The position numbers and the translations under genes were made by a program. From assembly GCA_015179125.1 (NCBI GenBank), contig WHVA01000140.1, positions 124,001 through 188,000 of the forward strand: 64,000 nt of DNA. The letters are read 5' to 3'. Source of the DNA: Gautieria morchelliformis. Its lineage: Eukaryota > Basidiomycota > Agaricomycetes > Gomphales > Gomphaceae. The notes under the pieces are model-generated. The model worked only from the letters and a program-made list of their open reading frames with translations. It was not told the DNA's origin and searched no databases. Position 1 is the stretch's first letter. Each line of letters starts with the position of its first letter. Shown piece after piece: positions 1-64,000 of this stretch.

Positions 1-67
1 ATGTTTCGGATGAAATGTGGCAATAGAAGTCGTTTGAGCCATGGAAAGACGATGAGACTTTTAATCT

Positions 68-1078
68 TTTGGATTAAGATGTTAATTAGTGCCTTTCAAC
101 GAATAGAATCTATTGCTCAGTGACTGGAACCACTGTGCTCGCCCCTCTTCTGTGTGCTGACTAAGCCTTTCGAGGCGTGTCCAGCACTGATGAATGAGAG
201 TCACGTGACCGTGTCGACAGAAGAACGGTGTCGATCCAAGGGATAACCAAGTCAAAGGCGTTCACTTTTGAGATAGTATAGAGTAAACAGTGATAGTAGA
301 CCCTCGACGAAGATTTGGAATAAACTATCAAGATCTGAGCTCTGTAGCTATCAAACAAGACTACAGTAATTTCAGGAGGCAGAATAATTGATTCTGGATG
401 ATTTCGTTCATACATTTGTACTAGCTATTTATACTATGTTGATAGTAACTACTAGTGTTCAAGATATTAGACAGATGGGTCGAAAAGCTGTTTGTAGCTA
501 AGGGGTGACTAATTTATAGTCATAAAGTCATGGGGTGATGGGGATGGTGTCAGGATTGTCTGGGCTTTGGAATAGAGATCTGTACCTAGTATACAAAGCC
601 CCTGTCCACATGATGTTAAGATAGTAATCAGTCAGACATGTCATGGGGTTCAAATAGAAAAATGGAGCTGAGTTTACCCTGCCCAGCATATATGCTGGGC
701 TTGGAGATGGGGCCGCTGTCTCTGTGCCCTTTCTGTGGGGCAGCTAATTGAGTATGTATACTGCGGATGACATTCTCAGGTCGCTCCACAGCACCCTATA
801 TTCCTGTGCAGTCTATTTTCCTCTGCGGCGTTTGGTGCCCGCACCCCTCGGTGCCTATGGCCTGGCGCCTGTCGATGTCATGGCCGATGCCATCACTTGA
901 TAGGCGCGCCGTCCCTGATCGACCGCACGTGGTCGATGCCCGAACTCCTGTACATTACCCAATCTATGGGTAATATAGCATGTCGTAAATTCATGTGATC
1001 GTCGTCTGCGCTGACGTCTATCATAAATGTCATTTCTCTTTCTTTTTGATATTTTTGTTTATCACAACAGCCCTTACA
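68..1078 (-). repeat. LTR-like repeat, copy 1
   Basis: This stretch matches 47211-48205 over about 1 kb at roughly 90% identity by eye. Read on the minus strand it starts TGTAAGGGC (1078 downwards), as many Gypsy LTRs do, and has a TATAAATA box at 426-433. No gag or pol lies beside either copy, so it is best read as a solo or end-truncated LTR. An 84-residue ORF (161-415, minus) is kept in both copies, but its ATG lies only about 11 bp from the TATA box, upstream of where transcription would begin, so it is probably incidental. The right edge is clear; the left edge is where similarity fades. Confidence 0.6.
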
Positions 1079-1140
1079 CTGCTCCCCTGCTGCTGTGGAT
1101 AGCGGAACCATTGAAAACCTATAGGCCGACCCACTAGGTT

Positions 1141-1450
1141 TCAATTTTCAATGCTTCTGCCACTGAAATAGCACCCACTGAAAAACCCACTGAAAAAAAT
1201 TCAATAAATTCAATCACTGAAATTATCACTGAAGTTTTTTAAGTGATTTTGCCATTGAATATTTCCATGATATTTTAACAACATTTCAGTGCAATTTTCA
1301 CCAGTAATTTACATGCAAAGCCTTATGAAATTTCAGTGAACAATGCACAGGAACTCAAGGGTATAACCATGTAAATTTTTGAACGGAAAAGAAGAAATTT
1401 TCAATGAAAAGTCCATATAAACCTCACTGAAACTCCGTGCGGTCAACCGG
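1141..1450. repeat. CACTGAAA/TTTCAGTG-rich AT-rich segment
   Basis: About 300 bp of AT-rich sequence holds roughly ten copies of CACTGAAA, TTCAGTG or close variants in both orientations. There is no ORF of note. It could be a foldback element or a non-autonomous transposon end; no clear terminal repeats were found. Confidence 0.4.
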
Positions 1451-1859
1451 GAAAGTTATGGGAGAGGGATGTTGGCTGTCATGAGTCAGTACCTGATATT
1501 CTGTGACTGGCCATGGAATATAGGCGGTACTTCATAGAGAGAGGATGTGGTAAGGTCACTGAAAATCCCAAGGTAAGGAAATGAAAATCAACTGATAACT
1601 CACAATACTAACCCGCTCTGTCCTACACCTAGCCACAAGCCCGTTCGACACCGCATCCCTAGCGACATCTCCATCAAGTGGCTCACTCTTGATGTTTGCA
1701 CAAGTTCAATTGAGGATGTACGTAGCGGGGCGCTCCAGTCCAATCGCACGCGATGCAGGCAGAGTGCGAACCACAATGAAGTCAAGCTGCCTATAGGACA
1801 CATTCTGGGGTGCACCTTCTATGGCGGGCATTTTTCTCTATGAGATGGATGGGAGAATC
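1451..1859. other. no gene seen
   Basis: About 400 bp between the AT-rich segment and the H1 LTR. Short ORFs (for example 1600-1815 minus) show no recognisable domain and no splice-supported extension. Confidence 0.5.
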
Positions 1860-2074
1860 TGTAAAGGATGTCGATCTTAAGACCTTGTATCACAAGGGCA
1901 CTACAGAACTTGACCAATGAGTGGTATTCTGAATGCTACGTAGTGACAGGTAAGAGTAAGATGCGATGGGGACCGCTGGCCGGTTCCCACGCATAAACTA
2001 TACAGTGGGTCCCTAAGGGGCCCACTGGGATTATGTAATACCTATTGTACATGTAGATACATGGGTTATTTACA
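1860..2074 (-). repeat. H1 3' LTR (Gypsy group H)
   Basis: A 215-bp LTR bounded by TGTAAAGG at the left and ATTTACA at the right. It is nearly identical to the H2 LTR (35416-35629) and related to the H3 LTRs. Immediately to the right is a purine tract (GAGGGGGAGGG on the minus strand, about 2075-2086), the polypurine tract expected just upstream of a 3' LTR, so the element reads leftwards into this LTR. Confidence 0.75.
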
Positions 2075-2601
2075 CCCTCCCCCTCTATAGACAACTATAG
2101 GGGTTAACTACTACTCATAGAGGTCATCCATGAGGGAGTCCTCTAGAGTGGCCGATACAATGACATCGTCGTTGTATGGGGCCGGTGGAGCACGTGACTC
2201 CTCTGGGGGCACCTCTGCGTCATCAGTGGTGATTGGGTGAGGCTGGTCAGCCTCACCACTAGCGGTGGTATCCGCTTGGGTGATGGGGCCAGTGTCCTCG
2301 CAGAGCATGGCCTCAACAGCCGGGTCCTCAGTCTGAGGAGGGTGCCAGAAGCGCACCAGCTCTCAGTCGAGCTGGGCGTGAGTGAGGGGTCGTGGCACCG
2401 CGGCCCTCACATGGCTGGTCCCAATGACCTTTTGTTGGCCCTCGCGGGCGGCCGCACTGAATGCCGCACCGGTGATGCTGCATTGAACATAATGTTCAAT
2501 GCACGCCACTCGCTCGCGAGTGACCCCTGCGTAGCGGGACAACCATCTCACGATCTCAGCGAGGGGGATGTCGGGGCCGGCTCGGCCCTCCACAGGGAAT
2601 G
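2075..2601 (-). mobile_element. H1 3' internal fragment (Gypsy group H)
   Basis: This is what remains of the internal region of H1 next to its 3' LTR; it ends abruptly at the Gy1 LTR. Minus-strand open frames (2111-2356 and 2363 upward) look like the end of a retroelement reading frame, without a domain I can name. The segment is packed with perfect inverted repeats, for example TGCATTGAACAT (2479-2490) facing ATGTTCAATGCA (2492-2503), GTGAGGCT/AGCCTCAC (2237-2256), TCCTCAG/CTGAGGA (2325-2339) and CACTCGC/GCGAGTG (2507-2522). It is a fragment. Confidence 0.6.
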
Positions 2602-3063
2602 TGTAAGGGCAACCCTGGCTAGTTGTGGAGATCACACTACCACACAACTGACAAGGGGAAATCCAAAGTATGTATAAATGAACAGAGCATACAAGAGAGG
2701 GGATTCTCACCTGACAAGGGGAAATCCAAAGAGAAAAGTCTAAGGACCCCCAATGTCAGCGAGCCCGTATTATACTACGCTGCGCAGCCAGGGACAACAC
2801 TTGGCACCCGCCATCAACCCTGCATCCCCCTGACCCTTGATCGACCCTTGATGCCACCTATTATGCGAGTCGCTTGATTTCCGACACTGTTCCGGGGCGG
2901 AAGTCGGAAATTGGAGTGGAACTGGCAAGGCGAATGGAACTGGTGGAAGTTCTCCCAGAAGCGGAATCGTTCCCGGGAGCGGATGCGGAGATGGAATCGG
3001 AACCGGAAGCGGAGTCGGAAATGGAGTCGGAACTGGAAATGGAAAACAGGGTGTCCCCTGACA
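2602..3063 (-). repeat. Gy1 3' LTR
   Basis: Bounded by TGTAAGGG and CCCCTGACA. It contains the U3 array of TTCCG-type motifs (2880-3050, seen as CGGAA on the plus strand) and is one short repeat unit shorter than the partner LTR at 8326-8805. Confidence 0.9.
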
Positions 3064-6000
3064 TCACCCCCCCTCTAGCGTGCTGCGTCCTCGAAGCACG
3101 GGACACAAGGGATTGAAATGCCAGCGAGCGGATTCGGCGAGGGGCACCTGGATGTGTCCTATAGAACTCCCGGAGTTTGTCAGGAGCGGAAACATCTTGC
3201 TCCGGGACCCACGAATTCTCCTCGTACCCATACCCTTCCCATTTCACGAGGAATTGGAGTCGTCCTCGCACAAACCGGCTGTCCAGGATCCGTTCCACCA
3301 CGTAGTGCTCTTCCCCATCTACAATTTCTGGTGGAGGTGGCGGATGAGCCTTCCGACGTGGAATCGGGTCCTCAAGCATAGGGAGTAACTTCACCACGTT
3401 GAAGACGGGGTGGAGGCGGGACATGGACATCGGAAGTCGGAGGCGGTATGTATTCCGTCCAACCCTCCGCGTCACTGTGAAGGGCCCAAGGTAGCGGTGG
3501 GCAAGCTTCTGCGAAGGGCGTGTGGTGCGGATGTCACTTGCATCTAGGTACACCTTGTCTCCAACTTGGTACTCTGGGGCAGGAACCCGGCGTTGGTTGT
3601 AGTACCTTGCCATGTCATCCTTGGCCTTCGCAAGGGCCGACTTGGCTTCCGAAAGGGTGGAGTCCATGCGGTCTCGGAACTCATTGACTGTCTCGAGTCG
3701 GGAGTCAGCCTGGCGTGGTTCGAAGCCCATCCGCGGGTGTCGTCCGGAGTCAAGCATGAAGGGAGTCTGTTGCGTGGCGGAATGGACATGGTTGTTGTAT
3801 TGGAATTCCGCCAGCGGAAGTAACTCATCCCAGTCATCCTGCCTCTCGTTGACAAAGAGGCGGAGATATTGCTCCAACTCCTGATTGACCCGTTCCGTCT
3901 GTCCGTCACCCTGCGGATGGTACGCTGTGGTGGTAGCCAGCCTTATGCCGAGCAGGCGGTAGAGCTCCCGAGTCAGTTCCGCGACAAACTGCGGACCTCG
4001 GTCGGAAACGACTTGCTTCGGGAGCCCATGCAACTTCCAGACATGTGCAAGGAACAGGCGGGCCGCTCCGAGGGCTGTGATCGTCGTGTGCGTCGGAATG
4101 AAGTGGGACACCTTGCTCACCGAATCCACGACGTTCATGATCGCATCGTAGCCATGAGACTCTGGGAGTTCAACGATGAAGTCGACACTGATGGTGTCCC
4201 AGCGGGATTCGGGAATCGGGAGCGGAACAAGTTCTCCGACGGGCGGACGTCGTTGCGCTTTGGTTCGGAGACAAAGGTCACACGTCTTCACGTACTGTCC
4301 GATGTAGCGGGACATCTGAGGCCACCAGTAATTCCGAGCCACTAACTCCAGCGTCTTCCACCTGCCAGCATGCCCAGCGACCCGTGTGTCATGGTGCTGG
4401 GACACGATGCGACGGCGGAGGTCCGCCCCACCCGGAACATAGACCTTGCCTCTGAAGTGGAGCAGTCCATCACGTTCCGACCATTCCGCTGCCCGTACAG
4501 ACCGTGAGTGCCCTCTCCGGAGTTCCTCCACTGCCTTCACCACCGACTCCTCCTTCTCTCCATTCCGGTACTGCCTCCGGATATCCCGGAGCATTTCCGC
4601 TTCCGCCCCAACTGCAGTTACTCCTTCTAGGGCACGGATTGCAAAGAGACTTGGGCGGAGCAGTGTCATATCCGCGTTGTCTCCACTTCCGCTTCCGTGA
4701 TCCGCGCGGCGGGATAGGGCATCGGGCTTGCCCATGGTGCGGCCGGGGCGGTGGTGAAGCATGAAGTCAAACCGGGACAGGTGTAGGGACCACCGTGCTT
4801 GTCGTCGGTTCAGCTTCTTAGACGTGCAGAAATACTCGAGGTTCTTGTGGTCTGTCCAGATCTCAAAAGGGCATAGAGCACCCTCGAGGAAGTGTCGCCA
4901 CTCTTCCAGCGCTCGGATGATTGCCAGCATCTCCTTGTCATGGATCTCGTAGTTCCGCTCGACCGGACTGAGACTCTTAGAGAAGAAGGCAATCGGATGC
5001 CACCCCCCACCTTCTTCCGATGACTGTTGCGACAAGACCGCTCCGGTAGCTGCGTCGGAAGAATCCGCCTCCACTCGGTAAGGGCGAGAGTCGTCGGGAA
5101 AGATCAGGACCGGGGTGGAAGTGATCAGTTCTTTGAGTTTGTCAAAGGAGGCCCGTTCCGGCTCTCCCCACCGCCATCCAACCTCCTTCTTGGTGAGGTC
5201 GAAGAGGGCACGGGCGTGGCAGGAGAAGTCCTTGATGAACCGCCGGTAGAAATTGACAAACCCAATGAAGGACTGGACTTCCTTCTTGTTCCGCGGCACC
5301 GGCCAATCCGACACACCGGAAACCTTGATGGGGTCCATTTCCACCTTCCTTCCGACACGATCACCCCAAGATACTCTATCCGCGTCCGCTCAAATTCGCA
5401 CTTTTCCGGCTTGAGACACAGGTTGTACTCCCGGAGTCGTTCCAGCACTCTCCGCACGACTTCCCGATGTTCGGACATTGTTTTGTGAAGATGAGGATGT
5501 CATCGAGGTAGACGCAGACAACCCCTTCTGCTATCATGTCACGGAAAATGTCATTCATCATTGTCTGGAACGTGGCAGGACTGTTGGTGAGGCCAAAGAA
5601 CATGACCTGTGGCTCAAAGAGTCCTCGGTTGGTGCGGAATGCGGCCTTCCACTCATCTCCCTCCCGGATCCGGACATTATTGAAGCCCCAGCGGACATCC
5701 AGCTTGGTGAAGTACTTCGCCCCGCGGAGTTGTGTGATCAATTCGGAAATGAGGGAATGGGGTACCGGTTCTTGATCGTGATCGCATTCAAGGCCCGGTA
5801 ATCCTGCACGAGTCTGAGCGAGCCGTCCTTCTTCTTGATGAAGAACACCGGAGATGCCATGGGTGACTTGGAGGGGCGGATCCTCCCTGTACGGAGATTT
5901 TCCGCAAGGAATGCATCGAGCTCTACCTGCTCCTTGGGTGACAGCGGGTAGACCTTGCAGTTGGTGGGCTTGACCCAGGCTCCAACTCGATGGCATGGTC

Positions 6001-6290
6001 CCACAGTTTCCGCGGAGGCAGGGTATCAAACGACTCCTTGGAAAGACGTCCTCAAACTCCCGCAGGTACTCCGGAATTTCCGCCTCCACTCTATCATACC
6101 TCTTAGAGGCTTCAGCAAGGCGTTGCGAAATATTTCCGGTGGCGCGGATGTGTTCCGCCTCCGGCGGAAGGTTTACGTACAGCAAGCGCTCCCTTCCGTC
6201 AGAGGTCTTCCAGGCCGAGTCGGATGGCGTCGGAATCGGAATTGGAAGGGGGATCCGGGTCAAATTCCGCTTCCGAGTCTTCTTCTGCAA
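2861..6290 (-). mobile_element. Gy1 pol region: RT, RNase H, integrase, chromodomain
   Basis: Seen on the minus strand: the reverse transcriptase palm motif VYLDDILIF near 5500; RNase H with the TDHKNLEYF block near 4840; integrase zinc finger (HHDTRVAGHAGRW, then CDLCLRTKAQ) near 4300-4400; the integrase core with DFIVELP, SDRGPQF and AYHPQGDGQTERVNQ; and a C-terminal chromodomain near 3150-3300 (VVERILDSR, then LVKWEGYGYEENSW). Chromodomains in this family tether integration to marked chromatin. The last residues run into the LTR. Confidence 0.9.
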
Positions 6291-6966
6291 GCAGTGGATG
6301 GGGGCCGGAACGACATGTCTGTATGAGCCGTTCGGTCTTCCGCTGCTCCTGGCGCTCCTTCCGCACTTCCGACCGGCACATGTGACACTTGGCTGGACAT
6401 CGACTCATCAGTACCTTCCGAGTCTGCCAATTGATCTCCGGGTTGTGCTCTTGAAGCCAGGTAAACCCGAGGATGATGTCTTGCTTCCCCAGGCTGGTGA
6501 CAGCGAAGGAAGTGCGTTCCGAGTGTCCATCGTAGCGGAGAATTGTGTCCACTATCTCCGTGATGGACCCTGCCTCATTGGGGCTTCCATCCACATTGAA
6601 CACCGGGATTGCACGTTGCAACTTCCGTGTGGTCAGTCGGTTCCGTTCCACATAGTCCCGGTCCATAAACTGACCAGTGGCCCCGCAATCGACAAGGGCG
6701 GGTCCGGATTTGACTTCCGCCGTATCGGTCGTCTGGATCTCTACCTTAATGACTAGTGACTTGGGGCCAGGGGTGGCAGCAACAACATAGCGCTTCGGAA
6801 GGCGTCTCTCCCAAGGGCGGATGCGGGATGGACGGGGTGTCAGATTTGGTTTTTGTGTGACTTTATCCGGTGGGTCTGTACGAAGTGAGGGGAGTGGGGG
6901 CTTTTCATTCTCTACTTCAAGACAGGCAAACCGGTTATGTACAGGCAGCAGGGGCACACATCTCAC
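6199..6966 (-). mobile_element. Gy1 aspartic protease region
   Basis: Retropepsin-like region with the active-site block ALVDCGATGQFMD and the downstream IILGFTWLQEHNPEINW block typical of Gypsy proteases. It processes Gag and Pol. It follows gag with a small overlap in another frame, as families that use ribosomal frameshifting show. Confidence 0.8.
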
Positions 6967-8336
6967 CCGCTGCGTGTCACAAAATCCGACGCATCTTCCG
7001 CTTCCGGTAGACCATGTTCCGCATTTTCGGAAAGTTCTTCCGCAGTGGGCACTCCGTTTATGTCTGCAAGTGCGAGGAACTCTGGAAGGATCTCGAGTTT
7101 CTCCTCTGTGGTCATAAGCCGGATATCAAAGGCTTGGGGGCACTCGCGAGCATAGTGGCCTGGTTGTCGGCAGCGGAAGCAGGTGATAGTTCCGTGGCCT
7201 TTTCCGCGCATGCGGTCAACATCCATCGGGGCAGGGCCACTCTTCGAGGGAGGAGGGCTATGGTTCCTAATAGGAGCAGGCGGAGCAAGCATCGGAAATA
7301 ATTTCCGTGTGGGAATGAATGCGCTTCCGGGTTTTGGCACAGGTGGAGTAGGACGAGCGGAACTGCGTGTCGTGTTCCGACTCGTCTCCACGAAGGCCTC
7401 GTTTGCGTCCCTGTTCCGAGAAACCTTCTGCGCGGCTTGGTACCACCCTTCCGGATCATCAAAATCCGGAGCTCCATCCCCAAGCAGCGCAACCTGGTTC
7501 TGGAGCGTCGGATCAAGTCCTCGTCGGAATTTGATGACGATCGTCTTGTCGTCGTCATATTCCGCAAGGTCGATGAGCTCCTGGAAGCGATCGATGTAGT
7601 CATCGACCGGATCTTTGGCCTGGTACCAGCTCGTCCCCTCGAGCTTTGTAAGAGCTGTGAGCTGCTCGTTTTTCGGGCAGAACTGGTCGGAAAATGTTTT
7701 CTCGAACGCGTCCCAGTCCCGGAAGTAGTTCCCCTTGCCCTTTGCTTCATGTCGGATCACCTTGTTTGCAAAACGGGCTGCGCGGTCCGATTTGAAAAAG
7801 GACAATGTCCAGTGAATCCGAGCCTGGTCGTTCGGAAAGAGGTCTCCGACAATTGCGAAGTAGATGCTGCATGTGTTGAAGAATGCGCGTCCCTTCTCCC
7901 GATCTCCGTCAAAGTCCGCCGGAGTTGCGGGTTTGACCTTTGCTATCTTCGCGGACATCCTCTTTTCCGCTAGTTCCGCTTTTCCGAAATCCGGATCATC
8001 CAGCATTTCATTTCCACCACCTTGTGGAATATCTAACTTAGCCAAAATCGCTTGTAAGGCTGTTTCAATCGCGTCGGTCTTTATCCGGTTCCGCGTCAAT
8101 TCCTCCTCCATATTCCGAAGACGATCGTCCGGATCCATGTTGGAAGGAGAAATATGGGACGGGATTTCCGGGGTTGGGAGCTCGACGTGAGAAGAGGGGC
8201 TGTCGTACGCTGTATGTGCGGAAGAGGTTGCGATCTCCGAGTCGCTGTCTCCGATTCCGAACGCACCTATGGCGAATGCAACGTGCAGTACGACCGCCGG
8301 TCCTCTAGGGGAGAGACTTTTCTGCTGTAAGGGCAA
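6963..8336 (-). mobile_element. Gy1 gag
   Basis: An open frame of about 457 residues. The central part (about residues 140-300) matches the Retrotrans_gag capsid type, with YFRDWDAFEKTFSDQF and VDDYIDRFQELIDLA. A CCHC zinc knuckle (CFRCRQPGHYARECP) lies near 7170. The likely functional start is the internal Met at MDPDDRLRNMEEEL (near 8138), since the frame before it is low-complexity. Confidence 0.85.
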
Positions 8337-8805
8337 CCCTGGCTAGTCGTGGAGATCACACTACCACACAACTGACAAGGGGAAATCCAAAGTATGTATA
8401 AATGAACAGAGCATACAAGAGAGGGGGTTCTCACCTGACAAGGGGAAATCCAAAGAGAAAAGTCTAAGGACCCCCAATGTCAGCGAGCCCGTATTATACT
8501 ACGCTGCGCAGCCAGGGACAACACTTGGCACCCGCCATCAACCCTGCGTCCCCCTGACCCTTGATCGACCCTTGATGCCACCTATTATGCGAGTCGCTTG
8601 ATTTCCGACACTGTTCCGGGGCGGAAGTCGGAAATTGGAGTGGAACTGGCAAGGCGAACGGAACTGGTGGAAGTTCTCCCAGAAGCGGAATCGTTCCCGA
8701 AAGCGGATGCGGAGATAGAATCGGAACCGGAAGCGGAGTCGGAAATGGAGTCGGAACTGGGTGTGGTGTCGGAACTGGAAATGGAAAACAGGGTGTCCCC
8801 TGACA
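8326..8805 (-). repeat. Gy1 5' LTR
   Basis: A 480-bp LTR with the same ends as its partner at 2602-3063. The minus-strand U3 opens with TGTCAGGGG followed by an irregular array of TTCCG-containing words, a plausible promoter or enhancer array. Confidence 0.9.
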
Positions 8806-9165
8806 GGGGTAGTGGACGGGTCCGAAGTCTGTGTTCCCTTACAAACTCCGCATCGATGAACATCCCTGTAGCACCACTGTCAAGGAGGGAGTCAATTGCA
8901 AGTGGATGCCCTGTGTCAACGTAGTGGACCTTGAGAGGTACTTTGGTGCATTGGCGGAGGTCAGCAGTACGGACATATAGAGGGACTGGAAGGTTTGCAT
9001 TAGCAACTGGAGCGACAGGTTGGGTTTTTGGCATGGCTGGTTTGGTTTCAGTTCGATCAGGGATAGGAGAAGGATGCATCATATCGCCTGTGATCCCTAT
9101 TGTACATGTTTCGAGAACTGAAAACCGATTCGTCGAGCGGGGCATGTCTTTCACCGCTGACTGGC

Positions 9166-10274
9166 CTAAAAACCCTTTCCTTCATCTTGGACAGGGGCTT
9201 CCACCTTCTGTTTGCGTTCCTCCATCGCCGCTGCTACAGATTTAGAGACAATTGCTGCAATGTCTGCCTCTGTGAGGTTTGCGCGGATTCGTGGCTTGCG
9301 AGGTTCAGGACAGTCTGGTGAAATATGACCAGGTCTCTTACAGTTGTAGCAGGTCCGTGTTTCGGTGCGGCAGCGGGATGAGTCAATGTCCATAGGTGTC
9401 GCATTACTGGGTGGTGCTGTGACAACAGGAGCCGTAGCAGGAGTGTGGAGTGGTCGGGCAGGAGGAGGGCGATTAGGGACATGAGGTGTCTGTGCCTTCC
9501 TGACCTCTAACAGACGGCGATGATTGCGGTCAATCTGACAGGCTGCTTCCTTCCAGGCTTTGAGGTTGGATGGAAGAAAGGGCTGGGCGTGGATCTTGTC
9601 AAGGATACCTGCTGGAAGGCCACGAGCATAAGCATCCTCGAGTGCCTCATCATTAAAGCCTGTCCTGCCTGCCAGGATCTCAAATTGAGCCGTGTATTCA
9701 TCTGCCGACATTCCTGACGCCATCCTAAGGTCATGCAGTTTAGTGCGAGCCGTTCTGGCACGATCTGGGTCACCAAAGGCCTCCTCCACACGTTTAATGA
9801 ACCCCTCCAGAGTGGATATAGAGGAGGTGCCATCAATGACAGCCTGTGTCTCGTTGTGTGCCCATATCTCCGCAGAGCCTCCTGTCATGAAGGAAAGAGC
9901 ATATAGGATATCTTTGTGCGCTCATCTGGGAAGGATGCTGGCTGGACAGCGATGGACAACCTGATAGACCTGATAAACCCTTCAGTCTCTGCACGGTCTC
10001 CATTAAACTTCTCCGGTTCCGCTGCTTTGATAGAGCGAGTAGATGGAGGGACACTGTGAGGTACTGAGGGCGCAAGGGCTTGAGCAGCAGCAACAGCAGC
10101 GTTGGCGGCAGCATTGGCTAAGTGGTCGTGAACATTAACAATCTGACTGTGCAGTTCTTGATTCTGCAGTTGAAGTTGCTGCAGCTGCTGTGCTTGGCTG
10201 GAAAGGAGGCCTCGAAGAAATGGCCCATGGTCACCCAGGGAGTCCCAGTATGCGTCTGGGAGTTGGTCTGCCAT
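9166..10274 (-). mobile_element. Gy2 gag
   Basis: A glutamine-rich N-terminus (QAQQLQQLQLQNQEL) leads into a Retrotrans_gag capsid region (TGGSAEIWAHNETQ, SADEYTAQFEILAGRTG) and a CCHC knuckle (CYNCKRPGHISPDCP). It matches the Gy3 gag almost residue for residue. Confidence 0.85.
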
Positions 10275-10334
10275 AGGCTGAGATGAAGGCTGGTTAAGAA
10301 AAGTTTGTGGGGTCGTCCTATGAGCTTGATCTTC

Positions 10335-10715
10335 TGTGAGGGCAACACTAATGACGAAGCCACAACCAAGATACTCAAGGAGATAAGAGCCGATACTAGG
10401 ACAATGACCAACTGTGTAGTGGGTATCCTCAGTTTATAACTCTACCAACGATAGATACATGGGGACTTGCCTGTGTAGTGGGTATCCTCAGAGATCAAGC
10501 TGAGGAAACGCCACCACACGGGCTACAGTCTTATAGCGCTGGCAAGGCTTACATAATAGGGGAGACGGAAACTTGTAGAAGGTTACGGAAAGTGACATGT
10601 GACAGAATGTGACATGTGACAGAAGGTGACGGAAGGTTATGGAAACTGACGGAAGGTGACGGAAACTCATGGAAGGAAATAGAAACTTGTGGAAGGAAAT
10701 GCGTGAACCCTGACA
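10335..10715 (-). repeat. Gy2 5' LTR
   Basis: A 381-bp LTR bounded by TGTGAGGGC and CCCTGACA, nearly identical to the Gy3 LTRs. It has a direct-repeat run of tgacggaa-like units at its right end (10560-10680). The outer flank begins gttca. Confidence 0.9.
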
Positions 10716-11694
10716 GTTCAGCCTCTATCGAAAGTAACCTGGCCCTCGCCATCTCCTTTTTCACAAGTTCTTTCTCCATCTCAACAGCAGCACGCGAATG
10801 CTCGACACGAGCATGTCCCTCAGCCAGATTGGCCTTCTCCCTCTCTCGTAGCTTCTCAAAGGCCGTGCATGCATTCCTAAGTGCTGCAAAGGTTGCCTGG
10901 GCCTCCGATCGTGCCTCTTCTAATGCATCGTTTCGTTCCTGCTCCATTACCAAATAAAGCCCTTCTCGTGCCTGTATTGCATGGGATTCCATCTGTCCTT
11001 GGACGAGGCCTATCGCCTCAGCCGCTGAGCTGAAGCGAGACACATGAGCTTGCGCCCTCTGGAGGAATTGGCGAGCTTCGGTGCGTTTAGCCCTGGCGAC
11101 GGACACAAGAGCGTCAAGTTCAGCGGATTTGACATTTACTTTCTCGGTTAACTCTGCGAGGTGGAGTCGCTCACAGTGCACCTTATCGAGTGCCTCCGTG
11201 AGCCGATCGCTGATTGCGTTGGCCCTCGCTTTAGCGTCCAGGCATGCAGCAGCACAGGTGGCCTGGACAGCAGTAGTGGCCAACAAGCTGCTTATGACCG
11301 CCGCCTGCTCCTGATTGATAACATCTAATTCCTGCTGAGCCGTTTGCAACAGCCCGTCCTCAAGGGCTTGCATGGTTTCCCTCTCTTGCTGCACTTCTAG
11401 CCAATGCATCCTGAACATGATTGTTGCTCCTCGCCGGATCAACGCCTGCTTTTTCTTCTGAGCTTTCATGTTCGTCTTCCAAGCTGATTTCTCCTCATCG
11501 AAGAGTGTCCTCTCTAGCTCGAGAGCGTCTTTCATAGCATTGAGCTTGGTTTCTTTCAGTAGAAGGTCGTTCACTGATGGGAGCGCGCCTGTGACGGCGC
11601 GCTTGTGGTCTGGAAGAGCCGCCTCGGGGAGCTGGAAGTTGTTCTGGAATGCATTGAACTTTCTATCTCTCTTTAGACAGAGGACGGGATACAT
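10716..11694 (-). pseudogene. coiled-coil protein gene, 3' end replaced by Gy2
   Basis: An open frame of about 326 host-derived residues begins at the Met near 11694 (MYPVLCLKRDRK). From about residue 45 it is an almost unbroken Glu/Lys/Gln/Ala-rich helix with heptad character (KDALELERTLFDEEKSAW, QEQAAVISSLLATTA, EKLREREKANLAEGHARV). No catalytic motif, signal peptide or membrane segment is seen. I do not recognise the family; long coiled coils of this kind act as structural or scaffold proteins. The frame then runs directly into the Gy2 LTR, which supplies a foreign tail, so the natural C-terminus is lost here. Confidence 0.55.
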
Positions 11695-12133
11695 CAGCCA
11701 TGTTTCAACCAGGAAACAGCAAGTTCCATGCCTTAAAGCTGTTCAATAGCTTCCTCTTAATATTCTTTGCTTTCGTGATCAAGTTGAGATGCATAGTATC
11801 GTACGTGTTCTGAGAGGGGCTGCCGAGGTATGTTGTGCGTAGTATAGAGAAGACTCTCAGTGCACGTACGTGGTGGTCGGAAGGAGAGAAAAGTGCTTGT
11901 GGCTGGTCCGCTACGGGGGTAATGATGTTTTCGAGGCGGACTCGTAGACCGAGACAGTTGCATGGTGTTTGGCTCTAGCCACGGCCAGCCACACCTACAT
12001 GTCAACGTTCTGAGGTAACATATGTTAATAATTGTAACAGTAGCCATAGCACGATACAATAACCTGATGCTAGCCTGTGCGGGTGTCGACACACTGAACT
12101 CTAGAGGCATGATGGTGACGTGGGGGAATTTGG

Positions 12134-12313
12134 CTATGATGTTCCGAACCTGAAGCTCGTGAACGGGAAAGAGCATCCGATCTTGGTGCCTTGTGGGGCT
12201 TCGCTGCATTCTTTGCCGCATATTTCAGAAGCGGGGCTAGAAGCTCTTTGCTTGGCTAGACAGGCAAGTACGCAGGATAGACATGAAGCGGACACGAGGC
12301 TGATAGAAGTCAT
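12134..12313 (-). CDS. small cysteine-containing ORF, possibly secreted
   Basis: A 59-residue ORF beginning MTSISLVSASCLSCVLACLA, a short hydrophobic N-terminus that could be a signal peptide, followed by a Cys-containing tail (about six Cys in all). Small secreted Cys-rich proteins are common in basidiomycetes, but such an ORF can arise by chance. No TATA box or intron supports it. Confidence 0.2.
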   Translation of the reverse strand: MTSISLVSASCLSCVLACLAKQRASSPASEICGKECSEAPQGTKIGCSFPFTSFRFGTS

Positions 12314-12359
12314 ATTGACTAGGGGACAATGAGGGAAGTAGGGGGATTGTTCTTCGTGA

Positions 12360-13260
12360 GCGATGCATCTGTTCCAAAGTGTTTAATAGTGGTATATGCA
12401 GGGTATATTTGAACTAACCGGATGCGTTGGGTGACCTTCGACCAGGGCCCTCTCCCACTCTATTCTCATTGAGTTTAAGGTGAGACGACGCGGAAATTGC
12501 TCATACGCGTGTTCTTACAGGCGTTGTTAAAGGGGTAGTACATTGCAGAGTCCCGGTTTGGAACTCACTTTGCCAGACGAAAGAACTTTGAGGCTCATGA
12601 GCTATGACATCCCTTATCGCAGGATATTGTCCGATAATTTCTTCCACAAGTATTGGGGATCCATTTCCAAGGATAAAGTCGTCTGTTTGATGAAGTTATG
12701 ACATGGGAGAGGCAAGTTAGACACTAGTAAAGCTGTCAGAAATTCGAGCTAACCATTAGGATAGTCAACTGATGGGGCATATAACTACGGTCGAATGACA
12801 GCACCTTTAATACTGGCTCGAAATTAGGATCATCTGATACTTAGGTTACAATCAATTGTCGGATGAGAGTCTCTGTAGGTGGTTGCTTACTGGACCTCCA
12901 ATGGTTCACGGTCAATTCCGTGGGCCCAATTCAGTTCTGCTCCGGTGGATGGACTCTAAAGATCTATCTAACTCTTTACTATACTGTGCTATGACCCTTG
13001 CTGTTCAACTACAAATCAAACCTATACGTTAGGTCGAACAGGTGTATGTATGTGCTTGCACGGTACTAACTAGAGCGGCGACTGAGTCAACTTCACGACC
13101 CACCTTTACCCGTCCTTCTTCTCATTACTGTAGTTCCAGCCTTCTCAGACGAGTCGGATCGTGCTGGTGTCTGTCGACAAGTTTCAAGGGTATACATCCA
13201 TTGTCACGTTTCCGTTTAAAAGACAGGGTCTGCCCATACTTATAGCTCGTCTGTTTTCAC
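12360..13260 (-). other. exon-like fragments of an unidentified minus-strand gene
   Basis: No long ORF, but the minus strand shows coding-like pieces flanked by splice-like signals: about 12750-12840 (PNFEPVLKVLSFDRSYM, then GTTAGC) and about 12560-12690 after a CAAACAG acceptor (either MDPQYLWKKLSDNILR and a stop, or ILGNGSPILVEEIIGQYPAI in another frame). Frames do not join cleanly at the upstream boundary, so this may be a decayed gene. No function can be assigned. Confidence 0.3.
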
Positions 13261-13283
13261 TGCTCGACGAGGGAAGGGACTAG

Positions 13284-13637
13284 ATGGTCGGTCATGTGTG
13301 GTTCGAAATATTTGGGACAGCGTCAAAACATATGCCAGTGATTCTCAATGCTCGCTATGATGGCATCATCGGTGTCAAGCGAGCGTACGTTTTCGCAGGA
13401 GTCACCATCACAAAACGCCGTAACCGCTTGCGGGGCGATGTGGTCGAAGCCCTTCAAGTAGTCAAATGTGCACTGCATAATGACATGCTAGTACGTGAGC
13501 CTGGCTCGGGTTTGAAGTTGGAAATAGAGCTGTTGATCGAAGAGGATGGTCTGGCGGCATCAACCAGCGAGGGCAACCACGACAGCTTCGAGTTTGAGAG
13601 TGATTGCGAGTGCGAACTGCAAGATCGATATACTTGA
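13284..13637 (+). pseudogene. hAT transposase C-terminal remnant
   Basis: A 117-residue ORF whose first part resembles the hAT dimerisation tail: YVFAGVTITKRRNRLRGDVV then EALQVVKCAL, close to the fungal pattern FSxxxxTxxxRRNRLxPxxxEALQxLK. An acidic tail follows. The upstream transposase domains are absent. Downstream (13700-13800) is a G/C-rich stretch (GGGCAGGGCCCGGCT on the minus strand) like the subterminal sequence of hAT elements. Confidence 0.5.
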
Positions 13638-13639
13638 TG

Positions 13640-14449
13640 ATGAAGATGATATGTGGCTATATTGGTAGGATAACTACAATATAAAAGTCTATGCTAGGTT
13701 CCCCACCAACAGGCCGCGGCCAAGCTGGGCTTAGCCCGAGCTGCTGTTAAGCTGGGCTCAGGATTTAGCAAGCCAGGCTGAGCCGGGCCCTGCCCATCAC
13801 TAAGTTTCGGTATCTTAGGGGGAGTGAAGACTGCCGGCCGCAAGGGCATAGTAGAACAAGGTTGAAGGAGAGTGAAAAGCGCAAAGCGTGAAGTTTTTAT
13901 ACTTATCCACTTGCCGCAGTGCACGTAACCTACTTCGGCTATGTTGACCGGACCACTCGGAAACCACGGTGCGACCTTCTCAGAAAGCAAATTGGGCTAA
14001 ACTTCGTGGTCATTCCTTCCGCACAGACGTGAGGCCTGAGGGGCCAGAGGCGTAACGGCCAAGTTGAAAAAGAATAAGAAAAAGTAAACCAAGAGCTAGA
14101 ACTTAACAAACACAATTGATGTCAGAAGCTGGAACATAGGATACCGAAGAAACTAGTTGAAGACGGGGTCCACACAGTTCGACTTCCAGCGCCGTTCGGG
14201 GTTATATATGACTCCTGTCAAGGATATGCCGGCTTGGCGACCCTCTGCCTCAAAACGTCATACTTCGGCTCGCGACCTCGGGATGGCCAGAATAAGTAGC
14301 GGAGCGCTTACACCCGTCCGGGGCAAATATGCTCTATTGTTAGCATAGCTGCTGTCGCAGAGCCTGGGGAGAATACTCAAAAAGGCCTCCGATACCAGAA
14401 ACGCAAAGTCGAATAGCAACAAGAATTAACGGAAGTGACGCGCTATGTA
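13640..14449. other. intergenic, hAT-end-like at its left
   Basis: 13700-13810 has GGGCTTAGCCCGAGC, GGGCTCAGG and GGCTGAGCC words resembling a hAT terminus. The rest, up to the NOP53 stop codon, has only short featureless ORFs. Confidence 0.4.
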
Positions 14450-16101
14450 CTACTCGAACCGCTTCCATGCGTGCTTCTCGTATTCCTTGATCCTTGTTCT
14501 GCGGCGCTTTGGTCTGGTGCAGATGTGAGTAAGTTATGCAACACTGAGCAAATAAACTTTGCACGCACAATACGGGAACGCGTGGTTCAACAAGAGCGCG
14601 GTGCTGAAGGCTGAGGAATCGGTCCCGGAACAGGTTGCCTTGTGGCTGTCAACATCACGATCATTACCATGTGCCGTGGAAATCAGACCAATGGTTGCGT
14701 ACCTTCAACTCCCTGAGGCTCTCAGTGAGCTCTTCGCCTAGCTGGACATCAACCTGACCCTCCTGGATGCGGTGTTTGCCCAGTCTCTGACCAATCAGAC
14801 CGCGGTGCTTGACAAGCTCTGCTCGAGCAGCGCGCCGAGCCTCAAGTGCTGCTAGGCGCCGCCGTACAGAGACGGCCACCTGGGCGCGAAGGGATTTAGC
14901 GGACGACATCGCTGCAAGGAAGCGTTTATGGCGGCGATGGTCAAGAAGCGCACGTCTCTGTAGTATTTTCAGAGGTCGGATCAAATTGGCAACAAAAGAT
15001 AAAATGGGACGTTCCTCAGCAAGAATCTGCGCTGCCTTGCGTCGTTGTTTTTGTGTCTTACGGACAGGAACCTTGGGGACGACCCTGTCCTGGGGGACTT
15101 CTGTACCATTCTCTCCCTCAACAGCTGTGTCTTCAGAGTCGATAACCATTCCAGAGGCTCCGCTTTCTATTCCTGCAGCAACCGTCTGGCGGGCCGCCGC
15201 CATACGCTGTTTGACCCCTTCAAACTTGGCAGCATCGGCTTCCAGGCGAAGTTCTCTCTCATGTGCCGTAAGAAGAAGCTCTCTGTGGGCGGTCTCTAAT
15301 GGATTGTATGAGGTGCCTTGGTGAGGCGGAGCAACCGCAGGCAATTCAATGCCACTGTGAGGATGGACGGTATCTGGCGCCTGGACAGATGACTTAGATA
15401 TAGGACGAAGGTGTACATAATGACGCACCTTGATACTTGGACGCGATACCAGGGGTAAAAGAAATTCTTCTGGATCAGTGTACTTCCCTTTCCCTTTGAC
15501 ACGATCGCGCGCAGCTGCACTTGTATCCTCCCAAACATTATACGTGCCGCTTCTCTTTACAGCCTCCGTAGGTTCCAGCATCGCAGAACCCGCGCCGAGC
15601 TGTGAAGGGTCGAGGAAACTGTTGAAAGGCCCTTTGACCTTTCGCTTGCCCATCCGCAAAAGACGACCTTTCTCTTCACGCGATACCAAAGTGTGCGGTT
15701 TTTGGGACGCACGAGAGAAGACGGCAGGGAGAGCAGAACGTTGGGCGAGAATTTTGGACGATATTAGCTGGGAGCGGTCATATTTTGGTAGGGTACGCTT
15801 GACTGAAAAAAAAAGTGAGCTGAATCTACGACGAGCTTTTCAACTAGCCCACGTTGTTCATCTCCTTTCACATCTATTTGAAACAAGTCTTGGTTGGCCT
15901 TTTGATGAAGCTGGGCGCTGTAGAAAATGTCAGTCAAAGTACAAGTTGCCTAAAATGAGCTGACCCAGTGAGTCTCTCCTCGTCGCGTAGGCTGTCTATT
16001 CCAGCTTCGATCTCCCCGATATCCACATTTTTACGCCATGCCCTTTTTCCTTTTCTACTAGGCTGTGAGTGCTGCGAAGGAGCACCAACCGTCTTGGACA
16101 T
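14450..16101 (-). CDS. NOP53: ribosome biogenesis protein Nop53 (GLTSCR2 family)
   Basis: Five exons on the minus strand: 15965-16101, 15853-15917, 14703-15802, 14569-14645 and 14450-14513. They join in frame to 480 residues plus TAG; introns are 47, 50, 57 and 55 bp. The N-terminus has the family block SRKGKRAWRKNVDI and a D-x-KGDE stretch; the middle is Lys/Arg/Ala-rich and helical; the C-terminus has LGKHRIQEGQVDVQLGEEL, GNLFRDRF and the terminal IKEYEKHAWKRFE that marks Nop53. In yeast Nop53 acts in the nucleolus on pre-60S particles, recruiting Mtr4 and the exosome for 7S pre-rRNA trimming. The start is the Met just before the conserved RKGKRAW block. It appears intact. Confidence 0.9.
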
Positions 16102-16440
16102 GACGAACGACGGTTTCCTACTCCGCTTTCGTTAGCGTTTCTCACGGCACCATAAGCGCCAGGCACACCAAAAGCGGGAATAGACGGTACCCAGAAAAAC
16201 GCGATGGGTCCAGTTAATTTCCCGTTCGGTGCGCCCCTACTTGAACTTACTGTAGAGTTGATGGCAATTGGGAGTCTGTGAAATCTTCCTGCCGCTCCAT
16301 CTTCTGCTTCTTTGACGTGGAGCCTACGGCCTACAGCCTGACCAAGCTCTTTTGTACTTACTAATCTAATTGACTGTTTAAGTACTTAGGGCAGCCGATG
16401 TATGCATGTAGCAATTTCAGTTACTGTAGGGGCGTTCAGT
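16102..16440. other. NOP53 upstream region
   Basis: Sequence upstream of the NOP53 start with no gene. It should hold the NOP53 promoter, but no convincing TATA box is seen, as is common for ribosome-biogenesis genes. Confidence 0.4.
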
Positions 16441-16544
16441 CCCGAGAGAAGCTCACAAGCAGAAGCTTGAAAAAGCTGCCCTAGGGGTTGCTTCTAAGTT
16501 CTACCAGCGGTCGCAAGCGCCCAAAGCTGCTGGTCCGGCCTTCG

Positions 16545-16600
16545 GCCACACTTTTCTGAGTTGCCCATTGTGTACACAATGAGCAACTCAAGGTGTGGCT
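16545..16600. repeat. 56-bp imperfect palindrome
   Basis: The core GAGTTGC.CATTGTGT facing ACACAATG.GCAACTC (16558-16589) is a 32-bp inverted repeat with one mismatched pair. It is flanked by gccacac and gtgtggc, which extend the pairing. It could be the centre of a small foldback element. Confidence 0.6.
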
Positions 16601-17683
16601 GCGCAGTAAAGCTTCCGAGTCACAGCTGTCACGCCGCTTTGTAAGCGCAAACTGTGACCAGTGACAAGCGCATCACGGAACTTCTGGGGAAACGCGGTTT
16701 CGAGGAAGCGTAGTTTACAAGGAGGAGAGCGAACAAGAGAGCAGCGTCAGCCTCAACCGGAGTGTACATGTGTCTCCTGGCGTAGCGCCGCGGGGGAGCC
16801 GGAGCCGGATGGGTGTAAGATACGCTACTTCTCTGAATAAACCAACATACAATACCAATATAATTCCATACAAAGGTTAGGAAAGGAGTTGTCTACATAA
16901 ACTGATCCATCCACCAAAAAGATTCGAACTACCCCTTTGTTCCACAAGCAGCAGTGACCCTGGTTGTACACGCTGCTTCTCAGCAGAGGTTTGGACGTTG
17001 GGCCAGTCGGGCGGAGCTTTAATGTGCTTCCCTGTCGCCGTTACGGAAAGACAGTCCAAGCCTTACGTATTACGCGCCCATTGTAAGTATGTAGGTATGG
17101 CATATGCCAGTGATGGTCAGACCAACTTGATCTTGATACCAAATGCCAATTGACACGCACTGCCAACAAACGTACGATCGTGATCGGGCAAGGCTTTGGC
17201 ATGTCAGTAAGATCTGAGATCAACTGAATTGAAAATATTAGACACATGGCACTAAATATTCAGTTGAGGTAATATGTAAACACTAGCGTAACCAGACCAA
17301 CTGATGTCATCATGCTAATACAGCATCTGTGCCCCACCAATGTATACTGTAATGGTTTATCTGGTTTATCGTAACTCAAGTGACAGAGGACGTCTGAGTA
17401 TGTTGTAGAACCCTGGTTGTAAGCGATTTTGAATGTCCATCATCAACGTTCTAATCTGGCCACAGGGACTGTGTAGTACTTGAAACTCCGCTGTTCCACT
17501 TACACTGCACGCACTGAGTTGTATAGCTCTAAGAATAAAAATGCTGTTGCGCTAGAGGCATGCCACCTGTCAGAGCTATCATCCTCTTCATTATGTACCC
17601 GACCGGGTCTCAGCTCGGGCGGGTTCACTATATATGTATCTGACTTGACTCTTCCCGACTCCCTGCACTTGTCTGCTGAAAGC
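16601..17683. other. upstream region of the MFS gene
   Basis: No gene is seen. Short ORFs here show no domain. The right end holds the likely promoter of the MFS gene, with a TATATAT run at about 17628-17635. Confidence 0.45.
17626..17640 (+). promoter_or_regulatory. TATA box of the MFS transporter gene
   Basis: The run ctatatatgtat lies about 50 bp upstream of the ATG at 17684, followed by a pyrimidine-rich stretch (cttgactcttcccgac) suited to transcription starts in basidiomycetes. This spacing is the reason for preferring the 17684 start over the in-frame one at 17480. Confidence 0.45.
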
Positions 17684-19695
17684 ATGCCCTCTGTTGCTGA
17701 AAGCATGCCCTCTGTTGCTGAAAGCATTCCCTCTGTCGATGCTACTGTAGTCGAACCACCAAGTGAAAGCGAAAAGCCGCTTGATCCCTCAGATGGCCCA
17801 GGCGGACAAGAGGCGAACACGTCTAGCGGTTCCCCTCACGGTGCCTTTCCCGAAGGCGGATGGGTCGGTTGGTTGACAGTTATTGGAGGGTAAGAATTTC
17901 CTTTCCACCTGGTTTCCTCTCTGATTTTCATAACCAGTACCATGGTCCTCTTCTCCACTTTTGGCGCTATACAATCGTTCGGGGTGTTTCAAGACTACTA
18001 CACTGTGAGTTCATGCCCTTCGTCTCGCGTGCATGTTAAACACCATATCAATAGAGGGTATCTCTTGACAACAAGACGGCTTCTGACGTGAGTTGGATAG
18101 GGTCATTTCAAGTATTCCTCCTTTTTGCCATGGGACTCTTCTCCGGGAAAATGTTCGACGAAGGCCATTTCCATGTTCTCATGCTAGCAGGATCGTTCAT
18201 ATATCTCCTATCGTGAGTTCTCAGTCCTTTTCAACTGCAATTATTTTAATTTTACTCACATGTGGTGTGCGAAATGTTCAGGACCTTTATGATATCCCTG
18301 ACGCAACCTCATCACTACTATCAAACATTCCTCTGCCAAGGTGTCGGCGTTGGCCTTGGCATGGGTCTACTATTTCTGCCATCTTTATCAGTATCTTCAC
18401 ATTATTTTCGTGCTCGTCGCTCCCTTGCCATGGGTGTTATTTTCTCAGGTATTGTCATTCTTAGACAACTTTGACCACAGAATGTGACGAGATGAATAGG
18501 ATCTTCGATCGGTGGTGTCGTCTATCCACTTATGCTCAATAAGCTATTCTATGGTAGAGCTGGGTTTGCCTGGGGAGTGAGGTACGCTTCCATGCCAGTG
18601 GAACATTTGGAACATTTCATATCTGTGTTACAGAGCGGCTGCCTTTGTGATGACAGGTCTTCTCCTGGCTGCCAATTTAATTATGAAGACTCGGCTTCCC
18701 ACTCAGAAAACCAGGCCGAAGCCTAACATTGGAAAAATAATGACAGATATTCCATATTGGATCTGCGTATTTGGGTAGGTCTAGTCTATTTCAGTCGTCG
18801 TCGACACTTCAACCACTTTTACAGCGGTTTTCTGATTTTCTGGGGTTTATTCTTCCCGAGTATGTGGTCTTACACCTCTATATTAGGCGTTGAGGGCTCA
18901 CTTCACTCCAGTCTTCTATTTGCAATTATTCGCCGTGCTGCACGGCGTTCCCCAGGATTTGGCTTTTCATTCGGCAAGTTTCACCATTTACCGCTGAGAT
19001 TTATTTACTGATTACATTTGCTTTCAGATCACCATCATGAATGCGGCCTCCCTACTTGGAAGGACGATCCCTAATTTTATTGCTGACTTGTACGGTCCTT
19101 TCAATGGTCAGCCATTACGGCCCCGTGGCGCCGTTCACCGCTGAACCCTTTCTTACCCCCGCAGTAATAATACCAATGAGTTTCGTGTCGGGAGCCCTCA
19201 TTTTTGCGATGTTCGGAGCCGGAAGTCAAGGCGGAACAATCGTATTCGCACTCTTATACGGATTTTTTTCGGGAGGATGTTGGTGCATCCAGTGTTCTTA
19301 TGTTCACCATCCTGATGTTTCTTGCATAGTTCTTTCACTCATCGCGCCGACCCTCGCGTCGTTCTCCACTAATGTCAACGAGGTCGGGTACGTGGAATAG
19401 GCAGGGAACCACACAGTTAACCGTCTCATAAACTCGGCTTTAGGTCCCGCATAGGGATTGCAACGTTTGTGATGGCGTTCGCTTTGCTCACAGGAACACC
19501 CATCGATGGTGCTCTGCTGCAACCACCTGCCTATTCCTGGTTTAGACCCATTGTCTTCAGTGGTGTGAGTCCGTTTATAACCCACTGTACGTTCTGTTTC
19601 AAACTTGAGTGCAGGTGGTTGTTCTCTCCGGGACCGGTTTCCTCGCTTTGTCGCGGTTTTTGGTGACAAAGAAAAGGGGTACATGGCGTGTTTGA
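17684..19695 (+). CDS. MFS monocarboxylate-transporter-like permease
   Basis: Thirteen exons: 17684-17889, 17938-18004, 18055-18212, 18282-18448, 18500-18581, 18634-18774, 18825-18859, 18912-18973, 19028-19106, 19165-19278, 19330-19387, 19444-19564 and 19615-19695. They join in frame to 456 residues. The MCT signature EGGWVGWLTVIGG opens TM1, and a SWIGSFQVF block precedes TM2. Further segments (LCQGVGVGLGMG, YGFFSGGFLSLIAPTLASFS, EVGSRIGIATFVMAFALLTG) fit a 12-TM plasma-membrane carrier of the MCT/riboflavin-transporter-like class; the substrate cannot be told from sequence. The N-terminal cytosolic tail has three copies of a seven-residue repeat (MPSVAES). The eighth intron uses a GC donor (GCAAGT, 18974). 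An upstream in-frame start at 17480 would add 68 residues. Confidence 0.88.
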
Positions 19696-20012
19696 GTTTC
19701 CATTCATTTGGAAGGCCTCCGCTCCTAATGATCTTCTTGGGATACTCTTCACTGCACGTTCGAGCCATATGAGCAGCATCTAAGAGCATCATGCATGTGC
19801 ATAGCATGGGGTATATTTACGCACGACCAGTACACCAAGCACGGCAGCCTCAGACTTTACAGTCTATCGATCGCACGGATTCGAACACCCGACAACGGGA
19901 GGCAATTAGAAATGCTGAGTCTCTTGCCATGGGTTGGTAATATGATTGAGTTCCTAGAGTGTCACATCTTGTCGCATTTGCTGTATTGTGTCCCAACATT
20001 GCTTCCAGAATT
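19696..20012. other. intergenic, no gene seen
   Basis: Downstream of the MFS gene. Minus-strand ORFs overlapping it are shadows of the transporter or featureless. Confidence 0.4.
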
Positions 20013-20372
20013 CTAACGCACATTAATATGTATTTTGGCCTGAACTGAGTGATAGGCTGCAGCAGCGATAGGGTGGAACTTCGGATGAAACATGAACCTC
20101 CACCTGTCTCCATAGCACAGTACGAGGAAGCGCCATGTGAATCCCACTCCATGGACAAGAAGATGATGGCTTGAACACAATGGACGCCAAAATAGAAACA
20201 GCGTACCGTACAGGTCACCTAGCGTAGGGAAGTCGTAGCGATCGGAGCAGTTAGATGACCTTCTCTCAAATAGCCCTTGATCAGCGACGGCCGGAGAGTT
20301 GACAATCGCTATTGGCCGTTCCAGAGCTTTGATGCAGGCGAGGTTACCTGAACGAAAGACATCCATCGACAT
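20013..20372 (-). CDS. unidentified ORF, possible 3' exon
   Basis: A 119-residue minus-strand ORF ending FMFHPKFHPIAAAAYHS and a short tail. The middle (LYGTLFLFWRPLC) could be read through a short intron. No family is recognised, there is no upstream exon I can join, and codon usage does not prove it is real. Confidence 0.2.
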   Translation of the reverse strand: MSMDVFRSGNLACIKALERPIAIVNSPAVADQGLFERRSSNCSDRYDFPTLGDLYGTLFLFWRPLCSSHHLLVHGVGFTWRFLVLCYGDRWRFMFHPKFHPIAAAAYHSVQAKIHINVR

Positions 20373-20721
20373 GCGAATTATGCACCTTCGGAATCGAGGT
20401 CGATCGCGTAACCAGAATGAGGAAGAAAATACACGCTATTGCTCCAAGAACGATGTCAGGCTGTTTATATGAGAGTACCCTTCATAGGGAGCTTCTTCTG
20501 TAAGTCAATGCGGGTCTACCTTTACAATTACGGGGCAGTAGTTCTGTCCAATTGGTGTGGCGGCTAAGTGTGGATATCTTCTCGTCTTTACAGAGACGTT
20601 TTGGAACGGTTAGCTGACAACTGGAAAGCTGCAGTGGTAGATTGTTGTGATTGAGATATATGGATGGCTCTGATCCCCACGGGCTGTGTGGGAGTGTGGG
20701 AGGCTTATGTAAACGGTTTGG

Positions 20722-20889
20722 TGAGTCGCGTGCGCGCACTCGTACCTCGCTTATGCTCCGATGTAGCTAATTATGTAAACAGCTCGTCATAAGTGGTCGA
20801 CTTGACCAGCGGAAGAAAACGGTTTTACTCAGCACTTTAAGAGGCCAGAGCCATAGAACGATGCAGGAGGGATTGATTCCATGAAACGC
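20722..20889. repeat. dispersed 170-bp repeat, copy 1
   Basis: From gtgcgcgcactcgtacctcg to gaaacgcga this segment is about 93% identical to 61386-61552. Neither copy has an obvious ORF or LTR ends. It may be part of a low-copy transposon or duplicated host sequence. Confidence 0.65.
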
Positions 20890-21217
20890 GAAGCGTCGCA
20901 GAGGTTGTGGACAACTAATGACGCGACGGTGGCCATTTATGTAGTTCACAAGCGGCGCGCTACAGCCGGCTGCCAAGCCAGTGCGGGAAACGGGTCCCAC
21001 GTGCCGCTGAAGCGTGCCTTCAACGACGCGAGGGACCCCCAGATCGTAGGCCGGCGTCGCCTTCGCCAACGCGGTCGGGGTCGGGGTCTGTGCTGGAGGC
21101 AGAAGCAAAAACGCGGGGCACTCACGTAAGCTCACTCCGGCATCGGCCGGGACGGCGCGATGGTGACTCGAACCTGTGAATCTGAAATCTACATCTGCTC
21201 GCCACCTTTCCGTGTCC
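20890..21217. other. TyrRS upstream region
   Basis: GC-rich sequence before the tyrosyl-tRNA synthetase start. A plus-strand ORF (20881-21129) is Arg-rich and featureless. No TATA box is seen, consistent with a housekeeping promoter. Confidence 0.4.
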
Positions 21218-22822
21218 ATGTCCACCGCGCATATCCACGAGAGATACAAGCTCATCACGCGTGGAGTTGAGGAGGTCCTGGGAGGAGACACTATTCAAAA
21301 CCTGTTGAAGGATGGCAAGACACCAAAGTGTTACTGGGGTGCGGTGTCAGTGTCTGCTTGGATTCTTTTGATTTAACATGTCATGGGGCGTGGCAGGAAC
21401 GGCACCTACTGGAAGGCGTAAGCTCTTTCATTTTTACTGCTGTATTGGGGTTCACCCAGGTTTTTCACCAGCACACATTGGTTATTTTGTGCCACTGATT
21501 AAGATCGGGGACTTCTTGCGTGCAGGAGTCGAGGTTTCCAGGTTTCACCTGCATTTTTGTAGTCACTCACCTTGGCTTTCTCATAGGTCACTATTCTGTT
21601 GGCAGGTATGCTTACATGGTTTCGCGTCGTGCATACCCTTCACTTGTGTTCGGGCTATGTCAGATGTTCATGCCTTTTTGGACAACCTTAAGGCGCCCTT
21701 GGCTCTGGTTGAACATCGCACAAGGTACTACGAGCATTGTCTCCGCGCTGTCTTTACTTCTCTCTCCATCCCTGTCTCCAAACTTCGCTTCGTGCAAGGC
21801 TCAAGCTACCAGCTTTCCCGTGAGTACAACATGGACAACTACAAACTTTGCGCTACTGTCACCGAGCATGATGCGAAGAAGGCTGGTGCCGAGATTGTGG
21901 AACAGGTCGACAGTCCACTATTGAGTGGTCTACTTTACCCTGGTCTACAGGCTCTCGATGAGCAGTACCTAGACGTCGACTTCCAGTTTGGAGGTGTAGA
22001 TCAGGTGTGTTCCCTTTTTCAAGTCGATTTCTCTTCGTTAACATATCGCAATCTTCAGCGGAAAATCTTTACTTTCGCCGAGCTTTACCTCCCGCGTCTC
22101 GGCTATCGTAAGCGGGCTCACCTGATGAATGCTATGGTCCCGGGTCTTCAAGGGTCTAAAATGTCATCATCCGACCCCAATTCGAAGATTGACTTTCTAG
22201 ACCCGCCAGCCGTTGTTCGCCAAAAACTCAAAAAAGCTTTCTGTGAGCAGGGAAATATCACCGAGAATGGCGTACTCGCCTTCGTAGGGGCGGTGTTGAT
22301 TCCAGTAAGCGAACTACGATTGGAGCGTATGTTGGAAAGTCAGGGGCAGTATGATGGGCCGCAGCCTTTCAGAACACTGGACGCGCCAGAAACGACAGTC
22401 TTTAGCATTCCAAGAGATGATAAGCATGGTGGTCCAACACATTACCGGACATATGACGAGCTTGAGGCGGCCTTTAAGGCTAAGGAGGTACACCCTGGTG
22501 ATTTGAAGAAGGCCGTGGCGGATGGGATTGTGGAGCTGTTGGAACCTGTGCAGAAAACCTTCCAGCAGAGTGAGGAGTGGCAGAATGTAGCCGAACTAGC
22601 GTATCCACCCGATGTCAAGGAAGTGAAGAAAAAAAAGGTTTGCACTATATACTCATCTAGTTTAGGTGTCAATTGACATGACGTCTTGTACAGGAAAAGG
22701 TATATACTCCGCCACCCCCTGGCAAAGGAAAGAACTCAAGGCCGAATCAGCCTGTAGATACAACAGACCCGAATGGTCACGTCCCACCAGCAACCGCCAT
22801 TATCACAGATCCCCGACTCTGA
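21218..22822 (+). CDS. TYS1: tyrosyl-tRNA synthetase, cytosolic
   Basis: Seven exons: 21218-21338, 21397-21417, 21472-21533, 21587-21605, 21664-22004, 22059-22637 and 22694-22822. They join in frame to 423 residues. It charges tRNA-Tyr in the cytosol by the class I mechanism. The HIGH-type motif is in TAPTGRPHIGYF, split by an intron; the tyrosine pocket is in FVQGSSYQLS and YPGLQALDEQYLDVDFQFGG; the KMSKS-type motif is GSKMSSSDPNSKID. The C-terminal part and Lys-rich, Pro-rich tail (EVKKKKEKVYTPPPPGKGK) fit the fungal eukaryotic type without an added EMAP domain. Two exons are only 21 and 19 nt. The start is the first Met before HIHERYKLITR. It appears intact. Confidence 0.93.
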
Positions 22823-24240
22823 CTGAAAGGAGGGGAGGGTTTTGTCGACACAGGACGGCTTGGATATTGGGTGTTCCTTGCGCTGTTCATGTTTTTAATC
22901 CTCTTTGTCCTTTTTTTCTTTTCCCTGCACCTTATTTCTTGCAAATCCGATCAGATATTCCCACAGTAAACATGTATCTTTGTGCCTCAGTATTTACATA
23001 TCACTGTCTCGGCATCTTATATTATTGTCTTTGCCCTGTTTTACTTTTCCTTGCATTCGTATTTATTATCCCGACCTGTTTCCAGCAATATTATCGTAAG
23101 ATAGTGCATTTCTATGTTGCCATCATTATCTGCGGCTGATCAATTTCCTTTTTCCTTGGTTGACCTCTTTATATATGTGCTATGTTATCCATGCTTTTCG
23201 CCCGTTCATGTCTCTCCTTTTCATCCATCCTCGAGGTATGTCTTATTCCACACCTTTCCTTCCTATCCTTATTTGCTGACAACATGTATCATGTTTCCTT
23301 TTTTTATACCTGTTGTTTGCTTCTCCTTTTCATGTCCTTGCGGTGTCAGGTACATTTTATCCATCTTCTTGCGACCCTAGTCTTTCTTTGCTGACTTCCT
23401 CTATTGTGTGCCCCGTTCTTGTTTTGTGCCGTGCCGTGCTGTCTCCCTGTTGTAACCGTTCAGTGACTGCCCTGCCTCCATTTAACCTCCTCTTCTTCTT
23501 TCACATGTCATGGTCAGCCCCCGTCATCTGTACTTCCCCATTGGTGCACAGGTCCTTATGATAACCTTTCGTTGCGCCTTCTTCTTCGCTCTGCCCAGTT
23601 CTTGATTTCACTGTGTTCACGTCTCGGGATTCACATATCTTGGGCAGTTCGTCGTGTTAAGGTAAGTTTAGTGCATAGTATCCACCTTTCGCGATGATTG
23701 CCATTTTTTTGATACTAGACACTTTTCTGAAACATAGCCTGCCGTGCCTTTCTGATTCGCTGGGATCACCAACTGTTGAGCAACTCTCATGCCGTTTGAA
23801 ATTAACTTTATGTTGCGTGCTTGCTAAATATGGTGATGACCTTTTGTCTATTTTGAGTTCACTTCCAATCCCTGTCCTCTTCCTGTTGTTGTCCCGTGGG
23901 AGCTGGCTTGTATGACCGTCGATCTCGCCGTTCAAGTGTCCAATGCAGTCTTTCTCCCGCTCACTTCTTTGACAGGTCTTTGTTCGCGGCTCAATTCCAA
24001 GTCTTTCACACATTCTTCCTGCGCGTCATATCTTGTCGCTCACTTTCATGCCCGTTGCAGTAAGTTTGAGTTATTGGATACTGTGGAGATTGCTGCTGAG
24101 CTGCACATGTCTTTCCTGATCACCCTGTGCCTGATTCTCATGCTGATACCCTCATGTGCCTCCTTAGGTGTGTATACACTACCGAATTTGTGTGCGAAAT
24201 GTTCCGGACTGCTATGCGTGACAAAGCCAGGGCTAGGGAC
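22823..24240. other. pyrimidine-rich intergenic stretch
   Basis: About 1.4 kb with the plus strand strongly enriched in T and C (runs such as ccttttttttcttttccc). Apparent ORFs are short, hydrophobic and repetitive by composition, and none looks like a gene. The first part will include the TyrRS 3' UTR. Confidence 0.5.
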
Positions 24241-27029
24241 CTAGGCCCTAGGGTACGCCAAACTGAACAAAAACTTCGTAACTTGGATGACACCGCTTGC
24301 CGGTCAGCGCTAATCGGGCTGATTGGCCTAAGTCATCAGCAAAACCGCCTAGATCTATTTTTTCATTGTAAGCCATTTTGACTTCCCACAAACCAGGCCA
24401 TATATGGCCGGTCACTGCAGCTAGTGGCCACACAACGGCCATCCCGGCTTCACAATGGTCACCCGATAACAGGCTGTTATTGTGTGGCAAGGTTAGTGAC
24501 AGACTGATATATGCTGGCAAGTGATGCAACAGACTTATATACTCTTGCACATCGGCATACAGACCTGCTACCGTGCTGATATTCCCTTGTAGGGAAACTG
24601 TTAGTGTGTGGACTCCGACCAGTGGTAGGCTATTGTTCCTAAGGCGGTCACCAATGTACTAGACTTTAGTACTATCATCATAGCATTCAATATGTCAGGT
24701 CTATGATTACTGTAACATTATTCTATCCTTGCTTGTATCATGCCGACACATAGCCATCATTACTACTATAAGATTATGTAAAGTCATTGTCGCCCGACTC
24801 AGCTTCATCTTCTTCTGCCACTGAGTTGTCATCTGAGAAGACATTGCTGTCTTCTTCTACATTGGATTCAGTTGCAGGTGTTATTTATGCATTGGTAGTG
24901 CTGCATATATTTCCAAAGTCCTTTCAAACTCCGATGTTTGAAACACTCGAAGGCATGCACGTGACCTCTGAACTATGTACGGAACCAAACAAACAACACT
25001 TTGCACCACCACAACCTCTCCTTTGTTGAGATCCAAGTCTCCAATTCTTCTCATCTTTTTGCTACTGTTAATGTATTGTTCTAGCTCTCCTATTCTTTTA
25101 GACCTTTCTCGGACATGCATCGTGTTTTGCATCTCTTTGTTTGAGCTTGTCAGAACTTGACAAGTTTCAGACTTAGAATGGCATAGATTGACAACATTAC
25201 TCTTGTGAAAGCCTGCTGTCATCACTCATGGCAGATAAGGCTTCACTTGATTGCAATTCATCCTAGTTGGTGGTGACCCGACTAGGTATGTGGTCACTAT
25301 TGCCAGTGTAGACATGAATCGTCGGGTCCTAGAAAGGTGCATGTTCTGCAGTATGTAATAGGTACTACTGTACTGATGACACCTGAGCAAGCTGGAGGCG
25401 TGCTGCACTGCACATACGGCAGAATACGGACAAGCACAGCCGTGGCAAAAGCAGCGGCTGCATAATGCTAGGTGGTGAGTTCTTTTAGACCAGATGATAC
25501 ATATCTTCCTCATCATCTAATTTCCTGTATATTCTTGCAGGGTGTTCCAGGGAACATGCATCCTCAAGTGCTGCACCGGTGGTCAATGCTGTGTGTTGCA
25601 GTGGGCTCAGTTTGGGTTCGTGTTGCAGACAATACTTACTATGGCAGCTGAACCATTCATTGTTTCATAAGACATCAGTTACATTTATATACAGCTATAT
25701 TTGTTACATGTGAAGTGCGATACCTGTGGATCTTTGTGACCCATCAGTCTGGAGTTGAATCTGGTGTAGCACAACACAGATGTCAAAGGTGATAAGTGAA
25801 AATGTGGCTGGAATGGTCCTTGCCAATCCATGTCCTAAGTTGTCAAACCCCATTAATTTGAATCAGACACACACTGTGACCTCTTTGGGGGTGGGGCGAT
25901 CTTGTCAGCAGTTTCCGTCTGAGGTTGCTTTTGTTTAGCGGTGGACTTGCTTCCTTGAGGAGTGGGTGTGAGAGTCTGGGGAGTAAGGGATGATTCCATG
26001 GATTCAGGTGGAACGTGTGAACTAGTGGATTCCATCAGGGTGGCAGGTGAAATCGGGAAGGACATCATGGTCTTCATACTGTCTTGTATAGTGGGCAGGA
26101 CTTGCATCCATTTCATATTGAGCTGGTAAGCTCTGGATCTGTTCGGATGATAGTGTCATCAGGGAATGTATTGCATCAGCAAAACCGAACTAAAATGACA
26201 AGGTCTTATAAAGACTTGCCAGTGCCACCAGGGGTACCAGGTACACCAGTCTGCTACATTATCTGCTACCGCTATATATTGGCTTATATATAACGGTCCC
26301 CTTTGCGCATATCTGCAAACCTTGCAAGTATCTGCCAGCCTTGGGAATAGTTGCCAAGGCACCATTGGTGTTGTAGGGCTTGATGAGGGTCTGCAATAAT
26401 GACAGATGACTGCCATTATAGCAGATTATCCCCAGCATTGGTCTGCTCATACTAGCCGGTACAGTTGCTTAGATCAGCATTCACAGAACATTCAGACCAG
26501 TGTAAGCACAGAAAGAGCAAAAGATGGTTATTGTGATTCATAAAATACAATAATTACATGTGATGTGCGCTTTACATCGGCATCTGCAACCTTGCTGCAA
26601 TGCAGCTCCTGCCCCACTCAACTATACAACTCATCAGCACGGGGAAATTTTCCGACTCGCATGCCTCACTCATCCCTTCAACACCTGCTGCCACGTCGTT
26701 ATTAGTCATGGGAATGCGTGACAATTCCTTCTAACTTGGGGTAGTGACGCAATAGCATTTTGTAAGGTTTGAGCGTAGCCATGGGACCATGGGTTCTATG
26801 GCTAGGCCTAGATGTTAAGCGAGAAACACCCAATTGCTTGATCCAGTAACATCAATGTTGTTGAGAACGAAGGATGGCTGTTTTTGGAATGGGGAGCTTT
26901 CACCCCTGTGACATTGATAGGGTTTCAGCAGGGTTACACAGTCGGTTTTTCAGAATATTTTTGAAGTAGTAGGTAATAGTGTGTGCTGGGAGTAGTGGTA
27001 ATGTGCAATGACTAGTGGGTGAATCAAGA
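24241..27029. other. unresolved region, probably a decayed DNA element
   Basis: Two similar words (catcagcaaaacc at about 24344 and 26173) and several short inverted repeats occur near its ends. Minus-strand ORFs at 24881-25225 (with a Lys/Arg-rich helix, KEMQNTMHVRERSKRIGELE) and 25853-26116 (Ser/Thr/Pro/Gln-rich, ending QPQTETADKIAPPPKRSQ) could be remains of one accessory gene, but no transposase motif is visible. No terminal repeats could be fixed. Nothing further is claimed. Confidence 0.3.
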
Positions 27030-27094
27030 GGGGGGGGCATGGGATTTGAACCCACAAGTGCCGCTCAAGTAAGCGACACCCAGCCGCGGTGGTC
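27030..27094 (-). tRNA. 3' half of a class II tRNA-like sequence
   Basis: The minus strand reads a long variable-arm hairpin (GTGTCGCT facing AGCGGCAC, about 27055-27076), then a T arm GTGGGTTCAAATCCCAT with a pairing 5-bp stem, then GCCCCCCCC, as in a tRNA-Leu or tRNA-Ser 3' half. The 5' half (D arm, anticodon arm and acceptor strand) is not next to it, because the GyA LTR begins at 27095. It is either an interrupted tRNA gene or a tRNA-derived repeat. Confidence 0.35.
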
Positions 27095-27647
27095 TGTTAC
27101 GATACGATCCTTTGTAAGGTTGACCGAGCTCGGGAGCGGAACCCGAGGCAAGGTCCGAGGTTACGGGGCGAGGTTTTGATAGGGAAGTCGGAGAGGGACT
27201 AGGTTTCAGCTTATGTGCTGCGCCGACCCTATGCACGAGTCCCAACTTGGAGGCAAACGAATAAGAGGCGAGGTTTGGCTTAAGAGGCGAGGCTTAGAAA
27301 TTAACTAAGGATCAAAGTATACGATAGTTGATTTTCAGACTGAGCAGTAGGAATGCATACAAGGGGGTTTATATATGAGCGAGGGTACGAGTCAGGGGCG
27401 AGCATATTAGGGGAGGTCAGGGGGGGGTGAGGCCAGGGCGAGGTAATATACGAATGATGTGTGATGGAGCGGAATCAGTAACTAAGGGGATACAGGCATG
27501 GGATCAAGGTTGGATATGAGCTCTAGCTCTAGCTCGGGCTTGGGCACAGGATAAGCATTATAAGTACTCGGGCACGAGTATCACAAGGCTCGGGCTCGGA
27601 AGAAAGGTTATACCGGTAAGTAACCGGCCAAAGGCCAGGTTCTTACA
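27095..27647 (-). repeat. GyA 3' LTR
   Basis: About 553 bp bounded by TGTTACGATACG and GGTTCTTACA. The last 190 bp recur at 42459-42642. On the minus strand the LTR begins TGTAAGAACC directly after a purine tract, as a 3' LTR should. Confidence 0.7.
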
Positions 27648-27658
27648 GTATACCCTCC

Positions 27659-27685
27659 TTATGGCCGAGACCCTTGAGGCCGTAA
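27659..27685. promoter_or_regulatory. stem-loop beside the GyA polypurine tract
   Basis: TTATGGCC (27659-27666) faces GGCCGTAA (27678-27685) with an 11-nt loop; one pair is G-T. The same structure, with a perfect 9-bp stem, occurs at the same place in GyB (36089-36116). Confidence 0.6.
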
Positions 27686-28039
27686 TATGAACAAGGTTCA
27701 CCTATCCTCAAATCTAGATCCCGGCCCAATGTTAAGTAGCCGGAAAGGCGAAGCTTAAATCGTAGCCGAGGTTAGATAAAAGGCAGGGTAGGAGGCAGCA
27801 AACCCAAGTGCCAACGAATATGGTGTGCCCTCAAGCCCTTTTCAATTCTGCCGTCGACAAACACAGCACGAGCAATGCCTTTGACCAGACCCTGCTGTCT
27901 GAGGAGGACGGTTCCTCGGGTGAGGTTAGGCCCGAGGTTTGACCCAAGGTAGCCCAATGGCCCATCGATGATGCGGGGGCTATCGACATGCGGGAACCGT
28001 GGCAGGAGGGGCCGAAAGGCAAGAAGGTGAGTACTTAGT

Positions 28040-28720
28040 GGTGTTACGTATCGAGATTTCCGCTAAGTCAGAACTGGAAAGGACAGCGGCTTCAACTTGT
28101 AGGTTGCGCCCCCAATGAACTATCGTCCTAAGTATTTCAGAACTGAGTCGGAAGTTGGAAAGTACTGAACCAAAGGTTGGTCGGAACTTGAGTCGGAACT
28201 GAGGCGGAAGGCGGAAGACGGAAGGCGGGAAGAACTGAGGTCTTGCTAGACTCGCTGTACTAAGAACAGGAGATGGAGCGAAGGAAATCAAGTATCGAAG
28301 GTGATTATCTGATTGCAGAATAAGAGACATACATGACAGGCTTTTATACAAAGAGCTGAGGCAACAAGTAATGATATGGTACTAAGCAAAATCCGGGGGA
28401 AGCGGAAGTCGAGTAGACAATGCGTGGGAACTAACTATTGGGAACAATGGGACTACAAGGGGGGTTCAGGGTAAGGTAGAACAATGGCAAAGAACAAGGG
28501 GTCGGAAAAACATATCTGACAACGAAGCACAAGGAGGACCGGACGTATGATCTTGATGAACGGTGAGGTGGGTCCGGTGGGTCCGAGTAATAGAGTCAAA
28601 AGAACAAGGGAAATGTAGAAGGGGCGGAATGTCGGAAATATCGGAGGGGCGGAGAGTGTTGCGGAAATATCGGAAAGGCGGAAGGTGTGGCGGAACTGAG
28701 GGTCGGAAGTCGAAAATGAA
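28040..28720. repeat. CGGAA/GGCGGAA motif array
   Basis: An irregular array of cggaa, ggcggaa and gtcggaac words, densest at 28140-28240 and 28600-28720. It ends about 55 bp before the opposite-strand ATG at 28777. The same words make up the U3 of the Gy1 and Gy3 LTRs, so this array may serve as promoter for the gene that follows. Confidence 0.55.
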
Positions 28721-28776
28721 CAGTCGTAACAAGTGGTCTCGTCATCAATTGGTGCTGATTTGAGTAGTACAAACGG

Positions 28777-29625
28777 ATGCTATTCGCATATCATCCGTCC
28801 GACTTGACCCTGTATGGGTACAAGCTCGCCGACGGAGGACCTCACGAGTGGCTGCTTGGGATGAAGGCCGAGGCGAGGTGCGCGCGTTGCGAAGAGCGCG
28901 ACTATACCTGCCTCCGGACCATCAGCCTCGACTTTGGCGTGGCCAACCAGGGTGCTTGCGTATGGTGCAAGACACGATCATTGGGCTGCAGTATAGCCCT
29001 TGGTCGCCACCGCAAGGCGAACCCAGGGAAAGGTCAGGCGAGCACGGCGGGCAGGAAGCGGGCGAGGAGTGAGGATACCGAGGACGGACCAAGGCCGAGG
29101 AAAGAGGCCAGGGTTCGGGACGAGGTTGAGGATGATGACGACTCAAGTGACTGGGTCGAGCGGAACCTTGAGACGAGGGTGGAGTGGATGGAAGCGAGGT
29201 TGAGTGAGGAGAAGGGTAAGGGGACTGCGGGAGTGAGGCAGAGTGAGGGGAAGGAAGCAGAGGTGGGGGAAGGTCAGAGGGTGAAGAAGGACAAGAAGAT
29301 GAAAAGGTTGGAGCGAAGTGCGGAGATGAGGGAATTGATAGCGGCGGTAAGGGATGTGGGACAGAAGGTTGGAAAGGTTGGGGAAAGGGTGTGCGAGTTG
29401 TTGGGGGAGTTTAGGGCTGCGAATGATAGGGTGAACAGGGCAGATGTGGAGTTCATGAGGATAAGGAGGAGGTGGAATCACTTGAAGTGGATGCAGGGGG
29501 CGAGAGACTTGGCGGATTATGGGGGACATGGGGGTCTGGTGGAGCGAAGTAGCAGTAGTAATGAGGAGGAGTCAGGTGAGGATAGCGAGGGGAGCGAGGG
29601 GGAAGATATGAGGATGTTAGAGTAA
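28777..29625 (+). CDS. opposite-strand Gypsy accessory gene: paired-CxxC cluster plus coiled coil
   Basis: An uninterrupted 282-residue ORF lying between the GyA chromodomain and 3' LTR, on the strand opposite to pol. Residues about 35-75 hold two clusters, CARCEERDYTC and CVWCKTRSLGC, a CxxCx6C pair reminiscent of fungal zinc-cluster proteins. A basic stretch (GRKRARSEDTEDGPRPRKEA) follows that could be a nuclear localisation signal, then an acidic patch, a predicted coiled coil (EMRELIAAVRDVGQKVGKV) and an acidic Ser-rich tail. A decayed relative lies in the same position in GyB. Likely nuclear; the role is unknown. Antisense ORFs between pol and 3' LTR are known in some plant Gypsy lineages, without this domain. 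Confidence 0.6.
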   Translation: MLFAYHPSDLTLYGYKLADGGPHEWLLGMKAEARCARCEERDYTCLRTISLDFGVANQGACVWCKTRSLGCSIALGRHRKANPGKGQASTAGRKRARSEDTEDGPRPRKEARVRDEVEDDDDSSDWVERNLETRVEWMEARLSEEKGKGTAGVRQSEGKEAEVGEGQRVKKDKKMKRLERSAEMRELIAAVRDVGQKVGKVGERVCELLGEFRAANDRVNRADVEFMRIRRRWNHLKWMQGARDLADYGGHGGLVERSSSSNEEESGEDSEGSEGEDMRMLE

Positions 29626-29685
29626 CTAACTAAGGGAATAAAGGAATTTCTTGGTGTTATTTCTTATTGCGAGGATTGTTTTTTG

Positions 29686-30230
29686 TTATCTAACTACTGG
29701 GGTCATGGGGGTTAAACAAGGGGATGACCATAGAGCAGTCAACGGTCCCGGCTTGCCCGGATAAGACTGGTTGAAGTCAGTGACCAGCTCCGAGGCATGA
29801 TCAAGCTCGGAAGCGAGGATCCACGAGGTTTCTTCATCGGTACCTTCATAACCAGTCCACCTAACAAGATAGAGCAGCTTGCAGCTCCTTCGTCTATTAT
29901 CGATCTTTGAGTCCAGGATTTCAGAGACTTCAAACTCGGGCTCGCCGTTGATAACGACTGGGGGCAGAGGCGGCTGAACTCGGTTTGGGATGGTGTTGGG
30001 CGAGGCTGGTTCAAGCATGGATATGTGGAATACTGGATGGACTGAATGCATGTGTTCTGGAAGTCGAAGGGTGTAGGAGTGAGTACCCGCTCGGGAAATG
30101 ATCTCAAAAGGACCCAAAAACTTCTCAGCGAGCTTCTTAGTAGGCCGAGTTGTTCTGAAGTACTCTGCCTTGACAAAGGCGAGGGATCCTACTTGGAAAT
30201 CAGGGGCGGGCTTGCGACGAACATCGGCTG
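29686..30230 (-). mobile_element. GyA integrase C-terminus and chromodomain
   Basis: The minus strand shows the integrase C-terminal module (FVKAEYFRTTRPTKKLAEKF then LGPFEIISRAGTHSYTLRLP and HPVFHISMLEPA), followed by a chromodomain (FEVSEILDSKIDN, then LYLVRWTGYEGTDEETSW). These are standard parts of chromodomain Gypsy elements. Confidence 0.8.
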
Positions 30231-30289
30231 AGGCTTGGTAGTCTCCTGAGCCTCGAGGATGGTGCGGAGAAGTTCTTGGTGAAGCTCGT

Positions 30290-32093
30290 CCAGGTCAACC
30301 ATGAAGTCTCGAGCTCGTGCCGAGGTGAGGTCACGCTTGGGGTGAACCGCGAGGTTCAGGACCTTGGATAGGTCTACGCCCTGCTTGACGATCCGGCGCA
30401 GGGGTGCGCCGTCATTTCCTGGGGTGATGACTCTGACGTCATCGTTGTCGTTGTCGCGTGATGCAGTGACGCTCACGGGCTTTTGTGAGCCCTCGTTTAA
30501 TGCGGCGGATTCCATTATTCTCGCCTCTGTCTTCTCAGTGAGGCGTTTAGAGCGTCTTGTCGCTGCTGTTCGCAGTTCGATATACCGGTCGGTGGGCAAT
30601 AACTCACCGTCCAGGTCTAAACGCGCATCTGCGTTCACGAAGACGTGGTCCAGGTGATTGTCATCACTTGTGTCGTTCTCGTAGTAGCGTGACAGGCAGT
30701 CCGCTACCTTGTTCTCTACACCGTCAACATGAACGGTGTTGAAATTGAACCAGGAGAGAAACTCCCACCATCTGACCTGGCAGTCAGATAGGCTCTTCTG
30801 GGTCTCGAAGTACTCGAGCCCTTTGTGGTCTGTGATGAGGGTGAACCTTCACCCCAGCAGTTTGTCCTCCCATTTCATGAGAGCCTCAAGCACCGCAATC
30901 ATCTCGTGCTCGTGAGTCCGGTAGTGTTGCTGAGCAACGCTGAACTTCTTTGACAAGAAGCCAGCAGGTCGACAGGTTTTCCAGTCAGGACCTTGGCCGT
31001 AGACCGCACCGACGCTGGCTTTTGACCCGTCGGTGATCACCCAGATCAGCTCTGGGCACCTTGCGTCTACTGGACGCAGGATTGGGGCCTGACAGGCCAA
31101 CGCCTTAATGCTTTGCCAGCATTTGTCTAATATTGGAGTCCATTCGAATGGACGGTTATTACGCACACAGCCCGATAGTGGGGTGGTATATGCGCAAACA
31201 TCTGGCATGTAGTGTGCCAGATACTGTACCAGCCCAAGGAAACGCTGGACGTCATTGAACGTCCGTGGCCTATGCCACTCGCGGATGCGTTGCATCTTGT
31301 CCTCGTCGGCATGTACCCCTCTGCCATCGATGATATGGCCGAGACACTCCATTCGGATGGAATAGAGGTCCACCTTTTTCTTGCTCAGAAACAGGTGATT
31401 CTTCCTCAGTCTGTCAAAGACAATGTAGAGGTGCTCTTCATGCTCTTGTATTGAGAGTGAGAATATGAAGATGTCGTCCATGTATACATGGACGAAGCGA
31501 CCTATGCAGTCGTGGAAAATGGCTGTCATCAGCCGTTGGAATGTTGATGGGGCGTTACAGTCCCCCATCTGTATCACCTGGCTCCTGAAGGTGCCAAGGA
31601 TCGTGGCAAAGGCAGTCTTTGCTACGTGATCCGGATGGATCCGGATCTGCTCGTATGCTTCTAACATATCGAGTTTTGTTCGATACCGACAGCGAGCCAT
31701 GTCGCTGCGGATGATATTCTGATCCGGGAAGGGCGTGATGTCCTTCACCGTGTTCTCGTTCTGCTGGCGCAGATCGAAGCCGTTTCGCAATGTACCGTTC
31801 TTCTTCGGCACACACACTGACAGTTCCTCTTGGAACTGTTCGGGGCATTTCGGTAGTCGATACCGCATGTGCTTGTTGGGATCGATGAGGTTGATCTCCC
31901 GTAGTGGCAGGAGTTCTAATGGAATTCCACTGACTAAGTCAGTGATTCGTTCCATCCATTCCTCGCGGAGGTGAGGAAGGTCATCATCCGTGAGGATGAT
32001 GGTGGTGGTTGGCTTAGAAGCCATTAGGCGCTGTGGGCGTCTATTAGGTCCTGCGGCGCGTGGAACCGCTTTCCTCTTCCCTATCGCTTTCAC
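30290..32093 (-). mobile_element. H2 reverse transcriptase and RNase H region
   Basis: Reverse transcriptase blocks: LPKCPEQFQEELSV, NGFDLRQQNENT, TKLDMLEAYEQIRIHPDH, and the catalytic VHVYMDDIFIFS. RNase H follows (ELIWVITDGSKASVGAVYGQ, then YRTHEHEMIAVLEAL and ITDHKGLEYFETQK), then a linker (NKVADCLSRYYEND) typical of a basidiomycete Gypsy clade. Confidence 0.8.
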
Positions 32094-32171
32094 CGTTAGG
32101 TGAGAGCGCCTCTCCCTACGGTTGTAGGGTGAGTTCGAGGACGAGTCACGGGACGACTCGTCCTCCTGGCT

Positions 32172-32661
32172 TCAATGAGCCAGGTTGGGCTTCGGTGCCC
32201 GGGTGATCCTGCTCGCCCGTGGCCCCTTGTCCTTGTTCGTCGATCCGTCATCATCGAATGAGACCTTGCCCGTGGGGATCACTTCGTTCCCCTTGCGGAT
32301 CGTCCCTGGGCTCGAGAAGTCCAGGGTTATGCCGAATCTCCTTAGGAACGGTGTCCCTAAGATAGCGTCGTAATATTTGTTCGTATGTCTCACAACCAAA
32401 TTTGATGGTCATGTTCGTTCCATAGTTGATCGTGGAACGGCTGCCTATGCAGGCTAGCTGCAGCATGATTGGCTGCTCCAGGGAGAATGTCTTCATCCCT
32501 GTAGCTCGCGTGAATTCGGGGGATAGCAGTACCCCTTCGCTGCCGCTATCTAGCAGGCAGTGGGCTTTTATGCCATTTATTTCCCAGTACCCCGATAGGG
32601 TACGGTTCTCACTGCGTGGGCGCGTTGGCCACGTCCTGTGTTTGCTTCGGTGGTGATACAC
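32172..32661 (-). mobile_element. H2 retropepsin region
   Basis: Aspartic protease region with the active-site block CLLDSGSEGVLLSPEFTRA and the downstream YYDAILGTPFLRRFGITLDF block. It lies between the gag zinc knuckle and the reverse transcriptase. Confidence 0.75.
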
Positions 32662-33009
32662 CGGCTAGGCTGCCTTGTCTGGCGTGACCGACGTGCGTGC
32701 CGCCATGACTTTCGTGGCGGTTTTGTCCTCCGGTGAGAATCTGATCGCGCTGGACCTGTAGGTGGTGTCTTCCACCTCCTCGTCCCATTCATAGTATTGG
32801 GATGGCTCGGGGTCCCACTCTTCAGTGGGCGCGTCTCCATTGTCTGGAGTGTCGTTGGGTTGGGGATCACCCTCCCCTCTTCATCAATTTGATGGAGAGA
32901 ATTTTGACCGAGATGCATCTCCGGATCTTCGGTCTCCTCTTCGTGCCTTGCGGCCACTGTCCTGATACTGGACTTAAGCCGGGGGCATTCTGCCCTCTTG
33001 TGGCCAGGT

Positions 33010-35277
33010 TGGCCGCATTCGAAGCACGTGGTGCTGCTTTGGCCGCTGCTGGGCCGATCGTTAGGTCGGCCTGACGCCTTCGCCGGTGGGGCAGGTCATG
33101 GGGACAACCCTGATGCTTGAGGATGTTTAGCTTCAGGCGGGCATCCAGCTTGTGCTGGGCGTGGGGGCGGCAGCTGTTGTCCTGTTCCGCTTCTTGAGAA
33201 CAGGCTGGGCCTGGTCAGGCCTGTTTGTGTCAACGGCTTGCTCCCTGTGAGCCGGGCAGCGCTTGCCGTTGCTGCTGCGCTTTCTGCGTGGCGCATCCCC
33301 ATGTTGTATCGGGATGCCTCCTCGATCATCCGGGTCATCTCGAAGAGTTGCTCTATTGAGCTGCTCTCGGCATTATAGCCCTTTTTGAGGAATTCGTTGC
33401 GCAGCGTTTCGCGCAGCACCGACACAAACCGTCTCCGGAACGTGTAATCATCTGGCGGCTGTATCATACGTGCCGCGTATTTCGTGAGCTCGTTCAGCAT
33501 CTCCTGAACGGTTTTCATGCCCTGCATGACCGCGTTGAATTTATTCGATGTGTGATGGTACGTCAGTGTGTGCAGGAACCTCTTTTGAAGGCCCTGCATC
33601 ACCGTTTCCAGTGTCCAGCTTGCGGACCTGGAGATTGAAGCGTTCAACGTTTCAAAGGAACCATTCCTGGGCTTTGCGGGTGAGGCGAGTGCCCACGTAG
33701 CCGACCTGCATGTCTATGCTGGTTGGCCCTAGGAGGCAGTTCATTTTCAGCCATCGTAAGATGGCTGCTACGAAGATCTCAAACTCTTCAAGGTCAGATC
33801 CCCCGGCATATGGCTCGGGGTGAGCCAATTTCATGCCGGCTTTCGCTAGCACAGACTTCTCCAGGTCTGTGTGTGCGGCGTCTGCTAACGCCACGCGGAT
33901 CATCCATGTGATCCCGTCGTACAGCTCCATTGGTACGACGTCGGCCTGGTCAGGGATTCCCTGGCCTTCCGTTGGGGCCATGGATTGCTCGTGCAGCTGT
34001 GACGCCGTGTGGGGCAGGCTGTTGTATGCCCTGACGGGCCCCGGGCCCGGATCGGGCTCGGGATCGGGAGCATTTTGTGCTCTCGGTTCCGGGGGCGTTT
34101 TGTGCCTGGTGTCCCCGGTCAGTCCCGCGTTGTGGATCCGCAGCCTGCTGTTGTAGGCTGTGCGCGCCTGCGGTGCGTCCTGTACGGCTCGCGTGAGCTG
34201 CTCGTCGGGCAGCTGAGCGGTGTGGCTGTGGGCCACTGTTTCTTCAGCGTTCTTCGCTAGTAGCTCGAGGCCCGCGTATGGCGGCGCGCGGCTGCGGCTT
34301 CTTTACGCTGCCAGTGTGCGACTTCGAGCTCTAAGCTCTCGGTCGTCGTTTCAGAGTCAGGCTCTGATGCGACCTGTTCCCTGACGATCTGCTGGATCAT
34401 CTTATGGCTGTCCGTTGGGGCAGCCGGTTGCTCTTGAGGTTCATTCCTGAACCTTACGTCCTGTTTGACCGGGATGGCTGGCGGCAGCATTCGCTGCTGT
34501 CCCACTCCTTTCGGCGCGGGTCTTCCGCGTTGTGACCGCGTTCGTTGGCTGCGGACTGTCGCGAGCTCGGACGTGTTGTGTTGCATTCCCCGCGTGGGGG
34601 AGGGCTTCTGGACGTCCTCTAGAGTGGCTGCATCTTGCAGCCTGATCTCCTCCGCCTGGTGGAGTTCCTTGCCGATTGCCATTAGGGCGGCGGCGCGTTG
34701 TCAAGCTGCTATGCCAGCTGATCGTGCTTGTGGTGTGTCAGCATGCTTCGGTGCAGCGCAGCCTGCACCTGTTTGTTCAGGGCCTCTGCCGGCTCGTGGT
34801 CGATGGCGTGAGCCCTCGATCTCTTGCGACTGGAGCTCGAGTATTCCGAGCCCTGACGATCATCTGGGGCTCATCTTTTTTGCCGTCGTCCCCCTTCAGG
34901 GACGATCGTCGTTGCTCTACTTCATGAGCGTTGGTTCGAGTCGTGGCTTTGTGCCCGCCTTGACGTTGTTGCTCTACCGTCTGACGAGCGAGACTTCTCT
35001 GCCCTTTCCTTTGTCTCTGGGCAGAGAGGAATGGGGGGGCGTGCCGGCTCGTTGCCCGCGTCGTCTCTTCCTCGGCCATGCTCGATGAGATGTGGTCGGG
35101 GTTTTCCTCGTCCTCTACTGGGGGGACGAGGGCGGTGAGATCTACGATCTCTCTGTCTTCTATCGTCCTGGACTCTTGGTCCAGGGTAGCGTCAGCCGTC
35201 GTGTCGCTGGGCTGTGCCTGGGGCGTGGATCGCGAGCTCATCGCTCGTGTCCGTCTTCGACTGCGTGGAATCATCAT
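33010..35277 (-). mobile_element. H2 gag region
   Basis: Capsid-like region (about 33096-34236) with AGGSDLEEFEIFVAAILRWL and MQGLQKRFLHTLTYHHTSNK, a flexible Pro/Gln-rich N-terminal part to about 35277, and a CCHC knuckle (CFECGQPGHKRAECP) near 33010-33060. Part of the N-terminal region (34374-34560) is about 85% identical to H3 at 50948-51130, which ties the two elements together. Confidence 0.7.
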
Positions 35278-35415
35278 GCTCGCAGCCGACAGTAGAAGGT
35301 CTACTGGAGGGTCTCAACGATGTTTAGTCGTCGATGCAGCGATCTTTTTTCAAGATTGCTTCAAATCCACATCGGTTGGTCGCGTGGCGATCAACCGCAG
35401 GATAGTTCAAAAAGG

Positions 35416-35629
35416 TGTAAAGATGTCGATCTTAGGACCTTGTATCACAAGGGCACTGCAGAACTTGACCAATGAGTGGTATTCTGAATGCTACGTAGTG
35501 ACAGGTAAGAGTAAGATGCGATGGGAACTGCTGGCCGGTTCCCACGCATAAACTATACAGTGGGTCCCTAAGGGGCCCACTGGGATTATGTAATAACTAT
35601 TGTACAAGTAGATACATAGGTTATTTACA
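35416..35629 (-). repeat. H2 5' LTR
   Basis: A 214-bp LTR from TGTAAAGATG to ATTTACA, about 95% identical to the H1 LTR. The outer flank is atcat. Confidence 0.8.
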
Positions 35630-36078
35630 ATCATGTCGTGTCCATCTGAAGGTGGGAGTCCCTCGATGAAGTCCATGGAGATCGAGTCCCAGGGTCGCTG
35701 GCTGATTGGTAGAAAGTGAAGAGGACTGAAGGGTTTGTGATGAACGGATTTAGCATGGCGACACTTGGAACAGGAACCAATGTAGTTGGTGACAAAGGTG
35801 GACATGTTTGGCCAATGGTACTGTCTCGGAATGTTCTTCATCGTTTTGCTGATCACTGGGTGTCCTGCTAACTGATGATCATGCAGTGAGTGAGGGATGT
35901 CCAAGCGAATATGATTGTGATCAGGGACATACTTCGCTGTTTGTACAACAGCGTTTTTCCATCCTCTCCAAGTCACCATGGGTCTGGCTTTGCATTTGGA
36001 GGGATGATCACATGGTCTCTTGACTGAGACTGAAGACGAGTGATGTGGGCTGAGGACAAGGGATTGGTCAATGTAACA
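35630..36078 (-). mobile_element. Gypsy integrase N-terminal fragment
   Basis: The minus strand reads an integrase zinc-finger region (HDHQLAGHPVISKTM, then CSKCRHAKSVHHKP) and the start of the core (WDSISMDFIEGLPPSDGHD). H2 is inserted at its left side. It may be the missing counterpart of GyA. The junction at 36078/36079 coincides with the GyB LTR/polypurine boundary. Confidence 0.65.
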
Positions 36079-36088
36079 GTACCTCCCC

Positions 36089-36116
36089 CTTATGGCCGAA
36101 CCCATGAGGCCATAAG
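36089..36116. promoter_or_regulatory. stem-loop beside the GyB polypurine tract
   Basis: CTTATGGCC (36089-36097) pairs perfectly with GGCCATAAG (36108-36116) across a 10-nt loop. It matches the GyA structure at 27659-27685 in position and stem sequence, although the loops and flanks differ. Confidence 0.65.
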
Positions 36117-36229
36117 CAAGGTCCCGGAGATCACAGGGTCAGGAGGGTTAAGTAAGCTTTGTTTCACGTTCTGCTTGTCTTCTCCCATCATCAGAAATCG
36201 CGGATCATGTCAACAACATGCAAGCTTCC

Positions 36230-37900
36230 CATTGAGTAACTTGATGAACTTGACGCTGAGCTCATGCAAGCTGAGCGCGAGGTCGACGAGTGATGGAAGG
36301 TGTTGATGGAGAAACGTCGACTTGCATAGGAGCGCAAGGAACAGGAGGCGCAGGCCGAAGCTGCGTGAAAAGCTGAAGAGGCACAAAAAGCCGAGGAAGT
36401 GCGGAAAGCTTCTGAGACGTGGGAAGCTGAGAAGAGGCCTTTACAGGTGAAAGCCGAGGAGGCTCAGAAAGCACGGGGGCTGGCATCCGAATGTGAGTGA
36501 CTACAACTTTTCGCTATATTGGAAGCTGAAAAGATCCAACAAGCCAACATGAACCAAAACTTTCACATCCCGTCGCCTGAGCCAGTGGTTGTAGATTTGG
36601 CAGTAGGACAAGCTTGGATTTTAGCTGCAAAGCATGCGCTGAACGGAGTGTGGCTAAGGCAATGCCAAAGGCCTTGGGAATGAAGAAGAGGAAAGCAACC
36701 GAGGAGTCAGATGAGGAGGAGTTGGATGAAGAGGTAAGTCCTTGGGTCAGAGCGGTTCGGTTTTTGACTTATGTTAGCAACTCAGGGGCTATGGCAGGGA
36801 AGGTTCGGTTGAGTTCTTAGAAAGCTAGAATCAAATACACTCTCTCAGTGAATTTATTGTCACTGATATATTAATACAAGACCTAGAATCAAATACACTA
36901 CATGATTTTCAGTCAACATGCTATGTAAATATGAAAGATACTACTCGCCTCTCTCAGTGAATTTATTGTCACTGAGAGAGGAGTACAATCCTGTCTCAGA
37001 AGGCATATACATGCACCCGGCCCTTTAGCGCCCAAGGGCTCGCGCGTTGAAGTCATTTCAAACTCCGCTGGGTGCAGCCGCCTGTGAAAATAGAAATAAC
37101 AGAATGAAATGGAGAGGTAGGGAGTGACTGGAAAATTTCGAAAATAAACAGAGAAGTGAATGCATGGTACAAGAACAATGTGAGAAGAGATTGAAACACC
37201 ACACAATAAATCGAACATATTATGCTTGATTTTGGTGCAGGAGCATAAATGCACCCAACAACTTATGCTTTCTTGCTTCAGTGTGAACCTTGGCGTCGCA
37301 ATACCCAGTGTCTGCATGGGAAGAAGACCACGTGCCAGCAATGCGTGGACGGGAAAGTCCGGTGTAGCTTCCTGGACAGGAAGTGGAAATGCAAGGATGA
37401 GGAGGGAACCGCAGGGCCGGGGCCAAAGAAGGCCAAGGTTGCTTCAGTCAAGCCATTGGGAGCCATACTGATGGATATTCTGGAGCCGAGGTGTCCGGCA
37501 TGTTGAGGGACTAACTCTCCCAACAAAACCAGCAACTGGAGTGAAGCAATCACTTGCTTCGGGGTGTGTTGAATTTTGTGCAGCGAATTGAGCAGCACAA
37601 TTCCCAGATGAACAAGCGGTTATGCTTGTGGACCATGGCAGCAGAGAATGCTGCCTTGTGGTTGGGTTCGGATTCAGGTTGGGGCAGGTTTGATTTGGCT
37701 GGGGTTCGGGTTCGGGAAGTGGAGAAAGAGAGAAAGAGACAGAGGGAAAAGAGAAAGGGAAAGAAAAAGAGATAGAGGGAAGAGTGGAGAAGGGATCGGG
37801 ATCAGGTTCGGAGGATGGGGATGAGGATGTGGGAAGGATGAGGGACAGGGGTTCAGGAGATGAGTGGGATTCAAGTCACAATGGTGGACTTGTAGTTGGG
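36230..37900 (+). pseudogene. decayed opposite-strand accessory gene of GyB
   Basis: Plus-strand coding pieces: a Glu/Lys/Ala-rich coiled coil (KAEEAQKAEEVRKASETWEA) at about 36370-36490, a basic and acidic stretch (MKKRKATEESDEEELDEE) at 36680-36733, then after an intron-like gap a cysteine cluster (CEPWRRNTQC, CQQCVDGKVRC, about 37282-37400), and a second helical part ending in a Lys/Arg run (37554-37775). The composition matches the GyA gene at 28777-29625. The intron (GTAAGT at 36734 to a CTTCAG acceptor near 37281) holds a Copia solo LTR. It is broken. Confidence 0.45.
36772..37260 (-). repeat. Co1-family solo LTR
   Basis: A 489-bp LTR from TGTTAGCAAC to GCACCCAACA, related to the Co1 LTRs but clearly diverged, so older. 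It is flanked by a perfect 5-bp duplication, actta (36767-36771 and 37261-37265). No internal sequence is left. It lies within the intron of the GyB accessory gene. Confidence 0.85.
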
Positions 37901-38159
37901 ACGCTTAACAGCCCTTTCAGTGAGGATGTAAAGTAAGCATAAGTAGCAAACACACCAATAAAAACGGGATAGTGGCCATTTGACACCTCAAAATTACACT
38001 TGAGTTGGGGTTCAGCATTGGGAGTAAGGGTGGTCCAGACCTGGCCTGGAATGATTTTACAAATGCTGTCGTGCGATTCATGTCATAGAATTCTTGGTCA
38101 GGGTGTGTGTTTCAGGAACTTCCGTTCTCCTTGCATGTACTAACCACACCATCGCTCAC
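37901..38159. other. between GyB and the Tc1-like element
   Basis: No gene. It may contain the left end of the Tc1-like element, but no terminal inverted repeat could be matched to the right side. Confidence 0.35.
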
Positions 38160-39334
38160 ATGCCTCGTCCTCACAACCCTAAACCTGTTCATCACATGTA
38201 CAGCAAGGATCTGCGGGATTGCGTTATACACCAAAAATTCAAGCTCAACAAGAAATCAACTGATATTGCAATTGACCTCGATATGTCATTACATGTAGTT
38301 CAACGCACAATCAAACTCTGGTGGGAGGTTGGAGACGTTCTGGCAAAGCCAAAGCAGCTATCTCATGGTCAAAAATGACCTCAGCTCACAGTGAAGTAAG
38401 TAATTCATGTCTGTGTTTAGCTGTAGCTTATTTAATTTTATAACAGTTTCTTCTTGCGCTTCTTGAATGCTCGCCTGATCTTTACCTTGATGAGCTTGTC
38501 GAAGAGCTAGAGGTGCAGCATGGTATTTTAGTAAGTATATCAACTGTCTGAAGGACGCTTTGACATCTTGGCTTGCAAAGAAAGAAAGTGAGTCATTAAA
38601 TCCTCGAAGAATGACAACCTTTATATTTGTCTCCAATCCAGCTTTCACGGGCAGCTGCAGAGCGCTGTGAAGCCTCGTGGACTGCTTTCCAGTTTCGTAT
38701 TGGTAGTGAACCACCGGACCATTTGGTTTTCACAGATGAAAGCGCAATTGACCTTTGCACAACATATAGGCTAATGGGATGGGCTTACAAGGGATGTAGG
38801 CCTCAAGTGTGAGCACGTTTCCAAAGGGGCGAAAGGTAACGATTTGTGCAGGGGCCTCCATTATTGTATTGCTAATATCCACTCATATTTTCAATCCTTC
38901 TGGTGCTCTCACAAGATGGAATCATCTATAGCCATATCAAATTAGGGGCATACGTCAGTCCAGGGTTCCTTGGGTTTCTGAAGGGCCTTTTAGAGGTAAT
39001 GAACCCTTCCCTGGCACCACAGAGTGTTCTTGTTATGGATAACTGCACCATTCACCACATACCTGAGGTCTCACTCTTATGTTCCCAAAGGTTTTTACCA
39101 TTATAAACTGTTTTCACTAGTGTCTAATCTTGCATTTGCAGAGGAATCAAACTGATGTGTCTTCTGCTGTACTCCCCTGATCTCAACCCAATCGAAGAAT
39201 CATTCTCCTTCATCAAAGCTCACCTCAGATGTCATGGTGCCAAGTTCCATGCATGTGTTGCAAGTAAGGAGAGGGCTGAGCTATTCATGTTTCTCTATGA
39301 GGCACTGGGTCGGATTACATGCAGACATGTGTGA
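38160..39334 (+). pseudogene. Tc1/mariner-type transposase
   Basis: The plus strand begins MPRPHNPKPVHHMYSKDLRD with an N-terminal helix-turn-helix (FKLNKKSTDIAIDLDMSLHV, about residues 25-45). The catalytic DDE blocks follow in separate pieces: HLVFTDESAID near 38720, SVLVMDNCTIHH near 39030, and LLYSPDLNPIEESFSFIKAH near 39165. A TGA interrupts the frame at 38376-38378, and further gaps between blocks (38390-38440, 38810-38910, 39090-39140) look partly like introns with GT-AG ends. Probably inactive. The family moves by cut-and-paste into TA dinucleotides. Confidence 0.7.
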
Positions 39335-39710
39335 GGGTGGATGAAGGACTGTGGCTATCTGTAGTGCAGTTGTACTACTGCAATGTAATTTTTTTGTTGT
39401 CAGAATATTGAAAATTATCTGCAATGTGATGATATGTGGATGGTAAATCCCAGTGGAAATCGGCTCGGATTAAGGCTGCACATAGCTGTAAATACCGATA
39501 ATGAAATACCAATTTCCAGTTACATAAATCTGTAGGTACTGGTGATGCACTGATGCATGATTTTACAAAACTCAGTTGCTTCTGGTTCAGAACCACCACC
39601 AACTGATACTGGCATGCCCAACACTTTTCGCAGCGCTCAGAAACTAAGAAATCTTCTGCTTGGCAACATCTTCACTCGATACACTTGCCATTGACTTGTC
39701 TCATTTCTAT
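39335..39710. other. between the Tc1-like element and Co1
   Basis: No gene is seen. An inverted word pair (tgtagtgcagttgtactactgca, about 39359-39381) may belong to the end of the Tc1-like element. Confidence 0.35.
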
Positions 39711-40207
39711 TGTAGTAGACAGGAATTATAGGCAGTAGGTATGGACTTGTTGCTCAAAAGAATAGACTAGAAATTAATTCACTCTCTCAGTGAATTTAGT
39801 TGTCACTATAAATATATTATACACTACCTAGAAATTAATTCACTACAGAGCATTTCTAGGTCAATAAATCGAAGGAACACTAGACTAATTTACTTGCCTC
39901 TCTCAGTGAATTTAGTTGTCACTGAGAGAGGGGGAAATCTGTCTCACTGTGCATGCACTACTACCGGCCCTTTAGCGCCCAAGAGCTCGCGCATTGAAGT
40001 CATTTCAGACTCCGCTGGGTGCAGCCGCCTGTGAAAGTAGAAATAACAAGATGAAATGGAGAGGTAGGGAGTGACTGGAAAACTTCGAAAATTATCAAAG
40101 AAATGGATGCATGGTACAAGAACAATGTGAGAAGAGATTGAAAAATCATACAACAAATTGAATATGTTATGCTTGATTTTGGTGCAGGAGCATAAATGCA
40201 CCCAACA
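39711..40207 (-). repeat. Co1 3' LTR
   Basis: From TGTAGTAGACAGG to GCACCCAACA, preceded on the minus strand by a purine tract. It contains the inverted words CTCTCTCAGTGA and TCACTGAGAGAG (about 39898-39930), which can pair in the transcript. Confidence 0.92.
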
Positions 40208-40220
40208 CACCCCCTCAAGC

Positions 40221-42400
40221 TTAATATATTCCGATTTTCTCGTTGAGGATCTTCACTCTAGGACTAGGAAGTCCTTTAGTGAGAATATCTGCCAACGTTT
40301 GTTCGGTTGGCAAATAAACGAGCTTGGCTTGTTGATTTTTGATTATATCTCGAAGGAAATATAATCTGATGTCGAAATGTTTGGTTCTCGTGTGTTGTTG
40401 AGTGCCATACGTAATTGTAATGGCTGATTGATTGTCTGAATAAACTTTGATGGGTCTGTTCAGTGGTTGGAATATTTCAGAAATAAAATGGCGCATCCAG
40501 AGAGCCTCTTTGCCCGCATGGGTCAGGGCGATGAATTCGGCTTCAGTTGATGAGAGGGCTACTATCGACTCCCCAATCTGCATCTGAATACCCCATCAAG
40601 CCATCTTGATTTCTTCCAAGTGTCAGTTTGTAATGCTTCGTGCCTTTCAAATATTTGAAGACACGTTTGACTGCATTCCAGTGTGTGCCACCTGGATTTT
40701 CGAGGAATTGCGAGAGCAATGACACCGCAAATGCAATGTCAGGTCGAGTGGCTACAGCTGCCCACATCAGTGATCCTATGGCTTGCCTGTATGGAAACTT
40801 CGACATGGCTTTCTTGCCTCTCTCTGTAGAAGGACATTGGTCTTTAGATAATTTTACGGCTGGATCAAGAGGCGTAGCATAAGTTTTCGCATCTTCGAGA
40901 TTGAATTTTTTGATGATATTCTTGATGTATGCGGGTTGTGAAATTGCAATGGTTTTCTTCTGCCAGTCTCTTTCGATTTTGAGGTTCAATAGCCAATGAA
41001 TCTCGCCTAGATCTTTCATACTGAAGACCTGAGCAAGATCTCGTTTGACTTTGTCCAGGACTGACTGATTCTCAGCTGTGATGGTGAGGTCGTCCACAGC
41101 TGTTGCAATGATCACATGCCCCTTTCCGCCACGTCTATAAAATACAGCCCCATCTGTGGCTGACGTAGTGAATCCTAACTTGTGGAATTCACCACTTAGA
41201 TGTTTGTACCATTCCCTTCCAGATTGTTTGAGGCCGTAGAGTGCTTTCTTCAAAAGTAGCACTTCGTCTTTGTCTCCGGACTCATATCCATAAGGCTGCT
41301 TCATGTAAATAGGTTCAGGCAACGTAGCATTGAGGTATGCATAGTCCACGTCCATTTGATGAATAGGCCAGTCATTCCTAGCAGCAATGGCGCATATGAT
41401 CCATAGGGAGGATAACCGAGCAACAGGTGAGTATGTCTCATCATAGTCAACTCCAAACTTCTGTGTGAAGCCTTGGGCGACCATTCTCGATTTAGGCATT
41501 ATTGGTTTCCCTTCTGGATTACGCTTCCAAAGGTAGACCCATTTATTACCAACAATATTGGCTCCAGGAGGTGGTTTGGCTTGTTCCCACACTCCCTTGT
41601 CAATTAGGGCCTCGTACTCTTTGTCCATCGATTTCTTCCACATAGGATTATTCAGAGCTTCGTCTGCATTGCTGGGTTCAATTTGACTCAAATCCGGTGC
41701 CTTGTTATTGTTTTGACCGTTGGTTGGAAACGCACTGATGGCACACTCATAGCTACTGATGCCATCAATCTCGGAGGATAATTCTTGGTCGAATAAATTT
41801 TCTTTATTGTCCTCAACGTCCTCGTAAGCTAGCGTAGTCATATGTGTGCCAGCTTGTCTCTGAGTCTGAGATCTTGTTACGGGACTGTTGGGGCCGGCTG
41901 CACTTGTTGTTGACGGATCCTTTCGCTTCTCCTTATCGGTTCAGCTTCTCTAGGTCTGTCATCAACTGCCTGAATAGGTTGCAGCTTTTCAAGATATTCC
42001 TCTGGTGCACTTTCATCAATTTCTTCGATCTTTGCCTCTTCACTGACTAAGTGACCGGGCACAGGCACTGATGCCGGAATGTCCTTCTTCTCCTCTCTAG
42101 ACGTAGGTAGCTTGGATTCCTCAATAGAAATGATTGGGACCTTTCCCTTCTTCATCTCTGAATCAAACACAATGTTCCGCTCGACAGAAACTTTGTGCGA
42201 GTCAGGCCAGTAAACATAATGACCATGACTCTGCGCAGAAATTCCTATCCACTGAGCTCTCTTGGAACGAGCTGCCAATTTATCTCTCTGAGTGACTTTA
42301 ACGTAGATTTCAGTTCCCCACGCGTGAATATCTTTGAGATTCGGTTTCTCATGGTGAATCATCTCGTAGGGCGTTTTATCCGGTAGAGCTCTTGTATGTG
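40221..42400 (-). mobile_element. Co1 pol region: integrase C-terminus, RT, RNase H
   Basis: Integrase C-terminal part (NLKDIHAWGTEIYVKV, then SVERNIVFDSEM) leads to a Copia reverse transcriptase: IVGNKWVYLWKRNPEGK, RMVAQGFTQKFGVDYDETYS, DVDYAYLNATL, LYGLKQSGREWYKHL and catalytic ATAVDDLTITAEN. RNase H at the end has MGYSDADWG, ALSSTEAEFIALTHAGKEA and IKVYSDNQSAI. Confidence 0.9.
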
Positions 42401-42458
42401 TCCTATTCCTAAGATAATTGGCATGCTGTATCGCATAGCCCCATAATATCTTAGGAAG

Positions 42459-42642
42459 AATGGAGCGGAATCAGTAACTAAGGGGATACGGGCATGGGAT
42501 CAAGGTCGGATATGAGCTGTAGCTCGGGCTTGGGCTTGGGCGCAGGATAAGAATCATATGTACTCGGGCACGAGTATCACAAGGCTCGGGCTCGGAAGAA
42601 AGTTATACCGGTAAGTAACCGGCCAAAGGCCGGGTTCTTACA
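42459..42642 (-). repeat. GyA-type LTR end inside Co1
   Basis: About 185 bp matching the right-hand end of the GyA LTR (27465-27647), ending GGTTCTTACA as there. The following 42643-42890 is unplaced sequence. This marks a secondary event within Co1. Confidence 0.75.
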
Positions 42643-42890
42643 ACCACCCAAAGTGCTGGGAGCAGAAAGAGGGAGTGAAGGGAGGGTAGAGAAAGTTCTT
42701 CACCTGTATCTATGCTCAGGATGTAGATGGAGGCAAAGGAAAACACGTGTTATAAGTCTATGAAGAAGTCAGAGCTATGGTATTGTCTGTAATTGATGAA
42801 ATTGTCCTTTATGACACACAAGCCCAACTGTCTTGGGGCATTCTATATGAGCTAGAAGTAATAGCCCTATCTGAATCCTAACTCCATGTT

Positions 42891-43181
42891 TCACTGTGGA
42901 GCAGCATTAGATATTGTGCATTTCTGGCCACCGAGTCGAATATCGTAGCCAGCATCATCGCACCGACCGATCGAGACGAGGGTAGCAGCAATCTTTGGTG
43001 CATAGTATGTATCTTGCAAAGTGACTTCTACTGTTTTATCTCCAACCTTATTGGATAATACGAGCAGTCCTGAACCGAAGGCATCAAAGGTGCCTTTGTT
43101 GGCTGCTCGGATGGTCCTCGGCTGTGAGAATTGACAGTAGTTCCTCAATAAATTTTTATGAGGAGTCATATGCGATGTCAT
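42891..43181 (-). mobile_element. Co1 protease / GAG-pre-integrase region
   Basis: The minus strand reads MTSHMTPHKNLLRNYCQF, the standard Copia protease region after its D-S-G-A/C site, then DTYYAPKIAATLVSIGRCDD and AGYDIRLGGQKC, matching the Copia protease to GAG-pre-integrase segment. Confidence 0.8.
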
Positions 43182-43219
43182 TCCGGTGTCGAGTATGACT
43201 ATAACTCCTGAGGATGTGC

Positions 43220-44173
43220 TCAGATTGAAATTAGAGCACTCGTCGAAATTGGTGAAGCAAGATGCCCATCATCACTTTCCTCAGAAGAGGACCCTTCTTC
43301 GGCAACATTCGCTTTTGCTTTACCCTTCTTCTTCTTCTTGCCTTTGGCTTTTTTCTTCTGACGTGGTCCTTGACCTTCTTTACCACCTCCCTTAGCCCAG
43401 CAATTTTCGATGGAATGTCCAGGCTTTTTGCAGTTGGTGCATATATGCGCCTTCTGCCCCTTTTGGTCCTTCTTAGTAGATGAACCAATAAACACCTGCT
43501 CTTCTTGCGGGAGTGTTTTCTTCCTGTCATACTGAGCCTTTAGTACCCTAATAATATTATCAGGGACTAATGGCATCCCGCATTCTTCAAGCGAAGTGGT
43601 AAGGGCGTTCATGACTGCCTCATAGGATGGTGGAAGTGACGCAAGGATAATGTCCATGAATTCTTCTTCAGAAACTCTAGCTCCCATCTCATTAAGATGA
43701 GCATATAGGTCTTGGGCCTTATCCAAATGATCTCTCAAGTCTCCATCCTCAGGACATCTCATACTGCGGAGTTGTCTCTGCAGGCTGGTGAGGACCATCT
43801 TGGGCTTTTTGGTCATTTCATTGACCAGTGCATCCCAAGCCTCTTTTGCTGTCTTCTGCTTCTGTAGCATCAGAGCTAATGACTCTGACACTGAGACGAT
43901 GATTTGGGTCTTGGCTTGTCCTTCTCTAGCAAGGTATCTCTCCAGCTTCTCCTCAGCCTTATCCATCTGAGTTTCCTCAGCTTCTGTAAGAATATGGCCT
44001 GGGGGCATAACTGGAGGATCAGAAGGTCGAGTGACTCTCCCTTCTACATGCTTGAGTAGATTTTTGGACTCGAAATAGCTGATGAGAGTGGCTCGCCACA
44101 ATGGCCAATTACTTCCATCAGTAGCAAGCTTCTCAACACCCAATAGCTTCTCAGAAGTGTCTCTGGGGCCCAT
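43220..44173 (-). mobile_element. Co1 gag
   Basis: An open 317-residue frame. It opens with the Copia N-terminal block (LATDGSNWPLWRATLISYFE), has a UBN2/retrotran_gag region (KTAKEAWDALVNEMTKKPK, then DIILASLPPSYEAVMNALT) and a CCHC knuckle (CTNCKKPGHSIENC) near 43420, with a Lys-rich tail. Its ATG (44173-44171) lies within the primer binding site just inside the 5' LTR. Confidence 0.88.
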
Positions 44174-44178
44174 AACCC
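44166..44178 (-). promoter_or_regulatory. Co1 primer binding site
   Basis: Directly inside the 5' LTR the minus strand reads GGGTTATGGGCCC. It is complementary to the anticodon stem-loop of initiator tRNA-Met, as in Drosophila copia, where a tRNA half-molecule primes reverse transcription. The gag start codon is part of this sequence. Confidence 0.7.
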
Positions 44179-44675
44179 TGTAGTAGACAGGAATTATAGG
44201 CAGTAGGTATGGACTTGTTGCTCAAAAGAATAGACTAGAAATTAATTCACTCTCTCAGTGAACTTAGTTGTCACTATAAATATATTATACACTACCTAGA
44301 AATTAATTCACTACAGAGCATTTCTAGGTCAATAAATCGAAGGAACACTAGACTAATTTACTTGCCTCTCTCAGTGAATTTAGTTGTCACTGAGAGAGGG
44401 GGAAATATGTCTCACTGTGCATGTACTACTACCGGCCCTTTAGCGCCCAAGAGCTCGCGCGTCGAAGTCATTTCAGACTCCGCTGGGTGTAGCCGCCTGT
44501 GAAAGTAGAAATAACAAAATGAAATGGAGAGGTAGGGAGTGACTGGAAAACTTCGAAAATTATCAAAGAAATGGATGCATGGTACAAGAACAATGTGAGA
44601 AGAGATTGAAAAATCATACAACAAATTGAATATATTATGCTTGATTTTGGTGCAGGAGCATAAATGCACCCAACA
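44179..44675 (-). repeat. Co1 5' LTR
   Basis: Same length and ends as the 3' LTR, about 98.4% identical by eye. The right outer flank is tctat, matching the left flank of the element. Confidence 0.92.
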
Positions 44676-45198
44676 TCTATCACTCGCATCTGCACTCACA
44701 CTCGATTTTCCATGTCTGTACACACACTTGCATCTGCACTCCAGTCGTCACCCGATTCTCTGTCTCTGCCTGCACTTGCATTGCAGACACACACATCTGC
44801 GTTCTGCCCAATTTTCTATTTGCATTTGCATCCAAACTCAATCTTCATTTACCCAATGGTGTGGATTCTTCATTTCTGCAGATGCACTCATCACTGATTT
44901 TTTCATCTATCAGAGACACAGAGAGGCTAAGCGCCCTGCACTCTCAGATTTCTGCATACACACGGCACTGGAACCCTCTGCGCTTTTCATTCTACCACAC
45001 CATGACGTACATTTTGTTGGACTTAGGCGCCCAGCGTGCCAGCATACTTTCAACACGCCAAGTTCCGCCACCATCTCCCTGAGTTCCTGCCTGGCGTGCA
45101 TTCTGCTTTGCTTCCCGGTGAAAGAGGGGACGGGGGAGACTATTCAATAGATGGTGAGAATGGATGGAGCGTGATGATGCAATAAAGGAGGTGATGAC
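44676..45198. other. no gene seen
   Basis: Rich in catctgcact and tgcatttgcat words in an irregular direct repeat (44690-44900). The ORFs are low-complexity. Confidence 0.4.
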
Positions 45199-46040
45199 AT
45201 GGGGGGCAACAATGCGATAGAGGGAGATAAAGCGGTGGAGGCCAACAATGTGATGGAGGGGGACGACCAAAACTACCAAGACGCAAATCCGGACTGTATG
45301 ACAGGATATGCAAGGAGCCTCTCTTTTCTACAGGAAGAAATCAACGGATACGGGCTAGAAGAAGTCCCAGTATCATCATATTCACCCTCGCCAATGGCAG
45401 TGCCCACCTCACCCTCGGCGGCGGCGGCATCCTCGCTGCCTGCAAGGCGGCTCACAGTTGAGGATATCGAGCGCGCCATAGACACTACAGATGGCGGCCA
45501 CATTTCCCACATGGAGTCCTGGTCAGTGCTGGGCTCTCCATATATATATGCCATGTCATCTTTGGCCTTCGCAAGGGCAGACTTGGCTTCCGAAAGGGTC
45601 ACGACCATTCGGTTTCTCAACTTGGACATCTTGTCGATCTGTTGCGTGAGTTGAGTGTCATGTGAGAACGTCATGGTTGTGTATCTACAGTAGTCGACCC
45701 ATAGATTGAGACCGGTCCTCATGCCATCGGTTGTTTTTAAGTTACTCCAGTTCTGTTCTAGAGTTTTTGCCATATCGAGAGATTGGTGAACCGAGGGCTT
45801 AACAGATACTAATAGCAAGGAGAGACCCTGGCGAGATCACTTCTCCCAGTCCTCAAATCACTTGCGTTCATCATCTGAGGGTGGTGTGCTCAGGGAAGGT
45901 GTTGATTCTTGACCCTCAGCTATGCGCAGGGCGTTGATAAACATGAGAGTGGCTTTTAGCGAAAAAGCCCATGTTTCCCAGTTTGTCCCATCAAACTTTT
46001 CAATGGTTGACAGGAGCTTCAAGGTTGTCATGTCAGCCAT
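45199..46040 (-). mobile_element. mosaic of retroelement fragments with Co2 gag start
   Basis: 45858-46040 (minus) is a Copia gag N-terminus, MADMTTLKLLSTIEKFDGTN. 45549-45640 matches the Gy1 integrase C-terminal region (SEAKSALAKAKDDMA). The plus strand of 45199-45545 is open (LTVEDIERAIDTTDGGHISH) but unrecognised. The pieces come from different sources and look like a repair or recombination mosaic. Confidence 0.5.
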
Positions 46041-46117
46041 GGCGTGGCTGGCTTGTTGTGAGACTGTGGTATGATTTTTGCATCAATGATTAGGTTAGGT
46101 TAAGTTTTTCAGGGAGC

Positions 46118-46363
46118 GGGGCCCATAACCTATTGTATGAGCAACCTCTATAAGCAGTTTGGAACCTAGACAGCGTCAGAGAAGTGTCTGTTATTAAGGG
46201 AACGAAGGCAAGTACCTAGATGGTGTCAGAGAAGTGTCTGAAGCACCGTCATACAGGTATTATGCATCTATACTAGTTGCTGACTAATACTAACTGTAAA
46301 AAGAGAGGATAATGTAGGCTCGGTGATCGTCACTCGGATTTACAAAAGACATATGTGTCTACA
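46118..46363 (-). repeat. Co2 primer binding site and 5' LTR
   Basis: The minus strand reads GGTTATGGGCCCC (46118-46130), the same initiator-Met-type primer site as Co1, followed outward by TGTATGAGC (46134) to tgtctaca (46363), a likely LTR of about 230 bp. It contains the direct repeat tcagagaagtgtctg (46178 and 46227). The edges are tentative. Confidence 0.45.
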
Positions 46364-47210
46364 TGGTGCGGTCGGGCTCTAGCTGCTCACACAGGTACAA
46401 CATCCAGTGCTGGTGAAGAGGGTAAACGGGGGTGTGGGGGGTGCAGCAGGGGCAGGGTGCTCCATGCCAGAGACCTGGCGTGACCGCGACTGCTTCCTGC
46501 ACAAGCAGCAGCAGCCCATGGACCCTGTTCTGTGCAGTTGTCACATGTCCCTGCAGTGGCACATGCACCCAAACCTGGACCCTGACCCAGAAGTGCACAT
46601 GCACACACAGATGTAGATGCAGGTACAGATGCATGTGGCCACACCCTCCCCTTTGTGGTTGCCCCTCTCGCTGTTCCTCACACACCGTGGTTCATGGACA
46701 TGTGGTACATGTGCGCTGTGGGGCATGAAAAGCGAAAAGCAGACATGTCCATGACCATGATGTGTCTGCCCAGTGCTACTGGCCCACATAGGGTGAACAC
46801 ATCACGGTCATGGTGGTGGTGGTGAGAGAGGAAGAATGAGTTCTAATTACATAAGGTCAGGATCTGAAAGGACTTTAGAGAATTCCCTCTACTAGTGCAT
46901 AGCTTACTGTATTAAAACTTTGTTCTATATGTTGCAGGCATAGCCCTTGGAAGGGCATGGTGTTGTTTTGTGATGAATATATGTGCTCACAGTAATGTTA
47001 TGTTGTTATGGGTGTTTGAAGACCAATCTGTGATAAGTGTAAGTGCTTGGCTAATTTAGAGATATTTAGAGATATTATTTGGGATTTTCCATGTGATCCA
47101 TTGGCCCAAATACTGACCTTCAGTTGGATTCTGGTTTGGTCTGGGGTATTCAGACATTCAACTGTGCTGACATACTCAAACCAGAGAATACCTTCAATTA
47201 TGTGTAGATT
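46364..47210. other. no gene seen
   Basis: 46396-46800 is GC-rich with many short inverted words, the longest being CATGGACATGT (about 46693) facing ACATGTCCATG (about 46743). Overlapping ORFs on both strands are Cys/His-rich by composition only. 46800-47210 is featureless. Confidence 0.4.
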
Positions 47211-48205
47211 TTTGGATTAGGATGTTAATTGGTGCCTTTTAACAAATGAAATCTATTGCTCAGTGGTTGGGACCACTGTGTTCGCCTCTCTTCCATGTGC
47301 TGACTAAGCCTTTCGAGGCACGTCCGGCACTGATGGATGAGAGTCACGTGACCGTGTCGACAGAAGGATGGTGTCGATCCAAGGGATAACCAAATCAAAA
47401 GCGTTCGCTTTTAAGGTAGTATAGAGTAAACAGTGATAGTGAACCCTCAACGAAGATTTGGAATAAACTATCAAGATTTGAACTCTGTAGCTATCAAACA
47501 GGACTACAGTAGTTTCAGGGGGTAAAATAATCGATTCTGGATGATCTCGTTCATACATTTGTACTAGCTATTTATACTATGTTAATAGTAACTACTAGTG
47601 TTCAAGATATTGGACAGATGGGTCGAAAAACTACTTGTAACTAAGGGGTGACTAATTTATAGTCATAAAGTCATGGGGTGATGGAGATAGTACCAGGATT
47701 ACTTAGGCTTTGGAATAGAGATCTGTACTTAGCATACAAAGCCCCTGTCCACATGATGTTAGGATAATAGTCAGCCGGTCGTGTCATGGAGTTAAAATAG
47801 GAAAATGGAGTTAAATCTGCCCTGCCTAGCATAAATGCTAGGCTTGGTGATGGGGCTGCTGTCTCTGTGCCTTTTCTGTGGGGCAGCTAATTGAGTGTGT
47901 GTACTGTGGATGATATTCTTAAATCACTCCACAGTACCCTGTGCTCCTGTGCAGTCTATTACTCTCTGCGGCGTTTGGTGCCAGCACCCTCTTGGTGCCT
48001 GTGGCCTGGCACTTGTCGACGTCATGGCCGATGCCATCACTCGATAGGCGCGCTATCCCTGATCAACTGCATGTGGTCGATGCCCGAACCTCTGTACCTC
48101 ACCCGATCTGTGGGTAAAGTAGCAAGTTGTAAATTCATGTGTTCGTCGTCTGTGCCGACGTCTGTCGTGAGTGTCATTTCTATTTCTTTTTGATCTTTTT
48201 CTTGT
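47211..48205 (-). repeat. LTR-like repeat, copy 2
   Basis: Partner of 68-1078. The TATA-containing part (about 47566-47580) and the 84-residue frame (47304-47558, minus) are kept. The TGTAAGGGC end is not found; similarity stops in a T-rich stretch near 48205. Probably a truncated solo LTR. Confidence 0.6.
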
Positions 48206-48295
48206 TTTTCTTTCTTTATTAGTTTCTTTTGTATATAAATGATTTAAAATAGAATAATTGCATTTATGACAACATAGATAACACTACATTCTTAT

Positions 48296-48637
48296 CACTA
48301 GGTGCAACTCACTGGTTGTTTACCATAGCTGACAGCAATAAATAGTGAAAAAAAGAGGAAATCTGGTAATAATTTGAAACTATGGCAAATGGTGAAGAAT
48401 TCTTCCTTTTTTTTAAAAACATTTATGTAAGACATCAAGAAAATAAAGGCAAATAATTATTTCTTGTAAATGTTGATGTTGATCTGGTTTTATTCAGATT
48501 TTCTTGATGCTTTAAATTGTAAAAAAGGAAGGATTCTTCACCATTTGCCATAGTTTCAAATTATTACCAGATTTCCTCTTTTTTTCACTATTTGTTGCTG
48601 GAGGTTACATTAAACAAACAGTGACTTGTACCTAGTG
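48296..48637. mobile_element. foldback MITE-like element, copy 1
   Basis: A 342-bp element that is almost wholly an inverted repeat: the left arm starts CACTAGGTGCAA and continues through AAGAGGAAATCTGGTAATAA, and the right arm is its reverse complement, ending GTACCTAGTG. The arms are about 140 bp. It is flanked by TA on both sides if the element starts one base earlier, as in Tc1/mariner-type insertions. It has no coding capacity. Confidence 0.75.
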
Positions 48638-48716
48638 TAAGTTCACAAGGACTTGATCTACAAATACTGACCCACAAAATGCGGTGAATGGGACAAACAT
48701 CACTATCACTAGGTGC

Positions 48717-49077
48717 AAGTCACTGTTTGTTTACCATAACCCACAGCAGTAAAAAAAGAGGAAATCTGGTAATAATTTGAAACTATGGGAAATGGTGAAG
48801 AAGTCTTTTTTTTTTTTTACAATTTAAGGCATCAAGAAAGTCTGAATAAAGGCAAATAATTATTTCTTGCCTCTTATGCAGCAAATATGATTTATTTTGT
48901 CACAATTTATTTCTTATAAATGTTCATCTGGTTTTATTTTTTTGATGTTTTAAATTGTAAACAAAAAGGAAGGATTCCTTACCATTTGCCATAGCTTCAA
49001 ATTATTACCAGATTTCCTCTTTTGTCACTATTTGGTGCTGTAGGTTACAGTAAACAAACAGTGACTTGCACATAATG
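48717..49077. mobile_element. foldback MITE-like element, copy 2
   Basis: A 361-bp close relative of the element at 48296-48637, in the same orientation and only 79 bp away. The right end is altered (cataatg instead of cctagtg). The centre has an extra AT-rich stretch (48870-48930). Two such copies side by side suggest tandem insertion or duplication. Confidence 0.75.
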
Positions 49078-49273
49078 TATTCAAATATTAATGTTCAGGG
49101 ATCTCCTGGTCCAACTAGACTTAGGAGTGATGACCAGCCTACTTCATTCAAGCCTCGAGCTTCCACCTGATCGTTGTACATCACACAGAACGAGAAACAG
49201 AAATATCGCCTTGAATCTTGTAGTCATGAAAAAGTAAAGGCATATATGCCCCATGGTGCACACATCTAGTACA

Positions 49274-50060
49274 CTACGTCCACAAAAACTCGATCATCTC
49301 CAGATCATGGTCCGTTGTGATTAGCGCGCCATCGTACGCATCGCGAGGCCGTCTGACCCCCACACAATTCACATTATGTGGATATCGTACCTCTCCAATT
49401 TCTCCTGTCCAGTCAAAGTCAATTAACATGATCTTGTTTGTTCCCTTTCCCTTCGGCACCATAAAATTTGTTGACCGAATGTCTCCATGTACAAATCCTG
49501 CATCATGGAGTTGATGCACACACCGTCGGATTTCTGTTTCAAACTTGGATCTGTCTGATGGGGGAACCTTGTCCAGCCGTTCATAGGCATCCTCATCAAT
49601 CAGGTCCATGACGACCATGAACCATCCACCCTCGATGTGTTGAAAGCCTCTCAGAGCTGGGGCGAATCCCAGTGACGAGCATTTCGTATGCGCATCTTTT
49701 GAATACCGACGGGTAAACTTGATGAATATGTTGTCTTCTCCTGACCGCCCACGGAAGAGCAATTTGTTTTCAAGGCGCTGTTCATAATTGAACAAACAAT
49801 GGCGTGAATCCGAGAGAGAGGTGTATTGATGTGGGTGTGGGAACACAGGTGCTGGTGGGTTGTCATCCTTCGGAGGCATGTCGACGTCCATTTCCATAGC
49901 TTCATCCAGATAAAAGGCTTCCAGTTCCCAGATGGCCTTCCTGTAGCACCAAAATAACACGCGGTTCTCACCTGCATATCCCAGTCGGTTGCATGGTAGA
50001 AGAGGGGCAAGACAGGCGCAAGGACTTGTAGATTGGGGTAATCAGACCAAACGGCACCCG
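49274..50060 (-). pseudogene. fungal kinase-like protein, 3' part
   Basis: The minus strand reads WSDYPNLQVLAPVLPLFYHA, a short intron-like gap (about 49940-49975), then an open frame to the stop at 49274. Kinase marks: a strand with FMVVMDLIDEDAYERL (hinge), the catalytic loop FVHGDIRSTNFMV (H-G-D...N) and the metal-binding IDFDWTG in place of DFG. This is the kinase-like family common in Agaricomycetes; its targets are unknown. The 5' part lies at 59252-59619: removing H3 and one caaag copy restores the host reading frame (GF-A-GAVWSD). The gene is interrupted in this genome. Confidence 0.7.
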
Positions 50061-50065
50061 CAAAG

Positions 50066-50257
50066 TGTAAAGATGTCTATCTTAAGCCTTAGGTCACAAG
50101 AGCACAACAGAACTTGACCAATGTGTGGTATTCTGATGCTACGTAGTGACAGTGTAAGGGTTAGATGCGATGAAGCTGGGGAACCGCCGGCGGTTCCCAC
50201 GCACTACTATACAGTGGGGTCTTGTGGACCCCCCCCCTCTGAATCCACTTCTTTACA
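50066..50257 (-). repeat. H3 3' LTR
   Basis: 192 bp from TGTAAAGATG to CTTTACA. It contains the perfect 20-bp palindrome GGGAACCGCCGGCGGTTCCC at 50178-50197, which the H1 and H2 LTRs lack. Confidence 0.8.
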
Positions 50258-50339
50258 CCCTCCCCTTCTAGAAGGAACCCACCGGGTGAGCCAAAAGAAG
50301 CGCCCCTTTGACCTTGAGAAAGGGATGGGTGTGTGGACC

Positions 50340-50920
50340 AGGTCATTCCGATGTACCTCAGAATAACCGCAGATCTGATGCCTCAGATCTGACATGAATG
50401 GCATGATGTCATGACATGGCATCATGGCAGATGTGTTGGCATAGTGCTAACACATCTGTTCTGGTGTTCATCATTCTGAACACCAGTGGTTGTGCCAGCT
50501 TCGCCGGCACTCCCCAGTTGTAGTGGGTGGTTGGTTGGTTTGGGGGCATGGTTCTTCCCCCTCTGAACCGAAACCCACGGTTGAGAACAACTTGAATGCT
50601 CTCAAACCCACAGACAGATGATGTCTGTGGGGAACTGAACAGCCAATGATCTAGGCATCATTGGTGCCTAACTGCGAAGGATAGCAGTTATGCAGCCATA
50701 GGACCTGGCAGGGCCCTATGCAAGGAATAACCAAGCGGTCAATAATTGACTGCTTTGTGACATGATGTCACCCGTAGGACTCGGAGGAGCCCTATGCAAT
50801 GAAATTACCGAAGCGGTCAATACTTGACCACTTCATGGCCGAACAGGCCAGTGGCTGCATACAGCCGCTGGGCATTGTGTCCATGGACCTGGACACAACG
50901 GATGTGCATTTGTGTGCACG
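50340..50920. repeat. run of distinct perfect stem-loops in H3
   Basis: Consecutive, unrelated perfect inverted repeats: ATGTCATGACAT (50406-50417); CAGATGTGTT/AACACATCTG (50428-50458); CTGGTGTTCA/TGAACACCAG (50461-50486); CCCACAGACA/TGTCTGTGGG (50607-50631); CCAATGAT/ATCATTGG (50643-50664); TAACTGC/GCAGTTA (50669-50690); GTCAAT/ATTGAC (50738-50750); TTGTGTCC/GGACACAA (50875-50898). Stems of 8-10 bp at this density are far beyond chance. Confidence 0.85.
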
Positions 50921-51189
50921 CCAGGCATGTGATGCAGGCAGAGGCACACTTTCTGACGATCTGTTGGATCATCTTGCAGCTGTCCATGGGGGCAACCGGT
51001 TGCTCTTGAGGTTCATTCCCGAACCTTACGTCCTGTTCGACCGGGACGGCTGGCGGCGGCATTCGCCGCTTGTCCCGCTCCTTTCGGCGTGGGTCTTCCA
51101 CGTCATGACAGCATTCGTTATCTGCGGACTGTCGCGCACTAATGGCGGTGGCTCCGCAGGGGGCCGGCAATGCAGCGGTTGCGACATAT

Positions 51190-52180
51190 GCCGCAACTGG
51201 GAGCTTCTGGGGACCTTTGGTGGGTCCCCAGGTGCGGATGCATGCCCCTTGGGGCGTGACGCACCCTCCCCCCTTGACAGGAGGGAGCATGGTGGCCGGG
51301 ACCACCTCTGGGCCCGCGCGTGAACGCTGACACGGCGGTGGGCGGGCCCTGGCATCCGGCAGGGAGCCCCAGCAGCCTGGGTGTCTGCTGGGGACCCGGT
51401 GCGCCGCGTGGCACCCGCCGCTGATGGGGGCGGGCCTGCATGCGGCCGCGAGCGAGGGCGGGCGGAGCGGCGCTGCGGGCGCGGCTTTCGCGGTGCCCGG
51501 CGGCCTCTGGGGGCCCCTTGAGGGCTCCCAGCGGTGGGTGCATGTCCTTTGGGACGTGCAGCCCCGTTCCCGCTCGCTGGGAACGAGCGGGGCAGCCAGG
51601 GCGCGACGTGCGCGACATCTGGGCGGCTCTGGGGACCTCTGGAGGGTCCCCAGAGGTGGATGCATGCTCTACAGAGCGTGCACCACCGTTCCCGCTCGCT
51701 CCCAGCGAGCGGGGCGGCCAGGATGGTGCCTGGGGCCGCGCGTGACCGGGGATGATGCTGCGCGGCATGCACGGTGTCTGGCTGACTCTGGGGGCCTCTG
51801 GAGGGCCCCCAGAGGTGGATGCATGCTCCAAGGAGCATGCACCACCGTTCCCACTCGCTGGGAACAAGCAGGGTGGCCCCTGGGGCCGCAGGCGAGGGTG
51901 GATGGCCGCGGGCGCCAGGCGCCGCGTTCGCGACATTTGGCCGGTTCTGGGGGCCTCTGGAGGGCCCCCAGAGGTGGATGCATGCTCCAGGGAGCATGCA
52001 CCACCGTTCCCATTCGCTGGGAACGAGCGGGGCGGCTGGTATGGCACCTGGGGCCCGCAGATGACGCTGCGCGGTGAAGGCAGCTTACGCGGGTCCTTCG
52101 CAGCTCTGGGGGGCTCCTGGGGGTTCCCCAGGGTGGATGGACACACCTTGGAGCGTGTGCCGTCGTCCGTGTGCGCCTGG
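51190..52180 (-). repeat. tandem array of about 150-bp hairpin units in H3
   Basis: Units recur at about 51200, 51350, 51497, 51636, 51786, 51949 and 52105 (spacing about 140-165 bp). Typical units hold up to three hairpins: a CTCTGGGGGCCT...AGGGCCCCCAGAG stem, a GCATGCTCC...GGAGCATGC stem and a CCGCTCG...CGAGCGG stem. Minus-strand reading gives a repeated peptide (EHASTSGGPPEAPR) open for up to 373 residues (51139-52260), but two frames are equally open, so coding is doubtful. Confidence 0.75.
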
Positions 52181-52268
52181 GGCAACCTAGAGCGTGGATG
52201 CGCGGTGTGGGCGGTGGAGGCGGCGTCGATGAGTGCAGCGTCACGTCGCACATCATGCACAGTGTGGC

Positions 52269-52633
52269 TGTGAGGGCAACACTAATGACGAAGCCACAAC
52301 CAAAGATACTCAAGGAGATAAGAGCCGATACTAGGACAATGACCAACTGTGTAGTGGGTATCCTCAGTTTATAACTCTACCAACGATAGATACATGGGGA
52401 CTTGCCTGTGTAGTGGGTATCCTCAGAGATCAAGCTGAGGAAACACCACCACACGGGCTACAGTCTTATAGCGCCGGCAAGGCTTACATAATAGGGGAGA
52501 CGGAAACTTGTAGAAGGTTACGGAATGTGACGGAATGTGACATGTGACGGAATGTTATGGAAACTGACGGAAGGTAACGGAAACTCATGGAAGGAAATAG
52601 AAACTTGTGGAAGGAAATGCGTGAACCCTGACA
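52269..52633 (-). repeat. Gy3 3' LTR
   Basis: Bounded by TGTGAGGGC and CCCTGACA; followed by the purine tract (AGAGGGGGGTGA on the minus strand) shared with Gy1. It carries tandem tgacggaa units. Confidence 0.92.
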
Positions 52634-52686
52634 TCACCCCCCTCTCAATGCTTGTCGTCCCGACAAGCACAGCTGCCACCTAGCCC

Positions 52687-53241
52687 TCAACATCCACCGA
52701 GACATCGTTTCCAAGTATGCCACAGGCGGGACCACCATCTCTCCTGGCCCTTCCCTTCCTGGTAACGCAGGTCAATGATGAGCTCAGGGGGATTGGGGTC
52801 CATGGGCAAGTGCGGCCCTCGGAACCTTGCTCGACGTATTCGCTCTCCTGCCATGTTACGGAAACGCCGCCCCATCCAGCCTTCGAAAGTGTAGGGAGTT
52901 CCACAAGGGGGGGTTCCATCGTAGAGGAAGACAGGGTCGCCGACGTAGTACGTGTTCTCTCGTCTGTGTCGGGGTCTGAGGAATGCGAGTGCAGGGCGAG
53001 TGGGCGCCTGACTCTCCGCTGGTGTGAGGTCCTCAGAGCTGACGGACCACTTTGAAGACCATGCGACGTCGAGATCACAGCAGTCAAGCATCCTTTGTAG
53101 CTTGGCTTCACTGGCTGCTCTGGATGACGAGAAGCCGGAGAAGTGCAGGAGGGTGGGATCGACACGTGACATGTTTGGCAGGTCAGAGAGGTTTTGGGTG
53201 AAGCTGGGGAGGGCAACTAGCTCAATGGCGGGCGAGGACAT
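52687..53241 (-). CDS. Gy3 accessory ORF of unknown function
   Basis: A 184-residue ORF between the pol stop and the 3' LTR, same strand as pol. It opens MSSPAIELVALPSFTQNLSD, has a C-terminal Trp/Arg-rich part (GWMGRRFRNMAGERIRRARF) and an acidic/aliphatic strand (PPELIIDLRYQEG). No domain is recognised, and there is no signal peptide or membrane span. A TATA box (53300-53308) lies about 60 bp upstream with a pyrimidine-rich leader, like a host promoter. Gy1 has no counterpart. Confidence 0.5.
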   Translation of the reverse strand: MSSPAIELVALPSFTQNLSDLPNMSRVDPTLLHFSGFSSSRAASEAKLQRMLDCCDLDVAWSSKWSVSSEDLTPAESQAPTRPALAFLRPRHRRENTYYVGDPVFLYDGTPPCGTPYTFEGWMGRRFRNMAGERIRRARFRGPHLPMDPNPPELIIDLRYQEGKGQERWWSRLWHTWKRCLGGC

Positions 53242-53299
53242 GGTTGATGGATGTGGTGGGGTCGATGCAGTGGAAGTGAGCGGTCACAGGTGGAGAGGG

Positions 53300-53308
53300 G
53301 ATATATAG
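53300..53308 (-). promoter_or_regulatory. TATA box of the Gy3 accessory ORF
   Basis: The minus strand reads GCTATATATCCCC, then a C/T-rich leader (ctctccacctgtgaccgctc), then ATG at 53241. The spacing of about 60 bp suits a basidiomycete RNA polymerase II promoter. Confidence 0.45.
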
Positions 53309-53347
53309 CTTATCGGAATGAATTGGTTAGGCGGAGGCCGATATCAC

Positions 53348-54556
53348 TTATCTTTGGGGTTCTGGACCCTTGACATCATAAGTAGAAGCCCTGCCTGCTG
53401 TCCAGTCGAAGAGAGTTTGCCTGGAAGGTTCTGTGAAGTTCTGAAATCTCTGGAAGGGGAGGGACATATATGTGGCTGCTGAGATACACTGAGGTTCCTC
53501 TGGGTTCTGCCGGTGAAATTCTTTCACGAGTCGCTTTGCCCCAGAGACATCTTTCGCTGGTAGCCAGAGATTGTCGGCAGCTCCATAGCCCTTCCAGCGC
53601 ATGAGATACTCCAACCTTCCACGGAACATCCTGCTGTCTAGAATCCTTTCAACTTCATATTCTTCGGCTCCATCCCGTATGACAGGGGGGGGGGGGGGTG
53701 GAGGGGCATGACGTTCAAGGATTGGGTCATCTTCATATAGCCGAAGCAGGACGACAGAGAACACTGGATGTGTGCGACCAAAGGATGTAGGAAGATTTAG
53801 ACCATAGGCATTTCGTGAGACCACCTTATTAACAGTGTAGGGGCCTAGCCACTTGTTGTCTAGCTTCTTCATTGGGCGAGTGGTTGTGATGTTTTGTGCA
53901 TTGAGCCAGACCTTGTCACCAAGCTTATAAACTGGGGCTGCTTTATGGTGCACGTCATAGAAGCGTGCCATGTCCTCTGCTGCCTTGGACAGGGCCGAAC
54001 GAGCTTCTCTTGTGGCCGCTTCCATCCGTGTTGTGAACTCATCCAGGGCCTCGAGTCGAGTTTCCCAGACTGGTTCCAGTCCCAGCCTTGGATGTTGGCC
54101 ACTGTCCAACATGAAGGGTGTAGTCTGGGTTGAGGCATGGATTCGGTTGTTATAGGCAAACTCGGCCAAGGATATCCATTCAAACCAATCATCCTGACGC
54201 TGGTTGACGAATAGTCGAAGGTATTGCTCAATCTCCTGATTAACCCTTTCAGTCTGTCCATCAGTTTGGGGGTGATAAGCAGTAGATGCAGCGACTTTGA
54301 CACCAAGAAGTTTGTTCAGTTCACGCATGAACTGGGAGATGAACTGTGTGCCTCGATCACTGATGATTTCTTCAAGGAGCCCATGAAGTTTCCAAACATG
54401 ATCACGGAAGAGTCGGGCAACTCCCACCGAAGTTACATCTGAAGTGGTGGGAATGACATGTGCACGCTTTGAGAGGCGATCAACGACAACAAGGAGAGCA
54501 TCATAGCCATGACTGGTAGGCAGTTCTACGATCAAGTGGTTTTTGTCCGGTTGCAC
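53348..54556 (-). mobile_element. Gy3 integrase core and chromodomain
   Basis: Integrase core: VELPTSHGYDALLVVVDRLS, SDRGTQFISQFMRELN, AYHPQTDGQTERVNQEIEQY; C-terminal module DKVWLNAQNITTTRPMKKLD; chromodomain YEVERILDSRMFRGR then LMRWKGYGAADNLWLP. Confidence 0.9.
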
Positions 54557-56454
54557 AGGTCACAGGCCTTCACGTATTTTGCAATGTAACGTCCCATCCC
54601 AGGCCACCAGTAACTCCGAGCAACTAGTTCAGTGGTTCTCCAACGACCAGGGTGACCGGTGAGAGGCATGTCATGGTGCGCTTTCACTATGTCAGGTCGT
54701 AGTTTTGCATCAAGCGGCACGTACACTTTGTTGTGATAGAGGACAAGCCCATCCTGTTCAGACCACTCTTCTCCTCGTAAATTTCCAGAGGAGCCCAGTT
54801 CTTTGAGAGCCTTGACAACCTTTTCATCCTGGTCTACACAGTTCCTTACTCGATTGAGGAAAGCATCACCTTCACCTGGGACTAACTGCGCACCAGCCTC
54901 TGGAGGATTCGCCTTGATGTGGAACAAGTCAGGGGTAAGTAAGACTTGATTTTGGTTGTCTTCCGCCCCCCGCTTATGATCCACGCGTCGTGAGAGTGCA
55001 TCAGGCTTGGCTGAATGACGACCAGGACGATGGATCAGCTCAAAATCAAAGCGAGAGAGGTAGAGTGACCAGCGTGCTTGACGACAGTTCAGGTTTTGTG
55101 CAGTGCGGAAGTAGGTGAGATTCTGATGGTCATTGAGAATCTCAATCTTGTGCTTTGTTCCCTCTAAGATGTGGCCCCATTCCTCTAATCCCCGAATCAC
55201 AGAAAGAAGCTCCTTGTCATGGATGGCATAGTTGCGTTCAGCATCATTGAGGCTTTTGGAGACAAACCCCACAGGCCGCCATTTGCCATCATCACATAGC
55301 TGGGACAGTACTGCTCCTGTGGCATAGGCTGAGGCATCTGTTTCAAGACGGAAATGTTTGTCTTGATCAGGGAGGACAAGGATCGGTGTTGAGGTGATGA
55401 GGAGTTTGAGCTTGTCGAAGGACATTTGCTCTGGGCCATTTGGATCCCAAGACCATTGGGCATCCTGTTTTGTCAACTGGTTGAGGGGCTTTGCAATGTG
55501 TGAGAAGTCTTCCACAAATCTACAGTAGAAGTTGATGAAACCAAGGAATGATTTGACTTCAGTGACGTTACGTGGTATTGGCCAGTCCCGCACCCCTGCA
55601 ACCTTGACTGGGTCCATGGCAACCTGTCCTTGAGAGAGGATGAGGCCGAGATACTCCACCTCTAGTTGCTCAAATAGGCATTTTTCAGGTTTGAGGTACA
55701 GGTTGTTGTCCCGGAGGATTTCAAGGACACGTCGTACAATCCTACGATGTTCTTCAAGCGACTCTGTGAAGATGAGAATGTCGTCCATGAACACCACCAC
55801 AACCCCTTCATCGATGAGACTCTTGAAGATGTCATTCATCATCGTCTAGAAGGTTGCTGGGCTGTTCGTGAGTCCAAAGAACATGACTAGAGGTTCATAC
55901 AGGCCCCTATTTGTCCGAAAGGCTGCCTTCCACTCATCTCCCTCTTTTATGCGTACATTATTATATCCCCAGCGAATGTCAAGCTTTGTGAAGTATTTAG
56001 CCCTTCCAGCAGCAATCTTATTCATGATGTCTGGAACAAGGGGCAAAGGATAGGCATTCTTGATTGTTATATCATTGAGCTTCCGGTAGTCTTGCACAAA
56101 TCTAAGACTGCCGTCCTTTTTCTTCACAAAGAAGACTGGAGATGCCATAGGTGACTTGGAAGGACGGATACGATGGCTCTTCAGGTTCTCCTCAAGGAAG
56201 TTATCCAGTTCCCTTTGCTCAACCGGTGACATTGGGTAAACCTTTGTGCTGAAGGGTTGTGCACCTGGAGTGAGCTCAATTGCATGGTCCCAGGGCTTTT
56301 GAGGAGGCAGTTGGTCAAATGACTCCTTAGAAAACACATCCTTGAACTCCTGGTATGGTTTGGGGACAAGGTCCTCGAAGGATCTGACTGGTGCAGACTT
56401 GCTGTGCTGCTGCTCAAGCCCTTGCGCCCTCAGTACCTCACAGTGTCCCTCCAT
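54532..56454 (-). mobile_element. Gy3 reverse transcriptase, RNase H, integrase zinc finger
   Basis: Reverse transcriptase: [40 protein letters not shown], catalytic VVFMDDILIFTE. RNase H: LETDASAYATGAVLSQLCDD, NYAIHDKELLSVIRGLEEW. Integrase zinc finger: HHDMPLTGHPGRWRTTEL then CDLCNRTKTT. Confidence 0.9.
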
Positions 56455-58159
56455 CTACTCGCTCTATCAAAGCAGCGGAACCGGAGAAGTTCAATGGAGA
56501 CCGTGCAGAGACTGAAGGGTTTATCAGGTCTATCAGATTGTCCATCGCTGTCCAGCCGGCATCCTTCCCAGATGAGCGCACAAAGATCCTATATGCTCTT
56601 TCCTTCATGACAGGAGGCTCTGCGGAGATATGGGCACACAACGAGACACAGGCTGTCATTGATGGCACCTCCTCTATATCCACTCTGGAGGGGTTAATTA
56701 AACGTGTGGAGGAGGCCTTTGGTGACCCAGATCGTGCCAGAACGGCTCGCACTAAACTGCATGACCTTAGGATGGCGTCAGGAATGTCGGCAGATGAATA
56801 CACGGCTCAATTTGAGATCCTGGCAGGCAGGACAGGCTTTAATGATGAGGCACTCGAGGATGCCTATGCTCGTGGCCTTCCAGCAGGTATCCTTGATAAG
56901 ATCCACGCCCAGCCCTTTCTTCCATCCAACCTCAAAGCCTGGAATGAAGCAGCCTGTCAGATTGACCGCAATCATCGCCGTCTGTTAGAGGTCAGGAAGG
57001 CACAGACACCTCATGTCCCTAATCGCCCTCCTCCTGCCCGTCCACTCCACACTCCTGCTACGGCTCCTGTTGTCACAGCACCACCCAGTAATGTGACGCC
57101 TATGGACATTGACTCATCCCACCGCCGCACCGAAACACGGACCTGCTACAACTGTAAGAGACCTGGTCACATTTCACCAGACTGTCCTGAACCTCGCAAG
57201 CCACGAATCCGCGCAAACCTCACAGAGGCAGACATTGCAGCAATTGTCTCTAAATATGTGGCAGCGGCGATAGAGGAACGCAAACAGAAGGTGGAAGCCC
57301 CTGTCCAAGATGAAGGAAAGGGTTTTTAGGCCAGTCAGCGGTGAAAGACATGCCCCGCTCGACGAATCGGTTTTCAGTTCTCGAAACATGTACAATAGGG
57401 ATCACAGGCGATATGATGCATCCTTCTCCTATCCCTGATCGAACTGAAACCAAACCAGCCATGCCAAAAACCCAACCCATCGCTCCAGTTGCTAATGCAA
57501 ACCTTCCAGTCCCTCTATATGTCCGTACTGCTGACCTCCGCCGATGCACCAAAGTACCTCTCAAGGTCCACTCCGTTGACACAGGGCATCCACTTGCAAT
57601 TGACTCCCTCCTTGACAGTGGTGCTACAGGGATGTTCATCGATGTGGAGTTTGTAAGGGAACACAGACTTCGGACCCGTCCCCTACCCCATGCCATCCCC
57701 GTCTACAATATTGATGGTACCCCAAATGAGGCTGGCTCAATCAAGGAAGAAGTTGACCTCATTTGCACCTTTGGGGATCATACGGAACGTGCCACATTCT
57801 CCATCACGAGCCTTGGACGACTTGCCATCATTCTTGGTCACACATGGCTTGTTGAACACAACCCAGAAGTTGACTGGCGTATAGGAGATGTGAAGATGAC
57901 ACGCTGTCCCAAGTCATGTGGGGGCAGACCTGTTGTCAGAGGGCCCACAGTCGAAACTGTTCCAGAAGAGAGTGTAGATCAAGAGGAGGTTCCCATACAG
58001 CACACCCGCTCCCTACTTGAGGAAGGAGACAGGACCTTTGTCATCTTTGTGAATGAGAGTCCTGAAATGATTGGCGCAGGCTGGACTGTCTCCCAACAGC
58101 TTGCTGAACGGGCACAGCAGCGTTGGCGGCAGCATTCGCTAAGTGGTTGTGAATGTTAA
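56391..58159 (+). mobile_element. Gy3 gag and protease part (plus strand)
   Basis: gag (about 56391-57329) with TGGSAEIWAHNETQ and the CCHC knuckle CYNCKRPGHISPDCP; retropepsin (57341-58159) with DSLLDSGATGMFIDVEFV and LAIILGHTWLVEHNPEVDW. It reads on the plus strand, opposite to the pol part and the LTRs of the same element. Confidence 0.88.
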
Positions 58160-58355
58160 CAATCTGACTGTGCAGTTCCTGATTCTGCAGTTGAAGTTGC
58201 TGCAGCTGCTGTGCTTGGCTGGAAAGGAGGCCTCGAAGAAATGGCCCATGGTCACCCAGGGAGTCCCAGTATGCGTCTGGGAGTTGGTCTGCCATAGGCT
58301 GAGATGAAGGCTGGTTAAGAAAAGTGTGTGGGGTCGTCCTATGAGCTTGATCTTC

Positions 58356-58730
58356 TGTGAGGGCAACACTAATGACGAAGCCACAACCAAAGATACTCAA
58401 GGAGATAAGAGCTGATACTAGGACAATGACCAACTGTGTAGTGGGTATCCTCAGTTTATAACTCTACCAACGATAGATACATGGGGACTTGCCTGTGTAG
58501 TGGGTATCCTCAGAGATCAAGCTGAGGAAACACCACCACACGGGCTACAGTCTTATAGCGCTGGCAAGGCTTACATAATAGGGGAGACGGAAACTTGTAG
58601 AAGGTTACGGAAGGTGACGGAATGTGACATGTGACAGAATGTGACGGAATGTTATGGAAACTGACGGAAGGTAACGGAAACTCATGGAAGGAAATAGAAA
58701 CTTGTGGAAGGAAATGCGTGAACCCTGACA
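58356..58730 (-). repeat. Gy3 5' LTR
   Basis: 375 bp with the same ends as its partner, longer by one short repeat unit. The start of gag (58041-58300, minus, Gln-rich N-terminus) follows. Confidence 0.92.
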
Positions 58731-59072
58731 GTGGCCGACCTGTCTGGCCGGCTGCTGGAAGGCCTGAGGGTGCTGGAGGTGCTGTGGCGCGTGGATGCGT
58801 CCCAGAGGGACGCCATCGCGTTCGTCCATGGCCCTGCAGAGGCTTTGCCAACGCTCCTCGCTGGCCTCTGCCCAGAACCACGCCTCGCTGGGCGTCATCT
58901 CGCACGCCTTCACCCAGCGAGTGAGCCGTCCCTTCCTCCTCTCCATCATCGAGTCCAACTCGGACTCGGAATATTCCCACGATGAAAACATTGCGGCGAC
59001 AGTGTTCTCAACGGCGAACCGCCGTCTGCACTGCCGTCTTTTTTTAAAAGACTGCAGAAGGTTCAAGAGTGG
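58731..59072 (-). mobile_element. H3 5' internal part
   Basis: The minus strand is open from 59066 (RRQCRRRFAVENTVAAMFSS, then WVKACEMTPSEAWFWAEASE), probably the beginning of an H3 gag-like frame. It also holds perfect hairpins such as GCGTCCC/GGGACGC (about 58796-58812). Confidence 0.5.
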
Positions 59073-59246
59073 CTTGATACCTGTTTATCACAAGGGCACA
59101 CTGAATTCAACCAGTTTGTGGTAATTCAGATGCTACGTAGTGATGGTGACAGGTAAATATTAAGCTGGGGAACCGCCGGCGGTTCCCACACACTACTATA
59201 CAGTGGGGTCTTGTGGACCCCCCCCCTCTGAATCCACTTCTTTACA
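59073..59246 (-). repeat. H3 5' LTR
   Basis: The right part is almost identical to 50178-50257, including the 20-bp palindrome (59168-59187); the left part is clearly diverged, so the left edge is approximate. Confidence 0.7.
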
Positions 59247-59251
59247 CAAAG

Positions 59252-59619
59252 CCAACGTGAGCGCCTGCCTGTGGATTATGAACCTGTCCAAACTGACATT
59301 TGTAATGGACCTCACCAGCAATGTACATTATAAAACATGGAAGATTGGTGTGACTTGAGAGTATTCGTTTGTTGAAGGCTCTGTAGTAGCAGCCTGCTTG
59401 AAAAAGAGGATCAGATGGGGATGACCCAAGCTCGGACTTGACTTCTAAGATTGCAAGACAGAAGTGTTTGCAACGGTTGTCTCCATCTGTTTTGAATAAA
59501 TAAATCATGGAAGGATTGAACTGAACGCCATATGATGCAAAGAGCATCCCTCGGGCCTCACGTGCCCTGTCGCCCTCCGTCGGATAGAATTCCGACATCT
59601 TGGATGAAAATTGCATCAC
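59252..59619 (-). pseudogene. fungal kinase-like protein, 5' part
   Basis: Minus-strand frame ending at H3. It contains FYPTEGDRAREARGMLFASY, AILEVKSELGSSPSDPLFQA and CYYRAFNKRI, matching the N-terminal region seen in this Agaricomycete kinase-like family (an E-x-K-E-x-G-x2-S-x-DP-x2-Q block precedes the kinase domain). The frame is open a little further up, to about 59655 (IPTKEDHEF), so more upstream exons are expected but not found. It continues at 50060 on the other side of H3. Confidence 0.65.
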
Positions 59620-59659
59620 AAATTCATGGTCCTCCTTTGTGGGTATGTGTCATGACCGG

Positions 59660-60625
59660 TTTATTTCTCCTACCGCGCTACCTCCATGTTCCCCCTCGTC
59701 ACTCCCTAGCATCTTCGTCAGAGTTCGCCGCACCTACCGACCACTCCTCCTCTACGTCTACTCTACTCGCTGTTCGCCCCATCCTCCGAACCGCTATTCA
59801 CTACTTGCGCATTTCGCCAGCAGGCACGCCATCAAATATGATCGATACCAATCACCCGGCATGATGGTCCATCATTAGCCCCATCACCTTCTTAATCCAA
59901 CCCCATTGGGTGTTCATATGGCCAATGCATGTTCGCAGGGCATCCCTTCCATAGGTCGTACGGGATCAACCCAGTAGACCAAGAGTCCGTGCAGGGTAGC
60001 ATGTATGCGGGTCCCAAGACATGGTTTTGTCCATAAGTGCCTTCGCCCCCTTTTACTCTCCGTCGTTTCATGTTCGCATTCTTCCCTCACTCTATTGTAT
60101 GTTTATTCCATCTCCTTAGTATCATGACTGCGCACCCCTATCCAACCCTGACTCGTGACGGCCTCTTTCCTATTCGCTGATACCGTACGAGTATTTGATA
60201 TAAGTAGTTTACATTCGCATGTATATTCCCCAGTTCAATTATCATACGTCGTCCATCTTGTGCAAACTTGACCTCACTGTGATCATCGTCTTAAGCCTTC
60301 TCTTGGAGACTTCTATCTTTGACCAGCAGAGGACTTAGGCATCACTGGTGAGTTCTCATACTTCATCTTCGTTACCTTAGCCTTCGAACCATTTTCTGTG
60401 CTGTGGGCGAAGGGATTGTCGAGACTTAGACAGCCCTTCCGTGACACCTTGCATGTCACATCGTCAAGAGCCACGGGCTATTTCGCTACGACTGTAGATA
60501 GGGCGAGCCCCGTTTAGGCAAAACCCTCTTACCTTGTGAACATTCATTGGTTCACCTATTCGCTGAACGGCATACTTATTCGCACAAGTTAATCGGGCAT
60601 TCGCTGTGTTCACTAATACACGATA
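59660..60625. other. intergenic, pyrimidine-rich
   Basis: No gene is seen. Composition is C/T-rich on the plus strand. It may include the promoter and first exons of the interrupted kinase-like gene, which I could not resolve. Confidence 0.35.
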
Positions 60626-60922
60626 TTAACGCTTGAAAACCCATCTTGACAGTATGTCGCTCTCACAACGATCCTGGAACCGCCCAAATACGGGATGGTA
60701 CAAGGTGACGGGCATCACCGCTGCGGCAGAAGGCGGACGATCAAAATAGAATAGCGGGGGATCTCGTCGCTGAGCAGAAGCAAAGGCCTTTGGGATCACA
60801 CCTTGCAAGGGAGCACTGACTGGATGCATATTCAGATGGTCCTCGCAGCGGTTCATCAGTGAATCCCAACGAGTTATATCTGCGTTCGCTAGAATGCAGT
60901 TACATGTCTGTGTCCACCTGCA
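60626..60922 (-). CDS. unidentified exon-like ORF
   Basis: Minus-strand frame from a CTCTCTCAG acceptor (60923-60931) to TAA, 98 residues: WTQTCNCILANADITRWDSL then MNRCEDHLNMHPVSAPLQGV and a hydrophobic/Pro-rich end (PPSAAAVMPVTLYHPVFGRF). It could be the last exon of the gene at 61021-61371 or of another gene. No family is recognised. Confidence 0.3.
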   Translation of the reverse strand, partial: CRWTQTCNCILANADITRWDSLMNRCEDHLNMHPVSAPLQGVIPKAFASAQRRDPPLFYFDRPPSAAAVMPVTLYHPVFGRFQDRCESDILSRWVFKR

Positions 60923-60960
60923 CTGAGAGAGACAACATACATGGAATTAAACCGCAAACA

Positions 60961-61371
60961 TTAATAAGTACTTGGCTCAACCAGACTTCTCAACATAAGA
61001 CAAAAGACATACAGAAATACTCTGGAAGCCAAGTCAGCACAACCAAAGCATGATTCACACATAAAGTGACAACCTAACACAGGCTGAAACTTATCAGTTG
61101 AGAGAGCCTCACAGATGAGTTCGAGGCCCTTCGCATCGATCTTTTTGAACCTTGCAGAGTCTTTGCCAGCACACTTGGCGATCAGGGGTATTAGCATGCT
61201 TGCCTCAGTTGCAGTGATAGGACTAAGCGGCTTAAAGGAAGAATAGAGAACATGCTGAGTAACTTGGTCATCGAGCGACAGTTCTTGAATCGCTTGCATT
61301 GGGGCGAAATTGAAGACAGTTGTCAGACGGTTGTCGGAGTTGAAAAGAGTTGAAAAGAGTGCGATTACCAA
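60961..61371 (-). pseudogene. fragment of an unidentified host gene
   Basis: Minus-strand coding-like stretch (QAIQELSLDDQVTQHVLYSS, then ARFKKIDAKGLELICEALST). Two endings are possible: splicing at 61021 (GTATTT) to the exon at 60922, or an intron GTGTTAG...CTTCCAG (about 61023-61079) with a CTGAC branch site, leading to SISVCLLSYVEKSG and a stop. The 5' side stops at a dispersed repeat (61386), so it is probably truncated. Confidence 0.35.
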
Positions 61372-61385
61372 TCGCGTTCTTTATG

Positions 61386-61552
61386 AGTCGTGTGCGCGCA
61401 CTCGTACCTCGCTTATGCTCCGATGTAGCTAATTAAACAGCTCGTCATACGTGTTCGACTTGACCAGCGGAATAAAAAGGTTTTACTCAGCACTCGAAGA
61501 GGCCAGAGCCATAGAACGATGCAGGAGGGATTGATTCCATGAAACGCGAAAC
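61386..61552. repeat. dispersed 170-bp repeat, copy 2
   Basis: About 93% identical to 20722-20889. It is followed directly by the Co3 LTR region. Confidence 0.65.
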
Positions 61553-62117
61553 TAATATAAATCAGAGTAAGGGGTTGGAGTCGAGTGAACAATAGTGTGA
61601 TAGAGATCTTTAAGCAGTGTTCTGGTGAAGAGTAAAGCAGTGTTCTAGAGTTCTAGAATTAAGCAGTGTTCTTAGAGTAAGAGTTGAGGAGGAAACAATA
61701 ATGATCCAAAGATGCTTATAACTCGAAGCTCTAGGGAAAAAGATTGTTAAGTAGCTGATTTATTTGCATCTAGAGTCCAAGTATTTAAACAATACACAAT
61801 AGGAGTAGATAGTCATGTGAAAAATAATGGGGCTAGGAGTTAGGGTCAAGATGATGTCAAGTATGATGCTATGACCCATAAATGGCTAATTCCTGGACAG
61901 GTGATGTCAAATATGATGTCAGGCATATAGGACAAGGACTCGACTCGATAATATGTGGGAAATGATACACATATGTGTGCCTCGACTCAACTCAACTCGG
62001 AATAATTCTCGGCTTGGAATGGTTCTTGGAATGACAAGAAATATGGTGAAAGGTGAGAATGATTGATAACAAAATAGATTGTCCTGACTGAAATATTTTC
62101 TTCCTCCTCAAATAACA
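61553..62117 (-). repeat. Co3 3' LTR (left edge approximate)
   Basis: The right edge is fixed by the purine tract; on the minus strand the LTR starts TGTTATTTGAGG. It contains three close copies of aagcagtgttct (about 61612-61670). The left edge is taken where the dispersed repeat ends. Confidence 0.5.
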
Positions 62118-64000
62118 CTCCCCCTCAAACTCGACGTATTCCTAGAAATTCTAGGATATGGAGATGTTTGCGTGGAGATAATGGCTTTGTGAGAATGTCC
62201 GCAGGATTGTCCATCACAGAAATATAATGTAGTTTGATGTTCCCATTGGTGATCTGTTCCTTTGTGTAATGGAAGTGAACATCAATATGTTTTGTGCGAC
62301 TGTTATTGATGTTGTCTTAGGAAAATGCGATGGAGGATTGGTTGTCGGTAAATATGGTGATGGGAGCAAGGTTATGCTGAAAATCTTTTCCCATTCTTAT
62401 AATCCATATTCCTTCTGCTGATGCAAAGGATCCTGCAACCAGTTCTGATCCCATTGATGATCGGCTCACAAGATTTTGTATCTTTGATGCCCAAGAGATA
62501 GGGCCACCATTGAACATAAAAACCCATCCTGTGATAGACTTCCTATCATCCTTGTCTCCTGTGAAGTCTGTGTCTGTGAATCCCGCAAGCCCATGAGCAT
62601 ATCCCTTTGTGCCATCACCATGACTTGAGAATGTGATACCAAATTCTTTTGTGTTGATTAAGTAGCGTAGAATTCGTTTGGCAGCTTCCCAGTGAGTGAT
62701 GTTGGGTTTGGATGCAAATTGTGCACATTTTTTGACTGCATAGGATATGTCTGGTCAAGTGGCCACTGTGCAGTAGTTGAGACTTCCAGTCAATGATGAA
62801 TAGGATATATCCATCATATCATTTGGATTGGTGGAGATTCTGAATTAGATGTTTGGGTCCATAGGTGAGCTCACTGCACGTCCAGCTGTAATATCGAATC
62901 GTTTTGAAATAGAGTTGATAAAGGATGGTTGGGAAATATGGATGGTACCCAGTTCTTGATTCCTGATGATTCGAATTCCAAAAAGCTGGCTTGGTTCACC
63001 TAGATCTTGGATGTCAAAGCTCCCTCTCACATCTCTAATCATTCTCTCCATTGTTTCCTTGGAATTCGCAGCCATTAATCCATCATCCACATACCAGCCC
63101 ACTACAGCCACTTCTCCTTTGTCTCCAAACCTGAAAAACATTGTTTGATCTGCTTCCCCTGCTTTGAACCCCATTTTCTCTAATTCCTTCCTCAAAGTAT
63201 TGTGCCACACTCATCCTAATTGCTTCAATCCATATATCCCTTTGTTTAACTTGCAGACAAGATGTTCCTCTCCTGGCTTGATAAAACCCTCTGGTTGGCG
63301 CATATATACAGTATCCTCAAGTTTGCCATTGAGATATGCGCCCTTTGCATCCACATGGCACAGTTCAAGGTTGTACTTGCAAGCTAATGCAAGAATGAGT
63401 CAAATTGAGGCTAATCTGATAGTGGGGGAGTATGTTTCTTGATAATTGATGCCTGGAACTTGTGAAAAACCTTGTGCCACTAGTCTTGATTTGAAATTGT
63501 TTATGTCACCTATGTTGTCCCATTTAATTCTGAAAACCCAACGGCACCCTATAACATTTGTATTTGGAGGACATTCAACCAGGGTCCAGGTGTAATAACC
63601 TGTGAGTGTGTCATATTCCACCTCGCATGATTTCTTCCATTGTGGCGCATCTTCTGAGCTCATAGCCTCCTTGTAGCTGCTCGGTTCATCCTCTGCAAGA
63701 GTCACAAAGGCTGCCTCCACCTCCTCGAATTCTTGTCTCCCATGTGCCATCGCAATCATCTCTCTCATCAATGCTGCATGTCTCCTTCCTCTTCCATACT
63801 CCACATTTGATGGATCCATCCATGGACCTCTAGAGAAGTCTTTTGTTCAATTTCTTCTTCTTCTGCCTCTCTGTCTTCTTCCTCTGTCCTCAGACCCCTG
63901 CCTCCCCATGGGTCTTGTCCTGCTAGCCCCCCTCCTGGTGCGAAACATCTTGAAGCTGAATGACCCTCCTTTCCACAATTATTACAGTTGTAAAATGGTC
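61553..64000 (-). mobile_element. Co3, Ty1/Copia retrotransposon, 3' part
   Basis: The 3' LTR region (about 61553-62117, ending AATAACA) is followed by a purine tract (TTTGAGGGGGAG on the minus strand) and RNase H (62317-62517, SIGSELVAGSFASAEG-like, TIFTDNQSSIAF), reverse transcriptase (62845-63819: NVIGCRWVFRIKWDNIGD, RLVAQGFSQVPGINYQETYS, catalytic VVGWYVDDGLMAANS) and, at the window edge, a gag zinc knuckle (CNNCGKEGHSASRC, about 63945-63985). It is broken, with several breaks, and older than Co1; it continues beyond the window. Confidence 0.8.

Follow-up and report, generated by a model that had tools for sequence, protein, structure and literature searches.

Whether perfect hairpins arise by mutation or by selection is an open question that has usually been approached through rare events in single genes. 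The retroelement H3, which lies in the 64-kb stretch of DNA analyzed here (the window), raises this question through the perfect stem-loops along its body. The reading that we favor, with a confidence just short of even, is that H3 is a non-autonomous member of a Ty3/gypsy family that is rich in perfect inverted repeats throughout, and that the cause is mutational, namely template switching between hairpin arms. While the element is copied, most likely by its own reverse transcription, the growing strand would jump from one arm to the other and back; the arms would come out perfect and the loop at times inverted, and perfect hairpins would build up as the cycles repeat. The relevant features of the window are listed below; here and in the other copies, target duplications, LTR ends, R-U5 types and the CpG context of paired positions in tandem units were judged by eye from the sequence.

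1861-2390, minus strand: fragment of the coding (helper) family, with an LTR at 1861-2074 (R-U5 type 2b), a polypurine tract and the stretch upstream of the tract
21378-22676: tyrosyl-tRNA synthetase gene of the host, whose product is 81% identical to the G. morchelliformis enzyme, in keeping with a basidiomycete host near Gautieria
30358-35629, minus strand: incomplete, hairpin-rich copy of the helper, with its 5′ LTR at 35417-35629, gag, protease, reverse transcriptase (RT) and RNase H
50066-59246, minus strand: H3, interrupted by Gy3, with the target duplication CAAAG on both sides (CAAAG/TGTAAAG ... CTTTACA/CAAAG)
50066-50257, minus strand: sense-3′ LTR of H3, whose R-U5 half (the low part, to about 50170) is of helper type 1
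50258-50269, minus strand: polypurine tract of H3, AGAAGGGGAGGG in the sense direction, before the sense-3′ LTR and the same beside this LTR in most copies
50370-50898: nine perfect hairpins of unrelated sequence, with stems of 7-10 and loops of 1-11
50973-51140, minus strand: remnant of the helper's first ORF within H3, 77% at the amino acid level over residues 120-175
51178-52055: five tandem units with recurring hairpins, at spacings of 300, 122, 159 and 159
51600-51737: tandem unit whose hairpin at 51691-51713 has the loop CCC, where most units have GGG
52269-58730, minus strand: Gy3, a Ty3/gypsy element that inserted later and splits H3, with the target duplication GTGGC
59060-59246 (low end approximate), minus strand: sense-5′ LTR of H3, with a U3 like that of the 3′ LTR and an R-U5 of another type

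The sense strand of H3 is the minus strand, since part of its body is common with the coding element on that strand and its purine tract reads as a polypurine tract there. With the sense set in this way, the shared U3 agrees with an LTR element, as does the polypurine tract, and so a reading of H3 as a DNA transposon was dropped. H3 is a non-coding, non-autonomous LTR element: it has a pair of LTRs, a target duplication and no recognized coding capacity, and two sense ORFs, out of three ORFs with at least 250 amino acids, gave no match when scanned against Pfam. In the 122-Mb genome, 74 pieces match H3 among the 40 scored of 840 candidates, several of them covering most of the query at 84-94% identity. 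Other copies are flanked by 5-base target duplications of their own, such as GGACC (L009), GAGGT (L011) and CGCTG (L015), and the same hairpins are present in insertions bearing different target duplications. The first-pass annotation had called H3 a non-autonomous retroelement, and the LTR pair, the polypurine tract and the 5-base duplications bear this out.

Hairpins were defined as perfect stems of at least 7 bp with loops of at most 12 bases, and were compared with 30 dinucleotide shuffles of each stretch. The part of H3 between its LTR and Gy3 (50258-52268) contains 21 hairpins, compared with a shuffled mean of 2.3 and a maximum of 7; with stems of at least 8 bp there are 16 against 0.6 (maximum 2), and with stems of at least 10 bp nine against none. 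The stretch 50340-50920, which is free of the tandem array, has nine hairpins with stems of at least 7 bp against 0.63 and six with stems of at least 8 bp against 0.13. Five other 2-kb stretches of the window contain 2, 0, 0, 4 and 6 hairpins at the 7-bp threshold, the last of these (58000-60000) being an unclean control because the far end of H3 lies there. The mean z-score of RNA folding in H3 is −2.95 (13 windows of 150 bases, 30 shuffles each), compared with −0.41 in Gy1 (41 windows), +0.23 in Gy3 (36 windows), −1.26 in the copia element (31 windows), and −0.23 and −0.04 in two host stretches, all in 150-base windows. Chance or base composition as the source of the hairpins is ruled out by the dinucleotide shuffles, and identity with a known structured RNA or ribozyme by a search of 49900-52400 with the Rfam models, which gave no match at E≤1.

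The hairpins of H3 had first been noticed from the sequence alone. The excess over shuffled sequence, together with the stronger folding than in Gy1 and copia, confirms that observation and runs counter to the condition under which it was to be refuted. At least eight stems of 6-10 bp had been reported in 50400-50900, where we count eight with stems of at least 7 bp and 11 with stems of at least 6 bp. The description of H3 as almost entirely built of stem-loops was too strong: depending on the threshold, the share of H3 that lies within hairpins is 25-38%, rising to 36-53% in the richest 500-580 bp. The statement that the hairpins share no consensus holds for the first half, and it is limited to that half because most hairpins of the second half copy those of a tandem unit. 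The first-half hairpins are unrelated in sequence, and an origin of all hairpins as copies of one MITE is ruled out, in agreement with the first-pass annotation.

H3 belongs with the coding Ty3/gypsy family present at 30358-35629, which probably moves the non-coding H3 and is therefore called the helper here. A complete helper copy, with some stop codons, is found at L051, where LTRs of 213 bp are flanked on both sides by the duplication TACAG, gag, protease, RT, RNase H and integrase follow one another and are followed by an extra ORF, and the polypurine tract AGAGGGGGAGGG precedes the 3′ LTR. In this copy zf-CCHC, RVT_1, Integrase_H2C2 and SH3_Tf2-1 score above the Pfam cut-off and Ty3_capsid, Retrotrans_gag, gag-asp_proteas and rve below it; RNase H is above the cut-off in the window copy. 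The domain order on one sense strand, together with the TG...CA LTRs, the short duplication and the polypurine tract, places the helper in Ty3/gypsy. The sequence after the helper LTR is CCTTTTTGAACTATCC, which does not start with TGG. The family is large, with 39 other places matching the RT region at 94-97% among the 40 scored, and at least 40 matches to the helper LTRs at 98-100%. The ORF after integrase (L051, 490-1332, minus strand), which lies in the kilobase of the helper where hairpins are densest, has no Pfam match above the cut-off and weak matches to coiled-coil-like families.

H3 is no exception among its kin, since the coding helper is equally hairpin-rich. Stretches of up to 1 kb in L051 contain 2-15 hairpins, compared with shuffled means of 0.3-0.9. 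When synonymous codons are shuffled so that protein and codon use are unchanged, the helper coding segments, including gag, RT and integrase, retain a mean of 6.3 hairpins against the 41 observed, and all six segments exceed their shuffles (each p≤0.04); seven control ORFs from Gy1, Gy3, copia and the host have 8 hairpins against 6.6, and none of the seven deviates at p<0.05. The excess in the helper coding sequence goes beyond codon and amino acid constraint. Across the window and 18 further loci, overlapping 500-bp windows of the family have a mean of 4.82 hairpins (n=217), compared with 0.44 in those without family matches (n=502), and among the sequences compared the excess is confined to the H3/helper family. 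Hairpin counts that allow A.C or G.U pairs are confounded by composition, and stems with one mismatch are too few for use. A divergent helper lineage, with RT and RNase H pieces 70-87% alike at the amino acid level, is also hairpin-rich, with partly different hairpins; it occurs in L025 (1495-2837 and 6407-8700), where an H3-like copy (duplication GAAGC) lies within it.

Template switching between hairpin arms can be recognized by a loop that is inverted while both arms are kept, and such loops are found in the family. In the RT region, a 12-bp stem (GAGGACGAGTCG/CGACTCGTCCTC) encloses the loop CGGGA in most copies; in the window copy of the helper (32137-32165), an 11-bp stem with one changed pair encloses the exact reverse complement. 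A genome-wide search allowing up to three mismatches found the loop inverted in 16 copies of about 479, one of them the window copy; there were 19 such hits, three of which were forward copies read from the opposite strand. The forward hits number 463, a few of which may likewise be opposite-strand readings, and the reversed-pattern control gave no hit. Many of these 16 dispersed copies carry the same derived bases, and so transposition probably spread the inversion. In the gag leader, the loop GTCACA has one inverted copy, which carries one further change, against 302 forward; a third loop reads TCAC in the main lineage and GTGA in the divergent one of L025. Of the 51 tandem units that keep the stem of the GGG loop, 43 have GGG and three have CCC, the latter belonging by our reading to two unit types; another tandem-unit loop is AA in 21 units and TT in 32.

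Strongly changed loops were defined as loops of at least four bases in which length and stem are kept and at least three positions are changed. Among close copies all three such loops are inversions, with reverse-complement matches of 5/5, 5/6 and 3/4, compared with 0, 1 and 0 for plain reversal and 3, 0 and 0 for plain complement; the weakest, AACC to GGTC, matches at three of four positions only. Between lineages, one of seven distinct strongly changed loops is an inversion. A shorter loop, TAG to CTG, is a partial inversion. Of the 98 tandem units, 95 have a listed loop in the first hairpin, and in none of these is that 7-base loop inverted; the loop GTGATG in L025 was disregarded as that row is misaligned. 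Inverted loops are the known footprint of template switching between hairpin arms, and they show that such switching happens in this family. An excerpt of PMC8604942 describes how switching between the arms of inverted repeats in yeast genes homogenizes the arms and inverts the spacers. Because the host DNA polymerase of yeast can invert loops, the agent of switching is not fixed by this footprint; we infer that it is the reverse transcriptase rather than a host polymerase.

The stems themselves tell less. Rewriting of one arm to match the other in clustered changes was not seen among close copies: a local reverse-complement template was present for 2 of 46 rows of clustered changes (two events being listed twice), compared with 15 of 341 controls. 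True stem partners changed together 12 times among close copies, against 10.3 expected from column frequencies, 8.8 from columns with the same trinucleotide and 5.9 from columns with the same base; row L025, which is misaligned beyond about column 690, was left out of these H3 counts. An interpretation of the 12 double changes as templated, based on an expectation of 1.65 under uniform rates, was withdrawn in view of these three control expectations. Mutation hotspots, such as CpG decay in symmetric stems, can explain these co-changes, and for this reason it is only by inference that the same jumps would have made the stems perfect or built the hairpins. Of the 23 compensatory pairs between two helper lineages (both reference directions counted), 17 fall on CpG sites. 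CpG decay alone can mimic such compensation, and these changes were not used as evidence of switching because most are at CpG. Only the tandem units show clear covariation outside CpG sites, and they do so in three of their four stems. The double-change cells of these three exceed every shuffle (44 vs. a maximum of 33, 101 vs. 56 and 21 vs. 11), but the shuffle ignores relatedness and few independent events stand behind the many rows; in the fourth stem there is no covariation (6 cells vs. a shuffled mean of 4.7). Three covarying pairs, non-CpG by our reading, are G-C in 51 and A-T in 42 of the 98 units, C-G in 73 and T-A in 24, and T-A in 61 and C-G in 36, with at most two exceptions each. 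Snap-back template switching, as proposed in the first-pass annotation, thus gains direct support from the inverted loops, but its turning of imperfect hairpins into perfect ones is not visible in the stems of close copies, and the compensatory change to be looked for in copies genome-wide appears in the tandem units, not among close copies, and between lineages mostly at CpG.

The same annotation had offered selection for a structured packaged RNA as the other source. In its wider form, the family RNA or single-stranded cDNA has been selected to fold into local hairpins, for packaging, dimerization or protection from silencing or deaminases, and loop inversions are a side effect of long perfect stems. 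This is a strong rival, although on balance we judge it unlikely. It accords with the non-CpG covariation in three of the four tandem stems and with the many hairpins kept between the two lineages, which by reference direction are 18/29 and 16/17 in the RT region (75% DNA identity), 4/7 and 4/5 in the RNase H region, and 9/23 and 7/19 in the integrase-ORF3 region (60% identity); counted from the main lineage, 11 of 29 hairpins in the RT region and 14 of 23 in the integrase-ORF3 region are not kept. It also accords with the slower change of H3 arms than of the rest (0.018 vs. 0.042), but the helper arms are hardly slower (0.021 vs. 0.025 and 0.034 vs. 0.036), and the fourth tandem stem and the neglect of relatedness weaken the covariation. 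Selection on the sense RNA would favor G.U over A.C pairs and a better fold of the sense strand; however, single-side changes between lineages gave 38 G.U and 55 A.C in the sense strand, the tandem units 59 and 106, and the fold z-score of the helper is equal on the two strands (−2.65 sense, −2.59 antisense). H3 alone leans toward the sense in its fold (−2.95 vs. −2.27), with the sense better in 11 of 13 windows. In addition, many helper hairpins (12 of 67) have loops of only 0-2 bases, and exact loop inversions are not predicted by selection.

A host DNA polymerase that switches templates after integration might instead keep pre-existing hairpins perfect with no part for the reverse transcriptase. 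We consider this improbable: the excerpt of PMC8604942 reports this footprint for yeast genes, and one inversion was found in a single genomic copy only, but no excess is seen in the other retroelements and the host DNA from this window and these loci, and the commonest inversion is common to 16 dispersed copies. Base composition, tandem repetition or assembly as an artefactual source of the hairpins is very improbable. A GC-rich tandem array occupies the second half of H3 and inflates the counts there; the first half, however, has its nine hairpins without such an array, the same hairpins are found again in insertions whose target duplications differ, and the codon-shuffled coding segments agree. 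Template switching between the arms therefore stays the reading that we prefer, with the strength given at the outset.

The LTRs of H3 are unequal. Within one copy of the H3 group, the LTRs share U3 and differ in R-U5, and are 86.1-89.9% alike (five pairs), and the LTR on the plus-strand left of each copy matches that of another copy at 96.4-100%. In the sister group, in which the primer-site-like CTTTTTTGAGATTCC is present, the two LTRs of one copy are 93.8-99.4% alike (six pairs). The likeness of 5′ and 3′ LTRs expected from one RNA is found in the sister group and not in the H3 group. All 12 sense-5′ LTRs compared, like that of H3 in the window, lack the CTTTACA end and the primer-site sequence of the helper, and they have one R-U5 type. 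All eight sense-3′ LTRs compared carry the helper R-U5, in three alleles.

Helper R-U5 type 1: sense-3′ LTRs of the window copy, L009 and L021
Helper R-U5 type 2a: sense-3′ LTRs of L010, L011 and L013
Helper R-U5 type 2b: sense-3′ LTRs of L014 and L026

Over the compared stretch, type 2a in L011 is identical to the helper LTRs of L045 and L047; type 2b in L014 is identical to the helper LTR at 1861-2074, and type 1 follows a helper-type U3 junction in 388 pattern matches. In alignment columns 440-625, the window copy (type 1) is nearest to L010 (type 2a) and L026 (type 2b) to L021 (type 1), and in columns 15-440 L010 and L013 (both type 2a) are nearest to each other, so that the R-U5 type follows the element body only partly. 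The simplest model for the asymmetry, which we judge slightly more likely than not, is that H3-group copies are completed with the strong-stop DNA of the helper. The minus-strand strong-stop DNA of the helper would jump to the H3 RNA, and the plus-strand strong-stop DNA would later pair through R, giving the element's own R-U5 at the 5′ end and the helper R-U5 at the 3′ end. The rival explanation is recombination in a few founders. If the model is true, the LTR asymmetry is a way for a parasite of retroelements to dispense with a primer site. A retrotransposon lineage with an RT given to switching between hairpin arms, whose genome thereby ratchets toward perfect hairpins even within genes, joined to a primer-site-less satellite that finishes each copy with helper strong-stop DNA, is a combination that we regard as possible but doubtful. 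In a sister-group copy (L018, 2013-2160, target duplication TATGG), the sense-5′ LTR is inverted and truncated and is followed by the primer-site-like sequence; it looks like a larger snap-back product.

Small non-autonomous LTR elements are named TRIM or LARD. H3 resembles this type in its short LTRs, lack of recognized coding capacity, target duplications and polypurine tract, and the H3 group differs from it in lacking the family primer-site sequence and in the systematic R-U5 difference between the two LTRs, of which the 3′ one has the helper type. The helper resembles other Ty3/gypsy elements in its CCHC-knuckle gag, protease, RT, RNase H and integrase in the usual order, its TG...CA LTRs, 5-base duplications and polypurine tract, and differs from them in the hairpin-rich coding region and the extra ORF after integrase. 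Some RNA viruses have genome-scale ordered RNA structure, with many local hairpins across the coding genome; the helper shares the many local hairpins, but its pairing is strand-symmetric and has no wobble signature in the sense strand. Excerpts of PMC8794818 state that template switching can create and maintain RNA hairpins, and that loop inversions are rare in RNA genes (rRNA, microRNA). The mutations described in the excerpts of PMC8604942 and PMC8794818 are like those seen here in the perfect arms and in the short loops inverted within kept stems, in coding sequence too. However, they are scattered single events in ordinary genes, with rare loop inversions, whereas here a transposon family is hairpin-rich from one LTR to the other, with reverse transcription as the probable route, and arm rewriting is not seen among close copies. 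The titles and abstract openings searched, a scope outside which most subscription journals lie, contained neither a hairpin-saturated retrotransposon family nor the use in trans of strong-stop DNA by a primer-less element. Since copies of the family number in the hundreds and each has dozens of hairpins, beside hairpin-poor retroelements in the same nucleus, the rate and agent of template switching could be measured in it.

Two further repeats of the window were observed. A 13-bp hairpin, CCTCTCTCAGTGA..TCACTGAGAGAGG, occurs around the copia element at 36948-36981, 39897-39931 and 44365-44399, and with a mismatch also in L051 near 5548 (sense), in a 360-base stretch matching the window near 36.9 kb. 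At 48286-49079 there are AT-rich nested inverted and direct repeats, the inverted arms of which are 65-117 bp long and 74-92% complementary.
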